The notes under the pieces: generated by a model
The model's input: only the letters and a program-made list of their open reading frames with translations
Databases searched by the model: none
Told to the model about the DNA's origin: nothing
Part shown: positions 1 through 64,000 of the stretch, piece after piece
How positions within the stretch are numbered: position 1 is the stretch's first letter
Layout: each line of letters starts with the position of its first letter
Program-made: the position numbers and the translations under genes
Source: Marinicella algicola
GTDB taxonomy: Bacteria > Pseudomonadota > Gammaproteobacteria > Xanthomonadales > Marinicellaceae
Direction of reading: 5' to 3'
NCBI RefSeq assembly: GCF_028401385.1
Contig: NZ_JAQOMR010000001.1
Span: 4,194,501-4,258,500, forward strand
DNA length: 64,000 nucleotides

Positions 1-275
1 GACCTGAACATCGACCGGGACCCCTCGATACCCTGAAATGAAACCGTCTGTACTCTGGAAACCATGACAAGCTCCGCTCCGATCAGTGTCCCTAAAACAG
101 CATTCTATCCAACCCCATGGTTGTAATGATTCCATATCGCACGCCGTATTGCAAGAACAAAAGAAGAACTTATTGTGCCAGCAGGCCGCAGCGTGTCCTT
201 CGGGATGGACATGCGCATGTGCGGCGACGTAAACCGTCTGAAACGGGCTTGCGGCTCGATAAGGCGGAGAATGAA
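1..275. other. Leading region without a supported gene
   Basis: No convincing gene. The first ~36 bases read as a short open frame ending in TGA and could be the tail of a gene outside the window, but 11 residues cannot be identified. The small open frames on both strands between 105 and 437 have no family resemblance. The last bases carry a plausible ribosome-binding site (GGAG at ~266-269) for the TM2 gene that follows. Confidence 0.3.
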
Positions 276-607
276 ATGGGACTGACGACCGAAGAACAGA
301 TCCTGATCGAACAGCGGGTGACCAATGGCGCGAAATCGGCGGCGGCAGCCTATCTGCTCTGGTTTTTGTCGGCTGGGCCGGCGCACACCGGTTTTATCTC
401 GGAAGGCCTGGATCGGCGATCACCATGCTGCTGCTGAATGTCGTCGGCTGGCTGACCGCCGTGTTCTTCATCGGCTTTCTGTTTCTCGCCATTTTCGGCA
501 TCTGGTGGCTGGTCGACCTGTTTCTGATTTCAGGAATGATCGACGCCCAGAAAAACGCGCTGCGCAATTCACTCACGCAGCAGGCTCTGGTCGGGCAGTC
601 GAAATAG
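276..607 (+). CDS. TM2-domain membrane protein, frame broken by one base
   Basis: Small inner-membrane protein of the TM2 family; the exact role is unknown. The first frame (276 to ~367) begins MGLTTEEQILIEQRV and reaches AAAAYLLW. The second frame (to the TAG at 605-607) gives LLLNVVGWLTAVFFIGFLF and a second hydrophobic stretch ending IWWLVDLFLISGMI, then a polar tail. One extra T in the 5-T run at 363-367 joins them and creates the typical TM2 hairpin 'FFVGWAGAHRFYLGRPGSA'. The corrected protein is about 110 residues. It converges on gshB, with stops 4 bases apart. I treat the break as a read error rather than decay because every TM2 signature residue survives on both sides. Confidence 0.75.
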
Positions 608-611
608 CGTC

Positions 612-1559
612 TCAGCCGCACTTTTTCTCGATTGCATCCCACATCAGCGCCGAAATGTCGGCACCGCCGAATTTCTGCACTTCGCGGATGCCGGTGGGCG
701 AGGTGACGTTGATCTCGGTCATGTAGTCACCGATGATATCGATGCCGACGAGGATGAAGCCGCGTTCCTTGAGCGATGGGCCGATGCGGGCGCAGATTTC
801 TTCCTCGCGTGCCGTCAGTTCGGAAGGTTCCGCCCGCCCGCCAACATGCATGTTGGAGCGGCTGTCGGTCTCGGCCGGCACGCGGTTGATCGCGCCGGCA
901 AACTCGCCGTCAATCAGGATGATGCGCTTGTCGCCCTTGCGCACCGCCGGCAGGTAAGCCTGGGCGATATAGGGCTCGCGGAACATCTGGGCGAACATTT
1001 CCAGCAGCGAGGTGAAGTTGCGGTCGTCGCGGGTGGAATGGAACACCCCTGCACCGCCATTGCCGTAAAGCGGCTTGAGAATGATATCGCCCATTTCCTC
1101 GCGGAAGCGGCGGATTTCATCTTCGTCCTTGGTGATCAGCGTCGGCGGCATCAGGTCGGCGAATTCGGTGACGAAGATCTTTTCCGGTGAATTACGCACC
1201 CAGGCCGGATCGTTGACCACCAGCGTCTTTGGATGAATGCGCTCCAGCAGGTGGGTGGCGGTGATATAGGCCATGTCGAAGGGCGGGTCCTGGCGCAGCA
1301 GCACCACATCCATGGTCGAAAGGTCGATCCGCTCCGGCGCGCCAAGCGTGTAGTGGTCGCCTTCCTTGTCGCGCAGCGTCATCGGTTCGACGGTCGCAAA
1401 CACCTTGCCATCGCGCAGGCTCAGCCGCTCGGGCGTGTAGTGGAACAGGTTATAGCCGCGGTTCTGGGCTTCCAGACTCATCGCAAAGGTCGAATCGCCC
1501 GCTATCTTCACGGTGGAGATATGGTCCATCTGGACGGCGACGTTTTTGATTGCGGCCAT
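612..1559 (-). CDS. gshB: Glutathione synthetase
   Basis: ATP-grasp ligase that joins gamma-glutamylcysteine and glycine to make glutathione in the cytosol. The 315-residue product has the family length. It begins [15 protein letters not shown] and carries the conserved segments [28 protein letters not shown], the glycine-rich ATP loop [12 protein letters not shown], and [14 protein letters not shown] near the C-terminus. The frame is open further upstream (ATG at 1604), but family members start at the MAAIKN position, so I chose 1559. It lies downstream of ugpC on the same strand, with 76 bases between the ugpC stop and this start. In related genomes it usually follows rsmI-yraN directly, so the ugp operon seems to have been placed between them. 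Confidence 0.95.
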
Positions 1560-1635
1560 GAAAAGCGTGTCCCGGTTGTTTAAGGCGACCCGATATTTAG
1601 TCATCGCATCGCCCCTTGGCAATCGCAGGCGTCGC

Positions 1636-2688
1636 TCAGGCGTTCGAAAGCCGCTTTCCGGTGGCGTGGTCGTAGAAATGCACCTTCTCCGGCAGCACCG
1701 CGAAGGTGAGTTCGTCGGCAAGCGGTATCTCGGGAGAAAGCGCTGCCGTCAGCCGTTCACCATCGGTCATGCAATGGGCAAGCCTCGTGGCGCCAAGCTC
1801 TTCGACGTAATCGAGCCGGGCCTTGATGCCTGTTCCCGTTGTTGGCTGCAGGTCTTCCGGGCGGATACCAACGGTGACCGGGCCATCGGCAGGCGGCGCG
1901 CTTGAAAATTGCATGCTGTTGTCGCCAATCATGAGCTGGCCACCGGTGAGCTTGCCCTCGACCAGGTTCATCGCCGGAGACCCGATGAAGTTGGCGACGA
2001 AGGTGGAGGCCGGCTTGTGATAGACATCGAGCGGCGTGCCGATCTGTTCGATCTTGCCGCCATTGAGCACCACAAGCCGGTCTGCGAGCGTCATCGCCTC
2101 AAGCTGGTCATGGGTCACGTAGATCGATGTGGTGCCGAGCCTTTTCTGCAGATGCTTGATCTCGCCGCGCATGGAAACGCGCAGCTTCGCATCGAGGTTT
2201 GAAAGTGGTTCGTCGAACAGGAAGGCTGCCGGCTTGCGCACAATCGCCCGGCCCATGGCCACACGCTGGCGCTGTCCGCCCGAAAGTGCGCGCGGCTTGC
2301 GTTCCAGGTAGGGTTCAAGCTCCAACATCCGGGCGGCTTCATTCACCCGCGCCGCGATCTCGGCCTTTGGCGTGCCCCGGTTTTTCAGGCCATAGGCAAG
2401 ATTGTTGTAGACCGTCATGTGCGGGTAAAGCGCGTAGTTCTGGAACACCATGGCGATGTCGCGTTCGGCCGGGTCCTTTTTGTTGACCACCTTGCCGCCG
2501 ATCTTCACCTCGCCCTCGGTGATGGTCTCAAGGCCCGCCACCATGCGCAGCAGGGTGGACTTGCCGCAGCCGGAGGGGCCGACCAGCACGATGAATTCGC
2601 CGTCCTCGATTTCGATATCGACGTTATCGACCGCAAGGGCGTCGCCGGTATAGCTCTTGGAAACGCTGGAAATTTCGATAGCAGCCAT
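1636..2688 (-). CDS. ugpC: sn-glycerol-3-phosphate ABC importer, ATPase UgpC
   Basis: ATP-hydrolysing subunit of a carbohydrate-type (CUT1) ABC importer. The 350 residues show Walker [10 protein letters not shown] (~38-46), the Q-loop in [10 protein letters not shown], the signature [14 protein letters not shown] (~134), Walker [18 protein letters not shown], the switch histidine in [10 protein letters not shown], and a C-terminal TOBE region (GIRPEDLQ). Length and spacing match UgpC/MalK. It is the last gene of ugpB-A-E-C, 10 bases after ugpE. Glycerol-3-phosphate as substrate is inferred from the UgpB resemblance; related sugar importers have nearly identical ATPases. Confidence 0.93.
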
Positions 2689-2698
2689 TGTTATTTTC

Positions 2699-3541
2699 CT
2701 ATTTGTCGCTTTCCGTCAGGCCCTTGATGAACCAGCTCTGGAAGATCACCACGATCAGAACGGGCGGCAGCATGGCGAGCACCGCCAGCGCGAAGGCCTG
2801 ATTATATTCGGGGATCTGGCTTCCGACCCACACGAGGAGGATCTGCTTGATGCCACGCACCAGCGTGTAGAAGCTTTCCTCATTGGTCATGATCATCGGC
2901 CACAGATACTGGTTCCAGCCATAGACGAACATGATGATGAAGATCGCCGCGATCATCGTTTTTGACAGCGGTACAAGAATGTCGATGAAGAATTTGAACG
3001 GGCCGGCACCATCAATGCGGGCGGCTTCCAAAAGTTCGTCAGGCACCGACTTGAAGAACTGGCGGAAGAAGAATGTGCCAGTGGCCGACGCCAGAAGCGG
3101 GACGATCAGCCCGGTATAGGTGTTGACCAGACCAAGTTTGGTCATCACGTCATAGGATGGCAGGATGCGCACTTCGAGCGGCAAAAGCAGGGTGGTGAAA
3201 ATCATCCAGAAGAACAGCGTCGAAAACCGCGAGCGGAAATAGACCAGACCATAGGCTGCCAGCATCGAAAGCACGATCTTGCCGACGGCAAAGCCGATGC
3301 CGAGGATGAAGGAGTTCATCACCATCCGTGCGCCTGTCACGTCACCGGTAAAGCCACCCTTTTTGGTCAGGACTTCCTTGTAGGTGTCGACAAAATCGTC
3401 GCCCCAGGCCACCTGCAGGCCCTTCATGTGGACATCTATTGCGTCGTGGGTCGACGTCATGAAAGCCACAAAGATCGGACCGACCATGATGAAAACGCCG
3501 AAGAGCAGGATGAGATGGTCGGAAAAGGTTGTCTTGTGCAT
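2699..3541 (-). CDS. ugpE: sn-glycerol-3-phosphate ABC importer, permease UgpE
   Basis: Inner-membrane permease (280 residues) of the CUT1 MalG type. It has six predicted membrane segments, starting with [19 protein letters not shown]. The EAA loop contacting the ATPase is visible as [20 protein letters not shown] (~185). A periplasmic loop follows the first segment, as is usual for UgpE. It sits between ugpA and ugpC with gaps of about 10 bases, indicating one transcript. The frame is intact. Confidence 0.92.
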
Positions 3542-3552
3542 TGTGCCCCTCC

Positions 3553-4432
3553 TCAGTTGTAGTGCACACGCCGCTCGATGAAGCGGAACTGGAAGAAGGT
3601 GAGAACCAGCACGATCAGCATCAGGATCACCGATTGCGCAGCCGAGCCGCCGATGTCATTGCCGCGGAAGCCGTCCATATAGACCTTGTAGACCAGCGTG
3701 ATCGGGTTGTTGGCGGCCTTGTCCTTCACGATCACATCGATGATGCCGAAGGTATCAAACAGCGAATAGGTCATGTTGATGATCAGGAGAAAGAAGGCCG
3801 TTGGCGCCAGAAGCGGCAGCGTCACAGTCCAGAACCGGCCAAAGCGCGACCGGTTGTCGATCGCAGCTGCCTCGCGCACGGAAACCGGGATCGACTGCAA
3901 GCCTGAGAGAATGAAGATGAAATTATAGGGGATCTGTTTCCACACGGCGACGGTGATCATCGCAAAGGCGGTGTCGAAATAATTGATGCCCACCTTCATG
4001 TCCCAGCCGAACCAGGCCGCCATTTTGACGAACGGGCCGATATGCTGATCGAAGAACATCATGCCGATAAGCCCTGCCACCGGCGGTGCAATGGCATAGA
4101 CCGAGATCAGCAGCGTCTTGTAGCTGCTCGAACCGCGAATGACATCATCGGCCTTGGCGGCCAGAAGCAGGCCAAGCGCAAGCGAGAAGAAGGTCACCAG
4201 GATCGTGAAGATCAGGGTGAACTTGGCGACATGGAGATAATAATCCGATGTCAGGGCATCGATGTAATTGTCGAAGCCGACGAAGGTGGCGCTGAAACCG
4301 AACGGGTCTTCGAGATAGAACGATGACTGGACCGCCTGCACCGACGGCCAGTAAAAAGATCACGATGATCGCCATCTGCGGCAACACGAAAAGATAGGGC
4401 AGCAGGGGCGATGAAAACTGAACGCGCTTCAT
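3553..4432 (-). CDS. ugpA: sn-glycerol-3-phosphate ABC importer, permease UgpA (one-base frame break)
   Basis: Partner permease of UgpE, MalF-like, about 293 residues after correction. The true start is MKRVQFSSPLLPYLFVLP (ATG at 4430-4432). That frame ends soon after the first membrane segment, while the rest of the protein (from AVQSSFYLEDPFGFSATFVG) lies in another frame. Adding one A to the 5-A run at 4353-4357 joins them as 'VIFFYWPSVQAVQSSFYLED', the usual UgpA sequence. The EAA loop is visible as SVREAAAIDNRSRFGRFWTV. It lies between ugpB and ugpE. The break is most likely a sequencing error, since ugpB, ugpE and ugpC are intact. Confidence 0.88.
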
Positions 4433-4505
4433 GGCAACTTTCCGATATGGCAAAGTCCGGGGCTTTATGCCCCCGGACCGAAGATGTCTGATCGATCGTT
4501 GAAGA

Positions 4506-5804
4506 TCAGTTGGAAGCCGTTTTGGCGAAGCGACCGAGAAGGGCGTTACCTTCTTTCTGGATCGTGTTCATTGCATCTTCAACGGAGGTCTCGCCGGCGA
4601 AGATCTTGTTGTATTCACGTTCCATGACTTCGCGGATCTGCGGGTAAAAGCCCATGCGATAGCCCTTCGACCATTCGCCACCCGGCAGAGAAAGCTGCTT
4701 GATGCCAACTTCGGCAACCGGCTGCTTTTCATACCAGCCATCTTCCTTGGCCAGTTCGTAAGCGGCGGTGGTGACCGGAACATAACCCGTCGACTGGTGC
4801 CAGAAGTACTGGATTTCCGGCGAGGTCAGGAACTGGAAGAAGTCGGCGGTGCACTGGTTCTGGGCATCATCCTTGCCGGAGAGTGCGAAGAGGGCCGCGC
4901 CGCCGATGAAGGAGTTGGTACCGGCGCCTTCGATTGCTTCCCAGTAGGGAAGGAAAGTAGCCGAGAATGGCATCTGGGCTGACTTCTGCAGACCGCCGAA
5001 GGAGCCCGAAGAACCGACCCAAAGGGCAACCTTGTCTTCTTCGAACGGCTTCTGGTTATCGGACCAGCCGGCACCGTAGTAACCGAAGTAGCCGTTGTCG
5101 TACCAGTCTTTGAGTTTGTCATACATCATGACATGCTCAGGCGTGTTGACGAGAATTTCGGTGCCGTCGACGCTGTCATAACCATTATTGTTGGTGGCGA
5201 ACTGAAGATTGTTGCGCGAGAAGAAGTTCTCGGTCATTTCCCAGGTCAGCTGCGACTGGACGAGCGGCGTGTAGCCGGCATCCTTGAGCGCGGGCGCGAT
5301 TTGCTCGAACTCTTCCCACGTCTTCGGCGGCTCGACACCGGCCTTTTCGAAGGCTTCGGTGTTGATGTACATGATCGGTGCCGACGAATTGAACGGCATG
5401 CCGACGAACTTGCCGTCGCTGTCTGCGTAGAAATAGCGTACGCCTTCGATGAAGTCTTCGCGGTTGAAATCGTAACCGGCGTTGTTGATCAGGTCTTCTG
5501 CGGCGATCGCAGCGCCCTTGGCATTCATGATCGTTGCTGCGCCCGCGTCGAATACCTGCAGGATGTTCGGTTGTTCGCCAGAACGGAATGCGGCGATACC
5601 GGAAGCCAGTGCTTCTTCATAGGTGCCCTTGGAAACCGGCGTCAGGTTGCAGGTGTCCTGGCTTTCGTTGAAGCGCTTGGAAATCTCGTTGATGACGGCC
5701 TGGTTGTTGCCGCCCATGCCGTGCCACCAGGTGATGTCGGTGGCCGCGAATGCGGTCGAGGTCGAAAGGCCGACAGTCAGCGCGGCCAGAACAAATTTCT
5801 TCAT
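4506..5804 (-). CDS. ugpB: sn-glycerol-3-phosphate-binding periplasmic protein UgpB
   Basis: Solute-binding protein (432 residues) that captures glycerol-3-phosphate or its diesters in the periplasm. A Sec signal peptide (MKKFVLAALTVGLSTSTAFA, cleavage before ATDITWW) is clear. The mature N-terminus TDITWWHGMGG and the segments EQPNILQVFDAGAATIM and FFQFLTSPEIQYFWHQSTGYVPVT are typical of UgpB. It is the first gene of the operon, with 73 bases before ugpA. The 155 bases upstream are relatively AT-rich and should hold the promoter; I see no clear tandem PHO box. Confidence 0.93.
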   Translation of the reverse strand: MKKFVLAALTVGLSTSTAFAATDITWWHGMGGNNQAVINEISKRFNESQDTCNLTPVSKGTYEEALASGIAAFRSGEQPNILQVFDAGAATIMNAKGAAIAAEDLINNAGYDFNREDFIEGVRYFYADSDGKFVGMPFNSSAPIMYINTEAFEKAGVEPPKTWEEFEQIAPALKDAGYTPLVQSQLTWEMTENFFSRNNLQFATNNNGYDSVDGTEILVNTPEHVMMYDKLKDWYDNGYFGYYGAGWSDNQKPFEEDKVALWVGSSGSFGGLQKSAQMPFSATFLPYWEAIEGAGTNSFIGGAALFALSGKDDAQNQCTADFFQFLTSPEIQYFWHQSTGYVPVTTAAYELAKEDGWYEKQPVAEVGIKQLSLPGGEWSKGYRMGFYPQIREVMEREYNKIFAGETSVEDAMNTIQKEGNALLGRFAKTASN

Positions 5805-5959
5805 AATGAAAGTCCCCGTTCAGAATATGAGAAATCATCGTGGAAGATGATGGAAGCGGGGTACCGCGCCAGCGTGACGTCTGAACGAAGGATTTGTTTC
5901 AAATTTATAAAACTGAACGCGACTGCCTTTTCAATTGCGCATTTTCAATGTTCGTATCG

Positions 5960-6322
5960 TCAGAACGCATCCGGAAAGTGCCGGGGCAGACGGAACGGCA
6001 GGCAGGCGAGAATATCATAGCGTTGCGAGATGAGGTGGGCCTCGGCCTGCCGTGCAAGCCAGACATCGGAGGCCGCGCGAATTCGACGCTGCGCTGTCGC
6101 GGTAACCGCGTCGATAGCGATCTGCTCGCTTTTGCGGGCCTTGACCTCCACGAACACTGCCAGCGCACTCTTGCGGGCGATGATGTCGATCTCGCCAGCA
6201 TGGCATTTGAAGCGTGTGGCGAGGATCCGGTAACCTTGGAGGCGCAGGTATAAAACGGCAAGACTTTCGGCACGCCGTCCGCGGCGTTCAGCCTTGCGCC
6301 TTGTTTCGGTCTCACGCTCCAT
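5960..6322 (-). CDS. yraN: YraN/UPF0102 family endonuclease-like protein
   Basis: Small (120 residues) protein of the UPF0102 family, with a restriction-endonuclease-like fold; the role is not settled. The hallmark GEIDIIARK (~43-51) and VFVEVKAR (~57-64) supply the D-ExK type catalytic residues. The N-terminus is basic (RRKAERRGRRAE). Its start overlaps the end of rsmI by 11 bases, the usual rsmI-yraN coupling. In many relatives gshB would follow; here ugpB follows after 155 bases. Confidence 0.9.
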   Translation of the reverse strand: MERETETRRKAERRGRRAESLAVLYLRLQGYRILATRFKCHAGEIDIIARKSALAVFVEVKARKSEQIAIDAVTATAQRRIRAASDVWLARQAEAHLISQRYDILACLPFRLPRHFPDAF

Positions 6323-7211
6323 CGCCGTCCTTTATGGCAAGAAGTCGCTGGTAGAGGTCCTTGCGCGGTAGTCCGGTCTCTTTTGCGGCTTGTGCGGCCG
6401 CCTTGGCCGCCGGCATATCGGCGACGAGCAGCTTCAAAAGCGCGTCGACATCGTCCGCACCCGGTGCTTCCGGCGCGGGCGGCGGTCCGATGACGAGCAC
6501 GATCTCGCCTTTCACCTCTGCCTCGCGGTAGGCCTCGGCGAGTTCGCCAAGCGTACCGCGCCGGAATTCCTCGTAGGTCTTGGTCAACTCTCGGCAGACG
6601 GCAGCCTGGCGGCTTTCGCCCAGAACCGAGCTCGCCGCCTCAAGTGTCGCCCCGATGCGGTGGGGTGATTCGAAGAAAATCAGCGTTGCGGGGATATGCG
6701 CCAGTTCCTGAAGGCGGTCGCGGCGCCCCTTGTCCTTGTGTGACAGAAAGCCGGCGAACAGGAAGGCGTCATTGGGAAGGCCCGCGCCGACAAGGGCTGC
6801 CAGCGGTGCCGAAGCGCCGGGAATCGGCACGACCTTGATATTCTCCGTGATCGCCGCCCTTGCAAGCCTGTAGCCGGGATCTGAGACCAGCGGTGTGCCG
6901 GCATCGGAGACGAGCGCGACGCTTTTGCTGTCCCTCAGCGCCGCCAGTAGATGTTCGCCGGCCTTTTCCGCATTGTGTTCGTGATAGGCGTAGGGGCGTT
7001 TGCGGATCGCGAAACGGTCGAGCAGCTTGCGGGTGACGCGGGTGTCTTCACAGGCGAGAATATCCGCGCCCGCAAGGGTTTCAAGCGCGCGCACCGTGAT
7101 GTCGCCGAGATTGCCGATCGGGGTGGCGACCAGGTAGAGACCGGGCGAAAGCGGACGGGCCTCGATCGAGTGCCCCGCGATTTCAAATCGATTGCTGTCG
7201 CCTTCAACCAT
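6312..7211 (-). CDS. rsmI: 16S rRNA 2'-O-ribose C1402 methyltransferase RsmI
   Basis: SAM-dependent methyltransferase of the tetrapyrrole methylase fold that methylates the ribose of C1402 in 16S rRNA. Diagnostic segments are PGLYLVATPIGNLGDITVRA near the N-terminus, ACEDTRVTRKLL, the YHEHN motif, and LVSDAGTPLVSDPGYRL. The open frame continues upstream to 7295, but I place the start at the ATG at 7209-7211 (MVEGDSNRFEIAG), giving 299 residues, close to the family length. yraN overlaps its 3' end. The 236-base gap to dnaN on the other strand must hold divergent promoters; no sharp motif is visible there. Confidence 0.93.
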   Translation of the reverse strand: MVEGDSNRFEIAGHSIEARPLSPGLYLVATPIGNLGDITVRALETLAGADILACEDTRVTRKLLDRFAIRKRPYAYHEHNAEKAGEHLLAALRDSKSVALVSDAGTPLVSDPGYRLARAAITENIKVVPIPGASAPLAALVGAGLPNDAFLFAGFLSHKDKGRRDRLQELAHIPATLIFFESPHRIGATLEAASSVLGESRQAAVCRELTKTYEEFRRGTLGELAEAYREAEVKGEIVLVIGPPPAPEAPGADDVDALLKLLVADMPAAKAAAQAAKETGLPRKDLYQRLLAIKDGDGA

Positions 7212-7447
7212 GCTTTTGATCCCGCGATTGCCTTTTCCTCTTTGAACATGGCCTTGATGCTGCGACAAGGGGCGGCATCCCCGTCGGCCTGGCATGAGAC
7301 GAATATAGGTGAAGCCTTGATGCCGGGCCTTGCATTCGACGCTGAATTGCTGTCATTTTATCTCCCCGCCTGCGGCCTTTTCGGACGCTGGCACTGTTCG
7401 ACTGCCGTCCGGCCTTTGACACGTGCGAAAGAGTGAAAGCGAAAGTC

Positions 7448-8566
7448 ATGCGTATCACGCTCGAAAGATCCAATCTGCTGAAATCCCTGAACCATGTTCA
7501 TCGCGTGGTCGAGCGCCGCAACACCATCCCGATTCTTTCCAATGTCCTGCTGAAGGCCGAGGGCGCCGACCTGGAGATGAAGGCGACCGACCTTGATCTG
7601 GAGATCACAGAGAAGGCTCCGGCCATGGTCGAGCAGGCGGGCGCGACCACCGTTCCGGCGCATCTTCTCTATGAGATCGTCCGCAAGCTTTCCGATGGAT
7701 CGGAAGTTTCGCTTGCAACAGCCGCCGACGGCCAGACGATTTCCGTTGCCTCCGGCAAGTCGAAATTCTCGCTGCAGTGCCTGCCGCAGGAGGATTTTCC
7801 TGACCTGACGGCTGGCACGTTCAGCCATGCCTTCAAACTGAAGGCCGCCGATCTGAAAATGCTGATTGACCGCACGCAGTTCGCGATTTCGACGGAGGAG
7901 ACCCGTTACTATCTGAACGGCATCTACTTCCACGCCATGGCTGAAGGATCCGACCTGAAGCTGCGCGCGGTTGCGACCGATGGTCACCGTTTGGCGCGCG
8001 CCGAAATCGATGCGCCGTCCGGCTGCGAAAACATGCCGGGTGTGATCATTCCGCGCAAGACAGTCGGCGAGTTGCAGAAGCTTCTCGATGATCCCGAAAT
8101 CATTGTCGCCGTGGAAGTCTCGGATGCCAAGATGCGTTTCACTATCGGTTCGGTGGTTATCACCTCCAAGCTGATCGACGGCACCTTCCCGGACTACCAG
8201 CGCGTGATCCCGGCTAATAACGACCGCGAGATGCGGATCGAGTGCGGCGCCTTCGCCAAGGCGGTTGACCGTGTTTCGACCGTCTCGTCGGAGCGCGGGC
8301 GCGCCGTCAAGCTGTCGCTTGCCGAAGGGCAGTTGACACTGACGGTCAACAACCCCGATTCGGGCAGCGCCACCGACGAGATTGCCGTCGGTTATGACAG
8401 CGAGGCGATGGATATCGGCTTCAATGCGAAATATCTGCTCGATATTACCGCACAACTCACCGGGGACGAGGCGATCTTCCTGTTTGCCGATGCCGGATCG
8501 CCGACCCTGGTAAGGGACACCGACACCGAAAACGCGCTCTACGTGCTGATGCCGATGCGGGTCTAG
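7448..8566 (+). CDS. dnaN: DNA polymerase III beta sliding clamp
   Basis: Beta clamp (372 residues), which forms a dimeric ring tethering the replicative polymerase to DNA. It starts MRITLERSNLLKSLNHVHRV, the standard alphaproteobacterial N-terminus; an upstream ATG (7433) adds only five residues and is less likely. Three clamp domains follow, with typical segments RNTIPILSNVLL, VATDGHRLARAE, DGTFPDYQRVIP and the C-terminal YVLMPMRV. The frame is intact. pyrF follows after 81 bases on the same strand. Confidence 0.97.
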   Translation: MRITLERSNLLKSLNHVHRVVERRNTIPILSNVLLKAEGADLEMKATDLDLEITEKAPAMVEQAGATTVPAHLLYEIVRKLSDGSEVSLATAADGQTISVASGKSKFSLQCLPQEDFPDLTAGTFSHAFKLKAADLKMLIDRTQFAISTEETRYYLNGIYFHAMAEGSDLKLRAVATDGHRLARAEIDAPSGCENMPGVIIPRKTVGELQKLLDDPEIIVAVEVSDAKMRFTIGSVVITSKLIDGTFPDYQRVIPANNDREMRIECGAFAKAVDRVSTVSSERGRAVKLSLAEGQLTLTVNNPDSGSATDEIAVGYDSEAMDIGFNAKYLLDITAQLTGDEAIFLFADAGSPTLVRDTDTENALYVLMPMRV

Positions 8567-8647
8567 GGCGGCCCTTGCCCTTTTCATCGGGCGGCTTTTG
8601 TGCGATTTGAACCGCGGAAAATGGCTGCAAAGAGAGAGGGCAGTGGC

Positions 8648-9359
8648 ATGGGCGCACGTGAACGCTTGATCGTGGGACTGGACGTACCGACCGTGGACGA
8701 GAGCTTCGCGCATGGTCGCGCGGCTCGGTGACAGCGTATCCTTCTACAAGATCGGTTATCAGCTGGCCTTTGCCGGCGGGCTTTCCTTTGCGCGCGAACT
8801 GGCTGCCGGCGGCAAGCAGATCTTTCTGGATATGAAACTGCTCGATATCGACAACACAGTTGCCAAGGGCGTCGAGAATATCGCCAAGATGGGCATGTCC
8901 ATGCTGACGCTGCATGCGTATCCCAAGGCGATGCGCGCAGCGGTCGGGGCGGCTGAAGGGTCCGGGCTCTGCCTTCTCGGTGTGACTGTCCTGACCTCGA
9001 TGGACGATGGTGACCTTGCCGAGGCCGGTTATCCGGGTGATGCTCAGGCGCTTGTGAAACGCCGGGCTGAACAGGCGGCGGCAGCCGGTATGGGCGGCAT
9101 TGTCTGCTCGGCTGCGGAAGCAAGGCTGGTGCGCAATATCGTCGGTCCGGAAAAGGCGATCGTGACACCGGGCATCAGGCCGGCGGGTTCGTCTTCCGAT
9201 GATCAGAAGCGGGTGATGACGCCGGCACTTGCGATTGCGGCCGGTGCCTCGCATATCGTTGTTGCCCGTCCGATCATCAAGGCGGAAGACCCGAAGGCTG
9301 CTGCTGATGCCATTGTCGCGGAAATCGAGAGCGTTATTTCGACGGACCAGCCTGCGTAG
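8648..9359 (+). CDS. pyrF: Orotidine 5'-phosphate decarboxylase (one-base frame break)
   Basis: Converts OMP to UMP, the last step of pyrimidine synthesis. The start [20 protein letters not shown] (ATG at 8648) is in one frame; the rest, from [20 protein letters not shown], is in another. Removing one C from CGCGC at about 8707-8711 joins them into the expected 236-residue protein. The catalytic D-x-K-x-x-D is intact as [10 protein letters not shown], and [15 protein letters not shown] binds phosphate. This is one of the few insertions in the window. The 3' end runs into a palindromic repeat. Confidence 0.9.
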
Positions 9360-9396
9360 AGCATCAGGTGTTTAGTTTAAATCGCCTGACGCTCTA
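9357..9396. repeat. Palindromic element with TTTAGTTTAAAT loop (copy 1)
   Basis: A 14-base stem (TAGAGCATCAGGTG against CGCCTGACGCTCTA, two mismatches) encloses the 12-base loop TTTAGTTTAAAT. The same loop and a longer perfect stem recur at 42001-42052. It begins inside the stop codon of pyrF and may act as a transcript end or as a REP-like element. Confidence 0.8.
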
Positions 9397-9408
9397 TTTT
9401 TCTTTGCC

Positions 9409-9449
9409 GCGTCGGGCGAAAAACCGGTTTCCACTTTTTCGCCCGACGC
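9409..9449. repeat. 15-bp perfect hairpin, rhizobial-type repeat
   Basis: GCGTCGGGCGAAAAA (9409-9423) pairs perfectly with TTTTTCGCCCGACGC (9435-9449) around the loop CCGGTTTCCAC. The centre AAAACCGGTTTCCACTTTT recurs in intergenic repeats of many rhizobial genomes (recalled, not checked). It lies 12 bases after the first palindrome, so the two form a composite element downstream of pyrF. Confidence 0.75.
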
Positions 9450-9611
9450 TCAAGTCGCGCTATGTGTCACTTTCGACACGCGAGGCGGGAATTTGGTCGC
9501 GGGCTGGTGATGCCGGGTAAACTGCGTCAGCTTGACCCTTCACCTTGCGCCCGGTTTGGGCTATTGCACTTTGTAAATTAATTCGGCTTTCGACGATCTC
9601 AGGAGCTAGGC

Positions 9612-10519
9612 ATGACGCTATCGAACATTCCCCGCTGGTCACGGTCTTCGGCGGATCGGGTTTTGTCGGGCGGTATGTAGTCCGCGCACTGGCCAAAAGG
9701 GGCTATCGCATTCGCGTTGCCGTACGCAGGCCTGATCTGGCGCTGTTCCTGCAGCCGCTGGGCAATGTCGGGCAGATCACCTTCTTCCAGTCCAACCTAC
9801 GCTACCCCGACTCGGTGCGGAGCGCCGTCGAAGGCGCCGACCATGTCGTCAACTGCGTTGGCATTCTGTTTGAAAGCGGCAAGAACGGTTTCGATGCGGT
9901 TCAGACCGAAGGCGCGCGCCTGGTCGCCGAAGCCGCGCGCGATGCGGGCGCCAAACTCACCCATGTGTCGGCAATCGGCGCCTCCAGCGACAGTAAGTCG
10001 CATTATGCCCGCTCCAAGGCCGAGGCCGAGGCTTCCGTCCGGGAAATCGTGCCCGATGCCGTGATCGTGCGCCCCTCGATCGTGTTCGGGCCGGAGGACG
10101 ATTTCTTCAACAAGTTCGGCAAGATGTCGCTGATCTCACCGGTGCTGCCCTTGATTGGCGGCGGTAAGACGAAGTTCCAGCCGGTCTATGTCGGCGATGT
10201 TGCTGAGGTTATCGCGCGCTCCGTCGACGGCAAGGTTGATGGCGGCAAGGTCTACGAGCTTGGCGGTCGCGATGTGCTGAGCTTTCGCGAATGTCTCGAA
10301 GAGGTGCTGAAGGTCACCGGTCGCAAGCGCGGCCTCGTGTCGTTGCCTTTTGGTCTTGCAGCGCTTTTCGGTAGTGTGGCCGGCGCGATCCCGCTGATTG
10401 CACCGCCGTTGACGGCCGACCAGGTCAAGCTTCTGAAAACCGACAATGTCGTCTCCGAGGAAGCTGAAGCTGACGGTCGCACACTTGCCGGGCTCGGCAT
10501 TCTGTCCCGCACAGCTTGA
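9612..10519 (+). CDS. NDUFA9-like NAD(P)-binding epimerase/dehydratase family protein (one-base frame break)
   Basis: Short-chain dehydrogenase/epimerase-fold protein of about 302 residues, related to the NDUFA9 accessory subunit of complex I; the reaction is unknown. The start is the ATG at 9612, preceded by AGGAGC at 9601, giving MTLSNIP. One C is then missing from the 4-C run at 9630-9633; restoring it joins to LVTVFGGSGFVGRYVVRAL, with the Rossmann G-x-x-G-x-x-G. Other family features are VNCVGILFESG, HVSAIGAS, YARSKAEAE (the Y-x-x-x-K pair) and IVRPSIVFGPEDDFFN. Without the correction the frame opens at 9545 with a non-homologous leader. Confidence 0.85.
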
Positions 10520-10751
10520 TGCAATTTTGCCGACCTATCTCGTTCAATACCGTCAGCACGGTCAGTTCGGGCGAGCTGCCTGACCGATAAATCCGGGTTT
10601 CATGCCGAGTTCGCGCATGCGCCATGCTCGTGTTTGCGTGAAAAAGCGCGGCCGAATGGAACCCGTCACATGCCTTACGTCTTTACCAATTATTGTAGGA
10701 TCATCGGGATGATGACCTTGCCTGACCTACTGAAACAAGGTGTCTTTGAAA

Positions 10752-10901
10752 ATGGGTAAGTCAATCGCTGTTCTGTTTGCGGGCGCGGCTTTGATGATTA
10801 TGGCGGCTTCTATGGCCGCTCCGGGCAGCATTGCGGCGAGCAAGGCGGGATGTGCTCCCGCCTACGGCGTCGATCCTTGCGCTATGGCATCCATCAGGTA
10901 G
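10752..10901 (+). CDS. Small secreted or membrane peptide, 49 residues
   Basis: ATG at 10752 opens a 49-residue frame ending TAG at 10899-10901. It has a Lys-containing start (MGKSIAVLF), a hydrophobic alanine-rich core (AGAALMIMAASMAA) and a possible Ala-x-Ala cleavage region, leaving a ~20-residue tail with two cysteines (KAGCAPAYGVDPC). This resembles the very small exported proteins common in rhizobia. No function can be assigned. The gap before it (10520-10751) shows no gene. Confidence 0.45.
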   Translation: MGKSIAVLFAGAALMIMAASMAAPGSIAASKAGCAPAYGVDPCAMASIR

Positions 10902-11031
10902 GCAGGCCGCAACGCGTGGCAAATGCTTCAATACGATGTGAACGGTCGTCGTAGCGTTTAATCTTGACAACTGGCCTCTCCTTTCGCAAAAAGGAAGAAA
11001 TATCGCTGACGAAGGTCAATGGTGAGAGCGC

Positions 11032-11265
11032 ATGCTTGTTTGCAGTTGCAATTTCGTAACCGAAAAAGAGATCGAGGCGGTTGTAACCGAACTCCTCGAT
11101 GAGGACTGCTGGCGCGTTATCGTGCCGGGCACGGTTTATAATCGAATGCAGAAGCGTGGCCGCTGTTGCGGCTGCTTTCCCAACGTCATCGACATCATCG
11201 TGCGTACCTCCGAGCAGTATCACATCAATCGCGACTCGACCGGGGCCGAGTTTTGTGATTTTTGA
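11032..11265 (+). CDS. bfd: Bacterioferritin-associated ferredoxin (3' end uncertain)
   Basis: [2Fe-2S] protein that reduces and mobilises iron stored in bacterioferritin. The cluster ligands are visible as CSC near the start (MLVCSCNF) and [13 protein letters not shown] (~43-55). The frame stops at 11263-11265, just after GAEFCDF. One more T in the 5-T run at 11259-11263 would continue it as [14 protein letters not shown], resembling the tails of rhizobial homologues. That frame then runs into bfr without a stop, so the real end is unclear (see findings). The bfr TTG start follows about 40 bases later. Confidence 0.85.
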
Positions 11266-11306
11266 GCCGCCTGAAAAAGTTCCAGGAAGAAAAAGGAGAA
11301 CGGACG

Positions 11307-11792
11307 TTGAAAGGCGACAAAAAAGTAATCGAGCGGCTGAACGAAGCACTGTTTCTTGAGCTCGGTGCTGTAAACCAGTACTGGCTGCACTACCGTCTTC
11401 TGCAAGACTGGGGCCTGACCAAGCTGGCGTCCAAAGAGCGTGCCGAGTCCATCGAAGAGATGCAGCACGCCGACAAGCTCACCGACCGTATCATCTTCCT
11501 CGAGGGCCATCCCAACCTCCAGACGGTCGCGCCGCTGCGCATTGGTCAGACGGTCAAGGAAGTGCTCGAAGGTGACCTCGCCGGTGAATATGAAGCGCGC
11601 AATTCCTACAAGGAATCTCGCGACATCTGTCACGAAGCTGGTGATTACGTCAGCATGAAATTGTTCGAAGAGCTGATGATCGACGAAGAAGGCCATATCG
11701 ACTTCCTCGAAACCCAGCTTGAGCTGCTGGAATCGCTCGGCGAGAAGAAATACGCCCAGCTGAATGCCGGCGCCTCCGATGAAGCCGAATAA
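11307..11792 (+). CDS. bfr: Bacterioferritin
   Basis: Iron-storage ferritin (about 161 residues) that forms a 24-mer shell with heme and a di-iron ferroxidase site. Ferroxidase residues appear in [28 protein letters not shown] and [13 protein letters not shown]. The start is TTG at 11307 ([14 protein letters not shown]), preceded by AAGGAGA at 11293-11299, a strong ribosome-binding site. An upstream in-frame codon at 11262 also exists but would include the bfd tail. A rho-independent terminator follows at 11815. Confidence 0.93.
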
Positions 11793-11814
11793 AAGAGCAC
11801 GCAACTGATTTGAG

Positions 11815-11845
11815 AAAGCCCGGGCCCTGGTGTCCGGGCTTTTTC
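11815..11845 (+). terminator. Rho-independent terminator after bfr
   Basis: AAAGCCCGG at 11815 pairs with CCGGGCTTT at 11834-11842, followed by further Ts. It lies 22 bases after the bfr stop and 15 before the end of the convergent rppH, so it may serve both. Confidence 0.8.
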
Positions 11846-11859
11846 ATTTCCACCGGGCC

Positions 11860-12381
11860 TCAGTTTTGGGCGAAGTGCCGGAATTCGCTAACCACCTGAT
11901 CGTAGACAGCGCGTTTGAATTCCACGATCAGGCCGGGGAGTTCATCGATATCGGTCCATTGCCAGGCGTCGAATTCCTGCTCGTGGCCGTCCGGCGGCGG
12001 TTTGATGGCGATTTCGCTGTCATTACCCAGAAAACGAAATGCGAACCAGCGCTGGGTCTGGCCGCGATAGCGCCCGCGCAGACCGATACCAATCAGATGT
12101 TCGGGCAGGTCATAGTTGATCCAACCTTCTGACCGGCCGAGCATCTCCACCGTCTTCATGCCGGTTTCCTCGTAAAGCTCGCGTTTGGCTGCCGCAAGCG
12201 GCGTCTCGCCGGGGTCGATGCCGCCCTGCGGCATTTGCCAGAGTTGCGGCGAACCGTCGGATTCCGAGTTGCCTTCCGAAAGCCTTCGGCCAAGCCAGAC
12301 CTGGCCTTCGCGGTTCAGGATCATCACGCCGACATTCGGACGGTAGGGAAGGTCGTGGGCTTTGGGGCGGGTGTCAGGCAT
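11860..12381 (-). CDS. rppH: RNA pyrophosphohydrolase RppH
   Basis: Nudix hydrolase (173 residues) that removes pyrophosphate from the 5' end of mRNA, starting decay. The Nudix box is complete: [20 protein letters not shown], followed by TG. Other RppH features are [11 protein letters not shown] near the start, [14 protein letters not shown] and GQTQRWFAF. It converges with bfr. The frame is intact. Confidence 0.92.
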
Positions 12382-12452
12382 TTTGGCTCCTGTGATCCGG
12401 TGTTCACAGGAAATGCTCTAGCACGTCTCGCCGCCTTGCCAAAGGTGGGAAC

Positions 12453-13804
12453 TCAGGCCGAGCGCGCCATCAGTGCCGTCATCGCTGCGCGGAACCGAGA
12501 TGTGATTGCCGCGCGCTTGACGTGATGTCCGCCCTCGACCTGTTTCTTGCCGTTCACCCACACACAATCGGGTTTCACCTGGCCGGCAAAGATGAAGCCA
12601 TCAAGGGTCTGATCGTCGATAAGCCATGGTGCGGCGCTATTGTTGAGCGACAGGAAGCTCGCCGGCGCGCCCTCGAAAATCCCGGCCTTGATACCCATGG
12701 CCTGAGCGCCCCTTGAAGCGCGCGCTCGAACAGCTTTCTGCCCGTTGTGCCGCCGGGTTCGGCAATCACGTTGCGGGCGCGGTCTCCCAGTCGCTGGGCA
12801 TATTCGAGCTGGCGCAACTCGTCTGACAGCCCGATCAGCACGTTGGAATCGGAGCCGATGCCGAACCGCCCACCGTTTTTGAGAAAACGTTCGGCCGGAA
12901 AAATGCCGTCGCCGAGATTGGCTTCGGTGACCGGGCAAAGCCCTGCAACCGCGCCGGATTTTGCAAGATCTGCCGTTTCTGCCTCAGTCATGTGGGTTGC
13001 ATGGATCAGGCACCAGCGGCTGTCGACGCCGGTGTTTTCCAGCAACCATTCGACCGGGCGCTTGTCGCTCCAGCTAAGGCAGTCATCGACTTCCTTCGTC
13101 TGCTCGGCGATGTGCATATGCACAGGCCCGTCTGTGAGGCTGGCCGCGAAGTCGAGTTCCTCGGGCGTAACCGCGCGCAGGGAGTGCGGGGCGACACCGA
13201 GAACCGCGCCATCTAGCTTTGAGACGATCTGTCGAGATACCTCCATCAACCGCGCAAAACTGTCGCGATCATGGATGAAACGGCGCTGACCGTCATTCGG
13301 TTCTGCGCCCCCAAAATTCGAATGGGCATAAAACACCGGCAGCAGCGTCAGGCCAATGCCTGTTTCGGAGGCGGCCGCGCCGATGCGCTCGGCCATCTCG
13401 CCGATGTTTCCGTAGTGGCGACCGTCCTTGTCATTATGGAGATAATGAAATTCGCCGACGCGGCAAAACCCGGCTTCGAGCATTTCCATATAGAGCTGGG
13501 CGGCAATCGCTTCCGCCTCGTGCGGCTCGATTGCGAAGGTGAAGCGGTACATCACCTCGCGCCAGCTCCAGAAGTTGTCGCTTGCCGGTCCCCGGCGTTC
13601 GGTTAGGCCTGCCATGGCACGCTGAAAGGCGTGAGAGTGGAGATTGGCAACAGCAGGCACGATGATGTTGTGACGCACGTCCCCGGCCTCGGGCGTGGCA
13701 TCGAATGCAAGGCCTGAGATTCTGCCCTTGGAGATCGAAAGCCGTGCGTTTTTGCGCCAGCCCCTTGGTGTCAGCACGTTTTCTGCGAAGATTACGGATG
13801 TCAT
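12453..13804 (-). CDS. hutF: Formimidoylglutamate deiminase HutF (one-base frame break)
   Basis: Amidohydrolase that converts N-formimidoyl-glutamate to N-formyl-glutamate and ammonia, step 4 of the five-step histidine pathway. The start is MTSVIFAENVLTPRGW (13802-13804). The metal site is seen in NLHSHAFQRAMAG, and further motifs are HMHIAEQ, HATHMTEAE, GLCPVTEANLGDGIFP and GIGSDSNVLI. The frame is lost after LFERALQG; adding one C to the 4-C run at 12709-12712 continues it as GAQAMGIKAGIFEGAPASF and on to the stop at 12453. The corrected length is about 450 residues, normal for HutF. It is divergent from hutI across the operator at 13848. Confidence 0.88.
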
Positions 13805-13847
13805 TCTGCCTGTCCCGCCTCGAATTTTACTGTTGCCGATTATCTTG

Positions 13848-13863
13848 TTATGTATATACATAA
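13848..13863. promoter_or_regulatory. Predicted HutC operator between hutF and hutI
   Basis: Perfect 16-base palindrome TTATGTATATACATAA. Its core GTATATAC fits the GT-M-TA-K-AC consensus described for HutC/FarR-type GntR regulators. It lies in the 87-base divergent gap, 28 bases before the hutI start and 43 bases before the hutF start, and so can control both. Confidence 0.7.
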
Positions 13864-13891
13864 TAATCAACCAAGACAATAAGGGAAAGAG

Positions 13892-15109
13892 ATGCGTTCA
13901 GCGCCGACCACGCTTTTCACCAATGCCCTGATCACGACCATGACCGGCAGCGACATCGGGCCCGTTTCCGGTGTTCTGGCCGTTCGTGACGGGCGGATCG
14001 CTTATGTGGGGCCGGGTGACGGGCTGCCTGACGAATATGCCGGGTTTGATACGGTCGACTGCGGTGGCAGATTGGTGACGCCTGCGCTGATCGATTGCCA
14101 CACCCACATTGTTTACGGCGGGAGCCGTGCCAAGGAATTCGAAATGCGGCTCGACGGCGTGCCCTACGAGGAAATCGCCCGTGCCGGCGGCGGTATCGTT
14201 TCCACCGTTTCGGCCACCAACGCCCTTTCCGAAGATGAGCTGGTCGCCGCCGCGCTGTCGCGCCTCGAGGCGCTGATTGCCGAAGGTGTGGCCACGGTCG
14301 AAATCAAATCCGGCTATGGTCTGAATATAGAGGCCGAGCTGAAAATGTTGCGCGCAGCCAAGCGGCTTGCCGGCCTGCGTCCGGTGCGCATCAAGACCAC
14401 CTATCTGGCCGCCCACGCAACGCCACCGGAATACAAGGGCCGCAATCGCGACTATATCGCGGATGTGGTTCTGCCCGGCCTTGAGGCGGCCCATGGCGAA
14501 GGTCTCGTCGATGCCGTCGATGCGTTTTGCGAAGGTATCGCGTTTTCGCCCGACGAGCTGAAGCCGGTGTTCGAAAAGGCAAAAGCCCTCGGCTTGCCGG
14601 TGAAGCTCCACGCCGAGCAGCTTTCCAATCTCCACGGCGCGGAAATGGCGGCCTCCTTTGGGGCGCTGTCCGCCGACCATCTCGAATATCTCGATGAGGC
14701 GGGCGCGAAAGCGATGGCGAAGGCTGGCTCAGTCGCGGTTCTTTTGCCCGGCGCGTTTTATACACTGAAGGAAACGCAACTTCCGCCAATGGCAGAGCTC
14801 CGGAAGGCAGGTGCGAAAATCGCGCTGGCAACCGATTGCAATCCCGGAACCTCGCCGCTGACGTCGCTGCTGCTGACCATGAATATGGGCGCAATACTGT
14901 TCGGCCTCACCGTTGCCGAATGCCTTGCGGGCGTTACCTGCCATGCGGCGGCGGCCCTCGGGCTTTCTGACGAAACCGGTACGCTTGAAACCGGTAAAGC
15001 CGCCGATATCGCCATATGGGATATCGAAGCGCCTGCCGAGCTTGTCTACCGCATCGGCTTCAATCCACTGAAGGCCCTCTACGCTGAGGGCCGGGAGGTT
15101 CGGCTGTGA
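13892..15109 (+). CDS. hutI: Imidazolonepropionase
   Basis: Hydrolyses imidazolone-propionate to formimidoyl-glutamate. The 405 residues match the family. The amidohydrolase metal motif is [20 protein letters not shown] (~68-87); others are [19 protein letters not shown] and [11 protein letters not shown] ribosome-binding site GGGAAAGAG precedes the ATG at 13892. The stop TGA (15107-15109) overlaps the GTG start of hutH, so the two are translationally coupled. The frame is intact. Confidence 0.95.
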
Positions 15110-16633
15110 CCATCATTCTTGAACCCGGTTCCGTCACGCTTTCGGTGCTGGAAAAATCTATCGTGGCAATATGGCGGTCAGGCTTGCCCCTGCCTGTGAC
15201 GCGGAATCCAAAAGGCTGCTGCCCGTATTGCCGAGATTGCCGCCGGAAATGCGCCGGTTTACGGCATCAATACCGGCTTCGGAAAGCTTGCCTCCATCAA
15301 GATAGATGCCGCCGATACGGCCAGGCTGCAACGCAATCTGATCCTGTCGCATTGTTGCGGGGTCGGTGCGCCGCTTGTCACGGATATCGTCCGCCTGATC
15401 ATGGTGCTGAAGCTGATTTCGCTCGGACGCGGTGCTTCCGGCGTGCGGCTCGAACTCGTTCGTCTGATCGAGGGCATGATCGAAAAGGGTGTGACCCCGG
15501 TTATCCCGGAAAAGGGCTCTGTCGGCGCCTCCGGTGACCTTGCGCCACTGGCGCATATGGCCGCCGTGATGATGGGAGAGGGCGAGGCGTACTTTAACGG
15601 GGAACGGCTTTCCGGCGGGTCTGCCCTTGAAAAGGCAGGGCTTGCGCCGGTCACGCTTGCCGCCAAGGAAGGCCTCGCGCTCATCAATGGCACGCAGGTT
15701 TCCACAGCACTGGCGCTTGCCGGCCTGTTCCGTGCCTTGCGTTGTGCCGACACGGCGCTGATCACCGGTGCGCTGTCTACCGATGCGGCGATGGGCTCAC
15801 CCGCGCCCTTCCACCCGGATATCCATACGCTGCGTGGCCATCAGGGCCAGATTGACGCGGCCGCAACGCTGCGGGGGCTGCTGGAAGGCTCCGAGATCCG
15901 TGTGTCCCATATCGAAGGCGACGAACGCGTTCAGGACCCGTATTGCATCCGCTGCCAGCCGCAGGTCGATGGCGCCTGTCTTGATCTTCTGCGTCAGGCT
16001 GGCCGCACGCTTGAGATCGAGGCCAATGCGGCGACTGATAATCCGCTGGTGCTTTCCGATGACAGCGTGGTTTCCGGCGGCAATTTCCATGCCGAGCCGG
16101 TCGCCTTTGCTGCTGACCAGATCGCCATCGCCGTCTCCGAGCTTGGCGCCATCGCCCAGCGCCGTATCGCACTTCTGGTGGACCCGGCGCTGTCTTTTGG
16201 TTTGCCAGCATTTCTGTCGAAGAAACCGGGACTGAATTCCGGGTTGATGATTGCCGAGGTCACATCTGCTGCGTTGATGAGCGAAAACAAGCAGATGACG
16301 CACCCGGCATCGGTCGATTCCACCCCGACATCCGCCAATCAGGAAGACCATGTGTCGATGGCCTGCCACGGTGCCCGGCGGCTGCTGGCGATGACGGAGA
16401 ACCTTGCTGCGATCATCGGCATTGAGGCGCTCTGCAGCGTCCAGGGCGTGGAGCTGCGCGCGCCGCTCAAGACCAGTCCGCAACTGAACGACGTGATTAC
16501 TGCCTTCCGTGCTCTTGTGCCTGCGCTTGAAGATGACCGCTATATGGCGGGTGATCTGGAAAAGGCCACGCACGCGGTTGAAGATGGCCTTCTGACCGGC
16601 GTGGTCGATCCGGCCCTGCTTCCGGGCCTTTGA
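15106..16633 (+). CDS. hutH: Histidine ammonia-lyase (two frame breaks near the N-terminus)
   Basis: Converts histidine to urocanate and ammonia using a self-formed MIO group. The MIO triad Ala-Ser-Gly is present in [12 protein letters not shown]. The GTG start at 15106 overlaps hutI and gives [17 protein letters not shown]. Two deletions follow: one A in the 5-A run at 15152-15156 and one G at 15214-15215. Restoring both yields [12 protein letters not shown], then [13 protein letters not shown] and the conserved [12 protein letters not shown], and the long frame is open to TGA at 16631-16633. The corrected length is about 509 residues. Downstream landmarks are [15 protein letters not shown] and [14 protein letters not shown]. 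Confidence 0.9.
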
Positions 16634-16650
16634 AAACGACGGAGGAAATC

Positions 16651-17451
16651 ATGGATCCCGTAACGGTCACGCATGGCACATCGCCTGTGGTTCTTGGCCT
16701 TCCCCACACCGGTACCTTTGTGCCCTCAGATATTAAGAAGCGGCTGAATGACAATGGCCGCAAACTTGCCGATACCGACTGGCATGTCGACCGGCTTTAT
16801 GATGGTCTGCTCGAGGACGCGACGATGGTGAAGGCGAACTTTCACCGCTATGTCATCGATGCCAACCGCGACCCGGCAGGCGTCAGCCTCTATCCAGGCC
16901 AGAACACCACAAGCCTGGTGCCGGAGACCGATTTTGACGGCGCAGCGATCTGGAACGACGGCGAGGCCCCCAATGAGGCCGATATCGCCGCCCGTGTGGA
17001 CGCTTTTCATCGTCCTTACCATGCCGCACTTTCCGCCGAGCTGGAGCGGGTGCGCAAGGAACACGGCATTGCCATTCTTTATGACTGCCATTCGATCCGC
17101 TCGCATATTCCGTTTCTGTTTGAAGGCAGGCTGCCCGATTTCAATATCGGCACCAATCTCGGTGTCACCTGCGCGCCGGAGTTCGAGGCCGCGGTGACAA
17201 GCGTCGTTTCGCTGGCACTGGGGTATGACCACGCCGTCAATGGCCGGTTCAAGGGCGGCTGGACCACGCGACATTATGGCAAGCCGGAAACCGGCATCCA
17301 CGCCATCCAGATGGAACTGGCTCAGTCCACGCATCTGGCGAGCGAAGAACCGCCTTTTGCCTATGACGAAGAAAAGGCGGCACAAATTCGACGCCACCTG
17401 CAGGATATTCTGGAGCGGATTGAACGCCTGTCGTTCTCCGCACGCATGTAA
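16651..17451 (+). CDS. hutG: N-formylglutamate deformylase
   Basis: Zinc-dependent hydrolase that releases glutamate and formate from N-formyl-glutamate, the last step of the HutF branch. The ATG at 16651 ([12 protein letters not shown]) follows GGAGG at 16641; an in-frame TTG at 16630 overlaps the hutH stop but lacks a good ribosome-binding site. Family motifs are [49 protein letters not shown] and [11 protein letters not shown]. About 266 residues, intact. Confidence 0.92.
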
Positions 17452-17465
17452 AAGAGGGAACAAAA

Positions 17466-19141
17466 ATGACTGACAATCCGCGACACAACGCCCGCGAAAT
17501 CCATGCGCCCACCGGCACGGAACTCAACGCCAAGAGCTGGCTCACCGAAGCACCGCTCAGAATGTTGATGAACAATCTCGACCCGGATGTCGCGGAAAAG
17601 CCGCATGAACTGGTCGTCTATGGCGGCATCGGCCGGGCCGCGCGCACTTGGGGCGATTTCGATAAAATCGTCGAGACGCTGAAGACGCTGGAAGAGGACG
17701 AGACGCTGCTGGTGCAATCCGGCAAGCCCGTCGGCGTGTTCCGCACCCATGCCGATGCGCCGCGCGTGCTGATCGCCAATTCCAACCTCGTGCCGCATTG
17801 GGCAAACTGGGATCATTTCCACGAACTCGATAAGAAGGGGCTGATGATGTACGGCCAGATGACGGCTGGCTCATGGATCTATATTGGCGCGCAGGGCATC
17901 GTGCAGGGCACCTACGAAACCTTCGTCGAAGCCGGCCGCCAGCATTATAACGGCGATCTGAAGGGCAAGTGGATCCTCACCGGCGGGCTCGGTGGCATGG
18001 GTGGCGCGCAGCCGCTTGCCGCCGTGATGGCCGGGGCTTGCTGCCTTGCCGTTGAGTGCGACCCGACTCGGATCGATTTTCGCATCCGCACCGGCTATGT
18101 CGATGAAATGGCCGAAACGCTGGACGAAGCACTGGCGATGATCGACGCCTGGACCAAGGCGGGCGAAGCCAAATCCGTCGGCCTTCTCGGCAATACGGCT
18201 GAGGTGTTGCCCGAACTGGTCAAGCGCGGTGTGCGTCCCGACATCGTCACCGACCAGACCTCGGCCCATGATCCGGTCAACGGCTATCTGCCCGCAGGCT
18301 GGAGCCTCGGCGAATGGCGCGAAAAGGCGGAGCGTGATCCCAAGGCTGTTGAGAAGGCTGCTCGGGCCTCGATGCGCACCCATGTCGAGGCCATGCTCGC
18401 CTTTTATGATCTGGGTATCCCGACCGTCGATTACGGCAACAATATCCGCCAGATGGCCAAGGAAGAGGGACTTGAGCGCGCTTTTGACTTCCCCGGCTTT
18501 GTGCCGGCCTATATCCGCCCGCTGTTCTGCCGTGGCGTCGGCCCGTTTCGCTGGGCGGCCCTTTCGGGAGACCCGGAAGACATCTACAAGACCGACCAGA
18601 AGGTCAAGGAACTGCTGCCGGACAATCATCACCTGCACAACTGGCTCGACATGGCGCGCGAGCGCATCCATTTCCAGGGCCTCCCGCGCGGATTTGCTGG
18701 GTCGGCCTCGGTGATCGCCATAGGCTTGGCCTTGCCTTCAATGAAATGGTCAAGAGCGGCGAACTGAAAGCGCCGATTGTCATCGGCCGCGATCATCTCG
18801 ACAGCGGTTCCGTTGCCTCGCCGAACCGCGAGACGGAATCGATGCAGGATGGCTCGGATGCCGTTTCCGACTGGCCACTTTTGAACGCGCTTTTGAACAC
18901 GGCATCAGGTGCCACATGGGTGTCGCTGCATCACGGCGGCGGCGTTGGCATGGGCTTTTCACAACATTCAGGCATGGTGATCTGCTGCGACGGGTCGGAT
19001 GATGCCGCGCGGCGCATTGGCCGGGTGCTGTGGAATGATCCGGCGACCGGCGTCATGCGCCATGCCGATGCGGGGTACGACGTTGCAATCGACTGCGCCA
19101 AGGAAAACGGTTTGCGCTTGCCGGGCATTCTCGGGAACTGA
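17466..19141 (+). CDS. hutU: Urocanate hydratase (one-base frame break)
   Basis: Adds water to urocanate to give imidazolone-propionate, with NAD as cofactor. The NAD site [18 protein letters not shown] and segments [30 protein letters not shown] and [14 protein letters not shown] identify it. The frame is lost after FQGLP at 18681-18690; one more G at ~18686 gives [20 protein letters not shown] and continues to the TGA at 19141. The corrected length is about 558 residues, the normal size. It follows hutG by 14 bases. Confidence 0.9.
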
Positions 19142-19253
19142 TCGCGAAACGGTCAGGTGTCTTTGACATCTTTATCCGGCCCGTGCATTGACGTGACCAT
19201 GAAAGGCTGTGCTCTCGCGCGGCCTTTTCGCAATGAATGCCGGGAAGGTTCAG

Positions 19254-20057
19254 ATGCGTCAATTTGCTTTAATGCTCATTCTTTTCTTTGCCGCAACATC
19301 GCCGGCTTTGGCACGCGCTGTGAAGATCTGCACAATGGTTGCCGACGTGACGACGGGGGCTGTGCTGGTGGAGGAGGGCGATTGCCGCACGCGCGTGACC
19401 CCGGCTTCCACCTTCAAACTGCCGCTTGCGGTGATGGGTTACGATGCCGGGTTTCTTCGTGACGCGGATCATCCTGTTTTGGCCTTCCGTGAAGGCGATC
19501 CTGATTGGGGTGGTTTCCGTTGGCGGCGTGATACCGACCCCGCAGACTGGATCCGCTATTCCGTCGTCTGGTATTCGCAACGGATCACACATGCGCTTGG
19601 TGCCGAAGCGCTGACGGACTATGCCGAGATGTTCGCCTACGGCAATGCCGATTTTGGCGGCGATCCGGGCTATAATAACGGACTTGACCGCGCATGGATT
19701 GCTTCTTCACTGCAAATCTCGCCCTATGAACAGGTTCGCTTTCTGCGCGCCTTGGTTCTCGATGCATTGCCTGTGGGTGATGATGCGATGACGCATGCCC
19801 GTGAACTCGTCGAGTTTCGCGCGGTCGATGGCTGGATGGTTCACGGAAAAACCGGCGCTGCCTACCCCGCCGCGCGGATCGCAGTTTTGATTATGCGCGG
19901 GCCTGGGGCTGGTATGTTGGTTGGGCGGAAAAGGATGGACGGGCGCTGGTCTTCGCGCGGTTGACCCAGGCGCGTGAAAACACGAAAACGTCCCCGGTGT
20001 TCTGACAACGGAACAGTTCTTTCCGAATGGCCGGAATTGGCAGGGCGAATTGAGTAG
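19254..20057 (+). CDS. Class D (OXA-type) beta-lactamase family protein, 3' part with frame breaks
   Basis: Serine beta-lactamase fold protein with a signal peptide (MRQFALMLILFFAATSPALA). The class D motifs are in order: ASTFKLP (S-x-x-K), YSVVWYSQRI (S-x-V and W), FAYGNADF (YGN) and VHGKTGAAYP (KTG). After KTG the frame is off: one missing base at ~19866-19874 restores RADRSFDYARAWGWYVGWAE, another C in the run 19992-19995 restores TKTSPGVLTTEQFFPN, and a T at ~20038 leads to the TAG at 20055-20057. The ATG at 19254 has GGGAAGG upstream. It sits between hutU and the importer and is unlikely to be part of histidine breakdown. Resistance is not shown by sequence alone. Confidence 0.8.
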
Positions 20058-20101
20058 GTGATGCGACTGGTCAGTGCCTTTCTGCTTGGCGGATGGTAAT
20101 G

Positions 20102-20129
20102 CCAATATTTTGTCTAGACAAAATATTGG
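20102..20129. promoter_or_regulatory. 28-bp perfect palindrome, predicted HutC operator of the importer
   Basis: A perfect 28-base inverted repeat with core TTTTGTCTAGACAAAA; GTCTAGAC again fits the HutC/FarR consensus. It lies 75 bases before the binding-protein gene and 45 after the beta-lactamase stop, where a repressor site for the importer-hutC operon is expected. Confidence 0.72.
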
Positions 20130-20203
20130 GTAACTGGCTAATATGCCCATCGGAATGGCAATAAGCAAAACTGCTTAAAATCGTGCAAAAGAGGGGTTCC
20201 AAC

Positions 20204-21154
20204 ATGAATTTCAAATGGCTTGCAGCAACTGCAATCGCCGCCACGGCTTTGACCACCGGCGCGCAGGCACAGGAGACCGAGGTTTCCGTCGGGCTTTCCG
20301 GCTGGACCGGTTTCGCGCCGCTGACGCTGGCCAAAGAAGCCGGCATTTTTGAAAAGAACGGCCTTGATGTCGATCTCGTCAAGATCCCGCAGGCAAGCCG
20401 CCATCTGGCGCTGGCTTCCGGTGACATCCAGTGCGCCGCCACCACGGTTGAAACCTGGATTGTCTGGGCCTCTGCCGGTGTTCCGACCACGCAGATCTTC
20501 CAGCTCGACAAATCCCACGGCGCCGACGGCATGGTCGTCCGCTCCGATATCGAGAAGATCACGGACCTGAAGGGCAAGACGGTTGCGGCGTCCGCGCCTG
20601 GCACGTCGCCGTATTTCTATCTCGCTTGGATTCTCAAGGAAAACGGCATGACGCTTGATGATGTCAAGGTCGTCAATCTTGAGCCGGGCCCGGCCGCACA
20701 GGCCTTCATCGCCGGCCAGAACGATGCCGCCATGACCTATGAGCCCTATCTGTCGTCGGTGCGTGAAGCGCCTGACGCTGGCAAGATCATCGCCACCACG
20801 CTTGACTACCCGGCCGTGATGGACACGTTCGGCTGCACACCCGCTTTTCTCGAAGAAAACCCGGATGCCGCCAAGGCGCTGGCCGATTCCTACTATGAAG
20901 CGCTCGCAATGATCGCCGAAAGCCCGGAAGAAGCCTATGGCATCATGGGTGCCGACGTGAACCAGTCGGCAGAACAGTTTGCCGGTTCGGCGCAATATCT
21001 CGAATGGCAGGACCGCGACGCGGCCATCGCCTTCTTCGGCGGTGAGTTCAACGACTTCTCCTCCGATGCCGCCGAGCTTCTGCTAAGCGCCGGCGTGATC
21101 CGCGAAATCCCGGACCTGTCGACGCTCGCCGACCCGTCCTATATCCAGAAATGA
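20204..21154 (+). CDS. ABC importer substrate-binding protein, nitrate/taurine/HMP (NMT1/SsuA-like) type
   Basis: Periplasmic binding protein of about 316 residues with a clear signal peptide (MNFKWLAATAIAATALTTGAQA). The two-lobe SsuA/NMT1 pattern shows in GWTGFAPLTLAKEAGIFEKN, ASRHLALASGDIQCAA, DLKGKTVAASAPGTSPYFYL and MTYEPYLSSV. The ATG at 20204 has GAGGGG upstream. The usual Hut importers use a glycine-betaine-type (OpuAC) protein, so this is a different family in the same role or a different cargo. Location between hut genes and hutC suggests histidine, urocanate or a related imidazole; this is inference only. Confidence 0.85.
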   Translation: MNFKWLAATAIAATALTTGAQAQETEVSVGLSGWTGFAPLTLAKEAGIFEKNGLDVDLVKIPQASRHLALASGDIQCAATTVETWIVWASAGVPTTQIFQLDKSHGADGMVVRSDIEKITDLKGKTVAASAPGTSPYFYLAWILKENGMTLDDVKVVNLEPGPAAQAFIAGQNDAAMTYEPYLSSVREAPDAGKIIATTLDYPAVMDTFGCTPAFLEENPDAAKALADSYYEALAMIAESPEEAYGIMGADVNQSAEQFAGSAQYLEWQDRDAAIAFFGGEFNDFSSDAAELLLSAGVIREIPDLSTLADPSYIQK

Positions 21155-21168
21155 TAATCCGACAGACA

Positions 21169-21201
21169 GGGGCCGCCGGAAACCGGCGGCCCCTGTCTTT
21201 T
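21169..21201 (+). promoter_or_regulatory. Intercistronic hairpin between binding protein and permease
   Basis: Perfect 11-bp stem GGGGCCGCCGG / CCGGCGGCCCC with an AAA loop, followed by TGTCTTTT. It has the shape of a partial terminator or a 3' stabiliser, which would let the binding protein be made in excess of the membrane subunits. Confidence 0.7.
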
Positions 21202-21223
21202 GTATCTCCCATACGGAAATGCG

Positions 21224-21997
21224 ATGAAACCGCTTGAGCCGATCAGTCCGCGCCTGAGAATTTCTCTCGGCATCCTGTTTTTTGCGATCTTCTTCGCCGG
21301 CTGGTCGTTCGCGACCTTTGGCGGTTTCGTATCCAAAACCTTCCTCGCCGATCCGATCACCATGCTGAAGAATGGCTGGTGGTTGTTGTCGGAGCGCGGC
21401 TTTCTTGGAGATATCGGCATCACCGTCTGGCGTGTGGTGGGCGGTTTCGTTCTGGCCTCGGCCATCGCCGTGCCTGTCGGGATCGCCATGGGCGCCTACA
21501 AGCCGATCGAGGCTCTGCTGGAACCGTTCGTGTCGTTTGCCCGCTATCTGCCGGCATCGGCCTTTGTGCCGCTGCTGATCCTCTGGGCCGGCATTGGCGA
21601 AATGCAGAAGCTGCTGGTGATCTTCATCGGTGCGGTCTTTCAGATCATCCTGATGGTGGCGGTCTATGTCGCTAATACCCGCCGTGATCTGGTGGAAGCG
21701 GCCTATACGCTCGGCGCCTCGCACCACGGCATTGTCCGCCGTGTGCTGCTGCCTGCCAGTGCGCCGGATATTGCAGAAACCCTGCGCCTCGTGCTCGGCT
21801 GGGCCTGGACCTACGTAATCGTCGCCGAACTGATCGGGGCATCGTCGGGCATCGGTTACATGATCATCAATTCGCAGGCGCTGATGGCCACCGGCCAGAT
21901 CATTTTCGGCATCATCGTCATCGGCGTGATCGGACTGATCTCGGACTTTGCCTTCAAGATGGCCAACCGTGTCCTGTTTGCCTGGAGGTTCGCATGA
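21224..21997 (+). CDS. ABC importer permease (SsuC/TauC type)
   Basis: Inner-membrane permease of about 257 residues with some six membrane segments (first: ISLGILFFAIFFAGWSFATF). The EAA loop reads DLVEAAYTLGASHHGIVRRV. I chose the ATG at 21224 (MKPLEPISPRL); the frame is open from a TTG at 21200 that lies in the hairpin tail. Its TGA overlaps the ATG of the ATPase gene by four bases (ATGA), indicating coupling. Confidence 0.88.
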   Translation: MKPLEPISPRLRISLGILFFAIFFAGWSFATFGGFVSKTFLADPITMLKNGWWLLSERGFLGDIGITVWRVVGGFVLASAIAVPVGIAMGAYKPIEALLEPFVSFARYLPASAFVPLLILWAGIGEMQKLLVIFIGAVFQIILMVAVYVANTRRDLVEAAYTLGASHHGIVRRVLLPASAPDIAETLRLVLGWAWTYVIVAELIGASSGIGYMIINSQALMATGQIIFGIIVIGVIGLISDFAFKMANRVLFAWRFA

Positions 21998-22785
21998 GCG
22001 CGCCGGAACTTGAAATCAAAGGCGTTTCCCGCGTCTTTCCCGCACGCCGCGGCGGCACGCCCATCGAGGCGCTGGCACCGACCGACCTCACGCTGGAAAA
22101 GAACGACTTCGTCACCATTCTCGGCCCCTCGGGCTGTGGCAAGTCGACACTGCTTCGCATCGTTGCTGGCCTCGACAAGCCGACCAGCGGTTCCGTCCTG
22201 CTGGAGGGCAAGGCAATCGCTGGCCCCGGTGCAGACCGCGGCATGGTGTTCCAGTCCTATACCCTGTTTCCCTGGCTGACGATCCGCGAGAATGTCGGTT
22301 TCGGTTTGCGCCAAAAGGGCATGCGCGATGCCGAGGTTCGCGAGATCGTCGACCTTTACCTTGATCGTGTCGGTCTGTCCGCCTTTGCCGATCACTGGCC
22401 CAAGCAGCTTTCCGGCGGCATGCAGCAAAGAACCGCGATTGCGCGTGCGCTTGCTAATGATCCGAAGATCCTGCTTCTGGATGAGCCCTTTGGCGCGCTC
22501 GATAACCAGACCCGCGGGCTGATGCAGGAACTACTGCTCGGCATCTGGGAGCGCGAAAAGAAGACCGTGATCTTCGTGACCCACGATATCGAGGAATCCG
22601 TGTTCATGGCCTCGCGGGTCGTCACCATGTCGGCGCGGCCGGGGCGAATTTCATCGATCACACCCGTCGATTTCCCGCATCCGCGTGACTATCATCTAAA
22701 GGCCGATCCCGACTTTGCCAGGATACGGTTGAAGCTGACCGAAGAAATCCGTGCCGAGGTGGTCGCCGCCGCCAGCCGCGGCTGA
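21994..22785 (+). CDS. ABC importer ATPase (SsuB/TauB type)
   Basis: 263-residue ATPase with Walker [11 protein letters not shown]-loop VFQSYTLFPWLTI, signature LSGGMQQRTAIARA, Walker B ILLLDEPFGALD and switch VTHDIEES. The FPWLT and MSARPGRI segments are typical of the nitrate/taurine family and match the type of the other two subunits. It starts inside the permease stop codon and precedes hutC by 18 bases. The frame is intact. Confidence 0.9.
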   Translation: MSAPELEIKGVSRVFPARRGGTPIEALAPTDLTLEKNDFVTILGPSGCGKSTLLRIVAGLDKPTSGSVLLEGKAIAGPGADRGMVFQSYTLFPWLTIRENVGFGLRQKGMRDAEVREIVDLYLDRVGLSAFADHWPKQLSGGMQQRTAIARALANDPKILLLDEPFGALDNQTRGLMQELLLGIWEREKKTVIFVTHDIEESVFMASRVVTMSARPGRISSITPVDFPHPRDYHLKADPDFARIRLKLTEEIRAEVVAAASRG

Positions 22786-22803
22786 GAAGGAAGCGCTGAG
22801 CCC

Positions 22804-23562
22804 ATGTCCGACGAGACTGCACGTGCTTCCGGGAAAGTCGAGGCCAGGCCGCTTCCGCTGCATGCCCGCATTCAACGGGATGTGGAAAACAGGATCGTCT
22901 CCGGCGAATGGCCTCCCGGCACCCGCATTCCCTTCGAACACGAGCTGACCGCCGAATACGGCTGTTCGCGCATGACCGTCAACAAGGCGCTCTCCGAACT
23001 CGTTAAGAAGGGGCTGATCGAGCGCCGCCGCAAATCCGGATCCTATGTGCGCCAGCCGGAGGTGTTGTCGGCTGTTTTGGAAATCCACCAACTCGAGCGG
23101 GAGGTGAGGGCGCTTGGTCTGGCCTATGATTTCAGGCTGATCGAACAGGTGGAGCACCTCGCTGATGATCAGCAGCGCAAACGTCTCATCCTTGACCGCC
23201 CAGGAAAGATCCTGAGCGTAAAGGGGCTTCATAGTGCAGGACAGCGGCCCTTCTGCCTCGAAGACCGGCTGATCAGCCTTGATGAGGTGCCGAAGGCGCG
23301 GGACGTTGATTTCCGGAAGGATCCACCGGGCACGTGGCTGCTCGAGCAGGTGCCGTGGAGCGCCGCCGAGCATCGTATCAAAGCCACGGGGGCCGACGCT
23401 TCCGCCGCGGAAATGCTGGATATTGCCGAAGGCACGCCCTGCCTTGTCATCGCGCGGCGGACCTGGAATGCGTCCGGATCGATCACCCAGGTTCATCTCA
23501 CCTATCCCGGCGACATGCACACGCTCGTCGCCCAGTTTGCGCCTTCTGCCCGGTCAACGTAA
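22804..23562 (+). CDS. hutC: GntR-family histidine utilisation repressor (HutC-like)
   Basis: Transcription factor of 252 residues: an N-terminal winged helix (PLHARIQRDVENRIVSGEWP, then YGCSRMTVNKALSELVKKG) and a C-terminal UTRA ligand domain (WLLEQVPWSAAEHRIKATGA, LVIARRTWNASGSITQVHL). The UTRA segment with 'VPW-x-x-AEH' is typical of HutC, which binds urocanate. Being last in the importer operon, it likely represses its own operon (site at 20102) and the hutF/hutI pair (site at 13848). Another UTRA-GntR specificity remains possible. Confidence 0.8.
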   Translation: MSDETARASGKVEARPLPLHARIQRDVENRIVSGEWPPGTRIPFEHELTAEYGCSRMTVNKALSELVKKGLIERRRKSGSYVRQPEVLSAVLEIHQLEREVRALGLAYDFRLIEQVEHLADDQQRKRLILDRPGKILSVKGLHSAGQRPFCLEDRLISLDEVPKARDVDFRKDPPGTWLLEQVPWSAAEHRIKATGADASAAEMLDIAEGTPCLVIARRTWNASGSITQVHLTYPGDMHTLVAQFAPSARST

Positions 23563-23590
23563 AAGGCCGGGGCAAAACCCGGCCTTTCTC
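23562..23590 (+). terminator. Terminator after hutC
   Basis: AAAGGCCGGG and CCCGGCCTTT pair around GCAAAA, followed by TTTC. It begins at the hutC stop and lies before the 3' end of the convergent ctpA. Confidence 0.75.
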
Positions 23591-23619
23591 ACTGACTGTT
23601 CATGCAGGTGGAGGCGCCC

Positions 23620-24999
23620 TTAATGGGCGTCTTCCATTTCAAGCTCCTGCTCGTCGGCCTTGGCCGCCTGCAATTCCTGCACAGCCTTGTCAGGGTCCGC
23701 CGGGAAGGCCTCATCGGTGATCGTGCCCTCCAGCAGGTCGATTGCATATTTCAGCTGAACGTCGTCCTCGGTCTCGCGCGGCACATAGGCTACTGAACCC
23801 GAGCCTTCCTCGGTTTCATCATCGCCCTGGATATGGCCGCGCAGAGCGCTTTCGCCTTCCGGTCGGACTAGGCCCTCAAGGTCTTCGGGAAGCACTTGTT
23901 CAACGATGATATCCGGACTGATCCCGGTGCCCTGAATCGAGGTGCCGGACGGTGTGTAATAGAGTGCCGTCGTCAGCCTCAGAGATCCTTCGACACCAAG
24001 CGGCACGATGGTCTGGACCGAGCCCTTGCCGAAGGTGCGGGTGCCGACCAGAGTGGCCCGTTTCAGGTCTTGCAGCGCGCCGGCGACGATTTCAGACGCC
24101 GATGCCGAACCGCCATTGACCAATACGATCAGAGGCTTGCCATTGGTGAGATCACCGGGACCGGCGTCAAACCGGCGGGTCTCGCTGGAATTGCGGCCAC
24201 GGGTGGAGACCACCTCGCCTTCATCCAGGAAGGTATCGGCGACGGCGACGGCCTGGTTGAGGAAGCCACCGGGGTTGAGGCGCAGGTCGAGGATATAACC
24301 CTTGAGCTGATCGTCGGGCACTTCAGCCCGGATTTCCGCGATGGCCTCGTTCAGGCTCTCATCCAGCTTTTCGTTCATGAAGGTCGAAACCCGCAGATAG
24401 CCGATATTGTCGTTTTCAATCCGCCATTTCACCGACTGGACCGGGATGATACCACGCACGATGGTCATTTCGATCGGCTTGGTCACACCTTCACGGATGA
24501 TGGTGACATCGATCGGTTCGCCGACCTCGCCGCGCATCCGGTCGACCGCATCGTTGAGCGACATGCCGCGCACGCTTTCGCCATCGATCTCGACAATGCT
24601 GTCTCCGGCCAGAACACCGGCATTGGCGGCGGGCGTGTCGTCGATCGGGGCAACGACCTTGACGACTTCGTCCTCCATCGTGACTTCGATCCCGAGGCCG
24701 CCGAATTCACCTTTCGAATTGTCGCGCATCTCGTCGGACTCTTCTGCGGTCATGTAGCTTGAGTGCGGATCAAGACCGCTCAGCATGCCGTTGATCGCGT
24801 CCTGGATCATTTGTTCCTCGTCCGGCGGCGAGACATACTGGCTGCGCACGCGCTCGAAGACGTCACCGAACAGCGACATCTCGCGATAGGTGGAATCATC
24901 ACCTGCCGCGCGTGCCGGTATGTCGGCAGAAACCAGAATACCGGTTGCCGAAGCCCCGATTACCGCGCCTGCCAGCAGAAGCGTTGCCCTACGTATCAT
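23620..24999 (-). CDS. ctpA: Carboxy-terminal processing protease CtpA
   Basis: Periplasmic S41 serine protease that trims C-termini of envelope proteins. The signal peptide MIRRATLLLAGAVIGASATG starts at 24999; an ATG seven codons upstream is possible. A PDZ domain covers roughly residues 85-170 (GEFGGLGIEVTMED, AGDSIVEIDGESVRGM). The Ser-Lys dyad is in VLVNGGSASASEIVAGAL and TRTFGKGSVQTI. The protein has 459 residues with an acidic C-terminal tail. The start overlaps the end of the EnvC-like gene by 11 bases, the usual envC-ctpA pair. Confidence 0.94.
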   Translation of the reverse strand: MIRRATLLLAGAVIGASATGILVSADIPARAAGDDSTYREMSLFGDVFERVRSQYVSPPDEEQMIQDAINGMLSGLDPHSSYMTAEESDEMRDNSKGEFGGLGIEVTMEDEVVKVVAPIDDTPAANAGVLAGDSIVEIDGESVRGMSLNDAVDRMRGEVGEPIDVTIIREGVTKPIEMTIVRGIIPVQSVKWRIENDNIGYLRVSTFMNEKLDESLNEAIAEIRAEVPDDQLKGYILDLRLNPGGFLNQAVAVADTFLDEGEVVSTRGRNSSETRRFDAGPGDLTNGKPLIVLVNGGSASASEIVAGALQDLKRATLVGTRTFGKGSVQTIVPLGVEGSLRLTTALYYTPSGTSIQGTGISPDIIVEQVLPEDLEGLVRPEGESALRGHIQGDDETEEGSGSVAYVPRETEDDVQLKYAIDLLEGTITDEAFPADPDKAVQELQAAKADEQELEMEDAH

Positions 25000-26380
25000 T
25001 GCGTGCCTTTCCATCATTTTTGTCCGCCCACCACGGTTCAGAATCGACCGGCTTGCCGTCTTGCCGGAACTCAATGTAGAGCGTCGGCCTGTCTGTTTCC
25101 AGCGCCAGTGTTGCAGCGCTTGCAATGCGCCTGGTGCCCATTTGTGCGAGCGGTTCGCCGGAGAACACGAAATCGCCCTGATGTACCTTTAGTCCTTCCA
25201 TCCCCGTCATCACGATGTGATAGCCGTCGCCGGCATTGAGGATGATCATCTCTCCGTAACTTCTGAAGCGCCCCGCGTAAACCACCGTCCCGTCGGAAGG
25301 TGCCGTCACCAGTGCGCCCGGACGCGCAGCAATGGTGATACCGGTTGCCTGATGGCCCGTTCCGTCCGGATCACCGAAGCGGCGGAGAATAGCGCCCGCC
25401 ACCGGCAAAACCAGACGGTTTTTCAGGTCAGAAAACGGATATGCGGGCGCAATACGGTTTTTATCGGGCGCGGCGGAAAGCGCGCGCTCCCGTGCCTCCC
25501 GGCGCTGCGCCTCGCTCATCTGCCGGCGGCGCTCTTCCTCCTGCCGTGCCAGCAGGGCGGCGTTGCGTGCGGAGGTGATTTCCGTCTCGAGCGTTGCGAT
25601 CAGCCCGTTGAGGTCGGTGGCGCGCGCGGCCAGCGTTTCGGCCTGGCGCTGCTCTTCGGCAAGGGCTGCGGCACTTATCGCGCTGGTTTTCTCGTTTTCG
25701 GCGATCAGCAGGTCCATGCGCTTGGTTTCTTCGGCGAGACTGTCCAGATCGGCGGCCAGCGCATCGCGCGTGGTTTCACGTTCCTGTTTGACGGCCTGCA
25801 GCGAACGCAGATCGCCAAGCACACTCTCCATGCGGGTACGCATTTCCGGCACCACGCCGTCGAGCAGAATGGCGCTTCTGACGGAATCGAGCGCGTCGCC
25901 GGGAGAGACCAGAAGGGCCGGCGGCGGGTCGCGTCCCATACGCTGCAACGCGGCCAGTACATTTGCCAGAACATCACGCTCCTCGTTGAGGGCGGCCTTC
26001 AGCAATACTTCCTGATCCGACAGTTCTGCGATCCGGGTTTCGCTCTCGCCGATCTGCTCTTCCAGTGCCCGGCGGCGATCAGCTGATTCGACCAGCGCTT
26101 GTTTCAGGCTGGCGGTGTCACCGGAAAGCTTGTCGATTTCAGTCTGGAGCGCGGTGATCTTGTCCTCAGACAGCGAAATCGAGCTGCGAATATTGTCGAG
26201 TTCGACCTCGGTGTCGCTGCGCCTGGCCGCGAGCTTTTCCACCAGTTCCTCGGAATCGGTCTGCGGTTCGCCGCGCATTTCGGCGAATGCCGGCAGGGGC
26301 GCGCGCAAAAACATGACCGCCAGCAGCGCAAGGCTGCCTGCGGCCACAATTCGCACGGTAGTCGCCCTTGCAAAGCCCAT
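24989..26380 (-). CDS. envC: EnvC-like murein hydrolase activator (degenerate M23 domain)
   Basis: 463-residue exported protein: signal peptide (VRIVAAGSLALLAVMFLRA), a long coiled coil (~45-300, with heptads such as LEEQIGESETRIAELSDQEV), then a LytM/M23 domain (RFGDPDGTGHQATGITIAAR to the C-terminus). The zinc ligands of active M23 enzymes are not intact: GHQATGI lacks the Asp of H-x-x-x-D, and the C-terminal L-H-F-E is replaced by LYIEFRQ. It is therefore probably an activator of amidases in septal peptidoglycan splitting, like EnvC. It is followed by ctpA. Confidence 0.88.
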   Translation of the reverse strand: MGFARATTVRIVAAGSLALLAVMFLRAPLPAFAEMRGEPQTDSEELVEKLAARRSDTEVELDNIRSSISLSEDKITALQTEIDKLSGDTASLKQALVESADRRRALEEQIGESETRIAELSDQEVLLKAALNEERDVLANVLAALQRMGRDPPPALLVSPGDALDSVRSAILLDGVVPEMRTRMESVLGDLRSLQAVKQERETTRDALAADLDSLAEETKRMDLLIAENEKTSAISAAALAEEQRQAETLAARATDLNGLIATLETEITSARNAALLARQEEERRRQMSEAQRREARERALSAAPDKNRIAPAYPFSDLKNRLVLPVAGAILRRFGDPDGTGHQATGITIAARPGALVTAPSDGTVVYAGRFRSYGEMIILNAGDGYHIVMTGMEGLKVHQGDFVFSGEPLAQMGTRRIASAATLALETDRPTLYIEFRQDGKPVDSEPWWADKNDGKARNDT

Positions 26381-26476
26381 TCGGTCCGTCTTTCGGTTGC
26401 GGTGCAGACGATATAGAACGTCGACAGGTTAACGAAACCCGAAGATATTTATAAGACACAATGTTTTGAAGGTCTT

Positions 26477-26959
26477 TCAGGCCCGGTGATAAGGGTGTCC
26501 GGCCATCAGCGTCACGGCGCGGTAAAGCTGTTCGGCGACAAGAATCCGCACAATCTGGTGCGGCCATGTCATCGCGCCGAAATTGACTGTCAGGTCGGCG
26601 CGCCCGACAAGAGCCGGATCAAGCCCGTCTGCGCCGCCGATGGCAAAGACCATTTCGCGCTTGCCCTGGTCGCGAAGGGTCGCGATCTTTTCGGCAAAGG
26701 CGGGGCTGTCGAAGGATTTGCCGGTTTCGTCGAGCAGCACCAAAACGGTTTCCGGTGACAGTGTCGCTTCCAGAGCCTGGGCCTCCTCGCGTTTGCGGGT
26801 GGCGGCATTGCTGGCGCGGCTTTCGTTGATCTCGTGGACACGAGTGAAGTCGATGCCCTGCGCCTTGCCGGTCTTCTTCAGCCGGTCCAGATAGCGCGCC
26901 ACAAGTTCCTTTTCGGGACCGGATTTCAGCCGTCCGACCGCGAAAATACCGATCTGCAT
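26477..26959 (-). CDS. rlmH: 23S rRNA pseudouridine-1915 N3-methyltransferase RlmH
   Basis: SPOUT-class methyltransferase (160 residues) acting on pseudouridine 1915 of 23S rRNA. Start MQIGIFAVGRLKSGPEKEL at 26959; the open frame continues 15 codons upstream but the family starts here. SPOUT features: LVLLDETGKSFDSPAFAEKI, FAIGGADGLDP (SAM-binding knot) and the C-terminal LMAGHPYHR. In relatives it follows rsfS directly; here the SUMF1-like gene intervenes. Confidence 0.95.
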   Translation of the reverse strand: MQIGIFAVGRLKSGPEKELVARYLDRLKKTGKAQGIDFTRVHEINESRASNAATRKREEAQALEATLSPETVLVLLDETGKSFDSPAFAEKIATLRDQGKREMVFAIGGADGLDPALVGRADLTVNFGAMTWPHQIVRILVAEQLYRAVTLMAGHPYHRA

Positions 26960-27104
26960 CCTGTCGCCTTTCACTCCGGCGGAAAGGACCGGAACCTTTT
27001 TCATGCATGCTCCGCAACGCCCGGAAGTTGGCGAAACGGCTGTTTTTCAGGCGCACATAACACATATCGGCGGCGCCAGGAAACCGATGCCTGCCGCAGA
27101 TTGT

Positions 27105-27785
27105 CTACGGGCATGATCGCGCCACACGAAAACCGAGGTCGTCAATCGCGAAAGTGGGGTGGCTCCGGCGGCGGTTCGTGGCTAGGCAGCCCCGTTCGCC
27201 ATCTGCCCATCCGCCGCCGCGAAAGATGCGGTACGTTCCATAAACTGCGGGATCGTAGACGTCTTCGCACCACTCCCAGACATTGCCCAGCATGTCGTGG
27301 AGCCCCCAGTCGTTCGAACGCCTGGTCGCCACCGGCCTGGTGCTTCCCTCGGCATTATCCCGGTACCAGGCGATTGCATCGATCGGGCCGTAACGCGGTT
27401 CCCGCGCTCCCGCACGGCACGCGAATTCCCACTCAGCCTCGGTCGGCAACCGGAATCCGTCGCTTTCCGCGATGGCTTGCGTATCCTTCCCGTCTGTCGA
27501 AAACTGGTAGCGTTCGGGCAAACGAGCCATTTTCGACAGAAGGTTGCAAAACCGCGCGGCATCGAGCCACGATACGGTTTCAACGGGGTGGTTGCCGCCT
27601 GATGCCGAAGTGGAGGGATTTTGTCTGGCAATTTCGGCATAGAATGCCTGGGTCACGGGGATGCTGCAAATGAGGTACGGTTCGATAGTCGCCACCCAGG
27701 ACGTTTCCAGCCGGTCGTCTCGGAGAGTGAGCATTCCTTTCGGGATCTGCACCATATGCAGGTCGAGGTTTTCCAGGCTGAGCAC
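27105..27785 (-). CDS. SUMF1/FGE-sulfatase domain protein, lacking one active-site cysteine
   Basis: Protein of 226 residues with the formylglycine-generating-enzyme fold: MVQIPKGMLTL, PVTQAFYAEIA, PVETVSWLDAARFCNLLS, FRLPTEAEWEFACRAGA, GLHDMLGNVWEWCEDVYDP, FRGGGWADG and GFRVARSC. GTG at 27785 is chosen as start because GGGAGA lies 5-10 bases upstream; the frame is open to 27929. In true FGE two cysteines spaced five apart follow the RGG motif; here the first is Asp and only the second (RGCLATNRRR) remains. It is therefore more likely a sugar- or peptide-binding relative than a sulfatase activator. It sits between rsfS and rlmH. Confidence 0.8.
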   Translation of the reverse strand: MLSLENLDLHMVQIPKGMLTLRDDRLETSWVATIEPYLICSIPVTQAFYAEIARQNPSTSASGGNHPVETVSWLDAARFCNLLSKMARLPERYQFSTDGKDTQAIAESDGFRLPTEAEWEFACRAGAREPRYGPIDAIAWYRDNAEGSTRPVATRRSNDWGLHDMLGNVWEWCEDVYDPAVYGTYRIFRGGGWADGERGCLATNRRRSHPTFAIDDLGFRVARSCP

Positions 27786-28138
27786 ATTTTTCTCCCGGCG
27801 GCGCGGCGCGGCGCCAGCGACAAAAGCGAACCGCCATAAATCAGGAATCGAGAGGAATATCAACCAGCCCTCTGCCTGTGCGTCATCTCTCGCGGGGACA
27901 GTGGCAGGCAAGAAGACGCCATACGGCATCGCACGACCGCACCGGTGCCGGAAAGGCGCGGCGGTTTTTCTGCATCATGACGCCGCCGCCAAAATCCGCT
28001 CGGGTCGGGACCGGTGGACAAAACATGCGAAACTGGTCGCTGCGTCCTTCAATCCGGTTGAACCGGATCGGAGCTACAAATTATCGTTTCGGCCGTATGA
28101 TCCTGTCGATCCTCGCTTCATTCCGGACGGATCATGCT

Positions 28139-28570
28139 CTAGTGCAGTCGTCCTTCGTTCATCTCAGGCGCGGACCACATCTTCTCGATATTGTAGAATT
28201 CGCGGACTTCCGGCCGGAACACATGGACGATCACGTCACCGGCATCGATCAGCACCCAGTCTCCGGTCGCCTGACCTTCAACCTTGGGCGTGCCAATGCC
28301 CGCTTGCTTGATGTCCTTGACCAGATGGTCGCATATCGCCATCACATGACGGTTCGATCGCCCGGACACAACCAACATGTGGTCGCCGAGTGCCGATTTG
28401 CCCTTGATGTCGATGGTCACGATATCTTCAGCCTTTGAATCTTCAAGGCTGGTGAGAACGGTGGACAAAGCCTGATCGGCGGCATGAACGCCGCTTTTCC
28501 TGCTCTTCGGTGAAGCGTTTTCTGCTGCACCCTTGGCGTGCAATGTTGTCAGGGGTCTTCCTTTCTTCAT
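28139..28570 (-). CDS. rsfS: Ribosomal silencing factor RsfS
   Basis: Binds ribosomal protein uL14 and blocks subunit joining when nutrients are short. The 143 residues include a basic N-terminal extension (MKKGRPLTTLHAKG), then the DUF143 fold: LTSLEDSKAEDIVTIDIKGK, DHMLVVSGRSNRHVMAICDH, GDWVLIDAGDVIVHVF and VREFYNIEKMW. I use the ATG at 28570; a TTG four codons earlier is in frame. The gap to the SUMF1-like gene (27786-28138) holds no gene I can support. Confidence 0.93.
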   Translation of the reverse strand: MKKGRPLTTLHAKGAAENASPKSRKSGVHAADQALSTVLTSLEDSKAEDIVTIDIKGKSALGDHMLVVSGRSNRHVMAICDHLVKDIKQAGIGTPKVEGQATGDWVLIDAGDVIVHVFRPEVREFYNIEKMWSAPEMNEGRLH

Positions 28571-28683
28571 GGACCGGAACAAGCACGGTTACGACTCGTG
28601 GCAAGCATGAGTCCTTCTCAAGATAAGGGTTATTGGGCGAGCGACGCAAGGTTTTCGTGGAAATCCGACATCAATGCCCATAG

Positions 28684-29550
28684 TCAGACGATGCGAAAGG
28701 CGATGCAGGTGGCGTCGTCGGAGACCTTGTAGCGCGGGAAAAGCTGACCTTCGGGGTCGTCGACTCGCTCGATGGCGCGCAGCCGGTCGAGCAGCGCCGG
28801 CAACCCTGCGGAAAAGGCCGCCTCGATCAGTCCGGCCGGGCTGAAGGCATCGTAACTGTCGCAAAGGGCTGCAAACCCGTCCGAACAAAGCAGGCCGCGT
28901 GCTGGCGCAGCGATCCCGGTTTGCTCTCGTACGATCTCGGTTGCAGCCTCCGGCACAAGGCCGAGCGTGAAGATACGGCCGCCCGGCATGTTGTGCCTCG
29001 AACGGCTCTCGCGCAGGGCCGCGCGCGTTTGTGCATCACCGCCGATATCATTCTTGCCGCCAAAACCGCCGGTGCGGGCAAGATGGGCACGGGCTGCTGC
29101 GATTTCCTTTTCACGGTTGCCCTTGAGCGCCGTGGTTTCGAACATCCGCCCATCGGCCTCTGAGCGCAGGAACAACCGGCAATCGCCGAGCCCGTAGGAC
29201 ACGAGCCGTTGCTCTTCGATCCTCAGCATCTGGAAGGCTGCGGCCGGCCACATATGGCGTGGCAGATCATCGGCCCCGGCTGTGGCGAAATAGGTCTCGC
29301 GCGCTGCGGCATTCAACCCGCGCACGATGTCGGAAACCGGGTTTTGGCTGTCTGCTTGCGAAAAAGTGGCGAGCGCCTGGTCGGCGAGCCAGGCGGCATC
29401 GCTTGGAAATTCCGCCATCACCTGCCGGTCGGCAATTCCGGTTGCACCGTCAATGACAAAGGCGCTTGATGGTGTCGCGCCCGCGCGGTCCTCGCTGTGG
29501 CCGCCGGGCTTTCCCGGATCGTTCAGGATTGCGACGGTTTCAATCCGCAT
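28684..29550 (-). CDS. PP2C-family protein phosphatase-like protein
   Basis: Protein of 288 residues beginning MRIETVAILNDPGKPGG. PP2C motifs with metal-binding acidic residues are recognisable: GGHSEDRAG (motif 1), FVIDGATGIAD (motif 2, normally DG-h-GG), VSYGLGDCRLFL, LLCSDGFAAL and VSDDATCIAF at the end. This suggests a metal-dependent Ser/Thr phosphatase, though the sequence is divergent and activity is not certain. Its ATG overlaps the nadD stop by 11 bases, so it belongs to the nadD transcript. No partner kinase is in the window. Confidence 0.75.
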   Translation of the reverse strand: MRIETVAILNDPGKPGGHSEDRAGATPSSAFVIDGATGIADRQVMAEFPSDAAWLADQALATFSQADSQNPVSDIVRGLNAAARETYFATAGADDLPRHMWPAAAFQMLRIEEQRLVSYGLGDCRLFLRSEADGRMFETTALKGNREKEIAAARAHLARTGGFGGKNDIGGDAQTRAALRESRSRHNMPGGRIFTLGLVPEAATEIVREQTGIAAPARGLLCSDGFAALCDSYDAFSPAGLIEAAFSAGLPALLDRLRAIERVDDPEGQLFPRYKVSDDATCIAFRIV

Positions 29551-30133
29551 GGCGGCTTTCCTGCCGGAGTGCCGTCGAGCTGACATTGGAGCGCGGGCCG
29601 TGAATAAAGGTCCATGCCGGCGGCCTCATGCGGGCCAGCGCCCGTGCATTCTTCTCGGCGACGCGGGCATTGTCGAACGTGCGCGCGGCCTTGGAGGAGA
29701 GATAGGTCAGGGTCGATCCGGGCCGGTCAATCACGGCCAGCGGCACGGTGCGGGCAATGCTGCGCCATTCCTGCCAGCGATGAAAATCACCGAGATTGTC
29801 GGCCCCCATGATCCAGACGAAATTGACGCCCTTGTTGCGGCGGACGATGTGGCGGATGGTGCGGGCGGTATAGGCGGTGCCGAGCGACAGTTCGAGCGCG
29901 CTGACCCGGATGCGCGGATCACGCGCGCGCTTTTCGCTCATGGTCAGACGGTCGGCCAGCGGGGCCAGGGTGTTTCCGCTTTTCAGCGGGTTGCCGGGGG
30001 TAACGAGCCACCAGAGCTGGTCGAGGCCGAGGCGCTGAATGGCAAGGCTTGCCACCAGAAAATGGCCCTCATGCGGCGGGTTGAAGGAACCGCCAAACAG
30101 GCCGACTGTCATGCCCGGCTCGCAATAGGGCAT
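29540..30133 (-). CDS. nadD: Nicotinate-nucleotide adenylyltransferase
   Basis: Makes deamido-NAD from nicotinate mononucleotide and ATP. The nucleotidyltransferase signature GLFGGSFNPPHEGHFLVA lies near the N-terminus, and the C-terminal phosphate-binding ISSTxxR is seen as VSSTALRQ. I start at the ATG at 30133 (MPYCEPGMTVGLFGG); an upstream TTG at 30169 is also in frame. About 197 residues. It lies just downstream of proA. Confidence 0.94.
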   Translation of the reverse strand: MPYCEPGMTVGLFGGSFNPPHEGHFLVASLAIQRLGLDQLWWLVTPGNPLKSGNTLAPLADRLTMSEKRARDPRIRVSALELSLGTAYTARTIRHIVRRNKGVNFVWIMGADNLGDFHRWQEWRSIARTVPLAVIDRPGSTLTYLSSKAARTFDNARVAEKNARALARMRPPAWTFIHGPRSNVSSTALRQESRHAD

Positions 30134-30173
30134 GGCGATAAAGCGCCGCTCGATGGTCCCCTCGGTCAATCTG

Positions 30174-31452
30174 TCAGGTCCGTGTCTGTCCGTTGCCGCG
30201 CACTAGATATTTGAACGATGTGAGCTGCTCCACGCCCACCGGCCCGCGCGCATGCATCTTGCCGGTGGCAATCCCGATTTCCGCGCCCATGCCAAACTCG
30301 CCGCCATCGGCAAATTGCGTCGAGGCATTGTGCAGCAGGATCGCGGAATCGATCTCGTTGAAGAAACGTGCGACGACCTCCGGGTCTTCGGCGATCACAG
30401 CCTCGGTGTGATGCGAAGAATATTTTCCTATGTGCTCGATCGCGCCCGAAATCCCGTCGACCAGCTTCACCGCAATGATGGCGTCGAGATATTCTGTCGT
30501 CCAGTCGCTGTCATCGGCCTCGTCGCGGCCACGGGCGAATGCGATCATGTCGTGGTCGACGCGCACGAGGCAGCCCCCGGCTTCGAGCGCCTCGATCAGC
30601 GGGGTGGCAAATATTTTCGCAGCCTGCCGGTCGATCAGCAGGGTTTCGGCAGCCCCGCAAATGCCGGTACGGCGCATCTTGGCGTTGACCACGATGTCGC
30701 GCGCCATGTCCAGATCGGCGGATCTGTCGACATAGATGTGGCAAACCCCTTCCAGATGGGCGAACACCGGCACGCGCGCCTCCGTTTGCACACGGGCAAC
30801 CAGGCTCTTGCCGCCACGCGGGACGATCACATCGATATTGCCGGAAAGACCGGCGAGCATTTCGCCGACGGCAGCGCGGTCTGTGGTCGGCACGATCTGG
30901 ATTGCATCTTCCGGCAGTCCGGCTTTGGCAAGACCGGCCTTGAGCGCACCGTGGATTGCGCGTGCCGAGCGAGCGGAATCCGAGCCGCCGCGCAGGATCA
31001 CCGCATTGCCGGCCTTCAGGCACAGCGCGCCGGCATCGGCGGTGACATTCGGCCGGCTTTCGTAAATGACGCCGATGACGCCGAGCGGGGTGCGGACCCG
31101 CGAAATTTTCAGCCCGTTCGGCCGGTCCCATTCGGCAATGACATCGCCGACCGGATCATCGAGCGCGGCGATGGCGCGAATGCCGTCTGCGATCGCGTCG
31201 ATGCGGGCGTCGTTCAGTTCCAGCCGGTCGATGAACGAGCCGGTGATGCCGTTTTCACGGGCGGTCGCGACGTCCTTTTGGTTTTCGGCCTGAATTTCAG
31301 CCTTGCGGGCTTCAATCTCGCTGGCCATGGCCAGAAGCGCCTGGTTCTTGGTCTCGGTCGGGGCAATGGCAAGCTGATGGGCGGCTGCGCGCGCGCGCGC
31401 CGAGATCCTGCATCACGGCTGCGACATCGTCTGTGTGGACCTGATCAAGCAT
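30174..31452 (-). CDS. proA: Gamma-glutamyl phosphate reductase (2-base frame break)
   Basis: NADPH-dependent reduction of gamma-glutamyl phosphate to the semialdehyde, proline pathway step 2. The start [20 protein letters not shown] (31450-31452) overlaps the proB stop by eight bases. The frame breaks in the alternating GC tract at 31387-31400 (seven GC units; eight restore [18 protein letters not shown]), and continues as [12 protein letters not shown]. Conserved parts: [30 protein letters not shown], the catalytic cysteine in [15 protein letters not shown], and the C-terminal [20 protein letters not shown]. The corrected length is about 426, normal for ProA. Confidence 0.9.
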
Positions 31453-32608
31453 GGGTCGAACCTTCGTTCTGTCTCTTCTTCGTCGCAGCGGCCATCACCA
31501 GATCGTCACGGTGAACCATGGCCGCGCGGGCGGGGTAGCCGAGGATCGCCTCGATGTCGCCGGTTTTCTGCCTGGCGATCATCCGGGCTTCGTCGCTGTC
31601 ATAGCCGGACAGGCCGCGTGCGACCTCGCCGCCACCGACATTGACGATGGCCACAGTGTCGCCGCGCGAAAAATGCCCGTCAACAGCTGTAACGCCGGCA
31701 GGCAGAAGGCTGTTGCCGCGTTTCAGCGCCGCCACCGCGCCATCATCGATATGGATCGTGCCGGCGGGCAGAAGCTGGCCGGCAATCCAGGTCTTGCGGG
31801 CGTTGACCGGCGTATGCGAGGCGTGGAACATCGAATGGCGCGCGCCGTCCTCAATCGCTTTCAGTGGACTGTCGATCTTGCCCGAGGCGATCAGCATCGC
31901 GCAACCGGCAGCGGTTGCGATCTTGCCGGCCTCGATCTTGGTATGCATACCGCCGCGTGAAAGCTCGGAGGCTGCGCCACCTGCCATCGCCTCGATCTCG
32001 GGCGTAATCGTCTCGATCTCGGCCAGAAAATGGGCGTTTGGATCAAGATGCGGCGGGGCTGTGTAAAGCCCGTCAATATCGGACAGCAGTACCAGCAGTT
32101 CCGCACCGATCATGGTCGCGACACGGGCAGCAAGCCGGTCGTTGTCGCCATAGCGGATTTCCGAAGTGGCAATGGTGTCGTTCTCGTTGATGATCGGAAC
32201 CGCGCCCGCTTTCAGCAGTTGCAGGATGGTGGCGCGGGCGTTCAGGTAATGGCGCCGCTCTTCGGTGTTCTGCAGGGTCAGCAGAATCTGGCCTGCGAGA
32301 ATGTTGTGGTGGCGGAGGCTCTCCGTCCATGCGCCTGCAAGGCCGATTTGGCCGACGGCAGCCGCAGCCTGTGCCTCTTCCAGCTTCAGCGTGCCGGAGT
32401 GGCTGTGCAGCACGGTGCGCCCAAGCGCCACCGCCCCGGAAGAGACCACCAGCACTTCGACGCCGGACGTCTTGAGCGTCGCGATATCGTCCGAGAGCCT
32501 GTTCAGCCACTCCCGTTTCAGCCCGCGCACCCGGTCCACGAGCAGCGCCGAGCCGATCTTGATCACGATCCGCCGATAATGGGTCAGCGAACGGTGCATC
32601 CCGTTCAT
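31445..32608 (-). CDS. proB: Glutamate 5-kinase
   Basis: Phosphorylates glutamate to start proline synthesis; feedback-inhibited by proline in the family. It has an amino-acid-kinase domain ([69 protein letters not shown]) and a C-terminal PUA domain from about residue 285 ([13 protein letters not shown]). The start [11 protein letters not shown] at 32608 lies two bases after the obgE stop (TGACAATG). About 387 residues, intact. Confidence 0.94.
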
Positions 32609-32610
32609 TG

Positions 32611-33683
<1,073 letters not shown>

Positions 33684-33751
33684 TCAGTGAGTGTAAGGGG
33701 TAAAACCGAGCGCATCGTTATCGCCCGTGGGCTTCAAGGTCAAAGATTATC

Positions 33752-34614
33752 GTGAAAATCGCAAGCTACAACATTCAGTTCGGTGTCGGTGTAGACGGCA
33801 GGTATGATCTGAAACGCATCGCCGCAAGCCTTGATGATGCCGATATCATTGCGCTTCAGGAGGTGACGCGCGGTTTTCCGGGCAATGATGGGCGCGATAT
33901 GGTTGCCGAAATCGAGGCGCAGTTTCCCGATCATTTCGCAGCCTTTGGTGCCGCAGCCGACATGCATCGCGATTTCTCGCGCCAAGGCGGGCGGATCGTT
34001 GAGCGCCGTCTGCAATTCGGCAACATGCTGCTTTCGCGCTATCCTCTGCTATCGCTGCGAAACCTGCCTCTGCCGCGAAGCCGCACACTTGATCGGCTCA
34101 ATTATCAGCGTTCGGCCCTTGAGGGCGTGGTTGAAACGCCGGTCGGGGCGGTGCGCGTCTATTCCGCCCATCTTGACCATATGAGCGTCGATGAACGTCT
34201 GGCACAGATCGGCTTCCTGCGACAACGGCTTGCCGGTTTCACGCTGGAAGGCGCGGCGATGACCGGGGGCAGGAATATGGCCTGACCGATCCGCCAATGG
34301 CCGGGGACTTCATCATGCTCGGTGATTTCAACATGGAGCCGGAAAGCGAAGAACATATCGCGATGACCGGCCGGCTGGAACTCGACGGCAAGCGCAATCT
34401 GCGCGCGGGTCAGCCTGTCGATGTCTTCGAGCGCCTTCATGCAAGAACCGGGGAGGCGATTACCTGGACGCATCCGGGCTTTTCCGATGGTGCGGGCAAG
34501 TGGGTCGACTATGCCTTCATAAGCCCCGAGCTTGTGCCGTGTCTTCGCGCCGCGCGGGTCGATCGCGGTGCGAACGGCTCCGACCATTTCCCGCTCTGGC
34601 TGGAACTTGCCTGA
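33752..34614 (+). CDS. Endonuclease/exonuclease/phosphatase family protein (one-base frame break)
   Basis: DNase I-like metal-dependent phosphoesterase fold, substrate unknown (~287 residues). GTG start at 33752: MKIASYNIQFGVGVDGRYDL. Catalytic landmarks: ALQEV (Glu), SAHLDHMS, LGDFNMEPES (D-x-N) and GSDHFPLWLEL (S-D-H). The frame breaks at the 5-G run 34265-34269; a sixth G gives MTGGQEYGLTDPPMAGDF and joins the two halves. Transcribed away from obgE, with an 83-base gap. Bounded downstream by the purD-like remnant. Confidence 0.85.
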
Positions 34615-34634
34615 GACCGCCATGGTTTCGCATT

Positions 34635-34800
34635 GTTCGCGAAGGTGGACATCGCGGCCTCGGCCTTTGCGGCGCGGGTTCCAGAGCCGCCTGCAGGTGA
34701 AAACCGGAGCAAGCCCCTGAATGTCCTTCCTGTTGGTTCGGACGGACGCGAACACACGCTGGACTGGACGTTTGCGCAATTCCGTCACCCTCGGGACAAG
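34635..34800 (+). pseudogene. Decayed copy of the purD 5' end and its upstream region
   Basis: About 160 bases resemble 57291-57457, the leader and first ~25 codons of the real purD. They share GAAGGTGG-x-CATCGCGGCCT, CCGCC-x-GCAGGTGA, GGAGCAA and GAATGTCCTTC, with a 3-base gap upstream. Translated, NVLPVGSDGREHTLDW matches the purD start [16 protein letters not shown]. The ATG position reads CCCCTG, so the start codon is missing. Similarity fades by about 34790. The fragment cannot make an enzyme; it appears to mark a duplication boundary of the 22-kb block to its right. Confidence 0.75.
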
Positions 34801-34826
34801 CTTGAAAGACCAGCATTGATGATATG

Positions 34827-34855
34827 AAAAAGCCGGAGCGCTGGCCCCGGCTTTC
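34827..34855 (-). terminator. Terminator of the autotransporter gene
   Basis: On the minus strand AAAGCCGG pairs with CCGGCTTT, followed by more Ts. It begins about 20 bases past the autotransporter stop and is well placed to end that transcript. Confidence 0.8.
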
Positions 34856-34875
34856 TATTCGCTTACGCGGAGATG

Positions 34876-37800
34876 TTACCACTTTACGCGGAAGCCGACA
34901 TTGCCGGCGTAGCCGTAGGTGCCGCTTTCGAAACCCATAGAGGCGGAGATTTCGCCGTAGACACCGTAGTCTCTCTCGTTGGCATCCTGCCAGTCATAGG
35001 TGCCTCCGAACCCGATCTCGCCCGACCAGCCGCCGAGTTTTGATTCTGCGACATACACCTGCTCGATCGTTGCTTTGGTGGAGCTGTTGAAATCGTAGAA
35101 GACATTTGCGATGCCGTAGATATTGCTATGGCGCGAAAGACCCGTCTGTTCGTACCAGTCGTTCTCGCGTTCCAGGGCCATCCCAAGTCTCGCCGTGAGG
35201 CTGTTGCCGTAGTTGAATTCAACATCGTCACTGTAGGCGCCCGTGAAGCTTTCAACATTTGTTGATGACCAGGCCAGCTGTGCCTGCGGCGTGAAGATCA
35301 GATCGTTGCCGAAGCCGATCTGCTTGCCGGTTTCCATTGAAAGTGCATAGCCGAAGGCTGAGGTGTTATCGATGCCATGCTGCAGATCTTCTGCCTTCAG
35401 TTCACTGGAATACCAGGTGGCTTCAGCCTGGCCGTCGGCGTAGAAACCATTGTCGCCATACCAGGTCACCGTTGCGCCGAGCCCCCAGCCCTCAATGTTC
35501 ATCTTGCTGTTGCCATAGCCCGACTGGAACTTCGCCTCACCTGTCCGGTAGAGGCCTGTCAGACCGCTGATCAGCCGTCCATGCTCGTTATCGATGAACA
35601 ATCCATCGAGGCCGGACTGCAACCCGAAGCGGGACAGATCGTATTTATAGTCATATGTCACTGACTGCGGATCGACGTGGGTGTAACTGCCAGCCATGCG
35701 CGCCCAGAGATTTTGCACGGCGGGCGTATTTTCATTCGACCGCTGATATGGCGTTGGTTCCGTTGGAGCGCCTTTGATGCTGACGGGCGCGGCCATGGGG
35801 GCATCATAGGCCCAGTAACGTTTGCCGACCCGCTGGCGCAGCGTCGTCAACTTGTTCATCTCCAGCAGCACCGATTGATAGCCTTCGTACAGCGGAACAT
35901 ATGGCTGGACCTTTGGTGTCGGTGGCGCGGGAGGCCCTGGAGGGATTGGCCCATTCGCAAAGGATGTCAGGTAAAGTCCAGGCGCGTAACCGGCACCGGG
36001 ATCGCCATTGAGGTCATATTCAAGACTGTAGGCATAGATGCCCGACGCTGTCGTGTTGTTTTTCTCATCTTCAATGATGAATTCATTCTTGTCGACAGCA
36101 CTTGAGTTGGACATGTCTACGACAAGGATCGAACCAACTGATCCAGACGTACCGACATCGGCGATGTCGATATCGGTGATACCGTCAACCTTGCCGCCGA
36201 GTGTCAACACGTCCGATTGAAGGGCACCAAAATCAACATCGATAGCCAGTCTGCCCTTTTTGCTGGTGTAGTCGCCACCGACGATGAAATTGCCGCCAAA
36301 GGCGCCATCCTGCATCGACAATGTACCCTGATTGGTGAGGTTGCCGCTCAGATTGAAGCTTTGCCCCAAGCCCGCACCAGCAGTCACGCGAGAGCCGCTG
36401 AGCATTGCGAAATCGCCCAGATCATTGGCATTGCCGCCGTCATAACCGTCGAGCGCCATGCCGTCGTCAACAAAGCCGATGGCCACATTCTCGTTGAGCG
36501 TGAACTGCTCCCAATTGGTGATGTTGCGCCCGGCCAGATTGGCGTTGTTGGCTGCAAAGGTTACCTGGTCGAAATCTGAGGTAATCGCGCTTTCCGGCGC
36601 GCCGCCATCTTCACCGCCGTCCAGAATGGCAGCCGGGAATGAAGGAGATTCGGCGACGGAAATCAGAGCCGTATCATTACCGCCCTGTCCGTAAAATCCA
36701 CTGTTCAAGGTGCCGCCGGACCAGTTGAATATATCGACACCCTGGTTGGCTGCCGGCGTGCCTGAAGGCGCGAAATCGCCATAGATATCGCCGGTCCATG
36801 AACCGCCTGCCAGATTGAATGTCGAGTTTCCGCCACCCATCACCGCCGTGCCGGTCACCGTGCCGGTGGTTGTCAGGGTCATGTTGGTGCCGGCCTGATC
36901 GTCCGCATTGTAAAACGCGAGCTGGTTGTTCGATCCGGAAGCATCAATAACCAGATCCTTGCCAAAGATAATATTGGCCTGGGTTGCCGCCTGACCGGCG
37001 CCAGCACGTTCGGCAAAGCCGACCGCAGCCTGTGCGCCGCCTGTCGCTGTAATCGTTGCCTCTTCCAGCGACAGGGTTGTAATATTGCCCTGGCTATATG
37101 CGCTCACGCCGTAACTGCCCGAACCTGAAACATCAATGGTAGAGTTATAGGCGCTGGGTGCCAGCGTAACGTCCGCCGTACCGGTACCGAGCGCTTCAGC
37201 ATAAAGGCCATAGCTGTTGCTGCCGGAAACGGAGAGGGCGCCGCTGGTATAGGTGATGCTGGCATTGCCGGCATTGGCTGTGTCCTGATTGGTCACATAA
37301 ATGCCGTGGGAGCCATCGCCGCTGGTCTGCAAGGACGCGACATCGCCATTGAAGATCGCCGATCCGCCTTGGGAGGCCTCCATGTAAACGCCGTAGGAAT
37401 CTTGACCCGAAGTGGCGATTTTGGCTCCGTAGGTTTCACCCGAAAAGGCTGCGGTCACATTACCCTTGCCGTAGTTCTTGAGGTAGAAGCCGTTGGAATT
37501 GTCGCCCTGGGTGGTAATGTTCGAATTATCCTCCGCTACGGTAATATCTGCTGTGCTGCCTGCAGATTTGATTTCCGCAGCGATACCGTGAGATCCCTGT
37601 CCGGTTGTTTTGGCATTTTGGACAGTGGAGTGAAGATTGATGGCGCCGGCAGCAGAAACGGCGTAGGCGCCATGCGCGCCGTCCCCTTCGGTGGAGAGAA
37701 TGAGTGTCCCATCATCCGTTCGGTTTTGTACCAGCATGTCCACCGAGGCAGAAGCGCCCGTGCTGGCATAAATACCGTGTGCGGCATCACCGACCGTGGA

Positions 37801-39410
37801 GATGGTGCCCTGAGAATAATAGGTCTCCACATCACCATCAATGGCGGTTGCAGCCAGACCGTAGGAACCGTCGCCCTGGGTTTTTACCGTGCCACCTTGA
37901 AGGCCTGCATAGGCCGTACCACCACTATCATAGGATTGTGCGTATATGCCGTGCGCATTCGCGCCGTAGGTCTGAATGGCAAGCGGGTGGGTTTGCTGGC
38001 CAACGAAGGCATGGGCCTGGCCGGTGCCTCGGGCAAGAGCAAATACAGCGTGGGAACCCGTTCCCTTGGTCGGATCGGATGCATCACCCGTCGTCACAGA
38101 CCCGTTGCGGAAGTCGATTTTTGCATCGCCAGCACCGGCCGCGTTGTAGATATACGAACGAACGCCGGAAGCATTGTCTCCTTTGGTAACAATTGTAGCA
38201 CCACTCATATCAATGCGGGCGTCGCCGTTCCGGGCATTGATTGTGTAAACACCGTGGCTGCCATCGCCCTCGGTCGTTATGGTTCCCCACCGATCTTCGC
38301 ATAGGCATCACCGTAGGTGGAATTATAAGCCAAAACGGCGGCGGCCGATTGACCCTTTGTCGTGACCGTTCCGCCATTTAACATGACTAAGGCCGTGCCG
38401 GTAACCGATTCGTCATTGCCTTTGATTAAGGAGTGTAGGCCGGCTGCGTAATCTCCCTCGGTGGTGACGCTTCCGGAAAGCATTGCCAAATTGGAGTCCC
38501 CGGACCCTTGATTTTGCGAAACCACCGCTGACCCGTCTTGGTCGCGGCCATTGGCAGCTGTGGAGAGCGCGTCGCCAGTCGTCAGAATTGTCATGCCAGA
38601 CAAGGTGACATCGCTGTTTGACGGACCTGCGGCAGTAGAGTTCACCGCGGCCGAGTTGGCTGCGTGCATTGTGACAGACCCGCCCGTCATGGTGATGGCG
38701 CTTGTGTCACCCGCAGAAGAGCGCGGAAAGGTCTGCGCCCTGATGCCTGTCTGTTTCGAGGCTCCGGCACTTGCATTGCCGACGATCGTGCCACCTGAGA
38801 CGTCGATCACCGACGAGCCAGAACCCTCGTTAAACAGCCAAACACCGAATGACTGATCGCCGTTAAGCTCTATGCTGCCGTCCGACATGCTGAAATCGTA
38901 ACTGGCATTGGGTGTATTAGTGTAGGAGCCAATAAAGACCCCGCCGCTGCCATCGCCCTGAGAAACCAGTGCTCCGCTGGCAAATGTCGCGCTTATAGAG
39001 CCGTCCGTCGTGCCGCTCACTGGTATATTGACCGCCGCCACGTATTTTGAGTCGACATAAAGAGTACTCGGCGGGTTGGTTATTGTCCCGCTTCCCGTAT
39101 CGATGTTCACGGCGATGCTGGCGTTTGTCGCCGATGTGTTCGGCGTAATCGTGACGCCGTCCGTCACGTTCACGCCATTGCCGAGATTGAGTGTGAGGTC
39201 GGTGATATTCGAGTAGGTGATACCGGAACCGTAAGTCCCGCTCGCGCAAGTCACGGTCGGTCCTGTTCCGCACTCGTTATCGGCATGAGCCACGCCAACC
39301 GGAACCCCGGCAGCGAGCGCTGCAACGATCATCGCCCGAGCAGAAACGGACGAGGACATGGAGAAATGCCGGTGATTGAGGCGGCGTTCTCTCTCTTGAT
39401 ACTTTAACAT
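34876..39410 (-). CDS. Large type V autotransporter (one-base frame break)
   Basis: Outer-membrane autotransporter of about 1,510 residues. Start MLKYQERERRLNHRHF (ATG 39408-39410, CGGGAGA upstream), then an export signal (IVAALAAGVPVGVAHA). The passenger is a beta-helix of many ~30-40-residue repeats with a recurring turn such as GDGSHGIYA, GDNSNGFYL and GQDSYGVYM. A proline-rich linker (IPPGPPAPPTPKVQPYVP) precedes the C-terminal barrel, which begins near WARMAGSYTHVDP and ends in FRVKW, an aromatic terminus as usual. The frame breaks after AYAKIGG at 38285-38288 (4 C); a fifth base restores GGGTITTEGDGSHGV. The passenger's target is unknown; adhesion is a typical role of the family. Confidence 0.9.
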
Positions 39411-39786
39411 TCCGCATCTCCCGAATGTTCAATGAATCTATATTTCAATAAATCTCGTTTATTGGTTAATATCGCGTTAATGAGATTATTTTTACTTTAA
39501 CTACATTGATCTAAATTAGATTTATCTTAATTTATATTTTGAAATGGTTTTATTTGCAGGGAGGTGACCACCATCCAGGTGCAGCGGCTCAAGATGTCGG
39601 GGCTGGCGTCATCAGGCGGCGTCCAGGCTCTTCGCGCCTGAGCCTGTCGTTATTGCTCCAAAGCGCTCGAAGAATCTCAGACCCGTTTGCAACAGTGGGG
39701 GAGATTTGAGTGTATGAAAAGGTTGCCTATTCTTTTTAGCAACTCAAGGTTACATCTGCGAGTGCTGGCTTTTGGAGGTCATGTCC
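39411..39786. other. AT-rich divergent promoter region between the autotransporter and gene A
   Basis: 376 bases with no gene. The half next to the autotransporter is strongly AT-rich, unlike the neighbouring genes, and includes the palindrome ATCTAAATTAGAT (39509-39521). The other half is GC-richer and ends with GGAGG at 39774-39778, the ribosome-binding site of gene A. It should contain promoters for both directions. Confidence 0.5.
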
Positions 39787-42008
39787 ATGCAGGGAGGTTC
39801 CAGTCTGATGCAGAAATTTTACCGACCGCAGCCGCCGGCTATTGAGCACGATGCGATGACCGGCCGCTTTTCGGGTGAGGCGCAGCCGGGCACAAATGTG
39901 AGATTAACAACCAGTGTTGACGAGGTTGAGCGCATGACGGCCTCAGACGAACAAGGTCGTTGGCGGATCTCAATTGGTGGGCCGCCGACGCCGTATACGC
40001 GCTTCTTCATCAGTGTATCTGACCCGGCGAGCGGGGCGGAATCCGAGCAGATTTGTTTCACCTTCGCCGGAAACCAACCAAGACTGGAAAACCTCTATGC
40101 CTGCCCGGACGCTGCCTCTGGTGTGAGCCAGCCAGGCGCTGAGATTACAGTCTACGGGCCGGATGGCGCCGTTTTCGGTCGCTGTTTCGTTTTTGACAGA
40201 CACGGCACATGGGCAATCAAATTCCGCAACAGGGTAGGCGCGCGCGCGGATCTGCATCGTCGCAAAATGTATGAACGGCAATTATGCTGTGCCGCAATTC
40301 GTAGAGGTACAGCCTTTCGTAGTTGAGGAGTGCGGCATCGATCATGCATGTGGCCACGGAGCGCGGCCTTATGAAAAACTGTCTTTGTTCGACATCGATA
40401 ACGGCCGGCCGGTCGCCCGGACGACAGCAACCCAGAGCGGATCATGGTCCGTGGTGTTCGAACAGAACCTCCCGGAGGGCGCGCGGGTCCAGATCGCCAC
40501 GGCTCAGGCGGACGGCCGGAGCGAACCGGGCCCAATTGTAAACATAGCGATCGGCGGTTGCCTCATGCCTGCGATCATCGGCATCGACAAGGCTTTGATC
40601 TGGGGCAGGGCGGTGCCCGGCTATACGGTCATGGTCGAGCGCTACAGGAACGGGTTGCTGCAGGAGACATATGAGCCGGTGAAAACGGCGTCGGACACAA
40701 GCTGGTATTTGAAATTGCCGGCTCCACCTCAGTCTGGCGATTTGTTTGCGGCAAGAACAGCCGCACTGGTGAAGCGGTCAAAATTCTATAATGCCTTGCC
40801 TTTCGGCGAAGTGCGACAGGCGGTCCCGATCATCCGGAAAATCGACGAAAAGGGTGCCAATGGGCTCGCCGAGCCCGGCCAGTTTGTTATTGTCTCGACG
40901 CGTAGCGCTGGCGAGCTTTTGGCGGCTGCCTGCGACGAAAGCGGCGCCTGGCGAACCCCCAATCGCTGGAGCGACTATGGCGTGCACGATCCCGCCCGTG
41001 AACTTTTCTTCTTCGAGGTGGCCGAAACGCTCGATTCAGGCATCATCGCGAGTACTTCGGATTACGTTGCCTGCTATGGCAGCGCAAGCGCATCGCCCCC
41101 GCTGCTCCAATCATGACCCAGGCCGACGGCAACACTTTTGCAGGCACGGAAGCGACCCTTCAGACCACTCTCTTCATCTACGATCTGAACAATTATGGCG
41201 ACACGGTCAACTATCCGGCAATTCCTGTCCACGAGGACATGAGCTGGACATCCGATGATGTGTGTATCTTCGATCAGACCGATGATGGTTCAACCAGGAT
41301 CGCTTTGGCGGACGTGGTTTACGCAATCGCAACAGACAAATCGACGGGTGACCTTGGTCCAACATCGCCGCCTTCGCTGAACTACACGGTCGGCACACCG
41401 CCCAAAAAGCTCGACCGTTGCCGCCGGACGTGCTCGATATTACGCGCGGGTGCGTCATTCAGGGTTATACTATACCGCAGTCTTTGGTTGTGATTTACGT
41501 TTTGCTCGCGGGCGGGGAGGCGCTTCCCCTGAAGTCTCTGCACTGCAAAACGAATACGTTCAGGTGGCAGGTTTACGGCGACTTCAATCAGCCTTTGCCC
41601 CCGGGGTCCTTGATATCCACTTGGGCCTACTTCGATGACGGGGGTCCTTATTACGCCAATGACTCACACACAAACGTTAAAACCGTAGGGTATCCCACCA
41701 TTCCGGTGCCGGAAATTGTCTCGGTGACAACAGATCAGGTCTCGGTAAAGCTTTCCGATTCGAAGCACTATTATGAGGGGTGGCGGCCGAGTGATGGCAT
41801 GCGTGTTGTTTCATACTGGCCGGACCCGGACGCCGACCCGGTCACAACGCCTACAACGATATCGGTCCCCTTCACGGACGAAGAAAGCAACTCTCCCATC
41901 AAGCTGCCCGTTGGGTCCATGCTCTACCTGACGGCGTGCCGCGTTTCAGATAACTCCATGTCGGAATTTGTCCGTGAGGCGGTTAGTGGCGCCGCTGGCG
42001 ACGACTAG
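39787..42008 (+). CDS. Array gene A: multi-Ig-like-module protein (three frame breaks)
   Basis: First of seven paralogues; about 740 residues after correction. I choose ATG 39787 (MQGGSSLMQKFYRPQ), eight bases after GGAGG; 39781 is too close. Modules of ~85 residues follow, of the type GEAQPGTNVRLTTSVD ... GRWRISI and GAEITVYGPDGAVFG. Breaks: the GC tract at ~40237-40249 (restoring ARICIVAKCMNGNYA), the 5-C run 41096-41100 (restoring SPPAAPIMTQADGN) and the 5-A run 41404-41408 (restoring PKKARPLPPDVLD). The C-terminal module reads YEGWRPSDGMRVVSYW. No signal peptide or membrane segment. The stop codon lies inside a 52-base palindrome. Function unknown. Confidence 0.75.
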
Positions 42009-42052
42009 AGCATCGGGCGTTTAGTTTAAATCGCCCGATGCTCTAGTCGTCC
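42001..42052. repeat. Palindromic element with TTTAGTTTAAAT loop (copy 2), 20-bp perfect stem
   Basis: GACGACTAGAGCATCGGGCG (42001-42020) pairs perfectly with 42033-42052 around TTTAGTTTAAAT, the same loop as at 9357-9396. The last two codons and stop of gene A lie in its left arm. It may serve as a transcript end or be a mobile REP-like element. Confidence 0.85.
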
Positions 42053-42504
42053 CATAACGCATTGGCCTGCGGGGGCGGGGGCGTTGCAGAGAGTGCCAGC
42101 CTGACCCTGGCATTTCGAAGCACGGTGAAAAACGAAACACAGGCTTTCGGGATAAAGGGCCGAGCCGTTTTTGCACATCATGCAATGCAACCTCAGGCTT
42201 TTTAGAAAAATACACGCTAAAGATGTTACATTATCGATCCCGTAAGAGCCTGTCTGACGCCGCCGCATTTTTGAATCTATAGTATTGAAAAATATAAATT
42301 TTTTGCATTAATTGCAACAATTTTCCCCGCATATGGGACGTGTCTGCGTCATTACAATTAGAGACTAGTAAGCTCAATAAATATACCTCTGATTGTATTT
42401 TTAAATGGACAACCAGAGGTATATTCCACTACCCTAAAGAAAGCGCCGGAGATTGAGCCGCCGCTGCGAAATTCCTGCCAACGCCATTCAAACGGAGATG
42501 ACCC
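42053..42504. promoter_or_regulatory. Long upstream region of gene B with inverted repeat
   Basis: 452 bases with no gene, increasingly AT-rich towards gene B. A perfect 11-base inverted repeat, ATATACCTCTG (42381-42391) and CAGAGGTATAT (42414-42424), encloses 22 bases. Its right arm overlaps GACAACCAGAGGTAT (42408-42422), a 15-mer almost repeated upstream of gene D at the same distance from the start codon. Likely promoter or regulator site. Confidence 0.55.
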
Positions 42505-44682
42505 ATGAACATGGAAGTCGTGGACAACGCGTCCCTCATGCAAAACACTGCGCGGATTATTCCGCCCGAAGTCAAATTCACTGCGTCACCGGCAACCTTC
42601 AGCGGAACCGCGAAGCCAGGCCTGACAATCAAACTGGCCAGCGGGATTGACGGGCAGGCCATCACGGTCACCGTCGGTTCGGACGGTAAATGGAAAATCC
42701 CGCTGGGCGAGCAGCCGCACTGGTATACCGTTTTCAGGCTTTGGGCCTCCGATTGCGACACCGGTGCAGAATCCGCCAGGGTGCAGTTCACCTTCGGCGG
42801 CAACAACCCGACGCTGGAAGACGTCTATGTCGGCGCGACCACCGCTTTTGGCTTTGCTCCGCAGGGTAGCGAAGTTGCTATCTATGCATCGAGCGGCAAG
42901 CTCATTTCCCTGGGCCAGACGTCTGCCGGAAACTTCTGGCACGCCCGTTTCGTCCCCGCCAACAGCCCAAAGCCCGGCGATACGGTTTGCCTCATCGCGA
43001 AGCTTCCCAGCGGCAACACGTCGATGCCATACTTCACCAAGGCACATGCATTTTCGGTTGAACGCGCCGGGGTCAGCAAGGCTGAAGGATCCGGCGCGCG
43101 GCCCGGTGACATCGTCCAGCTTTTTGACCACGAAAGCGGAGAGCTGATCGAAGGCACTACCGCCAGCGATGACGGCGACTGGAGCATCACGCTCGCCAAC
43201 GCGCTCCCTTCCGACAGCCTCATCCGGTTTCAGCGTATCCACAAGAATGGAGCCGTGTCCGATGGGCCGGTTGCCGTGAATGCGAGCAGTGACTGCCTGG
43301 CACCGGCTGTCAACGGTATCAACTCCGGCTTTATCTGGGGTGCTGGCCTCCCCAATGCCTCGCTCTCGTTGAGCGTCTATAACAGCATGGGAGCCTATCA
43401 GCACGGCTATTCCGGAGTACCGGCGGATGCGGACGGCCAGTGGAAACTTACGCTACCCAGTCCCGCCGTCCAGGGCTATTTCTATAAGGTGACGGCATCC
43501 TACAACGGATCTACGTCCAGCTTTTATGGTTGCGTCCAATATAAATATGAGCGGTCCACCCCGCCAATGGTCGATCAGATATCGAACCACGCCTTCGCCG
43601 GCTGGGCTGATATCGGTCACGCTGTCGTGATCTCCACAGAGGCACTGGGTGTAGTCTACCGCCTAAACGCCGACGATACGGGCCATTTCCAGACGCCCAA
43701 TCTGAGCACATTGGGTGTCTCTGATGGCGACCTGGTCTTCTTTACGACCCTTGGCTCAACAAACCAGCAGGCCACACATGCCTCGACCTCGTCCTACGAG
43801 ACAAGGAAAGCGAGCTCAAGTTATATTCAGCCCGACATTCCAATCATGACAACCTATGAACCGACACTCTTCGCAGGCACAGAGTCCGATACGCAGTCGA
43901 CGATCACTGTCCACGATAGGACCAATGACGACTCCACGGTCAACTTTCCAGCGGTTCCTGTCCAAAGCGACACTAAATGGTCAACGGATCAGACGGGGAT
44001 CACAATCATCGAACCTTCAGAAATCGGCAATCAGGTCTACGCAATTGCGACGGACAAGTCGAGCGGCGACCTTGGCCCAACCAGAAAATCAAAAGACTAC
44101 ACAGTCGGTGTTCAAAGCGGCGGCACTCATGTTCCTATCCCGCCGGAAATCGAAAATCCCAGCAGCGGCACTTTGATTACCGGTCAGACAATGATCAACA
44201 CCTATGTCACGGTCAGTTATACATACACGGACTATAATCAATCTCCTCCTCAGCCAGCCGAGGTAGACTTAGGCACAGTGGGGGCCACCGGAACAGACTG
44301 GGCAATCAAGTCCGGTCCCGTTCCCAACGGAGGTGTTGTTAAGGCGACAGCTCAGTTTGTCGACAAATCAGAAATGTCGGATCCCTACTACCGCAAAATT
44401 GGTGTAACCAACATTGGCTCGCCCGCTCTGACCTCTGTAGGAACAACCTACTGCAAAGGTAAGGCGGCGGTACAGGGCCAAAGAATACTCGCCTGGCGGA
44501 TCAGCGACGGCACAAAGATGGTCGACTATCAATGCGCAGACAATCAAGTATTTTTCACAGCGCAGTATGTGAACGGCCTGACGTTGGAAACCGGTGACCT
44601 CTTGAACCTCGTCTCAAGCTATACGCCCGATAACGGCAGTATGACGCCGTTTGTTCGCAGAGAAGAAGGTTATGGCGTCTGA
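42505..44682 (+). CDS. Array gene B: multi-Ig-like-module protein, intact
   Basis: The one array member whose frame is unbroken, so the best reference: 725 residues, ATG 42505 after AACGGAGATGACCC. N-terminal leader of ~30 residues (IIPPEVKFTASPATFSG), then tandem beta-rich modules: GTAKPGLTIKLASGIDG ... GKWKIPLGEQPHWYTVF; GFAPQGSEVAIYASSGKL; GSGARPGDIVQLFDHESGEL; GAGLPNASLSLSVYN; and others. It ends with a C-terminal module ILAWRISDGTKMVDY ... DNGSMTPFVRREEGYG. The 'PG-x-x-V/I ... G-x-W' pattern resembles bacterial Ig-like domains (Big type). No signal peptide, lipobox, sortase signal, RTX repeats or membrane helix is visible. Product location and partner are unknown. Confidence 0.85.
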   Translation: MNMEVVDNASLMQNTARIIPPEVKFTASPATFSGTAKPGLTIKLASGIDGQAITVTVGSDGKWKIPLGEQPHWYTVFRLWASDCDTGAESARVQFTFGGNNPTLEDVYVGATTAFGFAPQGSEVAIYASSGKLISLGQTSAGNFWHARFVPANSPKPGDTVCLIAKLPSGNTSMPYFTKAHAFSVERAGVSKAEGSGARPGDIVQLFDHESGELIEGTTASDDGDWSITLANALPSDSLIRFQRIHKNGAVSDGPVAVNASSDCLAPAVNGINSGFIWGAGLPNASLSLSVYNSMGAYQHGYSGVPADADGQWKLTLPSPAVQGYFYKVTASYNGSTSSFYGCVQYKYERSTPPMVDQISNHAFAGWADIGHAVVISTEALGVVYRLNADDTGHFQTPNLSTLGVSDGDLVFFTTLGSTNQQATHASTSSYETRKASSSYIQPDIPIMTTYEPTLFAGTESDTQSTITVHDRTNDDSTVNFPAVPVQSDTKWSTDQTGITIIEPSEIGNQVYAIATDKSSGDLGPTRKSKDYTVGVQSGGTHVPIPPEIENPSSGTLITGQTMINTYVTVSYTYTDYNQSPPQPAEVDLGTVGATGTDWAIKSGPVPNGGVVKATAQFVDKSEMSDPYYRKIGVTNIGSPALTSVGTTYCKGKAAVQGQRILAWRISDGTKMVDYQCADNQVFFTAQYVNGLTLETGDLLNLVSSYTPDNGSMTPFVRREEGYGV

Positions 44683-44736
44683 CAGAGCGGTGAGACGTTG
44701 ACGGCAGCAGACTTATGCCACCGTTGCAGCCCTCAG

Positions 44737-44764
44737 GACAGCCGGCAAGCAATTGCCGGCTGTC
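44737..44764. terminator. Perfect 12-bp hairpin after gene B
   Basis: GACAGCCGGCAA and TTGCCGGCTGTC pair around GCAA, 55 bases after the gene B stop. No T tract follows, so it may slow decay of the 3' end or end transcription inefficiently. Similar strong hairpins follow genes C, D and F. Confidence 0.6.
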
Positions 44765-44966
44765 ATCCGCGACGGTCTTGCTTCGAGAGGCAGAAAAACA
44801 CATCAGAATACACGTTAAGCGTGTTTCATGCGGCTTGCCTGTTCCACGCGACCAGCAGTTTCGACGACCAGCGCCCATTCCAATCACGAGCTGTATTCGC
44901 CTATTCGGCAGCGCTTCAAGCCATTGGCAGAACAGCTCCGGACCAACCACAATGATGGAGAACGAC

Positions 44967-46557
44967 ATGTCTAAGGAGAACGGGGACCAGACGTCCTCCA
45001 AACCGAACAGCCAGCGACCCTTGCCCCTGGAATCAAATTAGAAATCACCAAAGGAACCTTGTATGGGACTGCCGAGGCCGGACAGATTGTCAAGATGACG
45101 AACAGTGTCAGCGAGCAGGTCAGAAAATGCTATGTCAGCGACGAGGGTAAATGGCTTATTCCCGGCTACGAGCAGCCGCGATGGTACACCAATTACCGGG
45201 TCTGGGTTTGCGACCCCGTGACGGGCGCCGAATCGGACAAAATCAGCTTTACATATTCCGGCAGAAGTCCACGGCTAACAGATCTCTATGTCAGCAAAAC
45301 GACGGCTTTCGGTTTCGGGCCGGCAGGCACGGAAATCACGGTTTACGGCCCGGCTGGCCAACTGCTTGGAAAGGCCTTCATTTTCGGCATGGAAGGCCCG
45401 TGGTCGGTGAATTTCAGTGAAACGCTCAATGCCGGAGAAAAATCTGCATTACGGCGAAATTTCCGAACGGCAATCACACCATGCCGATCTTCGGAAACGC
45501 CCAGACCTTTTCGGTCGACACGCGCAATATCGACAGGGTTGCCGGCTCGGGTGCCGGTGCCGGGGAACGAGATCCTGTTGCTCGACGCAGCAAGTCAGAA
45601 CCTCATTGCAGAGGCCAAGGCAGACGAGCACGGCACATGGTCGAAGTCATTCAGCAAACCGCTCGAGGCTGGCACCCGCATCGACATTATGCGTGCAGAC
45701 GAGCGTGGCGCGGCAACCGCGGGGCCAACATTTGCAGTGACCACCGAAAATTGTTTTTCGCCGGTCATCGAAATGGCCTTCGGTACCTATGTGGGCGGCA
45801 GGGCCAACCCGGGACAGCAGGTCAACTATATCCATCTGCGCTATGGTCAGCAGATTGCGGCAGGTAACGCTATCGCAGACCAGTCAGCATCCTGGGCGGC
45901 TGAGGGCCTCGACCTGCGACGCGGCGACTGTATCATCGCGACCAGTTCGATCGACAACGGCAAAGAACTTCGCCGCTCTACAGTTCGGTGATCGTCGGTG
46001 AGGCCCGGCCGGGCATGCCTGAAGTCATGGAAGCGCGTGCAGATGGAGCCAGAGGGTTTGCAAATCCGGGTGACTATGTTGTTGCGTCCTGTGTCGATCG
46101 CGGCGTGATTGCCTGGGTCAAGACCGCGCCCGACGCGGACTGGGCGCTGGATTGGTTACCACTGCCGCCCTGGAGCGATAAAACCATGCTTGTCCAGTTT
46201 ACGGCCTATTCATCGCTGACCGGTGCGGGCATCAATACACCCTCGTCCTGCTCGGCCTTCCGCTATGCAGACAAAGATTCTAGCCAACCACCGAAGCCTA
46301 CAATTGAGGGTTACGAAAACTCGGTTTTCAATGGCACAGAAGCGATGGACAATACGACGATCGTCGTATGGAATCGCAGCGATAACGACAATGCGGTCGG
46401 TCTTCCGAGCCAGAAAGTCGCCAATTCCAGATGGACGGTTACGGCATTCGACCCGCCAGCCTCCGGAGAGGTCTGTTACGCTGTTGCCACTGAAACAGAT
46501 GAGGACAGCAACCCTGGAGCGACTTCGCTGCGCTCGGAATATTACACGGTTCCCTAA
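44967..46557 (+). CDS. Array gene C: shorter multi-Ig-like protein (four frame breaks)
   Basis: About 530 residues after correction. ATG 44967 (MSKENGDQTSSKPNSQ) follows GGAGAACGAC. Breaks: the 4-C run 45024-45027 (restoring LPPGIKLEITKGTLYGTAEAG), the 5-A run 45438-45442 (restoring GEKICITAKFPNGNHTMP), an extra G at 45562-45565 (AGAGNEILLLDAAS) and a missing C at ~45980 (RRLYSSVIVGEARPG). It then runs intact to TAA at 46555-46557 after SEYYTVP. All other members continue with one or two more modules and the WR-x-SDG domain; C lacks them and no such sequence follows, so it looks truly truncated or a short variant. Confidence 0.65.
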
Positions 46558-46601
46558 GGCGTTCTGTTCAGCGGCAAGTAACGACCGCGAAATGACAACA
46601 T

Positions 46602-46629
46602 GCGGGCAGGAACGTGCGTTCCTGCCCGC
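46602..46629. terminator. Perfect 11-bp hairpin after gene C
   Basis: GCGGGCAGGAA and TTCCTGCCCGC pair around CGTGCG, 45 bases after the stop of gene C. No clear T tract. Confidence 0.6.
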
Positions 46630-47112
46630 ACTTTGCTTTTGCCGAACATTTCCCGCCTGGATTTTGCGGGAGCAGGCCGGGATCCGTGACATTCTCATTC
46701 CAGGTGCGCTGGCTAGGTCCACTTTTGCAATGCGCCGGACACAGGCCTTCTCGGCGCGTGACTAACGCCTTTGCGCTGCACCATGCAGGCGTTGCCGCCG
46801 TTTCTCTGCCTGGCGTTTGCTTGCAAAGCTGGCGAGCACGCAATTGGCCGCTTCCGACCTCGCAAGACAGAACACAGAGCGGAAAACAGCACTGTTTGGG
46901 CCAGAATACGAGATTTTCCGAACGGACTTGCATCGTTCAATCCGCAATCGGAAACGCGCACGTAACGTCCTCGAAAATTGTACAACCATCTGAAATAATG
47001 TGATTTTTTATTGTCATAAGTGTCCGCGAGGGAGCGTGAATCCATGTTTGTCGCCTGCGCTCAGTATACACCATTCACTGCGACATGTAACTATAGGTTG
47101 CAAAAATATATA

Positions 47113-47127
47113 GACAACCGAAGGTAT
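47113..47127 (+). promoter_or_regulatory. Upstream motif of gene D shared with gene B
   Basis: GACAACCGAAGGTAT differs at only two positions from GACAACCAGAGGTAT before gene B. Each ends 82-83 bases before its start codon. A shared regulator or promoter element is the simplest explanation. Confidence 0.45.
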
Positions 47128-47210
47128 TGTGGATTAGGTTTTATCAGGCGCCGGACATGAAGCCGCTGCCGCAAAGACACCAGATCAAAGTCATTTTACG
47201 GAGAAGGACC

Positions 47211-49614
47211 ATGTCTATTGAGACAGGGAACCCTGTGGTTCCCACATCCATTACCGAGCGTCCGCTACCGCCCGCAGTGAAGTTCAACGCGGCCACCGGA
47301 ACGTTCACCGGCAAGGCCGAAGCAGCAAAAACCGTTCGGCTGACCAGCAGCGTCGATCAGCGCATGCACACCGCCACCGCCGATGCCAATGGCGACTGGA
47401 CGATTGCACTCGGCAAGTCCCCGCGTTGGTACACAACATTTGAAATATGGGTTTGCAGCCCCGAAGCGGCGGCAAGTTCCGAGAGAGTCAAATTCACCTT
47501 TGGCGGCAGCAATCCGCGGCTTTCCGATGTTTATGCAAGCGAGACACTTGCTTTTGGTTGCAGCAAGGCCGGCACCAAGGTCGTCGTTATTGGTCCCAGA
47601 GGTCAGGTTCTCGGGCGTGGCATCGCTTTGGGTAAGCATGGCGTATGGTCGGTTCACTTTCGGGAGAGCCTGAGCGCCGGTGACAGGGTCTGCGTTCTGG
47701 CGGAATCGTTCAGCGGAAACACCTCCATGCCGTTCTTCACCAAAGCAGAGGCGTTTTCCGTCAATGACCGCAATATCGGCCACATTGCAGGATCCGGCGC
47801 AATGCCGGGAGATCAGGTCCAGCTGTATGATACTGCAGCCGATCAGGTGATCGCTTCCACCATCGCGACCGAAGCCGGAGCGTGGGAGGTCTCGTTCTGC
47901 GATCCGATTGAGACCGGCACCCGCATCGGCGTCGAGCGCGTCCATCTGAACGGGACGACTTCCAATGGCCCCGTATTCGTCGCGACGGCAAACGACTGCC
48001 TTGCCCCGGCAATCACGTCGTTTTCGGGCACGCAGATCGGCGGCATGGCAGACCCCAGCCTGCTGGTAACCTACACACAGCTTCGCAACGGCCAGTCCAT
48101 CCACAGCGACACGGTAAGCCCGCGTACGAGTGGCTTCTGGTCGAGCGACGATGCCACCAATTACTATCCTTTCGACTTCCAGTCCGGGGACATTCTCTGT
48201 GCTATCACAAAGAGCCCGGACGGCACCCAGCAATCTCTCGTGTCGTCAAACGTTACGGTCGATAGTCCCAGGCCGGGCACGGCGCTGGTTACTGACATTG
48301 ACGAGAATGGAGCGAAGGGATGGGCGGAACCGCACAAATTCATTGTTGCCTCGACAGCTGAGGACGGTGTGGTCTGCGTGGCCGAGATCCGGTTTTCTTG
48401 GCCATTGGTCGCTTGACTGGACAAGCTATGTCGGCGCACTCCCGTCGACGGCAATCGTGGTTTTCGAAGTTTTCGATTCGCTGGTGCAAAACGACTTGGC
48501 AGCAAGCTCCTGCTTGAGCGCGCGCTATGCCGATATACTGGCAACCAAGCCAGCCGCGCCTGTGATCGAAAAATACATCCCGGCCGAAATCGGTGGAACG
48601 GAAGCGACGAACAATACAGCTGTGGTCGTCCATGACATTACGAAACAGCAGGATGTCAACCCCGCTGGTGCGACCGTTACTGCGAACAGCTGGGATGTTA
48701 AGCCCACAGGCAGCGAGAAGCCGGACAATGGCGATGAAATCTACGCTGTCGCATGGACCGTGAATAACGGTAGATTCGGGGTCAACAGCGATCAATCCAC
48801 CCCGAAAAAGGTTGACGCTCTCGTACCGCCTGCACCGACGATCACAAAACGCTTTCCGGCCGATATCGCGGGCGGCGAGAATCTGCCCCAGCAATCCGAC
48901 CAGATGGTCACCACCATCTATATTGCCAAGGAAAGCGATATGGCCCGCACGCCGGTCGGCAATAGTGGTCATCTGACCGGCATGACCTGGGAAATCAACC
49001 CGGTCACCCCGCCACGGACCCCCGGCGAACTAATGGTTGCATGGGCGCAGACCGATGCAGGCGCAAAGTCGTTGGAGACAACGTTCACCATCGTTTCCGC
49101 CGACAAGCCGATTCCACCATCCATCGGCAACTGGAGCGATCCCAACGTCCAGGGCAGCGGCTGGTCCGGCACGACAGTGGAACTGTTCCTGAATGACCAG
49201 TCGATGGGTACCAATGTGGTCAATGCGAGCCGGTCATGGACCGTCAATGTCGGAACAACGCCGGCCACAGGCGATCATCTGAAAGCGGTCGCCACCAACG
49301 TCGACGGCACCTCGGATCCGTATACCATTACTGTCGGAAGCCCTCGGGCGCAATTGGTCATGGACGATACCGCGATCACGACAGCCAGCGCCGGTGGAAC
49401 CGTCGATACGGACAACCAGATGATCCTTGCCTGGCGTCAGTCCGATGGTCTGTTGGTCGTCCAGTATCCAGTGGGCACCGCCGGAGCGTTCACCGCTACA
49501 TATCTGAGCGGATCGAATATCCAGAGTGGCGATCTGCTGATGTTCACATCGCAGACCAATGACGGCGACCCCGAGGCGATGATGTCCACCTATCAGGGCC
49601 AGCAAGTAACCTAA
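47211..49614 (+). CDS. Array gene D: long-form multi-Ig-like protein (one extra base)
   Basis: About 800 residues. ATG 47211 (MSIETGNPVVPTSITERPLP) follows ACGGAGAAGGACC. Modules include KTVRLTSSVDQRMHTATADA, KAGTKVVVIGPRGQVLG, GSGAMPGDQVQLYDTAAD and ADPSLLVTYTQLRNGQ. Near 48384 one extra G breaks the frame; removing it gives CVARSGFLGHWSLDWTSYVG, matching gene E's WVARSGWDGYWSADW. The second half runs to TAA at 49614 with a module absent from A-C (GHLTGMTWEINPVTPPR, MVAWAQTDAGAKSLE) and the end module ILAWRQSDGLLVVQYPV. The N-terminal leader is nearly the same as in E and G. Confidence 0.78.
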
Positions 49615-49640
49615 CGAAACTGCATCCATCGCAATAAAAG

Positions 49641-49666
49641 ACAACCGGCACACCATTGCCGGTTGT
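49641..49666. terminator. 10-bp hairpin after gene D
   Basis: ACAACCGGCA and TGCCGGTTGT pair around CACCAT, 26 bases after the gene D stop, preceded by AAAAG and followed by TTAC. The most terminator-like hairpin in the array. Confidence 0.65.
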
Positions 49667-49716
49667 TTACACAAGCCAGGCGACGCTGCTGCAACGGCGC
49701 TGGGTCAAGCCACGTT

Positions 49717-51095
49717 AACGGAGACGGACCATGTTGATTGAGACAGGGAACCCGGTGGTTCCCGCATCCTGTGCCGCGCGGCCCTTGCCGCCCGCATTCA
49801 CCTTCAGTGCTGCTGCGGCTACCTTTTGGGCACGGCAGAACCCGGACAGACGATCAGGCTTACCGGCAGCGCCGATCAGCAGATGCTGATCACCACCGCG
49901 GATGCCGGCGGTCACTGGAAGATCACGCTTCACGAAACGCCGCGGCTCTACACCCGCTTCGAAATCCTGGCGTTGAACCCGGATACAGGGGTCAGTTCCG
50001 CCGCGGTCAGGTTCATCTTCGGCGGCACCAGCCCGAAATTCTCGGGTCTCTATGCCAGCCGAACCCTTGCCTTCGGGCACGGCAGGCCCGGCGAGAAAGT
50101 CACCGTTTATGGCCCGAAAGGTCAGGTTCTCGGCCAGTCCTTCGTCTTCACCCGGCTCGGTATCTGGACTGTCAAATTCCAGGAGAGCGTTACGGCCGGG
50201 GACAGGCTCTGCGTGCTGGCCGAAGCGTCTGATGGCAGCACATCGATGCCGTTCTTCGTCAAGGCCGTGGCCTTTTCGGTCGATAGCCGGAATGTCGGCC
50301 GCATTGCCGGTTCCGGTGCTGAACCGGGCGACCGCATCCAGCTGTTCGATACAATGGCGGGGCAGGCGATTGCCACGACCATTGCCAGCGATGCCGGTGG
50401 GTGGGCCGTATCGTTTCATCAACCGCTTGAGACGGGCAAGCGCATCGCAGTGCAGCGCACGCATCTCGACGGAGCGACATCACAAGGCCCGGTCTTCACG
50501 GCCATCAAGAATGACTGTCTGGCGCCGGTGATCAACACCTGTTCGGGCAATCAGCTGGGCGGCATGGCAGAGCCCGGCCTGCAGGTCAGCTATGCGCAAT
50601 ATCGCAACAGCCAGATGATCCGAAACGGTTCTGTGGGCGTGGAAGCAAGCGGCCTGTGGACCAGCAGTGACGCCAATGTCTACCAGCCCTTCGACTTCCA
50701 GACCGGTGATGTTCTCGTTGCCAAAACGGAAAACAGCGAAGGCACGCAGGTATCGCTGATCCCCTCCTGCGTCACGATCGGCGGCAACCGGCCCGGTGCT
50801 CCGTTGGTGATGCACATCGATCAGAACGGCGCCTGGGGTTATGCCGAGCGGCTGAAGAATGTGATCATCTCGACCGAAGACGAGGGGCTGATCTGGGTCG
50901 CAAGAAGTGGCTGGGACGGCTATTGGTCAGCAGACTGGACGCCGGCCGTCGGCACGTTGCCAACCACAACACGTGTGCTCTTCGAAGTGCTCGATTCATG
51001 GCGGCTGACAAACGACGCACAGACATCCATCCCCGCCATCCGATATGCCGACGCCGCTGCAAGTGTGCCCGAAATCCCGGTGATCGACACCTATA
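49717..51095 (+). repeat. 1,379-bp direct repeat, copy 1 (5' part of gene E)
   Basis: Matches 54581-55959 with a constant offset of 4,864 bases, hence no gaps, and about seven substitutions that I noticed (for example GCCGGGG against GTCGGAG near 50196/55060). It begins 14 bases before the start codon and ends abruptly at CACCTATA. Confidence 0.92.
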
Positions 51096-52141
51096 TCCCT
51101 TCAGATATCGCCGGGATTGAGACTACGCCGGGGACTGCTGTGGTCGTCCACAACCGCAACAATGAAGATCAGGCGATCAATCCGGGTGGGGCACCGGTCA
51201 CCGCCGGACGTTGGGAGGTCAAACCAACAGGCAGCGATGTCCCGAAAGACGGAGATGAAGTCTATGCCGTGGCCTGGACGCTGGAGAACGGTCATTTCGG
51301 CGTGAATTCAGGTCAATCTCCGGACGTTCAAATCAGCGCTTTTGTGCCCCCTGAGCCAGTTGTAACGAGAGCGTTTCCAGATGATGTCAAAGGCACTGAG
51401 CAGATTACCGATCCAGCGGACCAGGCAATGACCCGGATATTGATCAGCCCGAAGGCGGACGCAAACCGAACGCCGGTCGGCATCAGTCCGCACCTTTCCA
51501 GCCTGGACTGGGAGATTACGCCGGATTTCACCTTGACCGTTGGCGAGGCAATGGTTGCATGGGCACAAACCGATGCCGGTGCGAAATCGCCGGAAGCCGA
51601 CTTCATCATTGAGGCGGCAGCAAAGCCTCAACCGCCGGTCATCGGGGATTACATATCAGCGAATGTAAATGGAAGCGGCACATACGCGACGACAGTCAGC
51701 CTGTCTTTGAATGAGCAGGTCATGGGAACGAGCGTTGTTCAATCGGATCTTGTCTGGACCGTCAATACCGGCAAAGCACCTGTGGCCGGTGACAAGCTCA
51801 AGGCCATCGCGACCGACAGCAGCGGCAACAGTTCCGACCCATTCTACATCATTGCCGGCCAGGCTCCGACCACGTTGACCGTTGATGCCGTCACCATGAC
51901 TGCGGTTACAGCGTCTGTGACGACCGACAATCAAAGGTTGCTTGCCTGGCGCCAGTCCGACGGGATGAAAGTCCTCGACGGGCTGATGAATGGCCCAGGA
52001 CGCTCCACCGTTTCGTACCTGGCCGGTGCGCGCGTTGAGGCAGACGATGTGGTCAGCATCAGCGCACAGGATACAGCTAGCTCGCCAACCGAGGGAACGA
52101 TGACACATTTCGATGGCAAGCCTGTCGGCTATGTAGCGTAA
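49731..52141 (+). CDS. Array gene E: long-form multi-Ig-like protein (one-base frame break near start)
   Basis: About 803 residues. ATG 49731 (MLIETGNPVVPASCAARPLP) after ACGGAGACGGACC. The leader frame ends early; one T added to the 4-T run 49824-49827 restores ATFLGTAEPGQTIRLTG, after which the frame is open to TAA at 52141. About nine modules follow, e.g. KVTVYGPKGQVLGQSF, GSGAEPGDRIQLFDTMAG, AEPGLQVSYAQYRN, WTPAVGTLPTTTRVLFEV, GISPHLSSLDWEITPDF, and the end module LLAWRQSDGMKVLDG ... MTHFDGKPVGYVA. The first 1.38 kb is almost identical to gene G, including the same frame break. Confidence 0.78.
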
Positions 52142-52319
52142 CCGGCCGCCAAATCCGAACGGCGCGACCACCGCCGACCGAAGATACGATCCAGCCTGAC
52201 CTACAGGCCGAGCTATGCCATCGATTACCAGTTAAAGTTGCATTTCAGAATTTTTGTTCCCTGAGGTTTTGTCTCACGGAGCAAAGCAGCCAGTCCAAAC
52301 CAGCTTTACGGAGAAAACC

Positions 52320-54462
52320 ATGACACAGACAATCAACAGAGAAACCGGCCTGCTTCCGCCTGAAATCGAATTCGACGCGGAAAGCGGAAGCTTCAGCGGC
52401 TTTGCTCCCCGGAAAGTCCGTACGACTGACCAGCAGCGCCGACCAGCAAATGTGCTCGACGATGAGCGCCGAGGACGGTCGCTGGCATATCGAACTCGGA
52501 CATGTGCCGCGGCTGTATACCATCTTTGAAATCTGGGCCTGCGACCAGCAAAACGGCACATCGTCGCCAAAGGTGCAGTTCATCTACGGCGGTAGTCAAC
52601 CGAAGCTTTCCGATGTTTATGCCAGCAAAACCGTCGCTTTCGGCGAAATCAAAGGTGGGAATGAAATCAGCGTCTATGGCCCGGACGGCATGCTTCTCGG
52701 ACGTGACTTCACCATTGGCGCCCGCGGCACGTGGACAGTGAAGTTCCCCATGCCGGTCGAAGCTGGCGACAAGATTTGCGTTATTGCCAGACGTCTCACC
52801 GGTGCAACATCCTTGCCGCTTTTCATTACGGCAAAGACCTTTTCTGTGGACGACCGCAATGTCGCTCACGTCGCCGGCTCCGGTGCCAGGCCGAGAGAGA
52901 AAGTCCAGCTCTTCGACCGCTCGACATCAGAGTTGATAGCAGAGACATGTGCGACCGACGCAGGAACCTGGTCGGTTTCCTTCTGCAAGTTACTTGAAAG
53001 CGGCATGTCGGTCCGCATTCGCCGTCTCGACCCGTCCGGGAGTACCGCGCAAGGACCGGTTTTCACAATGACGACCAAACGAAGCCTGCTGCCTGTCATC
53101 CAATATTGCGGTTTGTCAGAACTTTCAGGCATTGCCGCCAGCGGGTTGACCGTCTCTTGCGACCAGTATCGCGACGGCATCAGGATAGCGAGCCACCAGG
53201 TGAAAGCGGACAGCAGCAACCAATGGAGAACCGGAAACGAATTCATCCATTTCAAGGCGGGTGATAACTTGGTTGCAACGACGAACTCGATCGATGAGAC
53301 GGCTTACTCGCTCGTCTATTCGGCAGTGACCATTGGGGAGGACCGGCCGAACGCTCCTGTGGTTTTATCGATCGACCAGAACGGGGCCTCGGGAACCGGG
53401 GAGCCCGGGAACTTTATCGTGGCATCCACGGCAGAGGTTGGCGTCTTCCGAATCCAGACGATCGCCGACGACAACACCTGGACCATCGACTGGATCAGCA
53501 TCCTCGGCACGTTGCCGAAATCGACTATCGTCTATTTCGTGCAGTTTGTCTCCGTCGAATCTGGCTCCTACTCGCCGACCTCGGCTTATGTCGGGCGTTA
53601 TGCTGATGCCAATGGCGCTGTGCCGGACGCACCGGTTATTGATGGCCAGGATGCTGTCGGTGCGTTCAATGGCATTGAAGAGACAGAGAACACAACGGTT
53701 CAGATCTACAACCTGATGCACCAGAGTATGGCGATTGCGAATATCCCTGCATTGGTCCAACCTGATCACTCCTGGGTCCTGGCCCCGGACTACCCGCCGC
53801 AAACCGGCGACGAAGTCTGGGCCGAAGCCACCGCAATCGGTGCCGATGGCCCCGGGCCGACCTCACCAAAATCGGCCTACTATACGGTCCGGCCCGAACC
53901 GCAGGTTGGCGTGCCGTGCCCACCGGAAATCCAGTATGCGAAATATCCTTATTCGTTTGGCATGGCACAGCTGGATACTTGGGTCACGCTGACCGTGACA
54001 CTGCCGGATGAGTCTCCCCAGACGGTTGGTCCGATCGCCACAGAGCCCGATAATTCCTGGTTCTTCGACCTGTCGGAAGACTTTGGCGGCAGCTTCCCGT
54101 CCGGAACGAAATTTTCCGCGACTGCGGCATATGGTGTCTCGGACGCGCCGTCTGACCCATACGTCAAGGTAACGGGTATAACCACAATCGGCGAGCTCAC
54201 CGTCGAAACCGTGTCACATACAGACGTGACCGGAACAGCGCCTGTGAAAAACATGGTCGTCAAGGGGTGGCGCGGAAGCGACGGTAAGTTGCTTGTAGAC
54301 TATAATATGCCAGGTGACGGCACCAGTTTCGTGGCGCCTTATCTGGACGGAATGACCCTGCCGGACGGTGATCTTCTTTGGCTCGTTTGCGCATATGCAG
54401 GCAATGAATCCATGACACCCTTCAACCGCAAGCAGGAGGGCTATGTCGCGTCCGATATTTGA
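52320..54462 (+). CDS. Array gene F: multi-Ig-like protein (one frame break near start)
   Basis: About 713 residues, short form like A and B. ATG 52320 (MTQTINRETGLLPPEIEFDA) after ACGGAGAAAACC. At the 4-C run 52407-52410 the frame shifts; dropping one C gives FSGFAPGKSVRLTSSADQQM (two missing bases would also fit). The main frame continues to TGA at 54462 with modules GGNEISVYGPDGMLLG, GSGARPREKVQLFDRSTSE, GEPGNFIVASTAEVG and PQTGDEVWAEATAIG. It ends in VVKGWRGSDGKLLVDY ... NESMTPFNRKQEGYVA, closest to gene B's end. Confidence 0.78.
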
Positions 54463-54473
54463 TCGTCGCAATT

Positions 54474-54503
54474 GGCCGGCGGCAGAATGCATTGCCGCCG
54501 GCC
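54474..54503. terminator. Perfect 11-bp hairpin after gene F
   Basis: GGCCGGCGGCA and TGCCGCCGGCC pair around GAATGCAT, 12 bases after the gene F stop. No T tract. Confidence 0.6.
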
Positions 54504-54580
54504 CATCACGTAATTTGCAGAGCTTTCGAAGCTGAGCGGGCCGAGGAGGCCAAGCAGGTAAGGGCTGCACATCCAAAACG

Positions 54581-55959
54581 AACGGAGACGGACCATGTTG
54601 ATTGAGACAGGGAACCCGGTGGTTCCCGCATCCTGTGCCGCGCGGCCCTTGCCGCCCGCATTCACCTTCAGTGCTGCTGCGGCTACCTTTTGGGCACGGC
54701 AGAACCCGGACAGACGATCAGGCTTACCGGCAGCGCCGATCAGCAGATGCTGATCACCACCGCGGATGCCGGCGGTCACTGGAAGATCACGCTTCACGAA
54801 ACGCCGCGGCTCTACACCCGCTTCGAAATCCTGGCGTTGAACCCGGATACAGGGGTCAGTTCCGCCGCGGTCAGGTTCATCTTCGGCGGCACCAGCCCGA
54901 AATTCTCGGGTCTCTATGCCAGCCGAACCCTTGCCTTCGGGCACGGCAGGCCCGGCGAGAAAGTCACCGTTTATGGCCCGAAAGGTCAGGTTCTCGGCCA
55001 GTCCTTCGTCTTCACCCGGCTCGGTATCTGGACTGTCAAATTCCAGGAGAGCGTTACGGTCGGAGACAGGCTCTGCGTGCTGGCCGAAGCGTCTGATGGC
55101 AGCACATCGATGCCGTTCTTCGTCAAGGCCGTGGCCTTTTCGGTCGATAGCCGGAATGTCGGCCGCATTGCCGGTTCCGGTGCTGAACCGGGCGACCGCA
55201 TCCAGCTGTTCGATACAATGGCGGGGCAGGCGATTGCCACGACCATTGCCAGCGATGCCGGTGGGTGGGCCGTATCGTTTCATCAACCGCTTGAGACGGG
55301 CAAGCGCATCGCAGTGCAGCGCACGCATCTCGACGGAGCGACATCACAAGGCCCAGTCTTCACGGCCATCAAGAATGACTGTCTAGCGCCGGTGATCAAC
55401 ACCTGTTCGGGCAATCAGCTGGGCGGCATGGCAGAGCCCGGTCTGCAGGTCAGCTATGCGCAATATCGCAACAGCCAGATGATCCGAAACGGTTCTGTGG
55501 GCGTGGAAGCAAGCGGCCTGTGGACCAGCAGTGACGCCAATGTCTACCAGCCCTTCGACTTCCAGACCGGTGATGTTCTCGTTGCCAAAACGGAAAACAG
55601 CGAAGGCACGCAGGTATCGCTGATCCCCTCCTGCGTCACGATCGGCGGCAACCGGCCCGGTGCTCCGTTGGTGATGCACATCGATCAGAACGGCGCCTGG
55701 GGTTATGCCGAGCGGCTGAAGAATGTGATCATCTCGACCGAAGACGAGGGGCTGATCTGGGTCGCAAGAAGTGGCTGGGACGGCTATTGGTCGGCAGACT
55801 GGACGCCGGCCGTCGGCACGTTGCCAACCACAACACGTGTGGTCTTCGAAGTGCTCGATTCATGGCGGCTGACAAACGACGCACAGACATCCATCCCCGC
55901 CATCCGATATGCCGACGCCGCTGCAAGTGTGCCCGAAATCCCGGTGATCGACACCTATA
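54581..55959 (+). repeat. 1,379-bp direct repeat, copy 2 (5' part of gene G)
   Basis: Second copy of 49717-51095. Beyond 55959 genes E and G diverge strongly, then share another nearly identical ~58-base patch (51779-51838 against 56669-56728, around GDKLKAIATD). This suggests patchwork recombination among array members. Confidence 0.92.
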
Positions 55960-57028
55960 CCGGAGCCGAATTCGGCGGTTCAGAAGCCTCGATCGGCACC
56001 TATGTCATCTGCTACGATCAGGATTTTATGGACACTGGGATCAACCCAGCCGGTGCGCTGGTCGGCAGTGATGGCCGCTGGGCGTTTACCGCAACATCCT
56101 ACGTTCCGCCGGACGGACATCACGTCTATGCAGAGGCCTGGACAAAGATGAACGGCGTTTTCAGCATCAATTCGCGAAAATCTGCTGCTGTCGAGGTCGA
56201 CAGCTATGTTCCGCCGACGCCGAATGTCCATTTCGGGCACCCCTCGGACATTGAGGGCGATGAACCGGTTCTTCCGACAGACACAAACGAACTCCCCAAT
56301 ATCGTGGTTCACATCGGTTATGCCTCGGTCATGCCGCGGCAATCGATCACCGATAGCGGCCACCTGACCAATGGACAGGACTGGACCGCCACACCCGCGC
56401 AACCACTCAATGTTGGTGACAAGATGGTTGCCTGGGCGCAAACCGATGCCGGTGCGAAGTCCGGCGAGGCGCCGTTCACCATCACGGCAGCGGTGGTCAC
56501 TGTTCCCGTTCCGCCGAATATCACCAACTGGAGTTCTCCGAATATTTCAGGAACCGGCACCTATGGAACAGGCGTCAAATTATACCTCAACGAGCGCTTT
56601 ATGGGAGCGTCCCTCGTTGGCTCGTCACAATCGGGTTCCAGTTGGCTCGTCAACGTCGGAAAAGTCCCGGTGGCGGGTGACAAGCTCAAGGCCATCGCGA
56701 CCGATGGCAGCGGCAACAGTTCCGACCCGTTCTTCATCATTTGCGGTGAAGACGCGACAATTCTCACTGTCGAAGCGGTCACCACAAGAGGACTGACCGC
56801 CAATGTCACGACCGCCAACCAGAGGCTACTGGCCTGGCGCGCTTCCGACGGTTTAAAAGTGATCGACAGCCCACTCAGAGGAATGGGGACCTCCACCGTT
56901 AACTATCTAAGCGGAGTGAGCGTTGAGACAAACGATCTGATCAAATGCTCGGCGCAGGATATGTCTTATTCCAGCACCGAGGAACGATGACCCATTACGA
57001 TTCGAAACCCGTTCCCTATTCCGCCTGA
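54595..57028 (+). CDS. Array gene G: long-form multi-Ig-like protein (two frame breaks)
   Basis: About 811 residues. ATG 54595, same leader as E, with the same break (4-T run 54688-54691). After the shared 1.38 kb its own modules follow: IDTYTGAEFGGSEASIGTY, GRWAFTATSYVPPDGHHVYA, SGHLTNGQDWTATPAQP, VAWAQTDAGAKSGEAPF and NERFMGASLVGSSQSG. The end module is LLAWRASDGLKVIDSP. A G missing at 56981-56982 cuts the frame after STEER; restoring it gives STEGTMTHYDSKPVPYSA and TGA at 57026-57028, parallel to gene E's end. Last member of the array. Confidence 0.77.
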
Positions 57029-57376
57029 CCTCTGAACACGTCTGCTCGTCGCCGGTTTTGTCGGGCGGTTAGGCACTGTCTTGCGGCTCGCCGGTTTGCC
57101 GAAGAGGACCGGCTCGATCATGCAGATGGACCCTTGGAAACAGGAAGGCCGATTACATCCTCTGCTATGAAAGTCTTGCACTCCGGCGTGGAAAGGTTGC
57201 GGCGGCCGTGCGCCTTGCGGGCCGCCCATAAATATCCGCCTGCCATTGCCGGCTGGAAAGTGCCTGAAACGGCCGTGGCGCCCGTGCCTTATTCTCGAAG
57301 GTGGGCATCGCGGCCTTGACCTTTGCCGCGCGTCTGCTTACCCAACCGCCAGCAGGTGACAACTGGAGCAAACCCC
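57029..57376. other. Gap between the array and purD
   Basis: 348 bases without a supported gene. The last ~85 bases (from 57291) resemble 34635-34710 before the purD remnant. GGAG at 57365-57368 is the purD ribosome-binding site. The short open frames here on both strands show no family resemblance. Confidence 0.5.
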
Positions 57377-58647
57377 ATGAATGTCCTTCTGATCGGCTCG
57401 GGTGGGCGCGAGCACGCGCTGGCCTGGAAGCTCTCGCAATCGCCGCGACTCGGCGTGCTTTATGCCGCGCCCGGCAATCCCGGTATTGCGGCCCATGCGC
57501 AATGCGTGACGGTTGATCCGGCCGATCATGCTGCGGTCATCGCCTTTGCGCCGAAAAAGAAATTGCCCTCGTCGTCGTCGGCCCCGAGGCGCCGCTGGTG
57601 GACGGCCTTGCCGATGCGCTGATGGTCGCCAATATCAAGGTGTTCGGTCCGACCAGCGCTGCCGCCCAGCTCGAAGGCTCGAAGGGGTTCACCAAGGATC
57701 TCTGCGCCCGCTACGACATTCCGACCGGCGCCTATCGCCGTTTCACGGATGGAGACGAGGCCAAGGTCTATGTCGAGGAAATCGGCGCGCCGATCGTGAT
57801 CAAGGCGGACGGTCTGGCCGCCGGCAAGGGCGTGACCGTTGCCCGCACCAATGCCGAAGCGCTCGCCGCCATTGATGACTGCTTTTCCGGCACGTTCGGC
57901 TCTGCAGGCGCGGAAGTCGTTGTCGAGGAGTTTCTGGTGGGCGAGGAGGCGAGCTTCTTCTGCCTTTCCGATGGCAAGAACGCGCTGCCGCTTGCAACCG
58001 CGCAGGACCACAAGGCCGTCGGCGACGGCGATACCGGGCCGAATACCGGTGGCATGGGTGCCTATTCGCCCGCCCCGGTGATGGATGATGCGATGATCGC
58101 CCGCACCATGACGGAGATCATCGAGCCGACGATCCGCGGCATGGCGGAGACGGGCAATCCGTTCCAGGGCGTGCTCTACGCCGGGCTGATGATTACCGAA
58201 AAGGGGCCGGAACTGATCGAATACAATGTCCGCTTCGGTGATCCGGAATGTCAGGTGCTGATGATGCGGCTTCAAAGCGATCTTCTGGATATTCTGGAGG
58301 CTGCCGCCGCGGGAACGCTCGACACGGTTTCAGCCGAATGGAGCGAAGACACCGCGCTCACCGTGGTTATGGCAACCAAGGGCTACCCTGGATCCTACAA
58401 GAAGGGCAGTGCGATCCGCAACCTTCCCGCCGATGGGCAGGATGCCCGCACTTTCCATGCCGGAACAGCGATGCGTGACGGAAAGCTGGTGGCAAGCGGC
58501 GGGCGCGTTCTCAACGTCACGGCGCTCGGCCACAATGTCACCGAGGCACAGACCCGCGCCTACACGCTGATCGAGGATATTGACTGGGTGGAGGGTTTCT
58601 GCCGCCGCGATATCGGATGGCGGGCTGTGGCGCGCGAGGAGGGGTGA
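57377..58647 (+). CDS. purD: Phosphoribosylamine-glycine ligase (one-base frame break)
   Basis: ATP-grasp enzyme joining phosphoribosylamine and glycine in purine synthesis. Start [23 protein letters not shown] 57377. The frame breaks at the 5-A run 57554-57558; a sixth A gives [20 protein letters not shown], continuing through [72 protein letters not shown] and the C-terminal [14 protein letters not shown]. About 423 residues, the normal length. A purine gene would not be expected to be lost, so a read error is likely. Confidence 0.93.
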
Positions 58648-58877
58648 GCAATGCCCTGTGGGGGTTGTTTGACCACAAAACCTGCTTGACTTGCGGTTTG
58701 CATCGGCGCTAATTGCGCGCGGCCAGCGACGCCTGCCGCCCGCGCGCCTTTTCAGGCGATGGTGAAGTCGTGTCATCCTTCATCCGTTGTTTTCCAAACG
58801 ACACTCGAAGCCTACGGCAATGCGGGCTCCTGTAACCGGTCGCCTCTGGCGATATGAGTGTCCCGAGGGACAACGAC

Positions 58878-60274
58878 ATGGATACCGCTTCCGAACCGGG
58901 CGCAAACCCCTATCTCTCCGGCCCCGTCGCGCCGCTTTATTTCAAAACCGCAGCCCCCATCGTCCTGCTGATGATGGTCAACGGGCTGTTTACCGTAGTC
59001 GATGCCATTTTCCTCGGCGTCTATGTCGGCCCGCGCGCGCTTGCCGCCGTGACGCTCGTGTTTCCGCTGTTCATGGCGCTGAACGCGCTGGCAACACTTG
59101 TCGCCTCCGGCATGGCCTCGATCCTTGCCAGACGTCTGGGCGCCGGTGATCGCGCTGGTGCGCAATCGGCGATGCAATCGGCAACAGCGCTGGCCATGGT
59201 CTGCGCGCTGGCGCTGATGGCGGTTTATCTGCTCGCCGGCCGGCCGTTGATCGGCTGGCTTTCTGGCGGGGATGCCGGGCTTGCTGCTATGGCGGCAACC
59301 TATATCGGGCTTTTGATCTTCGGCAGCCCGCTGCAATTTTTGATCAGCATTCAGGGTGACACGCTGCGCTCGGAGGGCCGGCCCGCCACGATGGCGCTGA
59401 TCGGCGTTCTGGTCACGCTTGCAAATATCGGCTTCAACTTCATCTTCATCGTGCTGCTCGGCTGGGGTGTCGCCGGCTCCGCCATCGGCACGCTGGCAGC
59501 GCAGCTTTGGCGCTTGTGGCGGTCGTTCTCCTGCGGCTTTCAGGCCGGACGCAGATCCGGTTGTTCGCGCGAACCGGAAAGCCGCTGACGGAAGCCTGGG
59601 GCCGGGCGATTGCCCTCGGCCTGCCGCAATCGCTGTCGCTGATCGGCATCAGTCTTTCAACGGGCTGCATTCTGGTCTCGGTCAGGGTGTGGTTCAGTGA
59701 AGACTATGACCTGACGATTGCCGCCTACGGCATAGCCTCAAGGCTGCTGACCTTTGCCTTCCTGCCGCTGATGGGGCTGAACTTCGCCTGCCAGTCGATT
59801 GTCGGCAACAATTACGGTGCCGCGCTCTATCAACGGTCGAACCGCACGCTGGTTGTCGGGCTTCTGACCGGGCTATGTTACGGCTTGATCGTGCAGGCGG
59901 TGTTTGTCCTGGCCGCAACGCCGATTGCTGCGCTGTTTGTCGATGATCCGCAAACGATTGCGGCCGCTGCCCATATCGTTCGCATTGTCACCGCTGCCTA
60001 TGTGGTGGTCGCGCCCGTGATGGTGCTGTCAGGCTATTTCCAGGCGATTGGCAAGGCATTGGGCGCAGGCGTGATGAGCCTCGGGCGGACCTATCTGTTC
60101 AACATTCCACTGATCTTTTCGCTGCCATTCCTGTTTGGCAGGCAGGGGATCTGGATGGCTGCACCAACAAGCGATGTCGCCATGCTCGTCCTCGTCGCGG
60201 CAGTCCTGTGGCACCACCGGGCGAAAACCGGCGCACGCTGGGGCATGTTTCACCGTGAGGCGGTGATAGCCTGA
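58878..60274 (+). CDS. MATE-family multidrug/Na+ efflux transporter (one-base frame break)
   Basis: Twelve-helix exporter of the MATE family, about 465 residues after correction; substrate unknown. ATG 58878 (MDTASEPGANPYLSG) follows GAGGGA; an ATG at 58854 is possible. First half: APIVLLMMVNGLFTVVDAIF, LASGMASILARRLGAGDR-like loop and FGSPLQFLISIQGDTLRSEG. At ~59504 one G is missing; restored, AAQALALVAVVLLRLSGRTQ joins to GLPQSLSLIGISLSTGC, FLPLMGLNFACQSIVGNNYG and LSGYFQAIGKALGAG. Converges on the FAD oxidase gene with stops 6 bases apart. Confidence 0.87.
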
Positions 60275-60280
60275 ACGGCT

Positions 60281-61707
60281 CTAGCGCGGATCGGCCTTCA
60301 GCACCTTGTCGGGATTCATGATCCCGGCAGGGTCGAAGACCCGCTTGATCCGGTGCATCAGCTCGATTTCGATGGGTTCGCGGATTTCGGCGAGTTCGTC
60401 GCGCTTCAGCCGGCCGATCCCGTGCTCGGCCGAAATCGATCCTTGATGCGCAAGCACGATGGCGTGAACGATACCGTTGATCTCGCCCCAGCGTCCCACG
60501 AAGGCTGCCTTGTCGGCGCCTTCCGGCTGCGAAATATTGTAATGGATATTGCCGTCGCCGAGATGACCGAAGGCACAGATGCGCGCGCCGGGGATCGCCT
60601 CCATCACCGCCGCATCCGCCGTGTGCAGGAAGGCGGGAATGGCGGAAACCGGCACGGAAACATCATGCTTGATCGAGCCACCCTCCGGTTTCTGCGCTTC
60701 CGACATGGTGTTGCGCATGTGCCATAGCGCATCGATCTCGCCTTGTGATTTGGTGATCACGGCGTCTTCCACGAGGCCTTGTTCAAAGGCTTCTTCCAAC
60801 AGCGCTTCCATCATCGTGTCAGCGGATTGCTGGCTGTCGGATGTGGAAATATCTATCAATGTGTACCACGGGTATTTTTCGGCAAGCGGGTCGCGCGCGC
60901 CCTCGGTGTGGCGGACGGTGAAGTCGAAGGCCATGCGGGCCATCAGCTCAAAACCCGTCAGTGCCGAGGCGCAGCGGTTGGACGCCAGTTCGAACAGTGA
61001 AAGCGCCTTTTCCGGTGTTGAAACCGCAGCAAAAGCGACCTGATGGCCGCGCGGTTTCGGAAAAAGTTTCAGCACAGCGCCGGTGATGATGCCAAGCGTG
61101 CCTTCCGCGCCGATGAAAAGGTCGCGCAGGTCATAGCCGGTATTGTCTTTTTCAGGCTTCTGAGTCCGTTCCAGATTTCGCCTGTCGGCAGCACCACTTC
61201 GAGCCCGAGGCAGAGCGCGCGCATATTGCCATAGGCCAGCACCGCCGTGCCGCCGGCATTGGTGGAGAGATTGCCGCCAATCCGGGCTGAGCCCTCCGAG
61301 CCCAGCGAAAGCGGGAACAGCCGGTTGTTTTCGGTTGCCGCCTTCTGCACATCGGCGAGGATGGCGCCGCCATCGGTTACGATGACATTGGCCGCGGTGT
61401 CGACCGCGCGGATCCGGTCCATCCGTTCCAGTGACAGCACGATGTCGGTGCCATCTTCGCGCGGCACATGGCCGCCGACATGGCCGGTGCGTCCGCCGGC
61501 CGGCACAACCGGCGTTTTCGTTTCGCTGGCAAGCTTCAGGATCTGGGAGACTTCCTCCGTCGAACCGGGCTTCAGCACCAATGCCGTCCTGCCCCGGTAA
61601 AGCCCTCGGTTTTCGGTCAGATAGGGCTCGATGTCGGCGGCCTCGGTCAGCGCGTAGGCGGCGCCGACAATCTCTGAAAAACGGGTTATGCGTTCGGGCG
61701 TGGTCAT
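60281..61707 (-). CDS. FAD-linked D-2-hydroxyacid dehydrogenase (GlcD/D2HGDH type, one-base frame break)
   Basis: FAD-binding oxidoreductase of about 475 residues oxidising a D-2-hydroxyacid such as D-lactate or D-2-hydroxyglutarate; substrate not decided. Start MTTPERITRFSEIVGAAYAL (61707). FAD-binding: VVPAGGRTGHVGGHV, LGSEGSARIGGNLSTNAGG. At the 5-T run 61148-61152 one base is missing; restoring it gives SLKKDNTGYDLRDLFIGAEG and GTLGIITGAVLKLFP. C-terminal domain: AFGHLGDGNIHYNIS and SAEHGIGRLKRDEL. It starts 4 bases after the tsaC stop, so the two form an operon. Confidence 0.88.
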
Positions 61708-61711
61708 GCGG

Positions 61712-62688
61712 TCAGTCTTCCTTCCGGGGAGCGGCAGCGCGGGAAAGCCGGTCGTTGATCGCCTCGCCGATGCCGCCTTCAGGAATGGGCGCAAAGGCGA
61801 TTGTGGTGGCGCCGCTGGCGTCTGCCTGTTTCATTGTGGCGTAAAGCCGGCTCGCCGCTTCCGCAAGGTCACCGGTTGCGCTCAGCTGGAAGGTGGCGTG
61901 CGCCGCGACCGCGTTTTCAACCGTCTGCGGGCCGCACAGCACCAGCGCCTCGCCGTCTTCCACTCGCATTGCGTTGAGGCGCACGGCGGCTCTCGGGGCG
62001 TAATGCGACACCATCATGCCGGGCGCGACAATGGCGGTCTTGTGCTGCGGGCGCAAAACGGGGCGGCCCGTCAGCGCTTCCACGTCAGCCACCGAAATAC
62101 CGCCGGGCCTCAAAGCGTGATCGCATTGCTCTCAACTTTCAAAATGGTCGATTCCACTCCGACGGCTGCTGCACCCGCATCGACAATCAACTGCAGCTTT
62201 TCCCCGAGATCGGCGGCAACATGGGCGGCGGTTGTCGGGCTGATCCTGCCGGATGTGTTGGCGCTCGGGGCCGCCAGCGGTCGGCCGGTTTCGGCGATCA
62301 GCCGTCCGGCAAAGCCTTGCGGCACCCGCACCCCCACAGTCGGCAGGCCTGCAGTTGCCGCTGGAGCAATCGCGGCGTCCTTGCTCAGCGGCAGAACCAG
62401 CGTCAGCGGACCGGGCCAGAAAGCCTTGGCAAGCTGGCACGCCAGCGGTGAGAAATCGGCGTATTCTTCGGCCATTGCGAGCCCGGACATATGGCAGATC
62501 AGCGGATTGAAGGCGGGCCTGCCCTTGGCGGCGTAGATTTTCGCAATCGCGTCCGGATTGGTGGCATCGGCGGCCAGCCCATACACGGTCTCCGTCGGGA
62601 TGGCGACGATCTCGCCCGCCAGCAGAAGCGCGCGACCTTCGTTGAGCGCAACCTCCCCATCCCAGCTAATGTCGATAATCCGCGCCAT
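61712..62688 (-). CDS. L-threonylcarbamoyladenylate synthase, Sua5/TsaC type (one-base frame break)
   Basis: Makes threonylcarbamoyl-AMP for the t6A37 modification of tRNAs reading ANN codons. Start MARIIDISWDGEVALNEGRA (62688). YrdC domain: GEIVAIPTETVYGLAADATN, KGRPAFNPLICHM, AFWPGPLTLVLP, RVPQGFAGRLI and APSANTSGRISPT. The frame breaks after ESNAIT at the AAA 62112-62114; one more base gives LLRPGGISVADVEALTG and the Sua5 C-terminal part with APGMMVSHYAPRAAV. About 325 residues, typical of the two-domain Sua5 form. Confidence 0.9.
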
Positions 62689-62756
62689 GACAAACCTGTT
62701 CGTATCTAAGCGATCCTCGTTTAGAACAAAGGCCCTGTACAACAAAGGATTTTCTG

Positions 62757-63130
62757 ATGGTGACGAGACGGATTGCCTCTGGCGGGATTTATGAAAACCG
62801 GATCGGATATTGCCGGGCGGTGGCGGCGGGCGGCCTCGTTCACGTTTCGGGTACAACGGCGCAGGGAGTGATATTCCTGAAGATGTCGTCGGCCAGTGCC
62901 GCTCGGCGCTGAAGGCCATCGAACGCGCGCTTGATGAGGCCGGATCGGGCTTTGCCGAGATTGTCCGGGTTGTCTACTACCTGCCGGATGCCGCAGATTT
63001 TAAAGCCTGCTGGCCGCTTCTTGCCGAAACCTTCGGCGATCATCCGCCCGCGGCGACCATGATCGAATGCGGTCTGATTGACCCGAAATACAAGATCGAA
63101 ATCGAGGTCACGGCGCTGGCGCCGGTCTGA
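62757..63130 (+). CDS. RidA/YjgF family protein (one-base frame break)
   Basis: Probable reactive-enamine/imine deaminase-like protein of ~124 residues. ATG 62757 follows AAAGGA: MVTRRIASGGIYENRIGYCR, then AGGLVHVSGTT. One G is missing near 62859-62861; restored, AAGSDIPEDVVGQCRSALKA, then ALDEAGSGFAEIVRVVYYL, FGDHPPAATMIECGLID and IEIEVTALAP. The family's substrate-binding Arg is not in its usual spot (here MIECGL), so it belongs to the divergent RidA subgroups. Divergent from tsaC with a 68-base gap. Confidence 0.85.
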
Positions 63131-63288
63131 CAAGGAGGCGGAACGAGGCGGCTGCCGCCGAACGCGCAGCCCGCACGCGACGCAACCGGTGTCGTCATTT
63201 CCGAAAGTCATGTCGTGATTGGGACGCGGAGCCGCAATCGGCGGTGATTTAATGGTTGTTATTGCCCGTCTTCGCCCCGGAGGCCGCC

Positions 63289-64000
63289 ATGACGACACGC
63301 CAGATCATGCTCGAAGAGCTCAAGCAACGCCGCGACGGGTTTTCGCTGCCGCGATCCTTCTATACCGACCCCGATATTTTCAGGGTCGATATGGAGAATT
63401 TCTACTATCGCGACTGGCTTTTCGTCGCCCATGACTGCGAGCTGGCGCGCCCCGGAAACTACCTGACGATCCAGGTCGGCGATTATTCGGTGATCCTGAC
63501 GCGCGGGCGCGACAAACAGATCCGGGCTCTGCACAATTCCTGCCGTCATCGTGGATCGCGCGTTTGCTCCGCCGAAAAGGGAACAACGGCCAAGCTGGTC
63601 TGTCCCTATCACCAGTGGACCTATGATCTCGATGGCACATTGCAATATGTCCGCCATATGGGCGAGGATTTCGACCGTGCGCAGTTTGGCCTGAAACCGG
63701 TGCATTGCGAGAGCATCGAGGGCTATATATTCATCTGTCTCGCTGATGAAGCGCCCGATATCGCTTCGCTGCGCGAGGGCATCGCGCCCTATCTCGCGCC
63801 CCACAATATTCGCGAGACCAAGGTCGCCCACAAAAGCACCATCATTGAAAAGGGCAACTGGAAGCTTGTCTGGGAAAACAACCGCGAATGCTATCACTGT
63901 GCGGGCAACCATCCCGAGCTTTGCCGCACCTATCCCGAGGCATCATCCGTCACCGGTGTTCAGGGCATGATGGATAATCCGGAGATCCAGGCGCACTGGG
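63289..64000 (+). CDS. Rieske oxygenase, glycine-betaine/stachydrine demethylase type (partial, runs off the end)
   Basis: The first 237 residues of a Rieske non-heme iron oxygenase alpha subunit. ATG 63289 (MTTRQIMLEELKQRRDGFSL) has GGAGG six bases upstream. Rieske cluster: NSCRHRGSRVC and CPYHQWTYDLDG (C-x-H and C-x-x-H). The catalytic domain shows the iron region KGNWKLVWENNRECYHCAGN followed by HPELCRTYP, as in GbcA and Stc2. These remove an N-methyl group from betaines with a separate reductase. Carnitine-type relatives are possible. The 3' end is outside the window; the 158-base gap before it shows no gene. Confidence 0.88.
   Translation, partial: MTTRQIMLEELKQRRDGFSLPRSFYTDPDIFRVDMENFYYRDWLFVAHDCELARPGNYLTIQVGDYSVILTRGRDKQIRALHNSCRHRGSRVCSAEKGTTAKLVCPYHQWTYDLDGTLQYVRHMGEDFDRAQFGLKPVHCESIEGYIFICLADEAPDIASLREGIAPYLAPHNIRETKVAHKSTIIEKGNWKLVWENNRECYHCAGNHPELCRTYPEASSVTGVQGMMDNPEIQAHW

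Follow-up and report, generated by a model that had tools for sequence, protein, structure and literature searches.

Seven tandem paralogous proteins with Ig-like modules of predicted adhesin-type fold in a Gram-negative genome

Ig-like modules of the array and the closest described systems

Strings of Ig-like domains in bacterial proteins are usually taken to be surface adhesins. Staphylococcal Bap is a single large wall-anchored protein with near-identical repeats, and its C-repeat region (PDB 7dm0, 6m3a) has an Ig-like fold. SiiE and the other T1SS Big/Ig adhesins (BapA, Blp1/Blp2, and BapP) are likewise strings of Big-type Ig domains. The window, by which we mean the whole 64,000-nucleotide stretch analysed, contains seven paralogous genes, A to G, whose modules are, by sequence and predicted fold, Ig-like domains of the Pfam Big_6, staphylococcal Bap C-repeat, or SiiE type. 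The first-pass annotation had described these proteins as multi-Ig-like, and that description was borne out with a name for the modules, Big_6 or Bap C-repeat-like.

Pfam Big_6 (PF17936) was common to B (47.6 bits), C1 (54.4), D1 (70.8), E (88.7), F (52.6), and G (87.8), all above the curated cut-off of 27.6 bits; this family names a domain and not a function. Matches of D2 (23.2 bits) and one piece of A (23.1 bits) were under the cut-off, another piece of A had no match, and the piece of A that ends in the C-terminal module matched no Pfam family at E <= 0.01. Surface proteins accounted for both the closest solved relative in sequence and the four best matches in fold. Foldseek alone ranked other Ig strings first, with an intracellular muscle thick filament in the top row, TM-scores of 0.08-0.10, and Bap C at rank 40. 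The structure model of B as a whole was of low confidence (mean pLDDT 62.6).

The array differs from both kinds of adhesin. Bap is one protein with near-identical repeats, whereas the modules of the array have diverged and are distributed over seven proteins; inspection of their starts and ends by eye showed neither a Bap-type secretion signal nor a wall anchor. Compared with SiiE, BapA, Blp, and BapP, the array bears cysteines, has no RTX match, lies in a genome without a T1SS adaptor over cut-off, and scores far under the cut-off of NCBIfam Blp2 (NF040520), which was weak in 4 of 6 array pieces (18.5-49.1 bits; cut-off 750). Ca_tandemer matched 2 of the 6 pieces at 29.8-30.6 bits (cut-off 50).

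Layout of the array and relations between copies

When B, E, F, and G were combined into a profile, it matched pieces of all seven genes, colinear in a single order on the plus strand. This confirmed the tandem array of seven paralogs proposed from the first reading. The best stretch per piece had E values of 1.5e-8 to 0, and no match was listed beyond the array when stop-free segments of at least 25 aa were scanned in six frames with an E limit of 0.01. The limits given for the array, 39787 and 57028, were correct; A starts at the first, and the tail of G ends at the second in a different frame from the rest of that gene. Protein B matched 15 places in its own genome, all 15 within the array. 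The C-terminal module claimed for six of the seven genes was found by its own profile at 6 places in the genome (E <= 0.01), one each in A, B, D, E, F, and G, and was missing from C only.

All seven genes are on the plus strand. Gene A (39787-42008) has frame changes near 40.25, 41.1, and 41.4 kb and its C-terminal module at 41694-41996; its approximately 740 codons are the length of an eight-module gene, as judged by length and not module by module. Gene B (42505-44682) encodes 725 aa in eight Ig-like modules, with the C-terminal module at 44407-44679. It is the only gene open from ATG to stop, and a stop codon lies closely upstream of its start. Gene C (44967-46557) contains frame changes and ends at an in-frame stop (46555-46557) ahead of where the C-terminal module would begin. 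Downstream of C, a terminator-like inverted repeat with a 13-bp stem (46601-46630) sits in the 653-bp gap between C and D and has no other copy in the window. Gene D (47211-49614; nine modules) has a single frame change near 48.37-48.40 kb, and E (49731-52141; nine modules) and F (52320-54462; eight modules) each have a single frame change close to the 5' end. Gene G (54595-57028; nine modules) has frame changes near both its 5' and 3' ends, and its 5' half is almost the same as that of E. Gene spans are about 530-811 codons, spacers between the genes are 116-653 bp, and a leader of the type ACGGAGA..ATG precedes each of B, D, E, F, and G.

Genes E and G share a tract of 1379 bp (49717-51095 in E and 54581-55959 in G, both plus strand) that begins just before the ATG leader and is 99.5% identical, with 7 differences and no gaps. 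Five of the codon changes are silent and 2 are non-silent. Past this tract, E/G identity drops to 43-74% per 150-bp bin. The tract is, to judge from its sequence, a recent duplication or gene conversion. Other paralog pairs were 33-57% identical in the N-terminal third and 18-43% in the C-terminal part, so that the N-terminal modules appear better conserved and the C-terminal half more variable. Taken together, these data show or strongly support seven paralogous rods of eight to nine modules of predicted Big_6 or Bap C-repeat type, C being shorter, with separate translation starts and recent recombination or duplication between copies.

Genomic neighborhood, host affinity, and distribution

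A divergent autotransporter (34876-39410, minus strand) neighbors the array and is outside the A-G family. Its barrel is in 34876-38208, and an ORF in another frame (38277-39410) was read as its N-terminal part, the gene being apparently split by one frame change. Farther left are obgE, proB, a proA-like gene, rlmH, and an EnvC-like gene (under the family cut-off), as in Sinorhizobium meliloti Ak57. To the right are purD, MatE, an FAD oxidase, and Sua5; in Ak57, a 15-kb interval holds purD, an FAD-binding oxidoreductase, and threonylcarbamoyl-AMP synthase. Since the left block is as in Ak57, the right-block genes are clustered there, and some 1.2 Mb of the circle of that record separates obgE (3,492,198) from purD (951,177), the autotransporter and the array sit where two conserved blocks join. 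GC3 spanned 0.603-0.697 over eight array pieces and 0.684-0.763 over ten flanking ones; at 0.634, the autotransporter piece was also lower than the flanking genes. The array thus differs somewhat from its surroundings in GC3 and may be an accessory block.

Three further observations were made on these records. A gene with an FGE-sulfatase domain (27105-27929, minus strand) lies between rlmH and the proA-like gene, an interval that in Ak57 holds rsfS and nadD and no such gene. The Ak57 record, CP090106.1, is titled 'plasmid pSymB,' but the presence of rpoB, obgE, and purD suggests a chromosome under the wrong label. A 7.3-kb stretch (L051:12362-19680) with DsbD, DoxD, an L,D-transpeptidase, and a response regulator was 89.9% identical to a plasmid of Martelella sp. 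AD-3.

The first piece of rpoB was 88% identical to Sinorhizobium and Shinella, and purD was 74% identical to Shinella; because of these identities the host is assigned, by sequence and at family level only, as Rhizobiaceae-like. Identity of purD was only 48-55% in genomes labelled 'same family.' The kinship labels of the genome sample are therefore doubtful, either the host or the group appears to be mislabelled, and absence from relatives needs to be read with caution. With that caution on the labels, B was matched in 1 of 61 genomes, its own, and the C-terminal module in 1 of 369 class genomes, again its own. The array profile was found in 8 of 398 order genomes (its own and 7 partial) and 10 of 398 phylum genomes (its own and 9 partial), with doubtful labels and at most two candidates scored per genome. 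Six of the 7 partial matches in the order sample were in open frames of 1772-3146 residues, and the seventh was weak and contained stops.

Two pattern scans of genome contigs returned 8 and 35 stretches and no relative; such patterns reach mainly close relatives, and records near the host were possibly left out. A pattern scan of viral contigs returned 28 stretches and no relative. In a plasmid collection that includes five Rhizobiaceae records big enough for rpoB, there were 2 records with a match to E (E <= 1e-5) and 11 with a match to B (E <= 0.01). No match reached 60% identity or extended over 80% of the length, and among the matches listed none came from Rhizobiaceae. A full-length relative of A-G was not found in these samples and scans, their kinship labels being doubtful. 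The search suggested earlier for other genomes with such arrays, performed with the C-terminal module and array profiles, found no second array in the sampled genomes.

Composition, export routes, and where the rods may act

Trimmed array pieces contained 47 cysteines in 4595 residues (about 10 per 1000), compared to 4 in 11138 (0.4 per 1000) for the nine nearest Bap-like adhesin pieces, 8 of which had none. The autotransporter piece had 0 in 1110 residues, and five flanking genes had 15 in 1892. Fisher's exact test gave 4e-21 when the array was compared with the adhesins, 6e-5 with the autotransporter, and 0.48 with the flanking genes; these values are descriptive, as residues are non-independent and E and G overlap in descent. 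Lysine plus arginine made up 6.6% of the array, 9.5% of the flanking genes, and 0.1-2.9% of the nine adhesin pieces. The array therefore does not have the cysteine-poor, Lys/Arg-poor composition of T1SS giant adhesins, as defined by the nine pieces and by general knowledge.

The adhesin control was drawn from 15 loci (L014-L019 and L029-L037) with the frame picked by profile; six without a match were dropped, and L020 and second matches from the same genome were left out. An adhesin composition obtained from wrong-frame readings of several loci was discarded in favor of these profile-chosen frames, and an array count of 58 cysteines in 4844 residues was rejected for out-of-frame residues at piece ends and replaced by the 47 in 4595 above. 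All seven genes have a particular cysteine in module 2, six of them by alignment and C in the corresponding piece read in another frame; in B it has no partner within that module. Alignment cysteine columns 2, 28, and 29 in E and G were out-of-frame artefacts, as were the initial residues of both genes in alignment A1.

Inspection by eye found no hydrophobic signal peptide at the array gene starts. The best HlyD-type T1SS adaptor match in the genome was 54.2 bits against a cut-off of 208.65, in a search that covered the adaptor component and with scores that frame errors could lower; the two best matches adjoin MacB and MFS genes. Neither FHIPEP (T3SS/flagella) nor VirB4-type genes were found in the genome. 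Array pieces scanned had no RTX family (E <= 1, and E <= 0.01 in a further scan) and no autotransporter beta-barrel, which was found only in the neighbor at 34876-38208. A-G use the Bap/SiiE adhesin fold, but the tests made for a T1SS adhesin, for an anchored Bap with a signal, and for an autotransporter all went against them, and they do not resemble the usual adhesins of the T1SS or autotransporter kind. Of the earlier proposal of a matrix or surface protein or adhesin, the resemblance in fold stood, but the export signals were missing and the composition was unlike that of either adhesin type.

Our tentative reading, held at somewhat under even odds, is that A-G are an extracytoplasmic repertoire of binding or matrix rods exported by a non-standard route. 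The rods would act beyond the cytoplasm, perhaps capped by their common C-terminal Ig module, and would leave the cell without Sec, T1SS, T3SS, or a VirB-type T4SS, for example by a T6SS or by release on lysis.

A serious rival, although on balance an unlikely one, is a cytoplasmic family of Ig rods that serve as scaffolds or binding proteins and stay in the reducing interior. The starts without an export signal would fit this, as would a cysteine content resembling that of the flanking genes, a Lys+Arg content between flanking and adhesin values, the lone conserved cysteine of module 2, and a genome without FHIPEP, VirB4, or a T1SS adaptor over cut-off. However, the solved relatives nearest by sequence and fold are surface proteins, and expansion and recombination of copies are commoner in surface or secreted repertoires.

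The proteins could also be cargo or accessory proteins linked to a T6SS, which we consider improbable. The genome has a T6SS, marked by VipB with IcmF and a ClpB/ClpV-type AAA protein in the same 20-kb stretch, so the idea of cargo for an unseen secretion system has a candidate system. Nothing found ties the array to it, however; the two are separated by about 3.7 Mb in contig coordinates, or by about 0.57 Mb should the contig be circular, no array-like module occurs in the 20 kb around the T6SS, and no Hcp, VgrG, or PAAR family was found in the array pieces scanned.

The breaks in the array were judged in the frames as assembled, through controls such as rpoB. Frame changes in 6 of 7 genes, the truncation of C, and the break common to E and G could point to decaying remnants of adhesin genes, that is, real pseudogenes. 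However, rpoB (G000:C1:576375-580425) is divided over two frames in the same assembly, the MatE gene and the FAD oxidase are two ORFs apiece, purD starts in another frame, and hutH and hutU match their models only partly; hutI and proB were matched over almost their whole models. Such breaks in conserved genes, rpoB among them, make indel errors of the assembly the best explanation for most breaks in the array. Since the tract is identical where E and G are broken, that break may be a systematic error or a real change that both genes have in common. With B intact and reading frames conserved among the paralogs, decay has little probability. Overall, the assembly seems indel-rich, and with rpoB itself split, pseudogene calls from it are unsafe.

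Least probable of all, a T1SS-secreted adhesin of the BapA/SiiE/Blp kind would share an Ig-like fold identical in kind, but the adaptor matches under cut-off beside MacB and MFS genes, the missing RTX match, the wrong composition, and genes that by span are not giant all argue against it.

Among these readings, we prefer the extracytoplasmic repertoire. A broader view, possible but doubtful, is that a Gram-negative bacterium has a cytoplasmic or non-classically delivered Ig-rod repertoire, with a conserved front half recombined with variable rear halves and an adhesin fold without adhesin export. A family of seven that keeps an adhesin fold yet shows neither an export signal nor a T1SS adaptor over cut-off, and whose cysteine content is of cytoplasmic type, would bring to light either an internal function of Ig rods or a way of exporting them once folded; the E/G tract and the C-terminal module common to six genes are handles for testing both.
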